Assembly: GCA_947311605.1 (NCBI GenBank)
Contig: CAMZLC010000022.1
Span: 1-45,818 of the forward strand
From: an uncultured Sulfurovum sp.
GTDB taxonomy: Bacteria; Campylobacterota; Campylobacteria; Campylobacterales; Sulfurovaceae
DNA: 45,818 nt
Direction: 5' to 3'
Shown here: positions 1-45,818 of the stretch, one piece after another
How the letters are laid out: each line of letters starts with the position of its first letter
Numbering within the stretch: the first letter of the stretch is position 1
Notes under the pieces: generated by a model
What the model saw: the letters and a program-made list of their open reading frames with translations, nothing else
Told to the model about the DNA's origin: nothing
Database searches by the model: none
Program-made: the position numbers and the translations under genes

Positions 1-134
1 ATTCTGCAAAGGCTTAGTGCATGGGTATTTGCAAAGTATCGAAGGTTCACCCATAGGTGAATCGATGATACTTTGTGAATGCCCATGTGCTAATGCTTTG
101 TAGAAGATGGGTGATCTCTAGTGCATAGTTTGGG
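1..134 (+). repeat. Long palindromic (hairpin) repeat, copy 1, left end cut by window
   Basis: 131/134 positions identical to 28594-28727 by eye; arms around GGTTCACC-CATA-GGTGAATC are complementary over the visible length. Confidence 0.9.
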
Positions 135-177
135 TTTAAGCCCTTTTGGGATAAAATGCCACTCTCACATCTCATGT

Positions 178-254
178 GCACCCTTGGCTCAGCTGGATAG
201 AGCATCGGTTTGCGGTACCGAAGGTCACAGGTTCGAATCCTGTAGGGTGTACCA
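178..254 (+). tRNA. tRNA-Arg, anticodon GCG
   Basis: Complete cloverleaf: acceptor GCACCCT/AGGGTGT, D-stem GCTC/GAGC, anticodon stem TCGGT/ACCGA with loop TTGCGGT, T-arm ACAGG-TTCGAAT-CCTGT, discriminator A, encoded CCA. Confidence 0.95.
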
Positions 255-457
255 CCTCTCAAACTACATCTATACTGTAGACACAAGATACTCGGAATCA
301 TTCTAAAATATCTTAAGTTTCGCGCAACTCCCACTTTTTATCATGGTTTTAACCAATCCGGTTCTTTTCATATCTATCTATTTTTTACATACCCTCATAA
401 GTCTAGAGGTATTGACTCAGGAATTATCACGCTTCTTCTCTGGGCCAGGGATCTTGT

Positions 458-1060
458 TTATTCTTCATCTCCAACCCCCTTAAAAATGATTTTTCTCGCC
501 ACTGGGTTCAAAAGAGTCTCTCCTCTCAAGACAAACTTTTTAATATCTTTAAATTCATAGACGCCTTTTTCGTTATTGGAGTACCTTTCAAAATTCTCAT
601 CTCCAAAATCCTCAGCACTGAGGAGCATATCGCTTCTCTGTGCCTCCATATAGGTGCCAAATGCCTCTACTCCATATCCGAGGGGCGTCAGCCCATCTCT
701 GACATACCACGCATCCTCTGCATCTACGTAGCAGGTGCACTCAGAAACAAAGACAAAAATTCCTAGCTCTTTCTCCTTGTATTCTTGTCGATCGAGCCAT
801 CGTATCATACAACCGACATCATTAAAAAAGTAGGTTCTGCCCCCTGGGATCACTACCTGCGCAGAGTGCCTGATGTCTTTGACCATCATATTGCAGTCGC
901 TGCAAAATATCTTTTTGTCTTTTTTGATCTCCTGGACAGGAAGTGGCTCCATTTTTGTATTGCCATTCATATAATATATATATTCTGTTTCACTTTTGTT
1001 TGATATGTAGAGATAGGAAAAGAAGAGTATCAAGACGAGATATGGAAGAAATTTTTTCAT
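458..1060 (-). CDS. NosL-like (putative copper-binding) membrane-anchored protein
   Basis: N-terminal TM/signal anchor; CSDCNMMVKDIRHSAQVV...FFNDVGCMIRWL pattern typical of NosL-like domains. Confidence 0.7.
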   Translation of the reverse strand: MKKFLPYLVLILFFSYLYISNKSETEYIYYMNGNTKMEPLPVQEIKKDKKIFCSDCNMMVKDIRHSAQVVIPGGRTYFFNDVGCMIRWLDRQEYKEKELGIFVFVSECTCYVDAEDAWYVRDGLTPLGYGVEAFGTYMEAQRSDMLLSAEDFGDENFERYSNNEKGVYEFKDIKKFVLRGETLLNPVARKIIFKGVGDEE

Positions 1061-2010
1061 AAAAAAACCCCATTTCTCAAATAGAATGAAATGACATAAT
1101 AGCTACATATAGCAACAAAAAGTGTCAAAAACAGTGCGTTATACCTCAGAAGTCTTTGGTATTTTTTGCCTATCAGGGAGTAGATAATATGGGGTGAAAT
1201 ACCAAAGTAGGTACCCAAAAAGAGTGTGGACCATATCAGGTAACCGATATAGTGATACTCTTTTTGCAACATACAAAATGGACACTTATGATTTGGCTCC
1301 TCGTAAACATAGGTACCAAAAAAGTATGTGACACAGTAGTATGCCAGCAGCAAGAAGAGAATATTTAAAACAAAACTCAGGCTGGCTTTGTTGAAATAGT
1401 CTACAACCAGTATCGAGACAAAAAGCAGATAGAATATTTTGACAAGATCCACCGTCTCTAGTCCAAACGGCAGATTTTCTACAACAAATACAACACTGCA
1501 GCAAAAGACTGGGGTATTAAGAGGAATGTTTGTAAAATAGAGAAGCTCTAGAGCAAACTCAATGCCAAGCAGTGCAAAAATAACAATAAAAAGATAATAT
1601 TTTTTTCTAAGATAATCAAACTTCTTGGTCTTCAGATCCAGCCTGTTGATCACAACCCAGACTCCAAGCAAAAAGAGTGTAAAAATCTTATATATCAAGA
1701 GGGTATTGCCAAACTTGTTTGCCCCAATGACTCCCGTGGCACACATGGCACCGGGCACCAAGGGAGCCAAATCATCCAAGGATTTTACAAAAAAGACAAA
1801 GAGTATAATTTTGACACCAATAGTAAAGAGGATAATAGTGTTTACCAGGTAATTTTTTTTCTCGAGGGCATACTGAAGGGTGGTAGAGGCATCGAAATTC
1901 CAATATTTTAGGATCTTGGCGACCGCAAACATACTGGTGCCCATGAGTAACAGCAGAACGGTCTCTACAAAAAACATAACTACGATACTGTCAAGCAGAA
2001 AAATACTCAC
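1057..2010 (-). CDS. Polytopic membrane protein with CPFC motif, function unknown (possibly thiol-redox)
   Basis: Many hydrophobic segments; conserved-looking cysteines in GAMCATG, FCCS and KCPFCMLQ; stop overlaps start of the next gene (translational coupling). Confidence 0.65.
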   Translation of the reverse strand: MSIFLLDSIVVMFFVETVLLLLMGTSMFAVAKILKYWNFDASTTLQYALEKKNYLVNTIILFTIGVKIILFVFFVKSLDDLAPLVPGAMCATGVIGANKFGNTLLIYKIFTLFLLGVWVVINRLDLKTKKFDYLRKKYYLFIVIFALLGIEFALELLYFTNIPLNTPVFCCSVVFVVENLPFGLETVDLVKIFYLLFVSILVVDYFNKASLSFVLNILFLLLAYYCVTYFFGTYVYEEPNHKCPFCMLQKEYHYIGYLIWSTLFLGTYFGISPHIIYSLIGKKYQRLLRYNALFLTLFVAICSYYVISFYLRNGVFL

Positions 2011-2687
2011 AACACAAGCTCTCCGTCCGTAATATTGATATATTGGCTGACAAATGGCAAATCATCAAACAGACTGTCATGTGTGGCAACTACAACACAT
2101 TTTTTCAATGTTTTAAACTTCTCCAGAACCTCTATAAATTTCAAAGAATTTTCCTTGTCCAGGTTTGCCGTAGGCTCATCAGCAAAGATGATGGACGGAT
2201 TGTTGACCAGGGCTCTGGCGATGGCGCACCTCTGCTTCTCTCCACCACTTAGGTCTGCAATATTTTGTTGAGATTTGTGGGCAATATTTGCCAGTTGCAA
2301 TGCTTTTTCGACCTTTTGGTCTATCTCTTTTTTTTCAAGCGGTTCCAGCACAAGAGGGATCCTGACATTCTCACTGACACTTAGCCCCTCTATCAAGTTA
2401 AAGGACTGAAATATAAATCCTATCTCTTTGTTTCTGAACTTGGAGGCAAAGATATCTGGCAGCTTCGATATGTTTTCCCCATCAATCAATATCGTGCCCC
2501 TGCTTGGTTTGCTGAACGCCGCCATCAGAGAGAGCAGTGTACTTTTGCCGCTTCCGCTCACACCTTTGAGGATGATGATCTCGTCTGCTCCTACAGAGAG
2601 AGTGATGTCTTTTAGTGCTGCAAACTCGCTCTCTTTGCCCTCGTTGTATATCTTGTAGAGATGCTCTATGGCTATTTTTGGTTTCAT
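2007..2687 (-). CDS. ABC transporter ATP-binding protein (LolD/MacB type)
   Basis: Walker A GVSGSGKST, signature LSGGEKQR, Walker B IIFADEPTANLD. Confidence 0.93.
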   Translation of the reverse strand: MKPKIAIEHLYKIYNEGKESEFAALKDITLSVGADEIIILKGVSGSGKSTLLSLMAAFSKPSRGTILIDGENISKLPDIFASKFRNKEIGFIFQSFNLIEGLSVSENVRIPLVLEPLEKKEIDQKVEKALQLANIAHKSQQNIADLSGGEKQRCAIARALVNNPSIIFADEPTANLDKENSLKFIEVLEKFKTLKKCVVVATHDSLFDDLPFVSQYINITDGELVL

Positions 2688-3790
2688 TTCATTGCCTCAC
2701 TGATATCTTCGATAGCAAGCTTCCAGGATGGGATAAGTATGGATGCCAAATAGGGTATCACAGTAAATATAAATATCAAAAAGAGCATCTTGATATCTAC
2801 CACCGGGGTAAAAGAGATATGGGTCACATGCTCACCCAAAAATATGTTTCTCAGCAGTGGCGCATCAAAGAAAAATACATACAAATAGGAGAGGATAATA
2901 GCCATAAAATAGGCACCAAACACCACTATGCTGTTTTGTATGAATTTAAGCAAAATAATATCACTAATGGAGAAGCCTATGCTTCTGAGTATCGCGATCT
3001 CTTTTCTTCTGCTGCCATACACGGAAGAGATCTGATTTTTCAAAAGTATAAAAAAAGAGACCAAGCTCACGATGTAGAGTATCATAAATATCCCCCCTTT
3101 GTAGTAGTAGAGATGATCATAGTCCGACTCTACCTCATAATCAGGCAACGCAACAAGGTTGGGGTAAAGTTTTGGTATTTTTAGTGCAATATTCTCGATC
3201 TCATCCTCATTTGGAACCTTTAAAACAAAATAGCTGTACGCATCATCATCCATCTCCAGTACTCTTCTGGCATTGTACTCATTGACAAAAATAGTATTGT
3301 TAGAGATGATATTAGACGCTACAACTTTTGCTATATCGAGAGTAATCAATGTATCTTTTACTAAAAAATTGAACTCTTTTTCGTATTTGAACTTTTTGAG
3401 CAGCTCACCTACATCTTCTGACACATATATGCTGCTGTCGTTCAGATCCTCCTCTACAACGACATGAAAATACCTTCTGTCCTGTGCAAAGTTGTAATAT
3501 CCGTCAACTTTTCCGACCACATCATCCACACCATTTATCTCCAGCAGTGCATCCAGGTACGCATCATTTAGCGGCGCATAATGGCCGCCCTTGTTGTTTT
3601 TGACAATGACCTGCCCTTCATTGGCAAGTGCCACTAGCAGATCTCTTTTGATAGAATTTGATATAAACAAAACAGCAGTAACTATAAATATAATAAATGC
3701 GAAGATGAAAAAGCTAAAAAGATAATCTTTCTTCTCTTTGATGAGCAGCCTGACACTAAAGTCAATAAAACTTTTATTTCGCATAGACAA
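2684..3790 (-). CDS. ABC transporter permease (FtsX/MacB type)
   Basis: N-terminal TM, large periplasmic domain, C-terminal FtsX-like segment with RRKEIAILRSIGFS. Confidence 0.88.
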   Translation of the reverse strand: MSMRNKSFIDFSVRLLIKEKKDYLFSFFIFAFIIFIVTAVLFISNSIKRDLLVALANEGQVIVKNNKGGHYAPLNDAYLDALLEINGVDDVVGKVDGYYNFAQDRRYFHVVVEEDLNDSSIYVSEDVGELLKKFKYEKEFNFLVKDTLITLDIAKVVASNIISNNTIFVNEYNARRVLEMDDDAYSYFVLKVPNEDEIENIALKIPKLYPNLVALPDYEVESDYDHLYYYKGGIFMILYIVSLVSFFILLKNQISSVYGSRRKEIAILRSIGFSISDIILLKFIQNSIVVFGAYFMAIILSYLYVFFFDAPLLRNIFLGEHVTHISFTPVVDIKMLFLIFIFTVIPYLASILIPSWKLAIEDISEAMK

Positions 3791-3962
3791 ACTCCCTGTA
3801 TGCTTTGGATTTGAATGTAAATGATGGCACTATGTAGCCTCTTTTTGATGTCAGCTTCAACAGATTCACATCTCTTTTTTTGTAGTCGTAGCGCATACTC
3901 CAGCAACACATAAAAGAGACAGAGAGGACAACAAAAGCAAAAAGAGCCAGGAGCATCTTCAT
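3774..3962 (-). CDS. Small single-TM protein (62 aa), probably a separate gene
   Basis: ATG at 3962 overlaps a TGA in an alternative frame of the upstream NosL gene (TGATG); MKMLLALFAFVVLSVSFMCCW...; overlaps start of the permease gene. Confidence 0.55.
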   Translation of the reverse strand: MKMLLALFAFVVLSVSFMCCWSMRYDYKKRDVNLLKLTSKRGYIVPSFTFKSKAYREFVYAK

Positions 3963-5033
3963 CAGAGATCCTCCAAATCCTTCATTACATCCTTGTCTTC
4001 TACGACTTGTAAACTTCAATACCTTGATCCCAAAATGATCTTTTCTAAACGCGTTGGCATCAAGCTCGGACTTGAAGGGAATGAGCTCGTTCCCCATGGG
4101 ACCATAGACATTGGATCCCATGACAAAATAAGCCAAATTTGCCTTGATTTTTTTGCCACTAAAATAATCCGTGACAAAGAGCTTGCTGCTGGCTATCTCT
4201 TTCTTTTTGGGGATATAGTACTTGAACATATCCTTGCACCCGTCAAAATAGATTTTTTTCTCTCCGAGCTCTATGGTGGCTGCCCATTTGGGGTACTTGT
4301 GGACAAACATGCCGCATATTGGGCATTTGGCATCATGAGGGACTATTATTTTGTCGTTCTCTTTGAGCACTGTGCCTTTTCTCTCTATGTCCCACAAATA
4401 GCCGGCAATAGCTTGAAGCTTTTTGTCATTTTTGACATTTTTGCACCTGCTTTTCAGGATAGCTTTAAGATCGGCGATAGAGAGATATTTATTGGCTGAG
4501 ATATCTGAACATCTTTTCTTGTAAAGTTTTTTTCCGCTTTTGTAGAGTTTTTTCTCTTTTTTGATCCGGATTATCTTCTTGTCTTTTTTAAAATCTTCAC
4601 CAGCCGTAGCGTATGCCTGTTCAAAATTGACGATCTTCCCACCATATTTTTTCTGAAATGCTTTTGCATCCCCTATATCTTTAAAGGCATATTTGCTGTT
4701 TCTCGTCATCGTGCCCCTTATCTCTCCCCCTATGACATAATAGGCATCCTCTGTTTTTATCAGCTTTAGTGTTTTGGCATCAGAGACCTTGGCACCCCTC
4801 GGCATCACCCCTTTTGTTGCCTCATAGAGACAGTGCAGGGAGCAGTATTGCTGCCCCTTGTAGGTGTGGTTTGTCTTGTAAAACTTTATGAGATTCATCC
4901 CGCAATTAGGGCAGTAATAACGACTCTCTCCTTTTTGCACAAATGTGCCATTCTCCTTCTTGATACTCTGGAACATCTTAGCATCAAGACTGCACAACGA
5001 TACAGCGATCAACAGTATTGACCTCATCAACAT
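3962..5033 (-). CDS. NosL-like protein with two NosL-type Cys motifs; 3' end apparently frameshifted
   Basis: YYCPNCGMNLIKF and AKCPICGMFVHKY motifs; signal peptide; the called ORF runs through into the 62-aa ORF because of a probable indel near 4000-4015. Confidence 0.7.
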
Positions 5034-5045
5034 TTTGAGCTCCTT

Positions 5046-5873
5046 TTATTTTAGTAGTTTTAGGTTTTCGCAACCTACTTTTAGACCGAGTTTACATGTT
5101 TTGTCAAACAACTCTTTGGATTTTTTACTATCTTTTTTTACGCCACTACCCTTGATGTAGAGTATTGCCAGGTTGTTGCATCCTCTGGCATAGTTTCTGT
5201 CACAAGCTATTTTGTATAGTTCGGCTGCTTTCTTGGGGTTCTTTTTGACACCTTGTGCATTTTCATACAGATAGCCCAGGTTACCGCATGCCATAGGTAC
5301 GCCGCCATCACAGCTTTTTTTATAAAATGCAAATGCCTGCTGGTAGCTCTGTGCTGTTCCTTCGCCGTGTTGGTATTTGTACGCTAGGTTACTGCATCCA
5401 ACATTGTCAAAACTGTTGCAGGATTTTTTGAAGTATAAAACAGCCTTTTTTTGATCTTTTGGAATATCTTCCCCTTTGGCATAGAGCATTCCTAGGTTGT
5501 TGCAGGCGGCTCCATGATCAGCACTGCAAGCTTGGTCATAGAGCAGCACGGATTTCTTGACATCTTTTTCGACAATAGTGCCGGCGAGATAGATCAGAGC
5601 CAGATTGTAGCAGGCAGCACTGAAGTTTCCATCGCAAGCCATGCTATAGTATTTAACGGATCTATTGGTGTCTTTCTTGATGCCCTTCGTTCCCATATAC
5701 AACACGCCAAGATTGTAGCAAGCGGATGTTTTGCCATCCCTGCAGGCTTCTTGATAGATGGAGGCAACTTTTTTGTTGTCTCCTTTTTTATGCGCAGCTA
5801 CACTCTCTTTGATATAACCAGCCTGTGCTACTATTGTCACTAAAATCACTATGGCGAAAATTGTTTTCTTCAT
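5046..5873 (-). CDS. Sel1-like repeat, cysteine-rich (Hcp-type) secreted protein
   Basis: Repeated CYNLGVLYxxGxGIKKDxxKSxxYYxxACDGG units with paired Cys; likely start MKKTIFAIV rather than the longer ORF start. Confidence 0.88.
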   Translation of the reverse strand: MKKTIFAIVILVTIVAQAGYIKESVAAHKKGDNKKVASIYQEACRDGKTSACYNLGVLYMGTKGIKKDTNRSVKYYSMACDGNFSAACYNLALIYLAGTIVEKDVKKSVLLYDQACSADHGAACNNLGMLYAKGEDIPKDQKKAVLYFKKSCNSFDNVGCSNLAYKYQHGEGTAQSYQQAFAFYKKSCDGGVPMACGNLGYLYENAQGVKKNPKKAAELYKIACDRNYARGCNNLAILYIKGSGVKKDSKKSKELFDKTCKLGLKVGCENLKLLK

Positions 5874-5881
5874 CACTGCTC

Positions 5882-6748
5882 CTAAAAACCAGATTGAATC
5901 ATCATGTATGCTTCCATACATGAGGCGTTGTCACCCATCTCGCAGCTTTTGACAAAAATTTCTTTTGCTTTTCTGTAGCTCTGCTTGACACCTCTGCCCG
6001 TAGAATACATCGATGCCATCTTGTAACAGCCCATTGTATCTCCCTCTTCGCATCTTTTTCTGTAGCCCTTTAGCTCTTGCTTAAACTCCTCTGGTTTAAG
6101 TTCTGCCATCTCCTTGATATAGATATCTACAAGCCTGAAGCACGCCTGCGTATCCTCTCTGTCGCACCCTGTTTTAAACCATTGCTTTGCTTTTGCTAGA
6201 TCTTTTTTTGATTCATAGTAGTGTGCTACTTTATAGCAGCCGAGCAGTGCCCCCTCTCGACATGCTTTTGTGTAGTAGCCCTCCATCTTCTTTTTGTTTT
6301 TTTCAGGATCTATCGTGTATTGATAGAGGCTTCCCAGCTCATAGCACGACAGCGAGAAACCCTCTTCACATGAGCGCGCATAGTATGCTTCCGCCTTTTT
6401 CAAATCCTTTTTTAATGTTAACGATTTGTCGCCCTGCTCATATTTGAGTGCCGATTTGTAGCAGCCCTTGGCATCACCCAGGTCGCATGATTTTTCATAC
6501 AGTTCAAAAGCTTTTTTGAAATCCTGCTCTACCGTTTGATTGTTTTCGTACATAAAGCCCAGTCTGGCGCAAGCCCTGGAGCTATTTTGGTCGCAGGCCT
6601 TCTGGTATAGCCCCAAGGACTGCTTGAATTGTTTATCCTTATACAGCTTGGCAGCATCCTCCAGTATGTCACCCATCGCTATGCTTGTCATGCATATCAT
6701 AAGTATGAGCAGCACCCTTGCATTCATTGCTTTTGTTGTTTTTGTCAC
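5882..6748 (-). CDS. Sel1-like repeat, cysteine-rich (Hcp-type) secreted protein
   Basis: Sel1 repeats with Cys pairs (SRACARLGFMYEN..., AKGCYKSALKYEQG...); signal peptide. Confidence 0.87.
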   Translation of the reverse strand: MTKTTKAMNARVLLILMICMTSIAMGDILEDAAKLYKDKQFKQSLGLYQKACDQNSSRACARLGFMYENNQTVEQDFKKAFELYEKSCDLGDAKGCYKSALKYEQGDKSLTLKKDLKKAEAYYARSCEEGFSLSCYELGSLYQYTIDPEKNKKKMEGYYTKACREGALLGCYKVAHYYESKKDLAKAKQWFKTGCDREDTQACFRLVDIYIKEMAELKPEEFKQELKGYRKRCEEGDTMGCYKMASMYSTGRGVKQSYRKAKEIFVKSCEMGDNASCMEAYMMIQSGF

Positions 6749-6750
6749 GC

Positions 6751-9480
6751 CTAATCCTTTATATTTGGTTCGATATTTGGCACATCTCTTTTTTTGTATG
6801 CCAGTACAGCTATGGTAACAATGACTGCCACCATATAGTAGATAAAGTCTGGTATCTCTGGACTTGAGCCTGGTGCCGCATATGAGTGCATCCCTGTCAA
6901 GTAGTAATTAACACCAAAGTAGGTCATCATGATAGAGAAGAATGCAAATACAGACGCGACTGATAACACATAGATACTATTGAGTTTTGGTATCAGTCTG
7001 AGATGCAGCACGATCGTATATACCACGATAGAGACAAGTGCCCAAGTCTCTTTGGGATCCCAGCCCCAATACCTTCCCCAGCTCTCATTTGCCCATATCC
7101 CGCCAAAAAAGTTCCCTACGGTCAGCATCGCCAGACCTATGATAAGGCTGATCTCATTGATCGCTGTGATATATCTGATCTGCTCGTTGATCCTCTCTCT
7201 ATTTGCCTTGCTTTTAAATACCATCAGCACCAAGCTCATCAACCCTAGCATAAAACCAAGCCCCAGAAATCCATAGCTTGCCGTGATGACCGAAACATGT
7301 ACGCTAAGCCAGTATGATTTTAGTACTGGTACCAGATTTGTCATCTGCGGGTTGATGAAGCTCAAGTGTGCCACAAGCATAATGACTGCCGTAAGCAGTA
7401 ATGAAGTAGCAAGTGCCAGCATCGATTTCCTAAACACTGCGAAACCTGCAAGCATGGTTGACCAACCTATATAGACCAAGGATTCATAAGAGTTACTCCA
7501 GGGTTCGTGCCCAGATATATACCACCTGAGGCCCAAGGCGACGGTGTGAATCACAAGTGCCACCGTGAACAAAATAATGATAAGATTCTCCCACATTTTA
7601 CTTCTTTTCCCCGTAAAAATAGAGAAAAATGCTGTCACGAGTGTCAGCAAACCTAGCACGAAATAGAAGACAAACAGGTTCTTGAACAGATCCAGTTTAT
7701 TATAGAGTACCTCCAGCTTTATTTTGATATTGGAGGGGACAATCTCTGGCGCATACTTTTTCTGTATCCCTTTGATTTTCGAGAGGGAGGTATTGGCCTG
7801 CTCCCAACTGTTTGTCTGTAATGCATTGTATACCTCTTCCAGATAAGCAAAGAGCAACGTTCTGGTCTCCTTGTCGATCATTGGATTTTCCATGGCACTG
7901 TTGAGATCTAGCCACTTCTGATCCATTGCTCCCGCCAAAGGAACAAACTTAAACAGCACCCCTTTGTAGGTAAGATATGCAACATTTAGCCTCTCGTCCA
8001 ACTTGATGACATCGCGCGCGAATGTCCCTCTTTTTGATTCTGCTGTTCTATTTGCTTTGTCTACTTTCTTGGATAGCCTGTAGAAACCCTCTTTATCATA
8101 AAGGTCCGAGAAAGAGAGATACTTTCTCTCCTTGTCTACCTTCAGGTACTTTTTGATATTGGGATCCTTGATCTTGATCATTGGGATTTTCTGCCATGTT
8201 TTTGGGTCAATAAGCATACCCAGCATGACCTGTTCAGCACTGAGCCCATAGAGACTGCTTTTGCCTGATATTTTATGCAAGATATCTATGGCCTCTGTAT
8301 TGAGGGGTTTGATTCTGCCACCAAAATCCTGTATGAGAAGCTTGCCAAACTCTTTGGCGTGCGCCGATGAATTTTTTTGGAAATTCTTGAGATATGCCTC
8401 CTGTAACGGCGTTATCGATGATGCCCGCAGGGGAGACACAGTGGTCAATAGGGAAAATATTAGCAACAAAGAGAGGGGACTGTTTTTGAGAAAATCCCTC
8501 AGTGTTTCAAATCGACTACCCCGGGTAAAGAAGCTGAGCATAAAGCCGAGCGTCAAGACAAAATAGGCGAAATAGGTAGGCCACTTGCCGGGATCTCTAT
8601 TGACCTCTAGTATCGTGCCTCTCTCGTCCTTGTCATAGGAGGACTGGAAAAGTTTATACTCTTTATAGGTCAAAGGGTGGTTCATGTATATTTCATAGGG
8701 CATCTCAAGCTCTTTGCCCTCATCCAGCAGAACCACATCACTGGAGTAGGAGGAGGGACTCCGTGAGCCGGGGTATCTCTCGAGCTTGAAGTCCTTCAGC
8801 TTAATAGAAAAAGGCAGCTGTTTGAGTTTCGCACCCCATACAATAAGGAATTTCTTGTCTTTGAGGGTTACTTCTGCCGGCGGCTGTATCCAGCCTCTGC
8901 CTCCATCAACAGAGACCGTCTTCTCCTCGCCATCGTAAAATACTTTTATACTCAACCTGTCAAGTCTACCATCGAATTTGGGGAGATAATCGAGATAAGA
9001 TATGGTGATTTTTGTGCCGTTTATATCAAAGTCATATGCAAAATGATTGTCTCCAATGTGCGCAAGGGAGAGCTGTCTATCCACGATAGTTTCACCTAGT
9101 TGTATTTGCAGATATGGCTTTGTGGTAATCATATGGTCTTCACTCATACCCTCCCTGATATGTATCACGCCCTCCTCGCCCATATACCTGGTCATGCCTG
9201 CTGCTATCAAAATAAAGATAAATGCGATATGGAACAGGAATATGCCAAATTTTTTATACATAGCCGTCCTGATGATGACGCCGATCATCAGGACGGCGAG
9301 TAGCACCATGACCAGCTCAAACCATTTGGCTGCATATACTGCCTTCCAGGCAGTCTGCGTATCATACATACTCTCTAAAAATGTGGCAATTCCGGACGCT
9401 GCCCCAAACACAAACAATAGTGTCACCACATAGGGGGTAGAGAATAGCTTTTTAAGCATTGTAAACCTTTTTCTTTTCAT
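6751..9480 (-). CDS. ccsBA: Cytochrome c biogenesis protein CcsBA (fused ResB/CcsA, system II heme lyase)
   Basis: C-terminal WGRYWGWDPKETWALV (WWD-type) and conserved His-containing TMs; N-terminal ResB-like region; 909 aa. Confidence 0.92.
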   Translation of the reverse strand: MKRKRFTMLKKLFSTPYVVTLLFVFGAASGIATFLESMYDTQTAWKAVYAAKWFELVMVLLAVLMIGVIIRTAMYKKFGIFLFHIAFIFILIAAGMTRYMGEEGVIHIREGMSEDHMITTKPYLQIQLGETIVDRQLSLAHIGDNHFAYDFDINGTKITISYLDYLPKFDGRLDRLSIKVFYDGEEKTVSVDGGRGWIQPPAEVTLKDKKFLIVWGAKLKQLPFSIKLKDFKLERYPGSRSPSSYSSDVVLLDEGKELEMPYEIYMNHPLTYKEYKLFQSSYDKDERGTILEVNRDPGKWPTYFAYFVLTLGFMLSFFTRGSRFETLRDFLKNSPLSLLLIFSLLTTVSPLRASSITPLQEAYLKNFQKNSSAHAKEFGKLLIQDFGGRIKPLNTEAIDILHKISGKSSLYGLSAEQVMLGMLIDPKTWQKIPMIKIKDPNIKKYLKVDKERKYLSFSDLYDKEGFYRLSKKVDKANRTAESKRGTFARDVIKLDERLNVAYLTYKGVLFKFVPLAGAMDQKWLDLNSAMENPMIDKETRTLLFAYLEEVYNALQTNSWEQANTSLSKIKGIQKKYAPEIVPSNIKIKLEVLYNKLDLFKNLFVFYFVLGLLTLVTAFFSIFTGKRSKMWENLIIILFTVALVIHTVALGLRWYISGHEPWSNSYESLVYIGWSTMLAGFAVFRKSMLALATSLLLTAVIMLVAHLSFINPQMTNLVPVLKSYWLSVHVSVITASYGFLGLGFMLGLMSLVLMVFKSKANRERINEQIRYITAINEISLIIGLAMLTVGNFFGGIWANESWGRYWGWDPKETWALVSIVVYTIVLHLRLIPKLNSIYVLSVASVFAFFSIMMTYFGVNYYLTGMHSYAAPGSSPEIPDFIYYMVAVIVTIAVLAYKKRDVPNIEPNIKD

Positions 9481-9487
9481 ATCTATA

Positions 9488-10094
9488 TGTTAAGTCTCAC
9501 CATCTCTTGCACCATCGCAAAAGCAATAGCACAAAATACGTCCTAATGGCAAAATCTTAAATATTTCAGGTTTCATTTGAAACCAACTCTGTACTGTGTC
9601 AAATGGAGTTCTGACTTTCAGTTCATTCCTTAGAGACCCATGTCTTCTATTGATGTTGTAGTATATCAAGAATTAGTTTAAATCCTTTTCAACCTCTTCT
9701 GTATTTACATAATCCTCGGCTTTAATGGTAGCATTTTTAATCGTACCATTGGTTTGAGGGCATATGGAGCTGATACCAACTATAGTATCAGTTAAATCAT
9801 CCAATTCCATCCATGTTAATGTTCGTACCGCGCGTATAATCTCTTTATATTTGGCTACTGTTTTGACATAACATTGTACTTGTTTGCCAACTCAACATTT
9901 GTGGGGCTACCCTTGAGGGGATAAATCTGATTGTAGTATCATGCTTCTTATGTGAGAATTCGTTTTTGCATGAGAGCGATAGACTTGTGACATATTTTAA
10001 ATCCTTATTTGCTTGTAAAGATTTTACTATTATCCTGCCAAGCTATCACTTTTGCTTCTTGAACTAGGCGACCATAACGTGGTGAAACTGGACA
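9488..10094 (-). mobile_element. Decayed, internally deleted IS481-like insertion sequence
   Basis: Minus-strand translation gives MSQVYRSHAKTNSHIRSMI (N-terminal) and YYNINRRHGSLRNELKVRTPFDTVQSWFQMKPEIFKILP (C-terminal rve-type) with stops between; candidate imperfect terminal repeats tgttaagtctcacca / tggtgaaactggaca. Confidence 0.65.
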
Positions 10095-10152
10095 ATTAAA
10101 TATTTCAGATTTCGCTAGAAACCAACTCTGGGCTGCACCAAATGACACAGGA
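10095..10152 (-). mobile_element. Second fragment of the same IS type (transposase C-terminus)
   Basis: aaatatttcagatttcgctagaaaccaactctgggctgcaccaaatg repeats 9559-9605 (aaatatttcaggtttcatttgaaaccaactctgtactgtgtcaaatg). Confidence 0.6.
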
Positions 10153-10174
10153 CACCACGATATTTTTGTCTCTT

Positions 10175-11188
10175 CTAGTGTATCCCGAATGTTTGTCCGC
10201 CGTAGAGAAGAAAAAGCCTCAAAGAGAGTACTCCAAGTAGCGTAGAGATACCCGATGCATACATGGTGAAGCTGGAGTGCGCCACCTTGTGCCCAAAGAG
10301 GAAGTTGAGAGAAAGGGGTACGCCAAACCCTACACCTACTACGCCGCCCCAGAAAAGGTATGCCCATTGGCTCCGGGTGACATCAAAAGCCGCCATTGCC
10401 TCTTTTTGGTAGTCGTTGCCAAGGACGAGGGAAACAATTAACATGGCAATCAGTAAAATCTCCAAAAACATCACCGGCCACTCTATTCTGTGCAGCAGAC
10501 CCTCATCAAAGGTCGATGGGTTCACCCTATAGTACCCTGCCGTAAGCAATCTGGTGGCTGCCACACCTGCTGCAAGTCCGGAGACCAGAAACAGAATAGG
10601 GAGCACTGCCGTATTAAGCAGCGGAAAGCGTATCAGTACCGAGATCAGAAACCCCGTATAAGCACAGATCACGATCGCGAAAAATATCGTAATAAACTCT
10701 ATATAAGGTCTAAACCTTTTGAGTATATTGATCACTATGGTCAACATGGTATGCACGAAAGAAATCTTGATCTTGGTCTGAAAAAAGTCCTTAATCTCCT
10801 CCTCAAGTGCCATTAAAAATACCATGAGTGTCAAGGGTATGTAGAGAGATATGGCCGCCACACCAATAGACATCACCGATGTGAAGTTGTAGTTGATTAA
10901 GATCTTCCAAAAGTATAATGGTCTATGAAGATCGGCTACCAGGAAAACCATACCAAAGGCTATTGTACTAAAGCCGATAATAGCGGCTCCCTTCAAAAGT
11001 CCTGTATTTTCTTTGTTTTTCGAATAATGCCTTCTAACCAGCGCGACTATCAGTGCACCACCGGACATACCGGCAAGCACCAAATAGACACCGATCATCC
11101 AGCCCCAAATAACATGGCCATGAGAGAAGCCCTCTGTAAAATCAATCATCATCTCCATGCTACACCCCCTGCTTGACAGCGGGTACAT
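10175..11188 (-). CDS. mccD: NrfD/PsrC-family membrane quinol dehydrogenase, MccD-like
   Basis: Polytopic NrfD-like protein directly downstream of a NrfC-like ferredoxin and mccAB. Confidence 0.82.
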   Translation of the reverse strand: MYPLSSRGCSMEMMIDFTEGFSHGHVIWGWMIGVYLVLAGMSGGALIVALVRRHYSKNKENTGLLKGAAIIGFSTIAFGMVFLVADLHRPLYFWKILINYNFTSVMSIGVAAISLYIPLTLMVFLMALEEEIKDFFQTKIKISFVHTMLTIVINILKRFRPYIEFITIFFAIVICAYTGFLISVLIRFPLLNTAVLPILFLVSGLAAGVAATRLLTAGYYRVNPSTFDEGLLHRIEWPVMFLEILLIAMLIVSLVLGNDYQKEAMAAFDVTRSQWAYLFWGGVVGVGFGVPLSLNFLFGHKVAHSSFTMYASGISTLLGVLSLRLFLLYGGQTFGIH

Positions 11189-11834
11189 ATCTCAAACTTG
11201 GCTTCGTGCCCAGTTCTGGTCTCTGCCTGACGGTATCTTTGATGCTGAGTATTCTCGATATGGTTGATTTGGGGTCATTCATGTCACCAAATACCAAGGC
11301 ATCATATTTGCAGGCTTCCACACAGCCTGGCTGAAGTCCTTTTTTGAGTCTCGTCTCCAAACAGAAGTCACAATTTTCCGCCATATTGGTCTCTTCGTTG
11401 ATAAACCTGACATCATAAGGACAAGCCACGATACAGTAGGCACACCCGATACAGTCATCCCCGTTCATAGTAACGACATCCAGCAGCGAGTCCTTGTGGC
11501 ATGCAGCCGTAGGACATACAGCTACACACGGTGCCTCTTCGCACTGCTGACAGGAGACTCTGACAAATCTCCTCGCCTTTACATTGTCTGGATCTGTTCT
11601 GTCCTGAATGATCATTCTGTTTTGTGCTGCCGGCACCAGATTGACGCTATGGCAGGCACTTTCACATTCTGCGCAGCCCACACACTTGGTCTGATCGTAG
11701 ATCATAGACAGGTGCTGCTTGGGCTCGACACGCCTCTTCTCTTCGGAGGATAGCGCATATCCACCTGTGGCAAGTGCCATAGAACCTATTCCTAGACTTT
11801 TCAGAAATCCTCTTCTTTCTTTACTGCTACTCAT
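11160..11834 (-). CDS. mccC: 4Fe-4S ferredoxin-type electron transfer subunit, MccC/NrfC-like
   Basis: Several Cys clusters (CVGCAECESAC, CQQCEEAPCVAVCP, CIGCAYCIVACP); Tat-like N-terminus RRGFLKSLG. Confidence 0.87.
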   Translation of the reverse strand: MSSSKERRGFLKSLGIGSMALATGGYALSSEEKRRVEPKQHLSMIYDQTKCVGCAECESACHSVNLVPAAQNRMIIQDRTDPDNVKARRFVRVSCQQCEEAPCVAVCPTAACHKDSLLDVVTMNGDDCIGCAYCIVACPYDVRFINEETNMAENCDFCLETRLKKGLQPGCVEACKYDALVFGDMNDPKSTISRILSIKDTVRQRPELGTKPSLRYVPAVKQGV

Positions 11835-11879
11835 ACTCTTCCTCCACTACAACAGCTATTACTCATCCAGAAACAGTGC

Positions 11880-12662
11880 CTATTTCTTCAGGCTCTGAGG
11901 CTTGGTCTTGTTGCTGTCTATTTTTACATCCGCCTTCTGATGCGCCATTTTTTTAAACTCGCCAGGCGACATCACCTTCAACAATTCCACCTCAAAAATC
12001 ACAACGGCATTTGGCGGGATATCTGCCACACCGTCCTCTTTGTATGCGAGCTCTGATGGAATCACCAGTTTGTATTTTGATCCCTCTTTCATCAGCAAAA
12101 GCCCCTCTTTGAGACCATCTATGATATTGATCATCGAGAGGTGTGCCGGCGCTTTTCTTTTGTAGGTATCGTCAAATACCGTACCGTCTATGAGTTTTGC
12201 CTGATAGTTCAGCATGACGATGCTCTCTGCCTGGACACTGCCTCCACTTCCCTCTTTGAGTACCTCATACTGGAGTCCTGATTTTGTTGTCTTGACCCCT
12301 TTTTTTATCCTATGCTCTGCAAGATATTTTTTGCCTGCCTCCAGCGTCTCTTTCTTCAGCTTCTCTAGCTTGGCTTTTTGAAGCTTATTGAGATTGTCGG
12401 CTCTGAGGTTCAGGTAGGATATGGTTTCGTTGTCGTCCATAGTAGATTTGCCCCTCAAGGCATCACCAAATCCCTGTATCAGCCTGTCAATATCTGTCTT
12501 GACGCCTAATTTATCTTGCCTGATGACCTGGTTGAGTATATGACTACCTGTAGTAACCCCGATAGCATACGACTCCTGTTTGAGATCAGCCTTTAGTCCT
12601 GCGGCATACCCATTTGCACCAAGTGATAGAATAAAAAAAGAGCTCAAAATACACTTTTTCAT
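11880..12662 (-). CDS. mccB: FKBP-type peptidyl-prolyl cis-trans isomerase, MccB-like
   Basis: FKBP core (VMLNYQAKLIDGTVFDDTY...KYKLVIPSELAYKEDGVADIPPNAVVIFEVELL); N-terminal Mip/FkpA dimerisation region; adjacent to mccA. Confidence 0.87.
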   Translation of the reverse strand: MKKCILSSFFILSLGANGYAAGLKADLKQESYAIGVTTGSHILNQVIRQDKLGVKTDIDRLIQGFGDALRGKSTMDDNETISYLNLRADNLNKLQKAKLEKLKKETLEAGKKYLAEHRIKKGVKTTKSGLQYEVLKEGSGGSVQAESIVMLNYQAKLIDGTVFDDTYKRKAPAHLSMINIIDGLKEGLLLMKEGSKYKLVIPSELAYKEDGVADIPPNAVVIFEVELLKVMSPGEFKKMAHQKADVKIDSNKTKPQSLKK

Positions 12663-12746
12663 CAATGAATCCTTATTGTTTGATGCAGAACCATACATTG
12701 TGTATGATCCTGCGTTGATAGATAACGCTGTATGACCGGTTATCTG

Positions 12747-14891
12747 TTAGTCCGCTGCATGCTTCTGCAGAATATCTCCAGCCATATCTACATAAGACTT
12801 GGCTGCTTCCAATTTTCTCTTGGTAAACTTAAATCCGTGCATACCCCATGAACCGTCTTTCTTGACAAGATCCAGTGTGGCTTGGGCTTTCTCGGTCAGC
12901 TCGTTGATTCTAGCTCTGTCGGCAACCTGAAGCTCTGTAGTCTCGAGAAGTGCATAGATGCCCTTAATCGCTACATTGACCTCTTTGTAGAGTGCCTTCA
13001 CAGGTTTTTGCCATCCCATGACTTCGTCATAGACTCTCTGCTGATCTTCAAAGTGAAGCGTCTTCTTGAGTTTTGACTGAGCCACACTGTGACAGCCTTG
13101 ATTCTCTTCTAGGTCTCTATCTGCCCAAGAGGTTTTTCCACATGCCCACATCAAGTCGATGAAGTTGTGTCCCTTCTCATCTTTGGCTACATACCAGTTC
13201 TTGTATTTTTTAGGTACCTGCTGCTCTCTTGCTGCACCTGGAGGCGGGTTAAGCGTTTTCTTCTTGGGATCGACCAGAATCTTCCAGATATGTGATCTTC
13301 TCTGGGTATCAAATCCTCCATGATCTTGGTATTGTGCCGCATACCAATTTTCACAACTCATAATATAAGGCATATGACACGCCTGACAATTCACTTTGGA
13401 GTGTGTATCTTTTGTATTGTTGGCAATATAGGCTGCCTCTTTATGACAAGATGCACAATTTTTTCTAATAGCTGGTTTCGTATAGAATGTACTTAGATAG
13501 TCACCTGTATCTTGATATACACCACCTTTTGTAATATGGTTCACACCATTTTTCTTCTCATTGTAGTGCGCATAGCCAGTGACATCGTGAGGATCATGAC
13601 ACGTTGTACATCTCATACCTGCATCATAGTGTGCTGTGAAGTATGACTGCGAACCTTCGGTACCACAACCAGGACCCGCTGATTTAAATTTGGAAGTAAG
13701 ACCGAGCTCGGCTGCTTTTCTTCTAAGATCTGGATTTTTAGATTTTCTAAACTTCTCCGCCAAGAATGGTCTGAAGCTAAATCTCTGGTGACATCTCTCA
13801 CAGTTGGATGTCAGTAGACCTTTGCCGCCCTCTAGGTGTCCGCCTGCTCCGTGACACTCTTCACAAGAGATACCCTTGGAGACCGTATGGTCATGTAGTA
13901 CCTTTGGATTGCCCAGTGCGCTATAGAACTCTTCTTTGGTTTTAAAATCAAACTTGAAGGGGTGACAAACTTGACAATAAGATGAAGATGCTTGAACCTG
14001 CATAGATTTTTTGTATCTGGCAGCATAAGAAGCTAGACCTCGTACATAACCACTATTGTCACCATACTCCTCAAGCGTAACAGGGAAGTTGGGAACATAT
14101 TTTCGAATCTTTTTTGCCATTGCGGGTGTCAGGTCGTTTGCCCAGGTTCTCTGAAACTGATTTGAGCCTGCCACTACCGTACCTGTTCCATCATCAAGCG
14201 TACCATCTACGATGTGGTAAGTACCACGAAGAAGGTATTTATCAAAGTATCCCAACTTCGTTCTGAGATGTCCTACAGTACAATAGATGCTTTCAGGATT
14301 AAGTCCCTTAGGAAGTATAGAAGCGGTGTTTGTGCCAAATACAGATGATTTGAGATCATTGCCTACCTCTGGATGCTCTCCTGGGAATCTAATTGTTGAT
14401 GAGTGTCGTGATCTGCTCCACTTTTCATACTGTGCAGCATGACACTCACCACATTTCTTTGGTCCTATGAACTTATTTGGGAAGATTAGTGTATCTTGCG
14501 CAGGAAGACGATACATAGTTGATGTCAACCCTTTTCTCTTGCTGTACTTTTGAAATTCATTTCCATTACCAGCATGGAGCATCTCATGTCCACGATCTCC
14601 TGTAACTAACTTACCTACAACTTTTCCCTTTGGTAAATAGGTTGTGAAGATAGGGTGATGTTTGAATATCCAATCATATCTCTCTTTCTCTGTTACAATA
14701 GAGTCTTGCAGAGAATACACACCTCTGGACTCCATCGTTCCCTTCGGGTCAGCAATCACCTCAAGCGCGTCCTTGCTCATAGTGATCATGCCAGGAACTG
14801 GGCTCTTTGTCTCTCCTGAAGCCATCAGGCTCGTTACAGAAGAGAGACTAAGCAACAATGCCATACAGGCGGTTCGTTTCCATGTCTTCAT
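12747..14891 (-). CDS. mccA: Octaheme c sulfite reductase MccA
   Basis: Seven CXXCH (CGECH, CQVCH, CEECH, CERCH, CTTCH, CASCH, CQACH) plus CGKTSWADRDLEENQGCH, a CX15CH motif diagnostic for MccA; RBS GGAGACAAA before the ATG at 14891. Confidence 0.95.
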   Translation of the reverse strand: MKTWKRTACMALLLSLSSVTSLMASGETKSPVPGMITMSKDALEVIADPKGTMESRGVYSLQDSIVTEKERYDWIFKHHPIFTTYLPKGKVVGKLVTGDRGHEMLHAGNGNEFQKYSKRKGLTSTMYRLPAQDTLIFPNKFIGPKKCGECHAAQYEKWSRSRHSSTIRFPGEHPEVGNDLKSSVFGTNTASILPKGLNPESIYCTVGHLRTKLGYFDKYLLRGTYHIVDGTLDDGTGTVVAGSNQFQRTWANDLTPAMAKKIRKYVPNFPVTLEEYGDNSGYVRGLASYAARYKKSMQVQASSSYCQVCHPFKFDFKTKEEFYSALGNPKVLHDHTVSKGISCEECHGAGGHLEGGKGLLTSNCERCHQRFSFRPFLAEKFRKSKNPDLRRKAAELGLTSKFKSAGPGCGTEGSQSYFTAHYDAGMRCTTCHDPHDVTGYAHYNEKKNGVNHITKGGVYQDTGDYLSTFYTKPAIRKNCASCHKEAAYIANNTKDTHSKVNCQACHMPYIMSCENWYAAQYQDHGGFDTQRRSHIWKILVDPKKKTLNPPPGAAREQQVPKKYKNWYVAKDEKGHNFIDLMWACGKTSWADRDLEENQGCHSVAQSKLKKTLHFEDQQRVYDEVMGWQKPVKALYKEVNVAIKGIYALLETTELQVADRARINELTEKAQATLDLVKKDGSWGMHGFKFTKRKLEAAKSYVDMAGDILQKHAAD

Positions 14892-14968
14892 TTTGTCTCC
14901 TTTTTTTTGATGCGGCAAGCACGAAAGATCCCAAGACATAAGATCTCCGAAAACCCCACCTACATGCA

Positions 14969-15003
14969 ATTCTAGCATCTAAGAGGGGGGGAATAGGGGG
15001 GGG
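14969..15003 (-). promoter_or_regulatory. mccA promoter: C8-TATT-C7 tracts, 10 bp, then -10 TAGAAT
   Basis: Minus strand CCCCCCCCTATTCCCCCCCTCTTAGATGCTAGAAT, about 75 nt upstream of the ATG. Confidence 0.6.
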
Positions 15004-15040
15004 AAGTGCATAGGGCAGGAAAAAAGATCTCTGAGCAATG

Positions 15041-16306
15041 TTATTTTTTTAAAAATCCAAATCTGTCTATGCCCTCTCTGGAAGTCTCTCTGACATAATC
15101 CATCCCGATATAAAACTCCTTCATCAGGATCAGGAAGATATATTTCCCAAAGGTTGTCAACTGATAGTTTTTGTCCGTAATTTTGAACAATTTCAATAAA
15201 AATAGCTCTATAGCCAACTTCTTTTTTGCATGTGCACCATACCTGTCGGCAAGATTCTCCACGGAGAACCCAAACCCAAACATATCTACCATCAGTCGAT
15301 AGCTAAGTATCTCTTTAGGGGAATAGCTTTTGTGTCTAGCGGTAGAGAATTGGTTGCTGTCCACTCTCTGCTTGTATTCATCCAGCGCAAAGGTGTTAAT
15401 ATACAGGGTACCGTCAATGAAGCCAAAGGCCCCAGAGCCCAGACCCAGATACTCCACATGGTCCACCACATACTCATCGATCAGCGTGATACCTTTTTTG
15501 GAAAATGCCCAGCAGCTGTTCTGCACATAATCGCTGCCGAGCTCATCTAAAATCACCTTATACAGTGCATACTCTTTTTTGTTCTGCACTGCTCCCATAT
15601 TTGTCTCTATCTCTTTTCTGACAGACGGAGAATACATGAGGGGATACATGGATATCTGCTGAGGAGAAAGTGCCTTGAGTTTTTGGATATCCTCTCTCAG
15701 CTCTTCTGCGGTCTGGTCAGGAAAGTTAAATATAAGATCGCAGTTGACTATTTTGAAATTGGCTATAAGTTTTTTGATGTTCTCCACCTGCTCATCTGCC
15801 GTACCAAACTTGTTGCACCTCTTGGTCTGCTCGAGTCTTTTGTCGTCTAGAGATTGTATGCCCACGGAGAGCCTATCCACCCTCTCTTTGAGTAGGTCTA
15901 TCAGCGCATCACTGATATCGGGGTCAGCCTCACAGGAGAGCTCATCAATATCAAAAAGTTCACGAACCAAGTCAATAGTGCTGGCCAGCTCATCCGGCAG
16001 GATCGTAGGCGTACCTCCTCCTATATACACAGAGGAGAAACGAAATCCTCTCTCCTTGGCTATGCGTATCTCTTTTCGCAGTGTAGCGAAGTACTCTCTG
16101 GCTTTTTTTTCATCAAAATTGTATTTGTGAAAAGAGCAGTAAGGACAGAAAACTTTGCAAAAGGGGATATGGAGATAGAGCAGATAGCTCTTTGTGGGGT
16201 CTGGCTGAGGATATTTCCTTTCATCAGTATATTGGAGGTTGAGATTTTTGTCTATTTTGTATCGGGCGTATCTCTCTATAGTATTTACCACTAGTTGCTT
16301 TATCAA
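15041..16306 (-). CDS. HemW/HemN-like radical SAM protein
   Basis: YLLYLHIPFCKVFCPYCSFHKY motif, IGGGTPTILP, LSVGIQSLDD; TTG start at 16306 preceded by AAAAGG. The longer ORF start at 16459 runs through a structured leader. Confidence 0.85.
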   Translation of the reverse strand: MIKQLVVNTIERYARYKIDKNLNLQYTDERKYPQPDPTKSYLLYLHIPFCKVFCPYCSFHKYNFDEKKAREYFATLRKEIRIAKERGFRFSSVYIGGGTPTILPDELASTIDLVRELFDIDELSCEADPDISDALIDLLKERVDRLSVGIQSLDDKRLEQTKRCNKFGTADEQVENIKKLIANFKIVNCDLIFNFPDQTAEELREDIQKLKALSPQQISMYPLMYSPSVRKEIETNMGAVQNKKEYALYKVILDELGSDYVQNSCWAFSKKGITLIDEYVVDHVEYLGLGSGAFGFIDGTLYINTFALDEYKQRVDSNQFSTARHKSYSPKEILSYRLMVDMFGFGFSVENLADRYGAHAKKKLAIELFLLKLFKITDKNYQLTTFGKYIFLILMKEFYIGMDYVRETSREGIDRFGFLKK

Positions 16307-16340
16307 TCGAATACCTTTTAAAATTGTTTTAGGAACCCAT

Positions 16341-16445
16341 GAGGGGAAGAGTGTGCTGGTATTATTCCCCAGAGTGGGGCGGGCTTGGCAGCACACAAAG
16401 CGACTCTTTTCCCTCGTGTCTCTATCGGCGACCGGCAAGGTCGCC
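16341..16445 (-). other. Structured leader/intergenic RNA between hydC and the HemW-like gene
   Basis: Minus strand GGCGACC-TTGCC-GGTCGCC hairpin followed by nested arms GAGGGAAAAGAG...GTGTGCTG...CCCCA-CTC-TGGGG...CAGCACAC-TCTTCCCCTC. Confidence 0.5.
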
Positions 16446-16459
16446 AAAATTATACCCAC

Positions 16460-17167
16460 CTAATGCTTTTTATGCCATTTCATACCAGAAAAAATCGCAT
16501 CCATCGATCCGTTCTTTCCAAATACAGCATTGAATATCGCCATATAGATATGTATCACAACCACAATAATTACCACCCACATGGCTATGTGATGTATCTG
16601 TCTGACATTGGCCATGCCGCCCATCAGCACCTCAAAAAACCTCATCGGCTCATACAGAAGAGCACCTAGACCCTCATGATATACATGCACATAGAGTACA
16701 AGACCGGTGACAATGAGGGCAAAAAATGTCACATACAGACCTGCGTACGCCATGGTCTGCAGGGGGTTATATACACCTTTTAGATGGGGGTGCTTCCCCA
16801 TAAATAGATAATATTTGATTTGGGCTATCCAAACTTTTGGCTTGAGGGTATCTCCTAGTGAGGCTCTTTCGTGCTTGTAGGCTCTGCCCACAAGCGTCAG
16901 ATAGACCTTGAGTATCACCACGCCTATCATCACGAATCCGAAGATAATATGCCATGATCTCATCAGGGCATAGAGGAAATTATTTGGCTCAGAGCTTACA
17001 GCGGGCGCCACAAAGGGATAGGCGATATAAAACCCTGTAAATGTGAGTATCAAAATAGCCACTGCACGAATCCAATGCTGCCACCTATACGCGGGCGTAA
17101 ACTCCATCTCTTCAGTGATCTCAGCAGGGTATCCCTCTGCTGTATCTGTGTGTTGTTCTGTTTTCAT
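16460..17167 (-). CDS. hydC: Ni/Fe-hydrogenase b-type cytochrome subunit
   Basis: HydC-like cytochrome b with His-containing TMs; start MKTEQHTDT preceded by AAGGAGCTGCCG; follows hydAB. Confidence 0.88.
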   Translation of the reverse strand: MKTEQHTDTAEGYPAEITEEMEFTPAYRWQHWIRAVAILILTFTGFYIAYPFVAPAVSSEPNNFLYALMRSWHIIFGFVMIGVVILKVYLTLVGRAYKHERASLGDTLKPKVWIAQIKYYLFMGKHPHLKGVYNPLQTMAYAGLYVTFFALIVTGLVLYVHVYHEGLGALLYEPMRFFEVLMGGMANVRQIHHIAMWVVIIVVVIHIYMAIFNAVFGKNGSMDAIFSGMKWHKKH

Positions 17168-17177
17168 CGGCAGCTCC

Positions 17178-18914
17178 TTATGTATTGCAAACGCCACCAT
17201 AGAGTGGGTCCACCTTATATCTGCCAAGCTCATTGCCTTTGGTGTCCATCACATGCACTGCACAAGCAATACAGGGATCGTAGGAGTGTATCACCCTGAT
17301 GATCTCCAGAGGCTGAGAGAGATCGGCTATCTTCAGTCCTACCAGATCTGCCTCGTAGGGACCTTGCGTACCTACAGCATCTTTAGGGCCTGCATTCCAG
17401 GTGGATGGTACTGTCGCCTGATAGTTTTCGCACACACCATTCTTGATACGAATCCAATGAATCAGCATACCCCTTGGCACATCACCTATGCCTCTGCCTT
17501 TGTACTCTTTGCTGTTGTCAATCGTATAGGTCGCGCATGTTTCCTTGTCAACTTTAGTATTCTCCACCAAAGAGTCAAAAGCCTCCAGCGCATAGTCCAC
17601 TACGATGCCAGCCTGAAGTGCGCGCGCAGCAGTTCTCCCCAGCGTACTGAAAAGTGCCTTGAGAGGAAGTCCTGTCTCCTTGAGAAATCCATCCACTCTC
17701 TCCTTGATGACCTTGTTGTTCCTGGCGTACCCCACAAGCAGACAGGCGAGAGGACCGACCTCCATAGGCTTTCCGTCATATCTGGGGGACTTGATCCAAG
17801 TATATTTTCCTTCTGGGTTAATATTTTTAGAGTGTATCATCTTTCCGTCCGGACCTACACTCTCAGAATTGACAAGTCCTGTGTACTCAGGCACTGTTGT
17901 GCCGTCATAAGGGTGCTGGGGCTCATTGTCTGCATACCATGAATGGGTAGCCTCTTCGGTAATGAGATCTTCATTGATATCAAACACTTCAGAGATACTT
18001 CCGTCCACAATATAACCACTTTCGAACAGATACTTATCGCGACTGACTTTGAAGTCTCTGTATGACATGAAGTTTTTGACACCCATTGGCTTCATCACGG
18101 ATGGCTCGTCCCGATACATCTCCGCTGCCATTTTGATATCCGCCAAATAGGCATTATGTACAAACTCTTGCATCTTTTTGAATTTGACCATATATTCACC
18201 CATTCTGGCTGGATCCAGTACATCCATGACACAGCTGACTCCTCCCACGACCAGGGATTGGGGGTGGGGGTTTTTGCCGCCAAAGATAGCCATCATCTGC
18301 GCCGCCAATCTCTGCATCTCAAGAGCCTTGAGATAGTGAGAGAGGGCTATGAGGTTCTGCTCTGGTGTGAATCTATAGGTCTTGTGGCCCCAGTATGCGT
18401 TGGCAAAGGGCCCGAGTCCTTGTGGATTCTTCGCAAATTTTGCGACAGTCTGCTGTACCTTAATGAGCTCATTTTCTCCTGTACCAATAGGGTTCTTGCA
18501 ATAGTTAAATGCAAGCTTGCTGGCTACTGCGGGGTCAGCCTTGAGTGCAGAGGTAATATCTACCCAGTCCACACCATGCAGGTGATAGAAATGCACCACA
18601 TGGTCATGCAGAAACAGCGCAGCATTCATCAAAGTTCTCACCAGTTCAGCGTTGTAGGGTATCGTGATGCCGAGTGCATCCTCTACCGCCATGGTACTCT
18701 TGAGGTAGTGAGAATAGGTACACACGCCACAGATCCTCTGCATCAACAGAGGCACATTTCTAGGATCTCTCCCTTTGGCGATCACCTCCAGCCCTCTCCA
18801 TAAGGTAGAGGAGACATACGCCTCTTCTACCACACCATCATCACCCACCACTACCTCTGCTCTGAGGTGTCCTTCTATTCTTGTGATTGGATCTACTACT
18901 ACTCTTTTTGACAT
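17178..18914 (-). CDS. hydB: [NiFe] hydrogenase large subunit
   Basis: L1 RICGVCTYSH and L2 DPCIACAVH motifs. Confidence 0.96.
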   Translation of the reverse strand: MSKRVVVDPITRIEGHLRAEVVVGDDGVVEEAYVSSTLWRGLEVIAKGRDPRNVPLLMQRICGVCTYSHYLKSTMAVEDALGITIPYNAELVRTLMNAALFLHDHVVHFYHLHGVDWVDITSALKADPAVASKLAFNYCKNPIGTGENELIKVQQTVAKFAKNPQGLGPFANAYWGHKTYRFTPEQNLIALSHYLKALEMQRLAAQMMAIFGGKNPHPQSLVVGGVSCVMDVLDPARMGEYMVKFKKMQEFVHNAYLADIKMAAEMYRDEPSVMKPMGVKNFMSYRDFKVSRDKYLFESGYIVDGSISEVFDINEDLITEEATHSWYADNEPQHPYDGTTVPEYTGLVNSESVGPDGKMIHSKNINPEGKYTWIKSPRYDGKPMEVGPLACLLVGYARNNKVIKERVDGFLKETGLPLKALFSTLGRTAARALQAGIVVDYALEAFDSLVENTKVDKETCATYTIDNSKEYKGRGIGDVPRGMLIHWIRIKNGVCENYQATVPSTWNAGPKDAVGTQGPYEADLVGLKIADLSQPLEIIRVIHSYDPCIACAVHVMDTKGNELGRYKVDPLYGGVCNT

Positions 18915-18928
18915 ATCCTACTCTCCTT

Positions 18929-20092
18929 CTATACTTTTGGTGGTTTGATTGCTGCCACCGCTGCGTGTGCTGCCACACCTACACCTACGGCCGCCAGTAT
19001 ACCTACACCGATTTTGTCCGCGGTCGCATCAGCTCCTAATCCACCAAAAACCGTATTGTATAATCGATCCCTGAGCGGCTCATTGACTGTTCCCATTGTG
19101 TCCCAAAAGTTTGGCTCAGAACAACCAATACACCCAAAACCAGTCTGCACGGGCCAGGATGTGCCCTGGTTGAATTTCTGCTTAGCACAGTTATTGAAAG
19201 TGTATGGCCCCTTACAGCCTACCTTATAGAGGCAGAATCCATCCTTGGCGGCATTGTCGCCGAACTTCTCGACAAATTCTCCGGCATCAAAATGCCCTCT
19301 TCTCTCACACAGATCATGGATCCTCAGCCTATATGCCCACTTGGGTCTATTGTATGCATCTAGCGCAGGCAGGGTGCCGTATAGTAAATAGTGCAGCAAG
19401 GTGCCTACAATATTTTTCTCACTAGGAGGGCATCCTGGTACATTGATCACTGTTTTGTCTGTCACTTCACTCAATGCTACAGCACCTGTTGGGTTGGGTG
19501 CAGCAGCCTGCACTCCACCAAATGCCGAACAGGTACCTATAGCAAAAATAGCTGCTGCATTTTCGGAGGTCTCCTCTGCTATAGCTCTGCCACTTTTTCC
19601 ATGCCCGCCTATCGTCAGGAAACTTTCCATCTCTCCCGAAGGGATGCCCCCCTCCACCATGAGAATGTATCTGCCCTTATACCTCTCGATAGCATGCTCA
19701 AGATTCTCTTCTGCCTGCCAACCGGCAGCCGACATAATCGTCTCCTGGTACTCTAAGGAAATGTAGTCAAATATAAGGCTGTCTATCGAAGGATTTGCTG
19801 ATCGAAGTAGTGACTCCGTACAGCCTGTACATTCTGCCATATGCAGCCATATGATAGGTAGCCTATCTGCCACCTTGACTGCTTCAGCCATTAGCGGGCT
19901 AAAGGTGGCCGGTAGCGCCAACATAGCCGTCACCGCACTGACCCACTTCATAAAATCTCTTCTAGAGAAGCCTGCCTCCTCGATAGTCTCTTCTATGCTC
20001 TTATCTCTGCCCTCCATTGGAGGCAGTTTTTTGAGCCCTTCTACTCTCTGCCGGAACGCCTGATGAAGCGAATCATAGGTAGTCTTTTCCAT
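18929..20092 (-). CDS. hydA: [NiFe] hydrogenase small subunit (Tat-exported)
   Basis: RRDFMKW Tat motif, ECTGCTES, GTCSAFGGVQAA, VPGCPPSEKN, GCIGCSEPNFWD; start at 20092 is preceded by AAAGGA, and the -10 at 20135 makes the longer start unlikely. Confidence 0.95.
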   Translation of the reverse strand: MEKTTYDSLHQAFRQRVEGLKKLPPMEGRDKSIEETIEEAGFSRRDFMKWVSAVTAMLALPATFSPLMAEAVKVADRLPIIWLHMAECTGCTESLLRSANPSIDSLIFDYISLEYQETIMSAAGWQAEENLEHAIERYKGRYILMVEGGIPSGEMESFLTIGGHGKSGRAIAEETSENAAAIFAIGTCSAFGGVQAAAPNPTGAVALSEVTDKTVINVPGCPPSEKNIVGTLLHYLLYGTLPALDAYNRPKWAYRLRIHDLCERRGHFDAGEFVEKFGDNAAKDGFCLYKVGCKGPYTFNNCAKQKFNQGTSWPVQTGFGCIGCSEPNFWDTMGTVNEPLRDRLYNTVFGGLGADATADKIGVGILAAVGVGVAAHAAVAAIKPPKV

Positions 20093-20134
20093 ATATTCCA
20101 TCCTTTTTGATATATACTTAAACGCCATGCCACA

Positions 20135-20167
20135 ATTATACCACAGAAAGGGGGAGGAAGAGGGGGG
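20135..20167 (-). promoter_or_regulatory. hydABC promoter: C6-TCTTCCT-C5 tracts, 9 bp, then -10 TATAAT
   Basis: Minus strand CCCCCCTCTTCCTCCCCCTTTCTGTGGTATAAT. Confidence 0.6.
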
Positions 20168-20208
20168 AAGAAGAGAAAAATGAATAAAAATTCAGAAACT
20201 TGTACTGC

Positions 20209-20241
20209 GCAACAGAGCAGATCTCTTTTCTGCCCTATTGC
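20209..20241 (-). terminator. 13-bp stem-loop downstream of the molybdoenzyme operon (possible terminator or 3' end structure)
   Basis: Minus strand GCAATAGGGCAGA-AAAGAGA-TCTGCTCTGTTGC (two G:U pairs); no strong U-tract follows. Confidence 0.4.
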
Positions 20242-20263
20242 CAAAGAGGCATAGGATGGGGAT

Positions 20264-20971
20264 CTAGTCCGTATCTTCTTTTATTTTTTCCTCTTTTTTG
20301 AGCTTGTCATAGTAAATGCCATGATGGTCCTTTATAAACTCCTCGTCCATCTTGCCTGTTTTAAACATGGCACTGTAAGAGTTTTTGTTGGTCGGATGTG
20401 TGGCCAAATAGACATGTATCATCAGTAAAAAGCTCAAAAATATAAACGCTATCGCATGTGCTCCCCTGGCTAGTGCCGCTGTCTCTACACTGAAAGCATC
20501 CCTAAAGATCAGCATATACCCAGAGACTGTCAATACAATCATGAAGATCACCACGCCCTGAGCAAAAAACTTCTGACCAGCATTCATCTTGCCAAACCTC
20601 ACATGCTCTTGGTTGATGTAAAACTTCCACATCTCTTTGAACCCATCTATGGTTGCCTTGACCCCCCATTTGTCAGGCCACATGCTGAGCTTTGTAAATT
20701 TTCTCAACATCATAACGCTAAACGGAATCGCCATCATTGTCAACAAAAATGCACTACTATAGTGTATGAATCTCATCAGTGACATACCCGCAGAAAGTAT
20801 GTCACCATTGCCAGTCAGCGCGGCCATAGGGATGCCTGCACCATAGGCGATAAAGTCAAACTTGTGAGAAAGCACAGGCAAACCCGAGATGAACATAAAG
20901 GCAACGAAGTGCACCAAATGGCTGTGAAACCACCGCTCCATATTGCTGTAAACTGTTATTTTTTTAGACAT
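20264..20971 (-). CDS. b-type cytochrome membrane subunit (FdhC/PhsC-like)
   Basis: WFHSHLVHF, FIHYSS, RGAHAIAF and IHVYLATH histidines in TMs; operon partner of ferredoxin and molybdoenzyme subunits. Confidence 0.82.
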   Translation of the reverse strand: MSKKITVYSNMERWFHSHLVHFVAFMFISGLPVLSHKFDFIAYGAGIPMAALTGNGDILSAGMSLMRFIHYSSAFLLTMMAIPFSVMMLRKFTKLSMWPDKWGVKATIDGFKEMWKFYINQEHVRFGKMNAGQKFFAQGVVIFMIVLTVSGYMLIFRDAFSVETAALARGAHAIAFIFLSFLLMIHVYLATHPTNKNSYSAMFKTGKMDEEFIKDHHGIYYDKLKKEEKIKEDTD

Positions 20972-21767
20972 TTTTTTGCTCCTCCTGCATGATTTTCTCT
21001 TTTCTTTTTCCGAGCCAATAAATCAGATGGCCTACTGAGCCTACTGCAATAGCTGCAGCACCTACGACACCAGCAGATTTGGCGACTTCTCTAAACTGCA
21101 TCGCTGGTCTCGACGGAGCGGTATCGAGCTGATAGGCCTCAAGATCCTCTTTGGGGATGATGGTGACCCAATGGAGTGTGCCTACATAGTTGTTCACCTT
21201 GTCTGCACCATATACGACATGCTCCTTGCCTGTCGTTTGGGTATAGAGTGCCGCTCTTTTGTTCGCCTCCTTTAACACCTCTTCCTTGGCACCGGAGAAC
21301 ATAGCATCAGTCGGGCACACATTGACGCAACTTGGCTTGAGACCATTCTCTATCCTGTCATAACAGCCATGGCACTTATATGCCTTGCCATCTGTGACCA
21401 CAGGCACATCAAAAGGACAGGCATCCACACACGAGCTGCATCCGATACATGGATCCTGGCTGATCACCACCTCTCCACCTGTTCTACGCGTAATAGCATT
21501 GACTGGGCAGATATCTAGACAGGGAGCCTTTTCGCAATGGTTGCAGTGATGAAACGCAGTGACCTGTCTGGCGTCGGGAAAGACTCCAAGCTCTCTTCTT
21601 TTTGGTGTCAGGTGTGATTGGTGACCTAGCTTGCTCTGTACACTCTTCTCCATACCTATTCTCTCGTCTCTCTGTAGCCGTAGCCTGTTCTCTGCAGAAC
21701 ACCCAACCATACATGCAAAGCATCGTATGCATGGTGTGGTGTCGTAGCATTTCATATTGACACTCAT
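20964..21767 (-). CDS. 4Fe-4S ferredoxin subunit (PsrB/FdhB-like)
   Basis: CIRCFACMVGC, CNHCEKAPCLDICP, CIGCSSCVDACP, CHGCYDRI clusters. Confidence 0.9.
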   Translation of the reverse strand: MSVNMKCYDTTPCIRCFACMVGCSAENRLRLQRDERIGMEKSVQSKLGHQSHLTPKRRELGVFPDARQVTAFHHCNHCEKAPCLDICPVNAITRRTGGEVVISQDPCIGCSSCVDACPFDVPVVTDGKAYKCHGCYDRIENGLKPSCVNVCPTDAMFSGAKEEVLKEANKRAALYTQTTGKEHVVYGADKVNNYVGTLHWVTIIPKEDLEAYQLDTAPSRPAMQFREVAKSAGVVGAAAIAVGSVGHLIYWLGKRKEKIMQEEQKNV

Positions 21768-24307
21768 GATATCCTCCTTATTTTTACAGTACAGTCTTGG
21801 ACAGGATTGCCTGCAGTGAGCGGGCTGAAGAGAAACTCTGTCAGGTGATTGGGATTAAATCCGCCTCTCTCTTGGTTTCTTAAGTGCGCACTGTAGTTAT
21901 CCAGGGCACCCGCTGTCACACCATAGTAGGCAAAAAGCGTATTCTGCTGTACTGTTTCGCTAAGCTTTACTTTGGCAACCGATACGATTTTTGGTAGTCT
22001 TGGGTTGAATATCTCCACCTTGTCTCCATCCTTAAGCCCCAAACTCTCGCCCTTGGCTCTGTTGATAAAGACATGATCTGCATGATGCTCCTCTAGGATG
22101 CTTTTGAGCAGCAAATTGTTTTTGGTTTGCTGTCCCGTAAATGTACCCAAGGGATGAAATCCTGTAATAGGCAGGAATTCGTTATTGGCCAACTCTTTAT
22201 TGCCCTTGAGCACAAAGGGTCCTACAAAGAGGGGCAGAGGATTGATATATTCTGCCCCCTTGTTCCCTGTATCCTTGAGTGCTCTGTATTTTTTGACCAA
22301 GGCCGTAGGATAGATCTCCCACTTTCCTGTTTTTGTTTTACACTTGATTTTATAGTGTTTCTCTCCAGCCCAGACCCTGCCATCCAGTACCTCCTGGAGT
22401 GACGGAAGCGATGCCTGCTCTTTGGCAGTGATGCCGTGTATTCCGGCATACTGTTTTTCCCAAAAAGTGATCATGCCCCTTTTTTCATATTCACCAAAAT
22501 ACTCTTCATGCTCTTCCGGGGTCAGGATTCTCCTTGCAAGCTCATTGAGTATCCAGTAGCCATCCTTGGATTCGCCAAGTGGCTCAACAGCTTTTCTATT
22601 GACACCCAGTGTGGCCAGAGGGCTTTTCCATTTGCCATTGAGACACTCATCCCTCTCCATGAATGTCGCATCCGGCAACACGACATCGGCGTACATCACT
22701 GTCTCGTTCCAGTGTGGACTTACACACACCATCATCTCAAGTCGCTGGAGTGCCTTGGCTATCTCTGTTGAGCCAGTCGAGCCTCCTATGATATTCTGTC
22801 CCCAGAAAAAGCCCACCCTCTGCTTGTATGGTTTTTGTGTAAGTACAGCCTCTACCCATGCTCTTCTGTAAAACTTTACATTGATGAGGGGCTTGTTCTC
22901 GTCGTATTTTGCCATCCATTTTGCTATATTTGGCTCTTTGACTTTAGGTACCTTGATCGCTTTGCCAAGTTTTACTTTGCCGTTTTGGATCACGCCGCCT
23001 TTTTTGCCATAAACCCCCAGGATCGCATTGATCTGAGTAATCAGAAGCTTCTCTCTGAGAGAGTTGGCGTATCTTTCGCTTCTGTAGCCCCTTTCTATGA
23101 AACATGCAGGTTTTGCATCGTTGAGCTTCTTGGCGATCTTTTTGATCTGCGCTTCCTCTAATGTGCTTACCTCGGCTGCCCATGTTGCTGTATATTTTTT
23201 ATTGGCATCCACCATCGTCTGCAGGGCAGTCTTGCATTGGATGCTGCTACCGTCATCAAGTGATACGCTGTATGCCCCGAGCAGCTTTGTCTCACCCTGT
23301 TCTTCTGATTTAAATCCGATGCCTGAAGCGGTAGCTATCAGATAGTCCTCTAGCTCTTTGCCTTTTTTCATGATGGCCTGCGTTTTGACGGGCAAGCCTG
23401 TATCTGGATGGATAAGCATATCGGCATTAGTTTTGCTGCGCAAATGCTTTTCATCATAGTACTTGTTGGTCAGTATCTCATTGAGAAGCCCCAACAGAAA
23501 TGCCTCATCGGTACCAGGCTTTATGGGTGCCCAGTCCACCAGGCTCTCACCCGCCTCGGATGGTTTTCTAGGATCGACCACAACGATCTCCATGCCATTT
23601 TTTTTGCCCAGACCAAAGGTCTTGCCCCAGGGGTGGCATACCAGTGCACCACCGACATTTCGCTGTATCAACACCCCATATTTGGCAAACTCATGATCAG
23701 TACTTACCGCAGAGGTGCCTGGACCTGAGACCGCTGAGAGCTTCGTGCCCCCCATGACTGCGCCATAACCCACCGGCAGTGATGAGCCAAAACAGGTATC
23801 CCCATAGCCAACAATGTTCGGCGTACCATAGAGATGGAAAAATCCTTTGTCCACACCACCCGCTGCACTAAACCTAGGCAGATAGGCTACCGATTTGGCA
23901 TCCCCTTCCTCTCTGATCTTTTTCAGCTTGTACGCCACCATATCCAGTGCCTCTGACCAGGTAGCCTTCCGGAAGATACCTTCTCCCCTGCGACCTGTAC
24001 GAATCAGTGGCGTTGTGATTCTGTCCGGATCATACAGCGCTCCCATAGCGCCAGCTGCTCTGCCGCAGACAGCACCATAGGGTGTTCCCATATTGGGCTC
24101 CAGTCTTGCCACTCTTCCCTCAAGTACCGTAGCTACTGCGGGACACTTCTGTGCGCACATACGGCACAGCACGGAAACCTTTTTCTCTAGTGCAAAATCA
24201 GCAGATGTGACCGTTTTGGCCTCTGCTGTATTTGGTATGCCCAGTGCTGTCCCTGCTGCGGTAGCCACACCTCCTTTCAAAAATTCTCTTCTAGTCGTCT
24301 TGCCCAT
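21764..24307 (-). CDS. Molybdopterin oxidoreductase catalytic subunit, PsrA/PhsA-like
   Basis: Tat motif RREFLKGG, N-terminal CRMCAQKCP...C cluster, YGDTCFGSSLP candidate Mo-Cys ligand; start at 24307 preceded by AAAGGATG. Confidence 0.88.
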   Translation of the reverse strand: MGKTTRREFLKGGVATAAGTALGIPNTAEAKTVTSADFALEKKVSVLCRMCAQKCPAVATVLEGRVARLEPNMGTPYGAVCGRAAGAMGALYDPDRITTPLIRTGRRGEGIFRKATWSEALDMVAYKLKKIREEGDAKSVAYLPRFSAAGGVDKGFFHLYGTPNIVGYGDTCFGSSLPVGYGAVMGGTKLSAVSGPGTSAVSTDHEFAKYGVLIQRNVGGALVCHPWGKTFGLGKKNGMEIVVVDPRKPSEAGESLVDWAPIKPGTDEAFLLGLLNEILTNKYYDEKHLRSKTNADMLIHPDTGLPVKTQAIMKKGKELEDYLIATASGIGFKSEEQGETKLLGAYSVSLDDGSSIQCKTALQTMVDANKKYTATWAAEVSTLEEAQIKKIAKKLNDAKPACFIERGYRSERYANSLREKLLITQINAILGVYGKKGGVIQNGKVKLGKAIKVPKVKEPNIAKWMAKYDENKPLINVKFYRRAWVEAVLTQKPYKQRVGFFWGQNIIGGSTGSTEIAKALQRLEMMVCVSPHWNETVMYADVVLPDATFMERDECLNGKWKSPLATLGVNRKAVEPLGESKDGYWILNELARRILTPEEHEEYFGEYEKRGMITFWEKQYAGIHGITAKEQASLPSLQEVLDGRVWAGEKHYKIKCKTKTGKWEIYPTALVKKYRALKDTGNKGAEYINPLPLFVGPFVLKGNKELANNEFLPITGFHPLGTFTGQQTKNNLLLKSILEEHHADHVFINRAKGESLGLKDGDKVEIFNPRLPKIVSVAKVKLSETVQQNTLFAYYGVTAGALDNYSAHLRNQERGGFNPNHLTEFLFSPLTAGNPVQDCTVKIRRIS

Positions 24308-24425
24308 TAAACATCCTTTTTCCCATACATTTTCCAAAACCGACAAGGGAAAAAGCACATCTTCGGAGGCTTTCATCCCAATTGGTCAACATCCTTATTT
24401 TGTCTAGATAACAAAACGGAAACAT

Positions 24426-24455
24426 ATTATAAGAAGAAATAAGGGGAGAAGAGGG
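24426..24455 (-). promoter_or_regulatory. Molybdoenzyme operon promoter: C3-TCTTCT-C4, 11 bp, then -10 TATAAT
   Basis: Minus strand CCCTCTTCTCCCCTTATTTCTTCTTATAAT. Confidence 0.5.
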
Positions 24456-24505
24456 TCTAAAAATGAATGACCATTCAGGTTTAGGGGAGCCGCTGTATTG
24501 TCATA

Positions 24506-24973
24506 CTACTGCTGCTTGCCTATAGGTATGCTTGGATATCCAAGCGTGTCGAGAGATGACTCTGAGCTCTTTTTGAGGAAGTTTTTATCTATCGAGACAT
24601 GACACTCTATACACCTGTTCAATACTTTATGCTCCCTTATAGGGATATGGCTGACCTTGGTAATGTCGTGGCATTGCCAGCAATCACTTCCACATTCTGT
24701 ATGGGCCGTATTGGCGGATATATTATTTTCGTCATATTTGACAAGTCTTATGTTGGAACGGTTGAGCTCCGAAACAGTGTTATCTATGATCTCTATCCTG
24801 GTACGATCTTGATGACACACCTTGCATCTGCCTAGCACCTGATGATCCGCATCCATTTTCCCATCTTTTTTGATGAGTTTTGGATGACAAAGGATGCAGT
24901 CTCCGCTGCAGCCCAGTGCGCAGGCAGAAAACATCATTAGGGTGAGAACAGTAGCCGCAATTCCCTGTATCAT
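24506..24973 (-). CDS. Tetraheme c-type cytochrome
   Basis: Four CXXCH (CILCH, CKVCH, CWQCH, CIECH) and signal peptide. Confidence 0.85.
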   Translation of the reverse strand: MIQGIAATVLTLMMFSACALGCSGDCILCHPKLIKKDGKMDADHQVLGRCKVCHQDRTRIEIIDNTVSELNRSNIRLVKYDENNISANTAHTECGSDCWQCHDITKVSHIPIREHKVLNRCIECHVSIDKNFLKKSSESSLDTLGYPSIPIGKQQ

Positions 24974-24988
24974 ACAGTAATCCTTCTA

Positions 24989-25642
24989 TCACATTTCTTT
25001 GAGTTTCGAGAGGTACTCCGCTACTGCTTCTATCTCTTCCTCTCCTAAATATTTTACTTGCGCTTGCATCACCCTTCCCTCTCCGTACTTGTCTCTTTGT
25101 CCCTCTTTGTAGGCTTGGATGAGTTTAATAAGTGACTTTTTTGTTTTTTTTGCAATCTTACCTGAGACCCCGAGTGCCGCAATATTGCCATACTGGCCAT
25201 GACAGCTGATGCATTGCTGGAATACGACAGAACCGTCAATCGTTGGTTTCTTTTGATGCACTACCTGTTTGTGGATTTTTTTTGGATTTTTTCCCTCCTT
25301 GGATATCTTTTTGCGTACCTCGACCTTGGATGCAAAAATAACCTCCCTGAATTCCCTCTTCAGTAGTTTGCTCTTGTAGTTTCTCATATAGGTAGAGATG
25401 TCATGCATAATCACATCACCCTTGGAGACCTTTATGGGCACTGGTACATCCATGATACCGACCCATATATCATGCCCTCTTTCGTTGACTTTGACATATT
25501 TGAATCCGGGAACTGCTACTACCTCCAGTACCGAGCCTTGCAACATTGGGGTGCCGATGGTACTATTTTGATCCGCGATGCCCTGTGCCGCGCAGACGAT
25601 GCCACTCAGTATAAGTGCTATGATGAGATATTTCAATTTCAT
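24989..25642 (-). CDS. Monoheme cytochrome c with NrfJ-like N-terminal domain
   Basis: CISCHGQYG plus class-I-like C-terminus; N-terminal GSVLEVVAVPGFKYVKV...YMRNYKSKLLKREFREVIFAS. Confidence 0.75.
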   Translation of the reverse strand: MKLKYLIIALILSGIVCAAQGIADQNSTIGTPMLQGSVLEVVAVPGFKYVKVNERGHDIWVGIMDVPVPIKVSKGDVIMHDISTYMRNYKSKLLKREFREVIFASKVEVRKKISKEGKNPKKIHKQVVHQKKPTIDGSVVFQQCISCHGQYGNIAALGVSGKIAKKTKKSLIKLIQAYKEGQRDKYGEGRVMQAQVKYLGEEEIEAVAEYLSKLKEM

Positions 25643-25672
25643 GTTACTTCCTCATGCAATAAATTTTGATTG

Positions 25673-25705
25673 ATTATAGTAGAAAAAAGGGGATGAAGGG
25701 GGGGG
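25673..25705 (-). promoter_or_regulatory. Cytochrome operon promoter: C8-TTCAT(C)-C4 tracts, 10 bp, then -10 TATAAT
   Basis: Minus strand CCCCCCCCTTCATCCCCTTTTTTCTACTATAAT. Confidence 0.6.
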
Positions 25706-25759
25706 ATGACAATCAGCCTGGCCCTTTCATTCACCCACTAAGCTCTGAGGTGCAGCAGA

Positions 25760-27199
25760 TTATTGCTTGGTATCAAAAACGAGAATAAAGCGCACTCCTC
25801 CTTCAATAGAGTGTATCTCTATGGCTCCTCCGTACCTCTTTTCAATAATCAATTTGACCATATGCAACCCTATCCCTGTTCCGACACTAGGATGCTTGGT
25901 AGTAAAGTAAGGATCAAATATCTTCCCCTTGATGCTTTCATCAATGCCGCCTGCATGATCCTCTATCTCTAGTATCTTTTTCCCATCTCTTATGTATGCT
26001 TTGATGGCAACCCTTCGGTCACTAATATCGTTTTCCACAAAAGCATCTTTGGCATTATTGAGTAGATTGATGATGACCTGGATGAGATCGTTTCTTGACC
26101 CATGCACCACATAGTCATTTTGTATACCAATCTCAATCTCTATACTGTTTTTCTCTATGGTAGATGAGATGATGCGGCATGCATGTTCTATGGCCTGAGA
26201 TATGCTGAAGCTGTCTTTTTGCTCCTGCGGTTTATAGAACTCTCGAAAATCATCTATGGTGTGAGACATGAAGGTGATCTGCTTTTGGACCTCTGCTACT
26301 TTCTCCTCTACTGTCTCCTGAGTCAACTTTCCCCTCTTCCCTCTGAGCTCCATGTTGACCAAAGCAGAGGATATCTGTGCCAATGGCTGCCTCCACTGAT
26401 GTGCAATGTTGCTTATCATCTCTCCCATGGAGGCAAGTTTGTTCTGATTCTCCAAGAGGATCTCTCTCTTGGACTGAATCAATAGCTCCTGCTTATAAAA
26501 GAGGTACGCCATAAAGATAAATATCATAAAAGTAAACAGCATTGCCAAGCCGCCTACCTCAAACTCTCTGATATGGTAGTCCACGATATCAGAGACAGGT
26601 GCCTTAAGTGATATGAAGGCTCTAGTGTCCCCCACCTTTTCATAAAAGCCATTAATATAGCCGTACCGCCTAATCATTGCCAGGGGAGCATAGGCAGGAT
26701 CTCCATGACACTCCATGCAGGAGGGTTTGTTTTTTCCTATGGGCAGAGCCATATAAAAGTACTGCGTGCCATTCTCCTCTATAATTTCGAAATGCTCTTT
26801 TATCTTGCCAGATTGAAACTCTTTTAGGATCTTTGATTCAAATGGATCTGCCTGATTGTCTGGATTTGTCGGGTTATTGGATGCCAACCTATATGTATAG
26901 GAGAGCTTTGCGTCCTTAAGCAAAATATCATATGTATTTTTGACAATATAGGAAGATGAGAAGATTTTAGGGTCAAAAAAATCCATGGCTAGCCTTCCCT
27001 CCGCTTTGAGCTGATAAATCAACGGCCTCTGCACACTCTCTATGTAGTTTCTTAATGCCTTGGTAGTGTTGAGTATGGATATTGCCTCTTGTTTCGTATC
27101 ATGTATGGCTAGATTTTTATAGAAATTATAGAACAGAAAAGCGATCACTGCATAGAGCAGGACAAAGAAGAGAACCACCACCTTGAAGCTATATTTCAA
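25760..27199 (-). CDS. Sensor histidine kinase with periplasmic heme-c-type (DUF3365/Tll0287-like) sensor domain
   Basis: Periplasmic CMECHGDPA; HisKA NIAHQWRQPL; HATPase NLLNNAKDA, GTGIGLHMVK. Confidence 0.9.
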   Translation of the reverse strand: MKYSFKVVVLFFVLLYAVIAFLFYNFYKNLAIHDTKQEAISILNTTKALRNYIESVQRPLIYQLKAEGRLAMDFFDPKIFSSSYIVKNTYDILLKDAKLSYTYRLASNNPTNPDNQADPFESKILKEFQSGKIKEHFEIIEENGTQYFYMALPIGKNKPSCMECHGDPAYAPLAMIRRYGYINGFYEKVGDTRAFISLKAPVSDIVDYHIREFEVGGLAMLFTFMIFIFMAYLFYKQELLIQSKREILLENQNKLASMGEMISNIAHQWRQPLAQISSALVNMELRGKRGKLTQETVEEKVAEVQKQITFMSHTIDDFREFYKPQEQKDSFSISQAIEHACRIISSTIEKNSIEIEIGIQNDYVVHGSRNDLIQVIINLLNNAKDAFVENDISDRRVAIKAYIRDGKKILEIEDHAGGIDESIKGKIFDPYFTTKHPSVGTGIGLHMVKLIIEKRYGGAIEIHSIEGGVRFILVFDTKQ

Positions 27200-27881
27200 G
27201 AGTATACCCCACGCCGTAGATATTTTTGATGAGCCTCTTCCCTATCTTTTTTCTCAATTCCTTGACAACAGACTTTACGGCCTCTTTGCTGGGGTCTTCA
27301 GACTCCCATATATAGTCATAGAGATCATCAAAGGTGACAATTTGGTTTTTTCTCTCAATGAGATACTCTAAAAATCTGGCTTCGTTTTTAGTGAGCCTTA
27401 TCTTGCTCTCTTTATGATACAGCGATTTTGAGGAAAAGTCATAAGTATATTCCGGGGAGATATCTACAGACGTCTGATAGCCTATCAGATCCAGGGATAC
27501 TTTCTCGAGAGCATTCACAAAAGAGTCTGTTGTGTAGGGCTTAGGGAGATATTTGACGATCTTCAGCTCAACTGCTCGCCACAGATACTCCTGTTCCGTA
27601 AAAGCGGAAAGTATGATGATGGGGATTTTATGGTCGGTCTCTCGAATCTGCCTGATCGCTTCGAGGCCATCCATGTTGGGCATACAGATATCCAACATAA
27701 GCACATCATAGCAGTTGTAAGTGAACTCATCCAGAGCCTCTTGTCCATCGGTCACATGCACCACTTTGTCAAAAAAAAGCTCTAATATTTCTATCGTATT
27801 TTTTGCTACTTCGATCTCATCTTCAGCGTAAAGTATCTTTTTGGTACTTAGTATATCGAGCGAATCTGAGTTGGTTTTCAT
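27189..27881 (-). CDS. OmpR/PhoB-family response regulator
   Basis: Receiver DVLMLDICMPNMDG, PIIILSAF, KPY; C-terminal winged helix. Confidence 0.93.
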   Translation of the reverse strand: MKTNSDSLDILSTKKILYAEDEIEVAKNTIEILELFFDKVVHVTDGQEALDEFTYNCYDVLMLDICMPNMDGLEAIRQIRETDHKIPIIILSAFTEQEYLWRAVELKIVKYLPKPYTTDSFVNALEKVSLDLIGYQTSVDISPEYTYDFSSKSLYHKESKIRLTKNEARFLEYLIERKNQIVTFDDLYDYIWESEDPSKEAVKSVVKELRKKIGKRLIKNIYGVGYTLEI

Positions 27882-28382
27882 CTATTTTTTCAATGTTGCT
27901 ATTTTGTAGATAATAAAAGCAAAGAGCAGCAGAATAAAAATGCTCAATACAACAGGAACTGACTTGGTAACAACATACAGCACAATCAGTATAGACAACA
28001 GGGTAGGAACTTCATTGTAGGCCCTAAAAAACTGACCGCTTTTTGTACATGCTCCCGACTCCAGTTTTTTCCTAAAATGTTCCATACTAAATGAGTACAC
28101 CGTGAGAAGGGCTAGGAGAAAAAGCTTGAGTATCATCCACCCATTACCAAGTAGTGACGGATTGAGATAGAGGAGGAGACCACCACTAATGATGCTTGCC
28201 CACATGGCAGGCAGACCTATGTATTTGTACAGTTTGTATTCTTGTATTTTTACAACCTCCACAAACTCTTCTTTTTCGCTATGCTCCTGATGATGCACAT
28301 AGAGTCTAGGCAGGTAAAAAAGCACCGCCATCCAAGACAAAATTGAGATCACATGAAACGACAAGAAATATAAATATTCCAT
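27882..28382 (-). CDS. hemJ: HemJ-type protoporphyrinogen oxidase / UPF0093 membrane protein
   Basis: SFHVISILSWMAVLFYLPRLYVHH, FFRAYNEVPTLLSILIVLYVV; four-TM pattern. Confidence 0.87.
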   Translation of the reverse strand: MEYLYFLSFHVISILSWMAVLFYLPRLYVHHQEHSEKEEFVEVVKIQEYKLYKYIGLPAMWASIISGGLLLYLNPSLLGNGWMILKLFLLALLTVYSFSMEHFRKKLESGACTKSGQFFRAYNEVPTLLSILIVLYVVTKSVPVVLSIFILLLFAFIIYKIATLKK

Positions 28383-28406
28383 ATTTCACTCCTTCAGGTT
28401 TACTGT

Positions 28407-28438
28407 ACAATACCAAAATATAAAGGGGAAAAAGGGGG
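28407..28438 (-). promoter_or_regulatory. hemJ/two-component operon promoter: C5-TTTTT-C4, 12 bp, then -10 TATTGT
   Basis: Minus strand CCCCCTTTTTCCCCTTTATATTTTGGTATTGT. Confidence 0.5.
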
Positions 28439-28502
28439 AATATTTGGAAACTACCGCTCCGAAGATGCCCCTTTGCTCTTTTTCCCTTTTTTTCTATATT
28501 GT

Positions 28503-28557
28503 CCCGAACCATACATTAGAATCGCCTCATATTCTGCAAAGGCTTAGTGCATAGTTT
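28503..28557 (+). repeat. Short (~60 bp) REP-like palindromic unit of the same family, in tandem with copy 2
   Basis: CCGAACCATACATTAGAATCGCCTCATATTCTGCAAAGGCTTAGTGCATAGTTT; shares the left-arm sequence of copy 2 and has its own closing arm TTAGTGCATAGTTT. Confidence 0.75.
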
Positions 28558-28563
28558 AGAATT

Positions 28564-28729
28564 ATCCCAAATTATGCATTAGAATCGCCTAATATTCTGC
28601 AAAGGCTTAGCGCATGGGTGTTTGCAAAGTATCGAAGGTTCACCCGTAGGTGAATCGATGATACTTTGTGAATGCCCATGTGCTAATGCTTTGTAGAAGA
28701 TGGGTGATCTCTAGTGCATAGTTTGGGAT
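28564..28729 (+). repeat. Long palindromic (hairpin) repeat, copy 2, full length
   Basis: TCCCAAATTATGCATTAGA...GTTCACC-CGTA-GGTGAAT...CTAGTGCATAGTTTGGGA; about 80-nt complementary arms with a 4-nt loop. Confidence 0.9.
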
Positions 28730-28822
28730 TATACTCATATTCTATTTATACACGGCTATTGAGCATATTGTTAGACTGAGAAGGGTACAATATCACAAAA
28801 ATACATTATAGGAGGAGAGAGA

Positions 28823-29305
28823 TTGCGCTTTAAAGGAACTTTTAAATTCTACTTCGCCTTTGTCTGCATAATGTTGCTCGTTCTTGCAACAATCAAGATG
28901 GCAAAACATAGTCACGATATAGACTCGACTGCTAGTGCAAGAAATTTCCAATGGGGTGAAGACCGCTGTATTCGCTGCGACATGAAGATAAAAGACAAGT
29001 ATTTTGCTGCACAGATTATCAACCCAGACAACAACATTGTATATCGATTCGATGACATCGGATGTGCAGTGCTTTGGCTGAATGAAAATCATGTAACATG
29101 GGAGAATAAAGCAATTATTTGGGTAACAGATGCCAAAAGTGGAGAGTGGATCATGGCACAAAAGGCACTATTTCTTGATGACAGTATCACTCCTATGGCT
29201 TTTGGATTTGCCACATACTCAACAGAGACACTTCCTCCAAAGTCCCGTCCTATTGTGTACGATGAAATAAACAGAAGGATAAAGATGATTGAGAATAGTA
29301 GGTAA
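28823..29305 (+). CDS. NosL-like protein
   Basis: TTG start after GGAGGAGAGA; RCIRCDMKIKDKYFAAQI...YRFDDIGCAVLWL parallels the 458-1060 product. Confidence 0.7.
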   Translation: MRFKGTFKFYFAFVCIMLLVLATIKMAKHSHDIDSTASARNFQWGEDRCIRCDMKIKDKYFAAQIINPDNNIVYRFDDIGCAVLWLNENHVTWENKAIIWVTDAKSGEWIMAQKALFLDDSITPMAFGFATYSTETLPPKSRPIVYDEINRRIKMIENSR

Positions 29306-29345
29306 TAGTCCAGAAGAATTCAAATCCGCCATTTGCACCTCAGTA

Positions 29346-30932
29346 CTAAAAAATCTTCATGCCAAACTGTGCCAGCACTATCATAAGCACCAAACTCACA
29401 GGATATACGGCAGCATATGCAATGGATGAATACTCTGTTTTGGTCGCATTGTTTACCATGGTCAAACTGGGAGTCGACACCATGCCTCCTGACAGTAAGC
29501 CTAAAATATTCAAAAAATTCATCTTGAGGTAAAATCTACAAAGAAGTGTGATCAAAGTAATACCCAGCACCAATCCAAAAAGGGCGATATAAACTGGTGT
29601 AAATCCATTTTGCGAAACAGATACCTCCAGGTACTGTCCGGCATTCGTGCCAATAGTCGCCATAAAAATAAGTTGCCCAAGGGTTGTCATCATGGTGTTC
29701 GAGTGTGGCGACAATTGCCAAACAACAGAACCGATTCTCCCTAGACGACCAAGCACCAAAGCGGTCAAGAGTATCCCTCCCACAAAACTTAACTTGATAC
29801 TCCCGATCCCAGGAAACGCAAAAGGAATGCTGCCCAAAGCAATACCAAACACAATACCAAGTGATATGGGCAAAAAATCTGCAGCAGGATACTTCAAAAG
29901 GTCATTACCGATGATTTTCGTCACCCTCTCTCCATACTCTTTTGGTGCCACAACATACAATTTGTCACCCAACCTTAGGGTCAAACTGTCATCTGGCGTT
30001 ATATCTATGCCAGAACGTCTCACTTTGACTATTGTGGCTCTCAGTGCTTGCAGTTGAGTAAGTTCGGCTATTTTCTTGCCTACAATATTTTTAGAGGCGA
30101 CCAAAAGTCGGTAGACCTTCATGTCATCATGAAACTCTATACTCTCTTTGGCTTCTTCGCCCACTATGAGTTCCAGTTTCTCGAGTTGCTCTACCGTTCC
30201 GCTGGCTCTTATGATATCTCCTGCGTGTAGAGCCACACTATCCCTCTCATCATTATTTTGCATATCTTTAAGCTGAATTCTCTCTATAATGGCACCTGTC
30301 ATGTCTTCAATTTGTATTTTGGTGATAGTGTTGTTTTTAAAGTTTTGATTGAGGATTCTATAATTCTTCGTGTAGACATCAGGGTATTTTGAACGCTGCT
30401 CTGCTTCATAAAGCGCAACTTCTTTTGCTATGTCTATCCTAAAAATGATCGGCAAAACCCTTATATAGAGCACGGTTGCAACGATACAGAAAGGGTAAAC
30501 CAATCCGAATATTACTGAAATCATTGGATCGTTTTCTACTTCCAGTGCCGAAGCCAAAGCAGGAACACTCGTCAAAGAACCAGAAAAAATACCCTCTACC
30601 ATACCAAGAGGAAGCCCAAAATAATAGCCCATAGAAAAGATGACAATAAAAATAATCACTACCAAGAAAATAGCTAAAAGGTTGAGTCTGACTCCATCTT
30701 TTTTTATGGTCTCAAAAAAACCTGGACCAGACTGTAGCCCCACTGCATACATAAAAATGGCTAATCCGAAAAATTTAAACTCTTCATTTATCACCATCCC
30801 GAAATGCCCGGCGATCAGCGCGACTATCAGCATCGCCGTGATGTCCAAAGAGAAGCCTTTTATTTTGATATTACCGAGAAAATACCCTATAGATATGATG
30901 GAAAAGAGATAAAATATTTCATTGTGTATCAT
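29346..30932 (-). CDS. AspT/YidE/YbjL-family transporter with TrkA-C domains
   Basis: Duplicated TM halves (GLQSGPGFFETIKKDG..., GTNAGQYLEVSVSQNG) separated by two TrkA-C-like regions. Confidence 0.85.
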   Translation of the reverse strand: MIHNEIFYLFSIISIGYFLGNIKIKGFSLDITAMLIVALIAGHFGMVINEEFKFFGLAIFMYAVGLQSGPGFFETIKKDGVRLNLLAIFLVVIIFIVIFSMGYYFGLPLGMVEGIFSGSLTSVPALASALEVENDPMISVIFGLVYPFCIVATVLYIRVLPIIFRIDIAKEVALYEAEQRSKYPDVYTKNYRILNQNFKNNTITKIQIEDMTGAIIERIQLKDMQNNDERDSVALHAGDIIRASGTVEQLEKLELIVGEEAKESIEFHDDMKVYRLLVASKNIVGKKIAELTQLQALRATIVKVRRSGIDITPDDSLTLRLGDKLYVVAPKEYGERVTKIIGNDLLKYPAADFLPISLGIVFGIALGSIPFAFPGIGSIKLSFVGGILLTALVLGRLGRIGSVVWQLSPHSNTMMTTLGQLIFMATIGTNAGQYLEVSVSQNGFTPVYIALFGLVLGITLITLLCRFYLKMNFLNILGLLSGGMVSTPSLTMVNNATKTEYSSIAYAAVYPVSLVLMIVLAQFGMKIF

Positions 30933-31077
30933 GTTTTTACCATAAAATTAAGTTGGGCGATTATACAACAAGTTTCTAAAGATTTCTCTCGCTGCAAGAG
31001 GCCATAAGCCCAAAAGTCCACCGAGCCCCCATCTGCTGTCGTCAGATCCTATCCATGCGTGCGATCACCTCACTTTA

Positions 31078-31131
31078 TCCCAAACTACGCATTAGCATCG
31101 CCCAATATTTTGCCAAGGCTTAGTGCGGGCA
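31078..31131 (+). repeat. Diverged short REP-like unit of the same family
   Basis: TCCCAAACTACGCATTAGCATCGCCCAATATTTTGCCAAGGCTTAGTGCGGG matches the left arm of copy 2. Confidence 0.75.
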
Positions 31132-31134
31132 ATA

Positions 31135-31821
31135 TTACAATTGCCACACTATAGGCATCTTTTCTTTGCCTGTCAGATAGCTGTTGACCCGAGAAAAGGG
31201 TTTGCTTCCCCAGAAGCCTCGATAGGCGGAGAGTGGTGAGGGATGGGGAGATTGCAGTACGTGGTGTTTTTCTCTGTCGATAATTTTCCCTTTTTGTTGC
31301 GCGTGGGCTCCCCAGAGCAGAAACACCACATGGCTGCAATGGTGATTGATCGCCTGGATCACCGCATCGGTAAACTGCTCCCAGCCCTGCCCCTGATGCG
31401 CATGGGTTCTCTTCTCCTCTACGGTCAACACTGCATTTAACAGCAGTACGCCCTGCGCTGCCCAGGGAAGCAGGTTTCCCGAATGGAAATTGTCAATACC
31501 GCAATCCCCTTGCAGCTCTTTATAGATATTGAGTAGAGATTTGGGTAGGGGTTTCACCTCAGGCTGCACGGAAAAGCAGAGCCCATGGGCATGCCCGGCA
31601 GTAGGGTAAGGGTCTTGCCCCAGAATCACCACTTTGACTTGATGCAAAGGGGTGCGGTTCAGTGCCTCCAGCCACTGTGGCTGCGGAGGAAGTATCTGCT
31701 TGCCGAGAGCTTGCTCCTGTGTCAAGAAGGCTTCCAGCTCCTGCATGTAGGGCTTTGTAAACTCCTCTGCCAGCACCCTCCTCCAGCTCTCCTCTGTCAA
31801 CAGATCCGACAACAGACTCAT
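31135..31821 (-). CDS. ung: Uracil-DNA glycosylase
   Basis: GQDPYPTAGHAHGLCFSV and HPSPLSAYRGFWGSKPFS. Confidence 0.96.
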   Translation of the reverse strand: MSLLSDLLTEESWRRVLAEEFTKPYMQELEAFLTQEQALGKQILPPQPQWLEALNRTPLHQVKVVILGQDPYPTAGHAHGLCFSVQPEVKPLPKSLLNIYKELQGDCGIDNFHSGNLLPWAAQGVLLLNAVLTVEEKRTHAHQGQGWEQFTDAVIQAINHHCSHVVFLLWGAHAQQKGKIIDREKHHVLQSPHPSPLSAYRGFWGSKPFSRVNSYLTGKEKMPIVWQL

Positions 31822-32711
31822 CCTGCCACATCCAGGATCACAAAAAAGATAAACAGGAAGCCCAGGTAGCCGTTGACTGTAAAAAATGCTTTGTCTATCT
31901 GGGTGAAGTCTTTGCGGACAAGGTAGTGCTCATAGGCCAGCATAGCCGCACTGGCACAGACAGCGATCCATGCCCATACACCCATGCCGGCGATCGCCAC
32001 AAAGCCTGCCCAGAAGAGGATCGTCAAGGCATGGAACAGGCTGGCGATCCACAGGGTCTTGGCTGCGCCAAATCGGCTGGGGATGGAGTGGAGCCCATGC
32101 TGTTTGTCAAACTCCATATCCTGTAGGCTATACAGCAGATCAAAACCCGCTACCCAAAACATCACCCCCGTCGCCAGAGTGACAGACCAGAGCGTCACCT
32201 CATTCAGCACCGCCACCACACCGGCGATCGGAGCCAGCCCCAGACTGACGCCCAGTATCAGATGCGCTGCCGCCGAAAAACGCTTAAAAAAAGTATAGGC
32301 ACCCAGTACCAGTAAAATCGGAATAGCGAGCGCAAAGGCCAGACTGTTGATCTCATAAGCAACGGTCACAAAGAGCAGCGCGTTGATGAGCACAAAACCA
32401 AGCATCTGCCCTCCGCTGACCCTGCCGTCTACCGAGGGTCTCCCTTTGGTACGGGGATTGAGGCGATCCACGTCCCTGTCAAGATAACGGTTGACACCCA
32501 TCGCGAAATTGCGTGCAGCCACTGCAGCCACCAAGCCCAGAAAAAAAAGTCTCCAGCCGAACCAGCCTGATCCTGACAACTGCCAGGAAGCCACGATCAT
32601 AGCGATAAAAATAAACGGCAGTGAAAACAGAGAGTGCTGCAGCATCACCAGCTCAGAGAAATCTGCCATACTTTTAAAGATCTTATCTACTTTTGACTGC
32701 TCATTGCTCAC
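31818..32711 (-). CDS. UbiA-family prenyltransferase (menaquinone pathway, MqnP-like)
   Basis: NRYLDRDVDRLNPRTKGRP and DLLYSLQDMEFDKQHG Asp-rich motifs. Confidence 0.9.
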   Translation of the reverse strand: MSNEQSKVDKIFKSMADFSELVMLQHSLFSLPFIFIAMIVASWQLSGSGWFGWRLFFLGLVAAVAARNFAMGVNRYLDRDVDRLNPRTKGRPSVDGRVSGGQMLGFVLINALLFVTVAYEINSLAFALAIPILLVLGAYTFFKRFSAAAHLILGVSLGLAPIAGVVAVLNEVTLWSVTLATGVMFWVAGFDLLYSLQDMEFDKQHGLHSIPSRFGAAKTLWIASLFHALTILFWAGFVAIAGMGVWAWIAVCASAAMLAYEHYLVRKDFTQIDKAFFTVNGYLGFLFIFFVILDVAG

Positions 32712-32728
32712 TGCTCACTGCTCACTTT

Positions 32729-33316
32729 CTACGGATGTGGGATTTTGAGTTTGGAGTTCAGCGACCAGGCAATCGCCAGCACCAGCACTGCCACACTGTA
32801 GCCACTGTTCAGTACTCCGTAGGCGACCAGCAAGTAGAGCAGCCAGAGCAGGATTGCACCCAGTGGCGTAGGCACACCCTCAAAGTATTTGGCAACCTCT
32901 CCTGCGTCAACCTTGAGGTTGAACTCCACCAACCGTCTCAGCCCCGAAATGATATACCAGATAAAGACCAGCCCCAGCAGAAACTCTTGAAATCCGGAAA
33001 TCCCGGCATAATACTTGACTGCATAGAAGAGAAGAAAAGACGGCATCACCACAAAAGAGAGAAAATCTGCAAAACTGTCAAGCTGCACGCCAAACTCCGT
33101 AGAAAGCCCATACTTGCGAGCAACTTTGCCATCGGCAATATCAAAAGCACCTGCAATCCATGCCAGAATGATCGCCGCGAAAAAATAGTTCTGCTGTATC
33201 AGATACATCGCTGTCACCCCGCAGGCGATATTGGCAAAAGTGATAAGGTTGGCAAGGTTAAAACGATACTCTTTGTTATACAAATCCATGGTAGGCCTTA
33301 CAAAATAATGTCTCAT
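32729..33316 (-). CDS. pssA: CDP-diacylglycerol-serine O-phosphatidyltransferase
   Basis: CDP-alcohol motif DIADGKVARKYGLSTEFGVQLDSFAD. Confidence 0.9.
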   Translation of the reverse strand: MRHYFVRPTMDLYNKEYRFNLANLITFANIACGVTAMYLIQQNYFFAAIILAWIAGAFDIADGKVARKYGLSTEFGVQLDSFADFLSFVVMPSFLLFYAVKYYAGISGFQEFLLGLVFIWYIISGLRRLVEFNLKVDAGEVAKYFEGVPTPLGAILLWLLYLLVAYGVLNSGYSVAVLVLAIAWSLNSKLKIPHP

Positions 33317-33342
33317 TCTACCCTCTTAACACTGAGTATGTT

Positions 33343-34242
33343 ATGATACGCCTCATGAAACAGCTTGCTTTGATCGGTCCTACTGCCTCCGGAAAAACCT
33401 CTCTGTCCATCGCGCTGGCCAAAGCACTGGATGCGGTCATCCTCTCTCTGGATTCGCTTGCGATCTACCGGGGGATCGATATCGCTTCCGCAAAGCCTAC
33501 TGTGACAGAGAGAGAAGGGGTACCACATTTTGGCATCGACCTGCTCTTGCCCAATGAGCCCTTTGATGTCACTACCTACATCAGACTCTATCGCGAAGTA
33601 CGCGCTCTGGCCGAAAAAGAGGACAGATGGCTGATCATCATAGGGGGGACAAGTTTTTATCTCAAAATGCTTCTGGAGGGGATCAGCGACATACCCCCTG
33701 TGGATTCCGAAGTCCAGAAAGAGGTGCAGAAACGGCTCACAGATCTCACTGCAGCCCATGCACTGCTCTCTCGGGTCGACCCTGAGGTCATGTCTCAGAT
33801 TATGCCTGCTGACCGCTACCGTATCGAGAAGATGCTGGGGCTCTACCTGCAGACAGGAGAAAGCCCTACGGAGTATTTTGCTGCCCACCCTCCCAAGCCA
33901 GTGATCGCGGATCCTCTCCCCGTATATGAGGTTGCTGTAGAGCGATCCCTGTTGCGCAAAAATATTGAGATGCGTACCCATAAGATGCTGGCAGAAGGTC
34001 TTATCGATGAGGTAGCAACGCTGGAAAAATACTACGGGAGATCGCCCCACAGCATGAAAGCCATCGGAATCAAGGAGACGCTGGCATTTCTCGATGGCGC
34101 GTATGATCATGATGGGCTCGCCGAAAAGATCATCACGCATACAGGAAGGCTGGCAAAACGGCAAGAGACCTTCAATAGATCCCAGCTTGAGAAGAAGTTT
34201 AGGGGGACTGCCAAAGAGATTTTTGCTGAGATCCTTACTTAG
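33343..34242 (+). CDS. miaA: tRNA dimethylallyltransferase
   Basis: GPTASGKTSLSIALAKAL, SLDSLAIYRGIDIASAKPT, GGTSFYLKMLLEGI, KRQETFNR. Confidence 0.95.
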   Translation: MIRLMKQLALIGPTASGKTSLSIALAKALDAVILSLDSLAIYRGIDIASAKPTVTEREGVPHFGIDLLLPNEPFDVTTYIRLYREVRALAEKEDRWLIIIGGTSFYLKMLLEGISDIPPVDSEVQKEVQKRLTDLTAAHALLSRVDPEVMSQIMPADRYRIEKMLGLYLQTGESPTEYFAAHPPKPVIADPLPVYEVAVERSLLRKNIEMRTHKMLAEGLIDEVATLEKYYGRSPHSMKAIGIKETLAFLDGAYDHDGLAEKIITHTGRLAKRQETFNRSQLEKKFRGTAKEIFAEILT

Positions 34243-34249
34243 GGTATTT

Positions 34250-34777
34250 TTAGATTTTTTTGAGATAGGTGAGAAATTTGTCCGTGCTCTTCTCTGTCAC
34301 ATAAAGAGTATGCCCCTCTTTCTCAAACGCCTCTATGAGTGGCTCCGGGCGGAAATCTGCTTCTATCACAAGTATCTCTCCCGGCTTTAATTTTCTCAGT
34401 ATTTTTCTTGTGATCGCTAGAGGGTTTTGGTCTTTGTCCAAGATCTCATTGGCATCGAGTGTCACTTTTGGTTTTTGGGAAATCCACACTGGCGCAGCCT
34501 CTTCTGTGGGCATCAGGCAGGATGCCGAAGGATCCGTGCATGTTTCACAAAGCGGTGCCTGCCCCACTGCCTCACGCAATCGGTTTAGCAGATCCATCGG
34601 ATCCATGCCTCCCACAATCGCCGCCTGCCTGACCCCTGCCACCCTGCCAATGGTGCGTCGAAGTACAGAATTGTTGAGTTTCTCAAACTTGGGATTGATC
34701 TGAACAAGGATCTCTTTCATACCTGGGTAGCTACTAAGTAGATCAGCAATTTTTGTTTCCAGTGTAATCTCTTTCAT
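34250..34777 (-). CDS. DUF1858/DUF2249-like domain protein
   Basis: N-terminal KIADLLSSYPGMKEILVQINPKFEKL and C-terminal LDANEILDKDQNPLAITRKILRKLKPGEILVIEADFRPEPLIEAFEKEGH. Confidence 0.7.
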   Translation of the reverse strand: MKEITLETKIADLLSSYPGMKEILVQINPKFEKLNNSVLRRTIGRVAGVRQAAIVGGMDPMDLLNRLREAVGQAPLCETCTDPSASCLMPTEEAAPVWISQKPKVTLDANEILDKDQNPLAITRKILRKLKPGEILVIEADFRPEPLIEAFEKEGHTLYVTEKSTDKFLTYLKKI

Positions 34778-34887
34778 GCGCTCTCTTTGTGTGGGAATAT
34801 GAGGAGACTATTGTAGTCCCCATTGTATTGGAAAGTATGGAGAAAATCTCATCACGGCACGCTCTACCACGCACCGCAAAAAGAAGA

Positions 34888-36408
34888 TCAGTAGCCGCTG
34901 GAGCTCACCAGATAGGTGATAAACTCAAGCAGTGGCTGCACATAGAAAATGGAGGTGATCGTAACCATAGCCAAAACACCGATCACGACATTGAGCGGGC
35001 GTGACTGATTGGCATAGACCACAGTATCAGAAGCCAAAGGTGCTTTGAGAAACATATAGACGACCAATTTGAGGTAGTAATAGGCTGCAATGGCGGAGTT
35101 GAGCACCATAAGGATCGCCAGTACTATGTATTTGGTCTCAGCTGTAGCCACCGCGAAATCTACCACTGAGCTGATCAAGTACAGTTTTCCCCAGAAGAGG
35201 CTGAAGGGAGGTACACCTGCCAGAGAAAGCATAAAGATACCCATGATCACTGCTGCCATCGGTGAGACAGAGATCATCCCTGAGAACTTCTCAAAAGGAT
35301 GGTCATAGCGCTCGTCGAAATGCTTCTTCTTGTGCTGTGAGATCCAGAGCATAGCAAAAGCACCCAGGTTGGTGACCATGAACATCGCATAATAGAGGAA
35401 GATGCTGCTGTTTGCCTTGGTCGTACCCAGTGCCAAAGCTGCCATGACGAAACCTGCATGAGAGATGGAGCTGTAGGCAAGCATACGCTTGACATCCTTC
35501 TGCACCAGTGCCATCATGTTGGACAGCGTCATAGTGATCACGGCGATAATGATGATCAGATAGGATACCGCTTCGATATCCAGATTGATATAGATGCCGA
35601 AAATACGCATAGCGACCACAACCATCGCGAGCTTTGGCACGATAGACATGTAGCCTGCCATGGGTGCGGAGGAGCCTTCGTAGACATCGGGTGTCCACAT
35701 GTGGAAGGGAAAGAGAGAGACCTTGAATCCCACAGCGACCAGCATCAGTACTACACCACCCATCATAGGTAGCATCAAGGCACTCTCATCTGCACCCTGT
35801 GACTGCAAGATCTTCGCTATCTCATAGAGCTCCACGGAACCTGTCAAGGCATAGATCGCCACAGAGCCCATCAGGAAGAAGCCCGCTGCCAGTGCGCCCA
35901 TAGTAAAGTACTTGACGGCGGCCTCATGCGCTCCTCTGGTATTGTGCATCGCGATCAGCGTATAGAGTGAGAGCGATGCCGTCTCCAGTCCTACAAAGAT
36001 CAGTATCAGGTTGTCCGTGGATACCATGAACTGGAATCCTGCCACCATAAAGAGAAAAAGGGCAAAATACTCAGGATAGGCATACTCGTGAAAACGCTTG
36101 TTGGAAGCGGTCAATGCCAGGGGAACAAAGAACAGCGATGCCAGCAGTATGATCAACTGAGACACCACTGAGAGACCATCCGCCAGCAACAGGTCAAAAA
36201 AGCCCCGTTCGTTGATATTGAGACTATAAGTGGCTCCAATATCGATAAAGAGTATCAGCATCGTGAGCATGACATAGAGTGTCTTGTCCAGCGTGTCTTT
36301 GAAAAGGTCAATCACAAGGATCAGCAGTGCGCCCACAATAGCAATCAGCATCGGAGAAAGCGTGATCAGGTTTAGGGACTCTAAACTTACAGAGATAGGC
36401 TCTAGCAT
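34888..36408 (-). CDS. nuoN: NADH-quinone oxidoreductase subunit N
   Basis: NuoN-type antiporter-like protein at the end of the nuo operon. Confidence 0.94.
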   Translation of the reverse strand: MLEPISVSLESLNLITLSPMLIAIVGALLILVIDLFKDTLDKTLYVMLTMLILFIDIGATYSLNINERGFFDLLLADGLSVVSQLIILLASLFFVPLALTASNKRFHEYAYPEYFALFLFMVAGFQFMVSTDNLILIFVGLETASLSLYTLIAMHNTRGAHEAAVKYFTMGALAAGFFLMGSVAIYALTGSVELYEIAKILQSQGADESALMLPMMGGVVLMLVAVGFKVSLFPFHMWTPDVYEGSSAPMAGYMSIVPKLAMVVVAMRIFGIYINLDIEAVSYLIIIIAVITMTLSNMMALVQKDVKRMLAYSSISHAGFVMAALALGTTKANSSIFLYYAMFMVTNLGAFAMLWISQHKKKHFDERYDHPFEKFSGMISVSPMAAVIMGIFMLSLAGVPPFSLFWGKLYLISSVVDFAVATAETKYIVLAILMVLNSAIAAYYYLKLVVYMFLKAPLASDTVVYANQSRPLNVVIGVLAMVTITSIFYVQPLLEFITYLVSSSGY

Positions 36409-37934
36409 TATTTCATCTCCTTATTTTTTTTGCTTACTACTATGGTGGCTTTTGCCACCCTGGTCTGGGCTTTCTCGTGCATAAAGCTGGTGAGCGCCTT
36501 GACCGAGTTGTCTATGGGCACAAGCACTGGCTTGGGGTAGACGCCCAGCCACACCACGATCAGCACCAAGGGTACCAACGCCGCAAGCTCTTTGCCGTCG
36601 AGATCATTCAGTGTTGCATTTGCCTCATGGGTCACAGGCCCAAAAAAGGAGCGCTTATAAAGATTGAGCATATAGACGGCACCGAGAATGATCGAGGTAC
36701 CCGCCAATACTGTCATGATCGGAGAAATCTTGTAGAAACCGGCCAGAGAGAGGTACTCCCCGACAAAACCGATCGTCAGCGGTAGACCCACAGATGCCAT
36801 CAGCATGATGCCGTAGATCACCGCATACTTCGGCATGACCGAGGCAAGCCCTCCAAACTCACTCATGAGCTTGGTATGGCGCCGGTCGTAGATCGAACCG
36901 ACCAGAAGGAAGAGTGCGCCCGAAACGATGCCGTGCGACAGCATCAGAAAGACAGAGCCGGTGATCCCCTCTGCATTCATGGCAAAGGTACCGATAATGA
37001 TTACCCCCATATGCGAGACAGAAGAGTAGGCGATCGTCTGCTTCATGTCCTCCTGCGCATAGGCCACCATCGCGGTATAGATGATCATAATGATCGCAAG
37101 TATCGCCACTGGTGTGATATAGAGCACTGAGGCATCCGGAAACATGGGTAGCGAGAAGCGTATGAAACCATAGGTACCCATCTTGAGCAGTACGGCGGCA
37201 AGGATCACTGAACCGACAGTCGGTGCCTGTCCATGGGCATACGGCAGCCAAGTATGGAACGGAAACATCGGCACTTTGATCGCAAATCCGAGGAAGAACG
37301 CCCAGAAGAGCCACTTCTCCACATCAAGCGGAAGGATCAAGGCATACCAGTCCGTGATCGCGAAGCTCCAGGATCCCGAAACCGAATGATAGACATAGGC
37401 CACATAGAGCATACCCACGAGCATAATCAAGGAGCCCGTAAAGGTATAGAGGAAGAACTTGATCGCAGCATAAAGCCGCCTCTCTCCGCCCCAGGCACCA
37501 ATGATATAGAGCATCGGCACCAGAGAAAATTCCCAGAAGAGATAGAAGAGGATCGCATCAAGCGAGATAAAGACACCGACCATCGCCACTTCCAGAAAAA
37601 GCAATGTAATGATCAGATTTTTGATATCCTTTTTGATATTCAATGCAATGATACCGATCAGAGTCATCAGTGTCGCCATAATGATAATAAAAAGACTGAT
37701 CCCGTCTACCCCCACATAGTAACTGATACCAAAATCAGAAACCAGCGGGATATTCTCGACAAACTGGAACCCTGCGTGGGTGACATCAAAAGACATCCAG
37801 AGCCAGAGTGAGAGCAGAAATTCTATAGAGGCCACTGCGATACCATAGGCTCTGATACTATCCTTGTTGACCACAAAGCCAAGCAATCCCGCAAGCAACG
37901 GAAAGAAGAGTAAGATTGTTAAAATGCCGTCCAT
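36408..37934 (-). CDS. nuoM: NADH-quinone oxidoreductase subunit M
   Basis: NuoM features (LEVAMVGVFISLDAILFYLFWEFSLVPMY-like, PMFPFHTWLPYAHGQAPT); start MDGILTILLFF at 37934. Confidence 0.95.
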   Translation of the reverse strand: MDGILTILLFFPLLAGLLGFVVNKDSIRAYGIAVASIEFLLSLWLWMSFDVTHAGFQFVENIPLVSDFGISYYVGVDGISLFIIIMATLMTLIGIIALNIKKDIKNLIITLLFLEVAMVGVFISLDAILFYLFWEFSLVPMLYIIGAWGGERRLYAAIKFFLYTFTGSLIMLVGMLYVAYVYHSVSGSWSFAITDWYALILPLDVEKWLFWAFFLGFAIKVPMFPFHTWLPYAHGQAPTVGSVILAAVLLKMGTYGFIRFSLPMFPDASVLYITPVAILAIIMIIYTAMVAYAQEDMKQTIAYSSVSHMGVIIIGTFAMNAEGITGSVFLMLSHGIVSGALFLLVGSIYDRRHTKLMSEFGGLASVMPKYAVIYGIMLMASVGLPLTIGFVGEYLSLAGFYKISPIMTVLAGTSIILGAVYMLNLYKRSFFGPVTHEANATLNDLDGKELAALVPLVLIVVWLGVYPKPVLVPIDNSVKALTSFMHEKAQTRVAKATIVVSKKNKEMK

Positions 37935-39856
37935 TAGTGAGCTCCTTGGCTGAGTTTGAATGCCACAAAGGCGATCGCGACCAGCAGCAATGCGCCGCCG
38001 GCCATCCATCTAAGATAATCCGAAAGGTTTCCTGTCTGGATTTTCCGTGTAGTGTCCCCTGTGGTTTTGATAAATTTCCCGATACCGTCTACCGTCGCAT
38101 CGACCACTTTCTGATCTACGGTGCCCCAAGAGAACCTGGAGAGTGCCGCATAAGGCTTGGAGATGGTTTTTTCATAGAAGATTGGGATATAGTATTGATT
38201 GGACAGAAGCCTGTATACAAAAGAGCGTTCAAGCTTCTCATTGCGTTTGAGTCCTCTGTTGTATTTGATGTAGGCCAGAACAATACCGCCTACAGCAAAG
38301 GCAATGACCAGCAAGCCCAATATCCATGCGATATGATGGGTGTGCTCGCTCATATGATACTCCGGCAAAAGTTTCGTCACAAAATGCTCGAACCAGTCTT
38401 TGTAGAAACCGGCAACCACTGCAAGAATAGCCAGGGGGGATAATGCCACTAGCACATAACCATACATTTCGTGTGGATGAATGCCAAGTGCATGATAACG
38501 CTCATTGCCATGGAAGGTCAAAAAGACCTGTCTAAAGCTGTAGAAAGCTGTCAACCCTGCTGTCAGTACAAGAATCGTCCAGAGGACATAAGTATGCTCG
38601 TTAAATGCTACTTCAATAATAGCATCTTTGGAGAAGTATCCGGCAAACCCGATACCGGCAATACCGATACCTGAGAGTGCCAAGGAGGCAACCCCCATAT
38701 AAAGATAGGTCCAGCGCATGACCTTTTTGAGTCCGCCCATTTTGAAGATATCCAGCTCACCATCCATCGCGTGCATCACATTTCCTGCACCCAGGAAGAG
38801 CAGTGCCTTGAAGAAAGCATGGGCTGCAAGGTGAAACAGTGCAATCCAATAGGCTCCCAGGCCTGCTGCTGCGAACATGTACCCGAGCTGCGAAAGCGTG
38901 GAGAAGGCGATGATGCGCTTCAGGTCTCTATTGACCAGCGCCATCGATGCGGCAAAGACCGCCACAAAGGTACCCAGTGCCGCAATAAAGTAACTGACCC
39001 AGTGTACCGCCTCCATACTGTAGAGCGGATTAGCGCGTATGACCAGAAAAACACCTGCCGTCACCATCGTCGCTGCATGGATCAATGCAGAGACCGGTGT
39101 CGGCCCCTCCATCGCATCTGTCAGCCAGGTATGCAGTGGGAACTGTGCCGATTTTCCCATCGCACCAATAAAGAGTGCAACTGCGGCTGCAACCAGTATG
39201 CCATCACTGAGGTTTGGCAGTGCCGCGAAAACCACATCATACTGCAAAGAGCCAACATTCCAATAGAGAATAAAAATACCTACCAACATACCCAGGTCAG
39301 CGATGCGGTTCATAATAAACGCTTCATTGGCTGCCCAGGAAGGAGAGATGGAAGGATTGACCTCCCTGCTGACATCCTCTTTGTGGTACCAGAATCCGAT
39401 CAGAAGCCAGGAACAGACCCCTACGCCTTCCCAGCCGATAAAGAGTCCCAGAAAGTTGTCGCTCATGACCAACACCATCATCGAAAAAACAAAGGCGGAG
39501 AGGTAAGAGAAAAAGCGGTTGAAGCTCTTGTCGTGATCCATATATCCATTGGAATAGATGTGTACTACCGTAGAGACCAGCGTGACTACTGTCATCATGG
39601 TCACAGAGATCTGATCGACCAGGAATCCAAAGGGAATCAGCATATCACCTGCCATGATCCAATCCATCATCCTCACATGAACTGGCCCTACCGTCATGAC
39701 ATGGCTAAAGAGAATCGCCGAAGCTACAAAAGAGATAAAGATCAGTGTGGATGTCACAATGCCCGTAATGATATTTTTTTTACTCATGCCAAACAGTGCG
39801 GCAAACAGCGAGCCTGCCAGTGGCGCGAAGAGCGCGATATAAACTAAATTTTCCAT
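37934..39856 (-). CDS. nuoL: NADH-quinone oxidoreductase subunit L
   Basis: GWEGVGVCSWLLIGFWY, QFPLHTWLTDAMEGPTPVSALIHAATMVTAGV. Confidence 0.96.
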   Translation of the reverse strand: MENLVYIALFAPLAGSLFAALFGMSKKNIITGIVTSTLIFISFVASAILFSHVMTVGPVHVRMMDWIMAGDMLIPFGFLVDQISVTMMTVVTLVSTVVHIYSNGYMDHDKSFNRFFSYLSAFVFSMMVLVMSDNFLGLFIGWEGVGVCSWLLIGFWYHKEDVSREVNPSISPSWAANEAFIMNRIADLGMLVGIFILYWNVGSLQYDVVFAALPNLSDGILVAAAVALFIGAMGKSAQFPLHTWLTDAMEGPTPVSALIHAATMVTAGVFLVIRANPLYSMEAVHWVSYFIAALGTFVAVFAASMALVNRDLKRIIAFSTLSQLGYMFAAAGLGAYWIALFHLAAHAFFKALLFLGAGNVMHAMDGELDIFKMGGLKKVMRWTYLYMGVASLALSGIGIAGIGFAGYFSKDAIIEVAFNEHTYVLWTILVLTAGLTAFYSFRQVFLTFHGNERYHALGIHPHEMYGYVLVALSPLAILAVVAGFYKDWFEHFVTKLLPEYHMSEHTHHIAWILGLLVIAFAVGGIVLAYIKYNRGLKRNEKLERSFVYRLLSNQYYIPIFYEKTISKPYAALSRFSWGTVDQKVVDATVDGIGKFIKTTGDTTRKIQTGNLSDYLRWMAGGALLLVAIAFVAFKLSQGAH

Positions 39857-39858
39857 CT

Positions 39859-40161
39859 CTACCCCCTCATCACTGTATAGGCATCAAGATCCAGTGTGCC
39901 GTACTTTTTGTACAGTATCACCAATAGCCCAAGTCCTACAGCCACCTCACTTGCAGCGACAGCGATGACAAAGAAAGCAAACATCTGCCCAGCCATGTCA
40001 TGGTAATGATTGGAGATCGCTGCAAAAGCAATATTGACAGCATTCAGCATGATCTCTGTGGCAAAAAAGAGCATCAGCAGATTTTTTCGTCTTAGTACTC
40101 CGACCAGTCCTATAGAAAACAGGATACCAGAAAGTATCAGGTAGTGTCCCAGCCCTATCAT
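39859..40161 (-). CDS. nuoK: NADH-quinone oxidoreductase subunit K
   Basis: Size, TM pattern, AVAASEVAVGLGLLV. Confidence 0.95.
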   Translation of the reverse strand: MIGLGHYLILSGILFSIGLVGVLRRKNLLMLFFATEIMLNAVNIAFAAISNHYHDMAGQMFAFFVIAVAASEVAVGLGLLVILYKKYGTLDLDAYTVMRG

Positions 40162-40715
40162 TTCTCACCTCCTTGTGTCATCTCTGGAATCTCTTCTTCT
40201 GTCGTAGAGAGACTTGCATCCATTTTCTTTCCTGCCAATATGATGCCGGAAATCATTGCTACAAGCAGCATAACTGCAGCCACTTCAAAAGGCACAAGGT
40301 ACTTAGTAAAGAGTACCAGTCCTACTGCCTGGGGGTTGGTGGCTCCTGCTGCTTCCGGATAAAGGGAAGAGACTCCCTGCCCAATGACTGGTGCGGAGAA
40401 AACCACGACCAGCATCAAGGCAATGGCTCCCCCCAGTACAAATACCGTAGCAGCACTACCGTTCTTCTCTTTGACATCTTTACTCATATCAAAGAACATC
40501 ATAGCGAAGGAGTAGAGTGCCATCACTGCACCCACATAGACGATCAGCTGCACTGCACCCAGAAAGTCCGCTCCCAAAATAAAGAAAAGTCCTGATATCA
40601 GCACCATGCCTGCAGCTAGAGAGGTCATCGCATAGAGGACATTCTTGCTCATCACGGTCACCAAAAAGAGGAGCGTTATCAGCACTGCGAAAAAATAAAA
40701 AGCAATCATTACCAT
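40158..40715 (-). CDS. nuoJ: NADH-quinone oxidoreductase subunit J
   Basis: NuoJ pattern GADFLGAVQLIVYVGAVMALYSFAMMF. Confidence 0.94.
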   Translation of the reverse strand: MVMIAFYFFAVLITLLFLVTVMSKNVLYAMTSLAAGMVLISGLFFILGADFLGAVQLIVYVGAVMALYSFAMMFFDMSKDVKEKNGSAATVFVLGGAIALMLVVVFSAPVIGQGVSSLYPEAAGATNPQAVGLVLFTKYLVPFEVAAVMLLVAMISGIILAGKKMDASLSTTEEEIPEMTQGGEK

Positions 40716-40724
40716 CTCTACTCC

Positions 40725-41348
40725 CTAATACGCCAGTGGCGTTTTTTTAATATTCTCATCCGCATGGGGTGAGACCGCCCCGAATCCGGGGTACTCTTTT
40801 TGCTGCTTGAGTCTGTCGATAGGGGTCAGCATATCTTCAAAGAGTGAGAAGCTTGCCCGCTGCTGGGAGGCAGTCTCATATCTGTCGCCATGCACGATCG
40901 CCAACTCCGGACATACCTCCGCACAGTAACCACAAAAGATACATCGCCCAAAGTTGATCGTGTACTCACTCACCTCTTTACGCTGATTTTCGTCATAGCG
41001 AGTATCCATTGCGATACAGTTGGAGATACAGATCTTCTCGCAAAGTCCACAGCCAATACAACGATAATGTCCGCTCTCTAGTAAACGCTTCATCTCATGG
41101 ATCGCACGATATCTTCGGGAGATAGGTATCTTCTCAAAAGGATAACGGATCGTATGTGTCTCTCCGCGGAAGAGGGTTCGGATCATGATACCAAAGGTCA
41201 CACCAAGCCCTATCATGAGCTCTACTTTGAGAGAGCGGCTCACTACTTGCTTGAACTTTCCCCAGCTTGTCTCTGGCGTCTTGCCGAGATCCAGCATTCT
41301 GTACTGCTGCTGACCGACATTTCTATTTTTAAACTGTTCTAAACTCAT
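40725..41348 (-). CDS. nuoI: NADH-quinone oxidoreductase subunit I
   Basis: CIGCGLCEKICISNCI and CIFCGYCAEVCPELAI. Confidence 0.95.
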   Translation of the reverse strand: MSLEQFKNRNVGQQQYRMLDLGKTPETSWGKFKQVVSRSLKVELMIGLGVTFGIMIRTLFRGETHTIRYPFEKIPISRRYRAIHEMKRLLESGHYRCIGCGLCEKICISNCIAMDTRYDENQRKEVSEYTINFGRCIFCGYCAEVCPELAIVHGDRYETASQQRASFSLFEDMLTPIDRLKQQKEYPGFGAVSPHADENIKKTPLAY

Positions 41349-41357
41349 TGCTACTCC

Positions 41358-42392
41358 TTATCCTATCGCCATCATGACGATACCAGTGATCACGACATTG
41401 ACTACGGCCAACGGCATCAGAACTTTCCAGCTCAGCCACATCAACTGATCGGGTCTGATGTGTGGCCAGGAAGCCCTCACCCACAGCATCAGAAAGAAGA
41501 AGAAGCTTACTTTGAGCCCCATCATCAACCAGCCTGGAATGAAGAGGAAATCACTGTATCCTCCACAGAAAATTACCGATGCCAAGATACCGATCGTGAT
41601 CATATTAGCATACTCTCCGACAAAGAAAAGCCCCCACCTAAGACCGCTGTACTCAGTCACAAAACCTGAAACGATCTCTGCCTCATGCTCAAGCAGGTCA
41701 AAGGGTGTACGGTTGGTCTCTGCAAATCCTGCGATCAGGAAGAGTACAAATGCCAAGGGCTGCTGCCAGATCAACCATGATCCGATACCTGCCGCCTGAT
41801 GGTCGTTGAAATCCACTAGAGAAAGCGAGCCTACCAGCATGATAGGTGCCAGCAGAGAAAGCCCTGTCACCACCTCATAACTGAGAAACTGCACAGCGGT
41901 TCTGGCTGCGCCAATGATCCCCCACTTGTTCTGCTGTGACATACCTGCAAGCAGTGGTCCATAAAGACCTGCTGCCATGGCAGCAAGGATAAAGAGAATG
42001 CCGATATTAACATCAGATGCGATCGAAGGAACAAAGACGCCACCCAAAAGCGGTATCCACTCAGGGAAGGTAAAATCAGGAAAGATCGGTACGGCTGCCA
42101 GTGCCATAAAGGCGGTTCCCGCCGTGATCACCGGTGCGATCGAGAAGATCAGACGGTTGGAGAACTGCGGGATAAAATCCTCTTTGGTAAAGAGTTTGAT
42201 CCCGTCTGCTGCCAGCTGCAGGAGGCCAAAAGGGCCCACATGTGCCGGCCCCGGTCGTCGTTGCATCCATGCCAGCACTTTTCGTTCGATATAGGTGCCA
42301 AATCCCGCAACTGCCGAAACAAGCAGCAGTGCGATCAGTGCCTTGACGGCTGCACCGACCCAGGTCACTTCATGTATCATTGTTGTTTCCAT
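41358..42392 (-). CDS. nuoH: NADH-quinone oxidoreductase subunit H
   Basis: ERKVLAWMQRRPGPAHVGPFGLLQLAADGIKLFTKED, ETNRTPFDLLEHEAEIVSGFVTEYS. Confidence 0.96.
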   Translation of the reverse strand: METTMIHEVTWVGAAVKALIALLLVSAVAGFGTYIERKVLAWMQRRPGPAHVGPFGLLQLAADGIKLFTKEDFIPQFSNRLIFSIAPVITAGTAFMALAAVPIFPDFTFPEWIPLLGGVFVPSIASDVNIGILFILAAMAAGLYGPLLAGMSQQNKWGIIGAARTAVQFLSYEVVTGLSLLAPIMLVGSLSLVDFNDHQAAGIGSWLIWQQPLAFVLFLIAGFAETNRTPFDLLEHEAEIVSGFVTEYSGLRWGLFFVGEYANMITIGILASVIFCGGYSDFLFIPGWLMMGLKVSFFFFLMLWVRASWPHIRPDQLMWLSWKVLMPLAVVNVVITGIVMMAIG

Positions 42393-42393
42393 A

Positions 42394-44853
42394 CTAAGCC
42401 TTTCGTAGTGTTACTGTTCTGTAGCGCTGTGCACCAAAGAGACCATAGATATCTTCTGCACTTTTAAAGTCAGGAATAGCGACAATCTCTCCCCCCATCT
42501 TATCATCTGCAACAACAGACAGCGTCAGTCTTCTGTCTCCCAGCGCAACCTCAACACGCTCTCCAAGCATCGCTGCCTTGGCAGGACTTGCATAGAGGGC
42601 AAAGGGCTCAAATATCTGATGCGCCTTGTCCGTAAAATCACTGAACTGCCTGCCAGGGTTGAGCCGTATAGCGATCTCACCCTCTAGCGGAGAGTAGGTT
42701 TTAGGTATCTCTACCTCATCCATGATCACCTCGCATCGGATTGATTCTAGGCGATAGCCACGGTTGTCACTGCCGTCGCTGTCGTAATGGTTGGAGAGGG
42801 CATCAAAGGCAATGTCCTTATAGCCTTTCTCCTGCGGCAGTCTTTCTGTCCAGTCAACTGTCTCCTGTGGGGCACCCACTACGGCGCCAAGCAGATCATT
42901 CAGTTCATAGCCTTCATAGGGCAGTGCTGCATTGGTAGGTACTACTCTTTTATCCAGTGCAGTGAGCGTGCCCTCTTGCTGGTTGAGTGCTGGCATATCC
43001 AGATCTCCCCCACCCAGTGCAGAGAGTCTGAAATCTCCTTTTTCGTTATAGCCTACTGTATAGCCCGATGCAGCATCATCCAGATCACAGATCAATGCCA
43101 CACCCAGCGCATTGGATTTAGGAGGAATCACAACCAGTGTAAATCCACAGGCTTTCTCTGCCAGTGCTACCAGTCTTGCCAGATTTTCCGCCTGCGCATG
43201 GTAGTAAAGATCCTCCCCTACCATCAGGGAAAAGGACTCTTTTTTCTTTAGCATTTTTTCAAGCTCTGCCGCAAAGGCATCACTCTCTTTACCCAAAAGC
43301 TCTACGAGTCCGTTGCGTACTATCTCGATCTCCTTCTCCTGCATCTGGGGTACTTTCCTGGTCACCTCTTTCTGTTCACCTGTCTCTTCATCTACGACTG
43401 TTTCTGTGACATCCACCATCACCTTTTCCTGAATGGTTTTTGTCTCGGTTGTATGGAAATCATCCAGATAGTTTTGTACCTCTTCGGGGAGCTTCTCTCT
43501 GTCGGCAAAGAGATCCAAAATCAGATAAAGTACCGCCTCTTCCAGGCCCGGTTTGTGTGCAAAAGTACTGACTGTTTTTCCCATGCCGGGAATCAGGGTA
43601 TCTCCTACCGGGTGGAAGTAGAGCCCTGCCCCCTTGTTCATCTTCTGCACATTGTTGAAAGCGTGCCTGCTTCCGGGGGCATCATTTCTCAAATGCGTCC
43701 CTACTGAGATCACAAAATCACTCTCACGCATGATCTGCGCATTGTCTCCCGAATAGAGACGCTGACCGCTTGCTGCACTGTAGGCGGCCAAAAATTTCTG
43801 ATAGGCTCTGACCTGGGGATTGTAGAGCCTGACGCCCAGCTTCTCCTTCAGTGTCTGCAGCATCTGCGCCTCTTCATTGGTGATTACGGCGTTGAAACGG
43901 ATCGTCTCTGCTTTTTTCAGGGCATCTACCGCCTGCGCAAATGCCTCTGGATCTTTCTGCACCCCACGGTTTTCAAAATCATAGGCGAAACGGGCTGCAC
44001 CATCGAGTGAGGTGTAGTGCCACTCATTGGTCACCCGGTATATCTTGGGTGTGCGATCAGAAATAGACGTGGGCTTGACCTCGTAATAGATCTGGAAGCC
44101 ATCGCTGGAGTGTGCGGAAACTGCCGGGATACGTGTCAGATCCCAGGCATTGCTCGTATACTGAAAATCTCTGCTCACCAGTGCGCCCACAGGACAGACC
44201 GCAATACACTCACCACAGTCCGAGCAGTTGGTCTCTCCCGTGCCGTTGCTGGGAACGATCACCGATTTCTGCAGCTTGTTCCACATCGCATAGGCATCTT
44301 TGGGGACACGCTCTTTGAGCTCTTTGCTCAGCTTCTCTCCCCCTCTGGGGCCCGTAGAGAGTGCCGCGTCGCCTACCATGTCCTTGCAGACGGTCACGCA
44401 TCGCTCGCAGACGATACAGAGACCCGGATCATAATGCAGGACACTGCTCCAGGTGGTCGCTTCCCGCTTGGTGTCGGGGATGGCAAAGGATTGCGAGTCC
44501 ACCCCGAGCTCCAGTGTATAGTTCTGCAGTTCACACTCACCACTCTGATCACAGACGCCACACTGCAGAGGGTGATTGACATCATAGACCTCCATGATTG
44601 CCCTACGCTCTTCGAGGATCTCTTCGTTCTGTGTCACGATCTCCATGCCGTCTTTGGCCTTGGCATTGCAGGAGTAGACCCGTTTGCCGTCTGCTTCTAC
44701 CAGGCAGATCCTGCATGCAAGTGTCGGGGAGCATCGGGTCAAATAGCAGATCGCCGGGATAAATATCCCATTGGCTCTGGCAATATTGAGGATAAACTCA
44801 CCCTCTTTCCCCTGACACACCTGACCATCAATTGTAATTGTAATATCGCTCAT
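42394..44853 (-). CDS. nuoG: NADH-quinone oxidoreductase subunit G
   Basis: 2Fe-2S CSPTLACRICLVEADG, HPLQCGVCDQSGECELQN, CIVCERCVTVC, NCSDCGECIAVCPVGAL. Confidence 0.93.
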   Translation of the reverse strand: MSDITITIDGQVCQGKEGEFILNIARANGIFIPAICYLTRCSPTLACRICLVEADGKRVYSCNAKAKDGMEIVTQNEEILEERRAIMEVYDVNHPLQCGVCDQSGECELQNYTLELGVDSQSFAIPDTKREATTWSSVLHYDPGLCIVCERCVTVCKDMVGDAALSTGPRGGEKLSKELKERVPKDAYAMWNKLQKSVIVPSNGTGETNCSDCGECIAVCPVGALVSRDFQYTSNAWDLTRIPAVSAHSSDGFQIYYEVKPTSISDRTPKIYRVTNEWHYTSLDGAARFAYDFENRGVQKDPEAFAQAVDALKKAETIRFNAVITNEEAQMLQTLKEKLGVRLYNPQVRAYQKFLAAYSAASGQRLYSGDNAQIMRESDFVISVGTHLRNDAPGSRHAFNNVQKMNKGAGLYFHPVGDTLIPGMGKTVSTFAHKPGLEEAVLYLILDLFADREKLPEEVQNYLDDFHTTETKTIQEKVMVDVTETVVDEETGEQKEVTRKVPQMQEKEIEIVRNGLVELLGKESDAFAAELEKMLKKKESFSLMVGEDLYYHAQAENLARLVALAEKACGFTLVVIPPKSNALGVALICDLDDAASGYTVGYNEKGDFRLSALGGGDLDMPALNQQEGTLTALDKRVVPTNAALPYEGYELNDLLGAVVGAPQETVDWTERLPQEKGYKDIAFDALSNHYDSDGSDNRGYRLESIRCEVIMDEVEIPKTYSPLEGEIAIRLNPGRQFSDFTDKAHQIFEPFALYASPAKAAMLGERVEVALGDRRLTLSVVADDKMGGEIVAIPDFKSAEDIYGLFGAQRYRTVTLRKA

Positions 44854-44854
44854 A

Positions 44855-45818
44855 TCAGCTCTCCACTCTTTGGAACTTTAACCTGCTAAATCTATAAGAG
44901 GATAGCAGAGGCGCACTTAATCCCATGTCAAATTGAGGGGTCAGTGCCACTGTTCCTTTCATAGATGTATCAATCCTAAACACTCGCTTCACTCCTATGC
45001 CGTCGATCATAAACTCTACCACCTCTCCATCGCGTAGTTTTGCCGCGGTCGCAAACTGCTCCGATCCCTTCAGGACTGCATCGTCACCTCTCTCTATATT
45101 CGGTCTGATCTTGGCTGCCAGTATCTCTTGGCTGTCACATCGATAGACCACGACGCCGTCATAGCCATCCAGCTCCTCTATCTCTTCGATCTCCGGTTTG
45201 CTCTCGATGCTTTGTACCTGCAGCGCATAGCCCCTGTGAGGCTCCCCGGTCATGTCGTAGTGATCAGGCAGTGCATCAAATGGTATCCCTGCATATCCCT
45301 GCGCAGCCGGCAGTGCGGCAGTATAGTCTATCGTATGGGTCTCTTGCAGCCCCAGTGCATTGGCAAGATCGTTCAGTACGAAACCGTGATAGGGCAGTGC
45401 CACATGGGTGGGTACGACCTGCTTGTCCAGAGAGCTGAAGGTGCCCTCCTGCTGGTTAAGTGCAGGCATATCGAGGTCGCCTTCAGCACTGCTGCTGAGT
45501 ACAAAATCCGCTTTGGCGTTGTAGCCCACTGTTGTGCCCTCGGCCGCCTCGTCCAGATCACAGATCAGAGCGACACCCAGGGTGTTGGTGGAGGGTGGCA
45601 CCAGCATGACGCTAAAGCCTGCATAACGCTCCAACAGTGCCAGCAGTTTGGCAATCTGCACTGCTTTGGGATGGGCATACAGATCAGCGCCTACCACCAA
45701 TGAACGCTGCTGTTTTTTATGGAATGCCATGGCAATATCTGCCAACTCCTCCTCCCCCACATTGCTCTCCGCACTCAGATTGCCGATATCCAGATCATCC
45801 AGCACCTCGCGTACAAAG
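44855..45818 (-). CDS. Second NuoG-like subunit, C-terminal part (5' end beyond window)
   Basis: Shares LGVALICDLD-AA-G-TVGYN, GDLDMPALNQQEGT and the D-QVVPT-ALPY region with the adjacent nuoG; reading frame stays open to the window end. Confidence 0.85.
   Translation of the reverse strand, partial: FVREVLDDLDIGNLSAESNVGEEELADIAMAFHKKQQRSLVVGADLYAHPKAVQIAKLLALLERYAGFSVMLVPPSTNTLGVALICDLDEAAEGTTVGYNAKADFVLSSSAEGDLDMPALNQQEGTFSSLDKQVVPTHVALPYHGFVLNDLANALGLQETHTIDYTAALPAAQGYAGIPFDALPDHYDMTGEPHRGYALQVQSIESKPEIEEIEELDGYDGVVVYRCDSQEILAAKIRPNIERGDDAVLKGSEQFATAAKLRDGEVVEFMIDGIGVKRVFRIDTSMKGTVALTPQFDMGLSAPLLSSYRFSRLKFQRVES

Follow-up and report, generated by a model that had tools for sequence, protein, structure and literature searches.

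In the pho box, the operator of PhoB, direct repeats of ~11 bp replace the -35 element and end ~10 bp before the -10 box. The mcc cluster of Wolinella succinogenes is reportedly linked to a two-component system. A 2019 review names, in the part of its text considered here, no two-component regulator for MccA (PMC6682613). The OmpR-type regulator PceP of Sulfurospirillum binds direct repeats (consensus CTATW-N17-CTATW) that overlap the -35 region and is taken as an activator, and its kinase PceS, a protein with seven transmembrane helices, is presumed to be a tetrachloroethene sensor (PMC7755780). The sCache_heme domain (DUF3365/Tll0287) was recently reported to bind heme c and, in fusions with signalling modules, to behave like an NO sensor (PMC12889525, preprint). 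Neither a C-tract binding site, nor a hydrogenase/PhsA-like/hemJ regulon, nor a described MccR-type site was found in the open literature searched, most subscription journals lying outside this search.

The DNA analysed here (the window) is contig C22, a stretch of 45,818 nucleotides from an uncultured Sulfurovum sp. with relatives among the Campylobacterales. Its minus strand carries five transcription units, running from 28438 down to ~10175, and five promoters (14969-28438), each of which consists of two C-tracts, a gap of 9-12 bp and a -10 box (Table 1). All five elements named in the original prediction were found as quoted, in both tract lengths and -10 boxes; the tract centres, which had been placed about 10-12 bp apart, are spaced slightly more widely (9.5-12.5 bp). 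A promoter scan for -35/-10 matches detected no TTGACA-like -35 element paired with any of the five -10 boxes, in agreement with the proposal that the tracts stand in its place, and the lack of a C-tract site upstream of ung, nuo and miaA, as described with the original prediction, was also borne out. The NosL genes, which had been assigned to the plus strand, lie on the minus strand (458-1060, a weak match, and 3774-5033).

Table 1. Genes and promoter boxes of the putative regulon in the window
Feature	Position	Strand	Basis
mccA, FKBP isomerase, FeS protein and NrfD-type protein	10175..14978	minus	Partners by Pfam
Radical SAM gene after the hydrogenase genes	15041-16459	minus	
Uptake-type [NiFe]-hydrogenase small, large and cytochrome b subunits	16460..20128	minus	TIGR00391 hydA 518 bits, above cut-off
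PhsA-like molybdoenzyme, 4Fe-4S subunit and cytochrome b subunit	20264..24376	minus	PhsA 258.8 bits, below cut-off of 694
Two c-type cytochromes	24506..25642 (24989-25642, 24506-24973)	minus	Pfam Cytochrom_C; Cytochrom_c3_2 and Cytochrome_C7 just under cut-off
Histidine kinase with periplasmic Tll0287-like heme-c sensor domain (SCxxCH; predicted)	25760..27199	minus	PF11845 113 bits
OmpR-type response regulator	27189..27881	minus	Response_reg (PF00072) 81.6 bits; Trans_reg_C (PF00486) 62.9 bits
hemJ, protoporphyrinogen oxidase, first in the regulator operon	27882..28382	minus	TIGR00701 146.6 bits, above cut-off of 138.05
mccA box and -10 (TAGAAT)	15003-14969	minus	C8-TATT-C7-N10-TAGAAT; matrix 34.5; block conserved upstream of relatives' mccA
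hydABC-type operon box and -10 (TATAAT)	20167-20135	minus	C6-N7-C5-N9-TATAAT; matrix 31.6
PhsA-like molybdoenzyme operon box and -10 (TATAAT)	24455-24426	minus	C3-N6-C4-N11-TATAAT; matrix 20.9
Cytochrome c operon box and -10 (TATAAT)	25705-25673	minus	C8-N5-C4-N10-TATAAT; matrix 20.0
hemJ-RR-HK operon box and -10 (TATTGT), putative autoregulation	28438-28407	minus	C5-N5-C4-N12-TATTGT; matrix 21.4

Systems in which an OmpR-type regulator acts from direct repeats in the -35 region are well known, and this one is of that kind; the box and the regulon were, to our knowledge, previously unannotated. It resembles PceP/PceS (TCS2) in its OmpR-family regulator, its phylum, its respiratory regulon, its direct repeats over -35 and its TANNAT -10 box. 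However, the PceP repeat is CTATW and that of the window is of the TTCCCCC type; the motifs do not match, and the window boxes do not contain CTATW repeats. PceP, which binds direct repeats overlapping -35, is thus an experimental precedent for the layout seen in the window, albeit one whose repeat sequence is unrelated. PhoB shares the winged-helix OmpR/PhoB-type architecture and the direct repeats at -35, but the pho box is built from CTGTCAT repeats of unrelated sequence and belongs to another sensor and another regulon. With W. succinogenes, the window has in common an mccA-type gene cluster. The window MccA matches the octaheme sulfite reductase of PDB 4rkm along almost all of its length (E = 6e-292, residues 26-740), and this homologue of a structurally solved copper-dependent enzyme is accompanied by an FKBP isomerase, an FeS protein and a protein of the NrfD type. 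NosL-like proteins, an ABC transporter and an FtsX-type permease, all encoded on the minus strand where the mcc region ends (458-5033), probably constitute a copper-delivery module for MccA.

The regulator was assigned to the OmpR/PhoB family by its receiver and DNA-binding domains, both of which score above cut-off. D64, the phospho-acceptor, and K114 are 100% conserved in 39 homologues, and the recognition-helix residues K199, E200, A201, K203, K207, R210 and K212 are invariant across the same set. The kinase combines a PF11845 match with a CXXCH motif in an extracytoplasmic N-terminal region, and C161, C164 and H165 are invariant in nine kinases. Because of this Tll0287-like domain with its invariant SCxxCH, the periplasmic part of the kinase, judged from its sequence, very probably senses through covalently bound heme c. 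The periplasmic Cache-type domain, the predicted covalent heme c, the CXXCH motif and the fusion to a histidine kinase are shared with sCache_heme kinases, whereas the tested examples of the latter are NO-sensor-like and the context in the window is sulfite and sulfur respiration.

Raw pattern counting gave an ambiguous picture. A loose form of the pattern matched five times (at four places) in the window versus 1.2 expected, but genome-wide the loose pattern, run with TANNNT as the -10 box, yielded 18 raw matches versus 20 in a reversed control. Counting was therefore dropped as proof of enrichment and replaced by a trained matrix and comparative tests. Genome-wide counts are pattern searches, and further sites may be missed in this assembly (1.69 Mb, 72% complete). 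We gathered 40 Campylobacterota loci carrying regulator homologues (51-65% identity) and trained a 33-column weight matrix solely on 27 C-tract sites from these relatives' loci, which had originally been picked with the same kind of pattern as that of the original prediction. When both strands of the window were scanned, the top five non-overlapping places were exactly the five promoters, although the molybdoenzyme, cytochrome and hemJ sites attained only modest scores (20-21). The score never reached 19.9 in 100 Markov resamples of the window, and its maximum was 13.1 in 178 kb (both strands) of unrelated OmpR-regulator loci.

A second, pattern-free test led to the same sites. Gibbs sampling of the sequences upstream of 16 non-redundant mccA genes converged on ATACTTCCCCCTTTTCCCCCCTTTTTT, and this motif ranks the five sites first in the window (the lowest-scoring of them reaches 11.9, and the next best place 10.0). 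A matrix built from ttr-type sites alone also puts the five first, and so does the full matrix when cut back to its first 20 columns, which excludes the -10 columns (the molybdoenzyme site then exceeds background only narrowly, 15.7 versus 13.5); the molybdoenzyme site is lost with the 22-column version of the ttr-only matrix. The tract centres of the linked motif lie at a mean of 10.4 bp. The five-box pattern is real and not a product of chance. In the rest of the genome, the only other convincing site precedes a tetrathionate-reductase-type operon on contig C130. Candidates on C111 (11.2), on C75 (10.6-11.9, within an open frame) and on C166 were rejected, the last of these despite a score of 21.5, as a coding-region chance match that lies within open frames and has no -10 box.

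The longest ORFs that can be called mechanically for hydA and mccA begin inside or just past the -10 box; therefore, the true starts are probably downstream ATGs behind purine-rich RBS-type sequence (MKTWKRTAC for MccA and MEKTTYDSL for HydA). Upstream of the hemJ promoter, a repeat-like stretch (28500-28760) contains an imperfect inverted repeat around ATCGATTCACCTACGGGTGAACCTTCGAT, and the motifs AACTATGCACTA and CTAAGCCTTTGCAGAATAT recur there.

Comparison across the order ties the box to the regulator. An mccA homologue is present in 53 of 400 genomes. Where a close regulator is also encoded, the box was found in all 28 readable mccA promoters (scores of 25.0-43.2, window excluded), whereas none of the 16 mccA promoters from genomes lacking a close regulator has it, all of them scoring below zero; one of these 16 genomes comes from a genus in which all others with mccA encode a regulator and, wherever the promoter could be read, carry the box. 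In an alignment of eight mccA upstream regions, the box and its -10 form the sole clearly conserved block. A strict version of the motif occurs in 36 of 58 regulator-bearing genomes versus 29 of the 342 others (the Fisher value of 9e-19 ignores relatedness and is not a probability, because related genomes are not independent), and 34 of the 42 strict-motif sites in regulator-bearing genomes are within 7 kb of the regulator. At most regulator loci of other families, the box lies shortly past the kinase stop codon and heads the next operon. In relatives, the tracts of the box are short (C4-C5) and recur every 10-11 bp, with T-rich linkers and a steady distance to -10. The cultivable Sulfurospirillum cavolei is among the relatives that have the box. 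The link that had been drawn between the box, as a predicted binding site, and the local OmpR-type regulator is thus supported by comparative evidence: the same box adjoins orthologous and paralogous regulators in other families, its presence follows that of the regulator, and it heads sulfur-respiration operons.

Several further loci deserve mention. Two genomes (G150:C1:1020619-1021059 and G182:C1:2731730-2732215) have a partial regulator match (open frames of 162 and 171 aa) and an intact mccA box. In genus g53 of family f13, a CCCCCTCTTTGCCCTTTTTT site occurs in many genomes and no close regulator was found; this site is probably an unrelated element. The locus of the nearest regulator homologue (L054, 65%) has boxes ahead of two genes, a divergent pyrD and a metallophosphatase-like one, and mccA was not seen on the stretch examined.

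In relatives, the box heads mccA, ttrB-type operons and PhsA-like enzymes as well as genes for an exported rhodanese-like protein and a SoxA-like cytochrome. Both homologues of the PhsA-like enzyme found in the 14 genomes tested carry the box (28.5 and 21.3). On this comparative basis, the mccA, ttr-type and phsA-like operons form the conserved core of the putative regulon. None of 18 hydrogenase small-subunit loci in relatives has the hydA box, not even one from the same genus with 80% identity, and no same-strand site was found upstream of the regulator gene in 21 other regulator loci; hydrogen control and autoregulation were accordingly rejected as conserved features. Because the boxes at hydA and at the regulator's own promoter occur in this genome only, both look like lineage-specific additions to the core. 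Thus, of the autoregulated sulfite/hydrogen/sulfur regulon originally envisaged, the sulfur core is conserved, and the autoregulatory and hydA sites are confined to this genome.

Boxes unlinked to the regulator were also found in regulator-bearing genomes, before genes for a formate dehydrogenase, a chemoreceptor-like protein, a thioredoxin-like protein and a PhsA-like enzyme. In one genome (G213:C1:2174000-2179000, L212), a box scoring 39.0 and lying ~1.4 Mb from the regulator precedes a small gene with a TAT leader and a selenocysteine-type formate dehydrogenase operon, which places a second donor dehydrogenase behind the box. In two others (L213 and L214, in G172 and G223), the gene behind the box encodes a dCache-sensor protein similar to methyl-accepting chemoreceptors, a hint of taxis towards the signal to which the regulon would respond.

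The paired C-tracts are very likely direct-repeat activator sites of the OmpR-type regulator encoded in the window, which is predicted to activate sulfur-oxyanion respiration. The strongest competing explanation is that a paralogous regulator mainly binds or shares these boxes, so that the window would form a single branch within a network with cross-talk. Contig C130 encodes the closest paralog (57% identical to the window regulator), followed by a kinase and a ttr-type operon, and its box (CCCCCTACTTTCCCCCTCTTTCCCGCTATACT) is located 3 bp past the kinase stop, before an operon resembling ttrBCA. The near-identical motif of this promoter (matrix 36.3) and the invariant recognition-helix residues are in keeping with such sharing. 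However, each regulator adjoins its own targets, and many genomes encode just one of them. Moreover, mccA-linked and ttr-linked regulators fall mostly into separate clades, whose tracts differ slightly in spacing, and we consider it rather unlikely that the paralog is the main occupant or shares the sites. In the ttr-type branch, the kinases have a dCache domain instead of the Tll0287-like one.

Repression by the same regulator is less probable still. The boxes overlap the -35 region, where a bound protein can block polymerase, but PceP (PMC7755780) and, as is generally known, PhoB activate from this position. Furthermore, because no TTGACA-like -35 is paired with the -10 boxes, all five promoters would need an activator. 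It is very improbable that the C-tracts are homopolymeric slippage tracts of phase-variable promoters and no regulator site, since, although homopolymeric C/G tracts drive phase variation in Campylobacter and the C7-C8 tracts of the mccA and cytochrome promoters are long enough for slippage, the tracts of relatives are short and regularly arranged, and box presence follows regulator presence; slippage might act as a secondary effect on top of a regulator site.

Under the preferred reading of the tracts as activator sites, a sulfur oxyanion, or the redox state to which it brings the periplasm, would alter the heme-c sensor kinase, and the regulator would become phosphorylated. A regulator dimer would then occupy two consecutive turns of DNA, ~10-11 bp apart, at the usual position of -35 and, in a PhoB-like manner, bring sigma-70 RNA polymerase to the -10 box without a -35 contact. 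The targets switched on would be mccA, the PhsA-like sulfur-compound reductase and the cytochromes, to which this genome may have added the hydrogenase as an electron donor and the regulator's own hemJ-RR-HK operon. A broader scheme can be offered only tentatively, in which a periplasmic heme-c sensor kinase detects a sulfur oxyanion or the resulting redox state and, by way of one C-tract code read by several paralogous regulators across the Campylobacterales, controls sulfite, tetrathionate and thiosulfate/polysulfide respiration together with a lineage-specific donor dehydrogenase (hydrogenase here and formate dehydrogenase elsewhere). The scheme would include, in this genome, a feed-forward loop, since the sensor is transcribed together with hemJ, whose product serves the synthesis of the sensor's own cofactor.

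The box provides a sequence handle with which this regulon can be predicted in uncultured vent lineages, Campylobacter concisus and C. showae, and a heme-c sensor is pointed to as its input. Electron-donor enzymes, namely the hydrogenase in this genome and formate dehydrogenase elsewhere, appear to be wired into a regulon of electron-acceptor genes. These findings make the control of sulfite respiration in Campylobacterales directly testable.

Follow-up and report, generated by a model that had tools for sequence, protein, structure and literature searches.

A mobile hairpin element of one bacterial order with a fold selected on a single strand

The hairpin and its surroundings

The window is the whole stretch of DNA that was analysed, 45,818 nucleotides of a contig from an uncultured Sulfurovum sp. 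At positions 28566–28727 it contains a hairpin of 162 bp. The minimum-energy fold of the plus strand has 72 base pairs and a 4-nt loop, with a predicted energy of –110.1 kcal/mol (z –16.6), compared to –73.3 kcal/mol for the minus strand. The plus-strand fold includes 12 G:U pairs and no A:C. A first-pass annotation, made from the sequence alone, had listed 12 transition differences between the arms and noted that every one leaves a G:U pair on the plus strand. All 12 are present at the coordinates listed, and are identical to the 12 G:U pairs of the fold. The arms also differ in ways absent from that account: alignment of the arms using symmetric scoring, which is blind to strand, yields 11 G:T and 0 A:C differences (p = 0.001 in an exact sign test), along with 6 transversions and 4 positions with gaps.

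The hairpin is flanked by two copies of the pentanucleotide ATTAT (28561–28565 and 28728–28732), annotated as target site duplications from the sequence and from the family-wide count given below. Its ends form a terminal inverted repeat. The left end, CCCAAATTATGCATTAGAAT (28566–28585, plus strand), matches the ends of an IS1380-type insertion sequence in genome G103 (CCCAGATTTTGCAATAGAGT), and the right end (28707–28727, minus strand; reverse complement CCCAAACTATGCACTAGAGAT) was likewise compared with insertion sequence ends. The excess of G:T over A:C is concentrated in an inner core (28602–28693, plus strand), delimited by the position profile and by the match of a core-only covariance model, R2 (G000:C22:28602-28693). 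The full-length element was identified by its fold, by a check of its pairs and by BLAST; it also matches covariance model R1, with a score of 171.8 bits.

Two further copies lie in the window, both on the plus strand. Directly upstream of the hairpin is an older copy of 58 bp with a deleted tip (28503–28560; CCCGAACC...GTTTAGA). It is flanked by ATTGT and ATTAT, the ATTAT target site being common to both elements, and it belongs to a size class also seen at loci L022 and L024. The second copy is cut by the contig start (1–134), has 98% identity to positions 31–164 of the query, and ends in TTTGGG followed by TTTAA. On the other side of the 58-bp copy, the minus strand (25760–28382) encodes a two-component system, composed of a Tll0287-like sensor kinase and a response regulator, and a UPF0093 membrane protein.

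The plus-strand gene downstream had been described as NosL-like. This assignment is weak (Pfam 20.7 bits against a cut-off of 24), and a scan for related proteins using this gene found nothing. No promoter or terminator stands out, with no intrinsic terminator near the element. The only Rfam match within the window is a tRNA; the element itself gave no match above the gathering score, the sub-threshold matches being chance matches, mostly to microRNAs.

The hairpin is a mobile element

BLAST identified about 20 full or partial copies of the element in the window's own draft genome, and showed that 15 of 60 related genomes contain relatives of it. When 398 genomes of the phylum were scanned with covariance model R1, built from 26 sequences, relatives turned up in 19, all of them belonging to one order, in which they are patchily distributed. 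Altogether, at least 23 of the genomes sampled, all from a single bacterial order, carry full-length copies, and one genome (G187) has the element in 48 places. Public records containing the core pattern are metagenome assemblies of Campylobacterales, Campylobacteraceae, Sulfurovum and Nitratifractor, together with one Peptococcaceae record (L358, JAFYPD010000106), the sole match outside Campylobacterales-type records and a pattern match that may be due to chance or contamination.

The copies are mostly 160–165 bp long (range 156–168), and almost all have CCC...TAGA ends on both arms. The 106 distinct full-length copies were inspected for flanking duplications. Perfect 5-bp duplications flank 69 of them and a further 25 have duplications with one mismatch, while control pairs of 5-mers taken 20 bp further out gave no perfect match in any of the 106. 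The duplication is 5 bp and no longer, the sixth base matching at chance frequency only (19 of 69). A copy in G187 (L153, 301–464) is nested in another copy and has duplicated TTGAA; since the interrupted copy shows what the empty site looked like, this proves the 5-bp duplication cleanly.

No reading frame of the element is consistently open. Of the 106 copies, no more than 5 have any given plus-strand frame open; for the minus-strand frames the maximum is 28, which is ascribed to the low stop content of a C- and A-rich strand, and a protein-coding element was rejected. A search for a plasmid or phage origin found no match.

The family thus has terminal inverted repeats, a target duplication of fixed length, no transposase gene and a dispersed multicopy distribution. 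Because the copies are of nearly fixed length, occupy many loci, are bounded by exact 5-bp duplications and include a nested insertion, the hairpin in the window is a non-autonomous transposable element (MITE) and not a leader of the NosL-like gene, as had been proposed. A NosL leader or riboswitch was also rejected on the grounds that there is no fixed gene association: copies adjoin unrelated genes, in both orientations.

In genome G024 the copies (L186–L200) fall into discrete size classes of 188, 162, 93, 79 and 67 bp. The short classes look as if the hairpin tip had been lost by deletion between stretches of micro-homology, and the same positions recur. A separate repeat family (L282–L286 and L290, in G034 and G022) has ends TATTACCGCACCA and two long hairpins, and matches the core model weakly.

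Relationship to IS1380 insertion sequences

The ends of the element match those of insertion sequences in the same bacterial order that belong to the IS1380 family, of which ISEcp1 is a member. Of 21 carrier genomes, 5 encode IS1380-type transposases (PF13701). In G296 the IS1380-type elements are 1.66 kb long, with ends CCCAAATCCGTAAATAG and duplications TTAAA, TTTAT or ATTAT. In G103 there is a decayed element, with a reading frame that scores 67 bits against PF13701, and its ends (CCCAGATTTTGCAATAGAGT and CCCAAATTTTTCATTAGATAA) are nearly those of the MITE. The MITE thus has its ends in common with IS1380-family insertion sequences of both genomes, and resembles them in its CCC... ends and in the 5-bp AT-rich duplications. 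It differs from them in having no transposase gene and in its core, which was not found within the IS1380-type elements. Searches for an IS1380-type transposase in G024, which is rich in copies, and in the genome of the window, which is 72% complete, found none. In G041, a search with the 18-bp end for an autonomous element that is intact, of full length and bounded by precisely the subfamily ends gave no match either. We infer that an IS1380-type DDE transposase may move the MITE in trans, recognising the CCC...TAGA ends of approximately 20 bp.

The fold is maintained on one strand

The asymmetry between G:U and A:C is a property of the whole family, where it far exceeds what chance would produce. 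When the arms of each copy are aligned symmetrically and read on the strand homologous to the plus strand of the window, G:T exceeds A:C in 105 of 106 copies and in every genome, with a total of 872:136; this set excludes one copy in G041 (L105) that has 4 of each. If the covariance model had chosen the strand, the result could be circular. This is ruled out, because orientation from sequence only agrees with the model for all 67 of the other copies, and the copies oriented by BLAST alone give 344 G:T and 42 A:C. One copy from the window's genome (L013, 1505–1691 of G000:C153) has a right arm close to the exact complement of the left, with 4 G:T and 3 A:C; its arms look as if homogenised by template switching or conversion.

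The bias varies along the element. The outer 18 positions, which the element shares with the insertion sequences, have few differences, at 63:27 G:T to A:C, and further in the ratio is about 10:1. This is the behaviour of a transposase site in double-stranded DNA for the outer part, and of a fold in a single strand for the inner part.

In the alignment of 26 sequences, 94.3% of the cells at paired positions are paired, compared to about 40% in controls in which the partners were slid, and double changes occur in 38 of 64 pairs. There are 231 double-change cells, against 77 in shuffles. The covariation score of 0.45 compares with 0.19 for shuffled data and with less than 0.1 when partners are slid. 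Two internal loops are also conserved: in one, G40 C41 faces U123 G124, and the other, around A71, faces G92-A93-T94. This numbering is approximate, alignment columns and positions in the first sequence being off by one beyond column 97.

Substitutions were then counted on a tree, using parsimony ancestral states on one FastTree topology, so that the counts are approximate. On internal branches, 62 changes away from a Watson-Crick pair lead to G:U and 15 to A:C (p 6e-8), which excludes the neutral decay of a palindrome. On terminal branches the numbers are 93 and 49 (p 3e-4), a significantly weaker bias (Fisher p 0.02), and changes private to single copies are split 37:23 (p 0.09). Double changes from one Watson-Crick pair to another number 68 on internal and 28 on terminal branches.

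The asymmetry could also be a by-product of strand-specific mutation in a single-stranded intermediate, either C-to-T, as had been suggested, or A-to-G. All the transitions in the window copy would fit such changes on the plus strand. The family as a whole does not fit: G:U interchanges with both A:U and G:C/C:G partners, keto-gaining substitutions are not in excess (309 vs 345 in paired columns, 30 vs 46 in unpaired columns), on internal branches G:U gives way to Watson-Crick pairs about as often as it replaces them (49 vs 62), and compensatory double changes are abundant. Strand-specific deamination is excluded, since the substitutions have no directional excess, and we consider such a mutational by-product highly improbable.

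As far as the aligned copies show, the stem is preserved by compensatory changes, G:U but not A:C is tolerated in it, and the internal loops are conserved. The original proposal of selection on the fold of one strand, rather than neutral decay, is therefore upheld by the count over 106 copies, the tree events, the covariation and the structure-free orientation. The comparisons indicate that the plus-strand fold, as RNA or as single-stranded DNA, is under selection. Since internal branches show a stronger bias than terminal ones, this selection acts chiefly in the lineage that spreads, and inserted copies drift more freely. This suggests that an RNA or single DNA strand of the element has a job that is so far undescribed.

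What the fold might do

One place for such a fold would be in cis within the mRNAs of neighbouring genes, as a leader, attenuator or stabiliser. Many copies are indeed intergenic and near gene starts, and RNase III is known to cut Correia MITEs within mRNAs (PMC10969869, PMC2649163). The neighbours of 49 copies with long enough flanks were classified using simple ORF-based gene calls. Divergent pairs (20) greatly outnumber convergent ones (3), which speaks for a role in cis, but at a divergent site one strand cannot serve both genes. Among co-directional neighbours there is no sense preference (10 sense, 12 antisense), and this lack of a matching orientation argues against a leader role in adjacent mRNAs. 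Together with the weaker bias on terminal branches and in private changes, this makes a cis role improbable. For the NosL-like gene in particular a leader function is not sustained, mobile copies being found in unrelated gene neighbourhoods without sense bias, and single copies being less biased than the spreading lineage.

A more serious alternative, though still an unlikely one in our view, is that the molecule that folds is not RNA but the plus strand as single-stranded DNA, at replication forks or during transposition. A DNA hairpin would tolerate G.T better than A.C, and the fold could unite the ends of the element or guide its insertion. The strand-specific covariation beyond phylogeny would be equally satisfied by single-stranded DNA, the covariation expected being identical to that of an RNA fold, and the tip deletions at micro-homologies suggest that hairpins do form in single-stranded DNA. 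Orientation relative to the replication fork also speaks for it. In four complete genomes (G026, G296, G034 and G187), which start at dnaA and whose GC skew fits an origin near 0, 58 of the 80 places have the G:U strand on the template of the leading strand, against 22 that do not (p 7e-5). The ratio is 11:0 in G026, 14:2 in G296 and a weak 29:19 in G187. The independence of these counts is, however, lowered by orthologous insertions common to G026, G296 and G034, and the G:U strand would then not be the exposed lagging-strand template; the bias in fork orientation is a lead, not a result. In addition, the outer 18 bp hardly show one-strand bias, and the target duplications indicate double-strand insertion.

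On the basis of these observations, we favour, by a modest margin over doubt, an IS1380-moved MITE whose core folds, as a plus-strand RNA copy, and thereby aids the spread or tolerance of the element. Between the ends recognised by the transposase, the core would have to fold whenever the plus strand is single. The folding strand would be an RNA copy of the element, made from an internal promoter or by read-through, and its fold may be bound by a protein that recognises it or serve as a substrate for cleavage by RNase III. Such a fold would serve the element's own spread or tolerance and not each neighbouring gene: because the bias is greater on internal branches and independent of host gene orientation, the fold seems to matter to the element itself.

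A bolder suggestion, which we regard as rather unlikely, is that different transposon ends carry the core hairpin as a structured RNA module that is itself transmissible. With the core-only model R2, the inner hairpin was detected in a few elements with other ends (L161 and L298, ends TGTTTTGGGATG; L135, ends GGGCACCTCTAAAAA; and L289), some with weak scores. If this were true, the module would raise the spread of whichever short element contains it, perhaps because its RNA binds a protein of the host or of transposition, and would amount to a selfish gene for a non-coding RNA that travels on MITEs.

Comparison with known repeats

In a limited literature search, neither this family nor an IS1380-derived MITE with such a core was found, and nor was any study of MITEs that compares G:U with A:C to test for a strand preference. 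Among known repeats, REP and REPIN elements are ones in which single-stranded folds matter for the mechanism. They are mobilised by RAYT transposases (PMC2817692, PMC3116915) and are, like the present element, palindromic extragenic repeats. The element described here differs from them in its 5-bp target duplications and long inverted ends, and no short tagged palindromes of REP type were seen.

BOX repeats of Streptococcus pneumoniae are also parasitic repeats, are sometimes transcribed, and have RNA folds predicted from alignments (PMC3049150). They differ in being modular (A, B, C), in having other ends, and in belonging to Firmicutes.

The element also resembles bacterial MITEs in general (Correia/NEMIS, BOX, RUP, ERIC, QMITE and TIME; PMC10969869), which are likewise short and AT-rich, with inverted ends, a target duplication, intergenic location, no coding capacity and a stable predicted stem-loop. 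Effects of MITEs at the RNA level are known, as in the cleavage of Correia elements by RNase III (PMC10969869, PMC2649163). MITEs are nevertheless usually seen as passive passengers, with hairpins that are a consequence of their inverted ends. The present element is unlike them in the selection on the fold of one strand, seen in the G:U versus A:C asymmetry of independent changes and in deep covariation throughout the order: one strand's fold is maintained across a bacterial order, while that of the complementary strand is allowed to weaken. It thus becomes a testable question whether bacterial MITEs can carry a functional RNA, or a single-stranded DNA hairpin that aids their movement.
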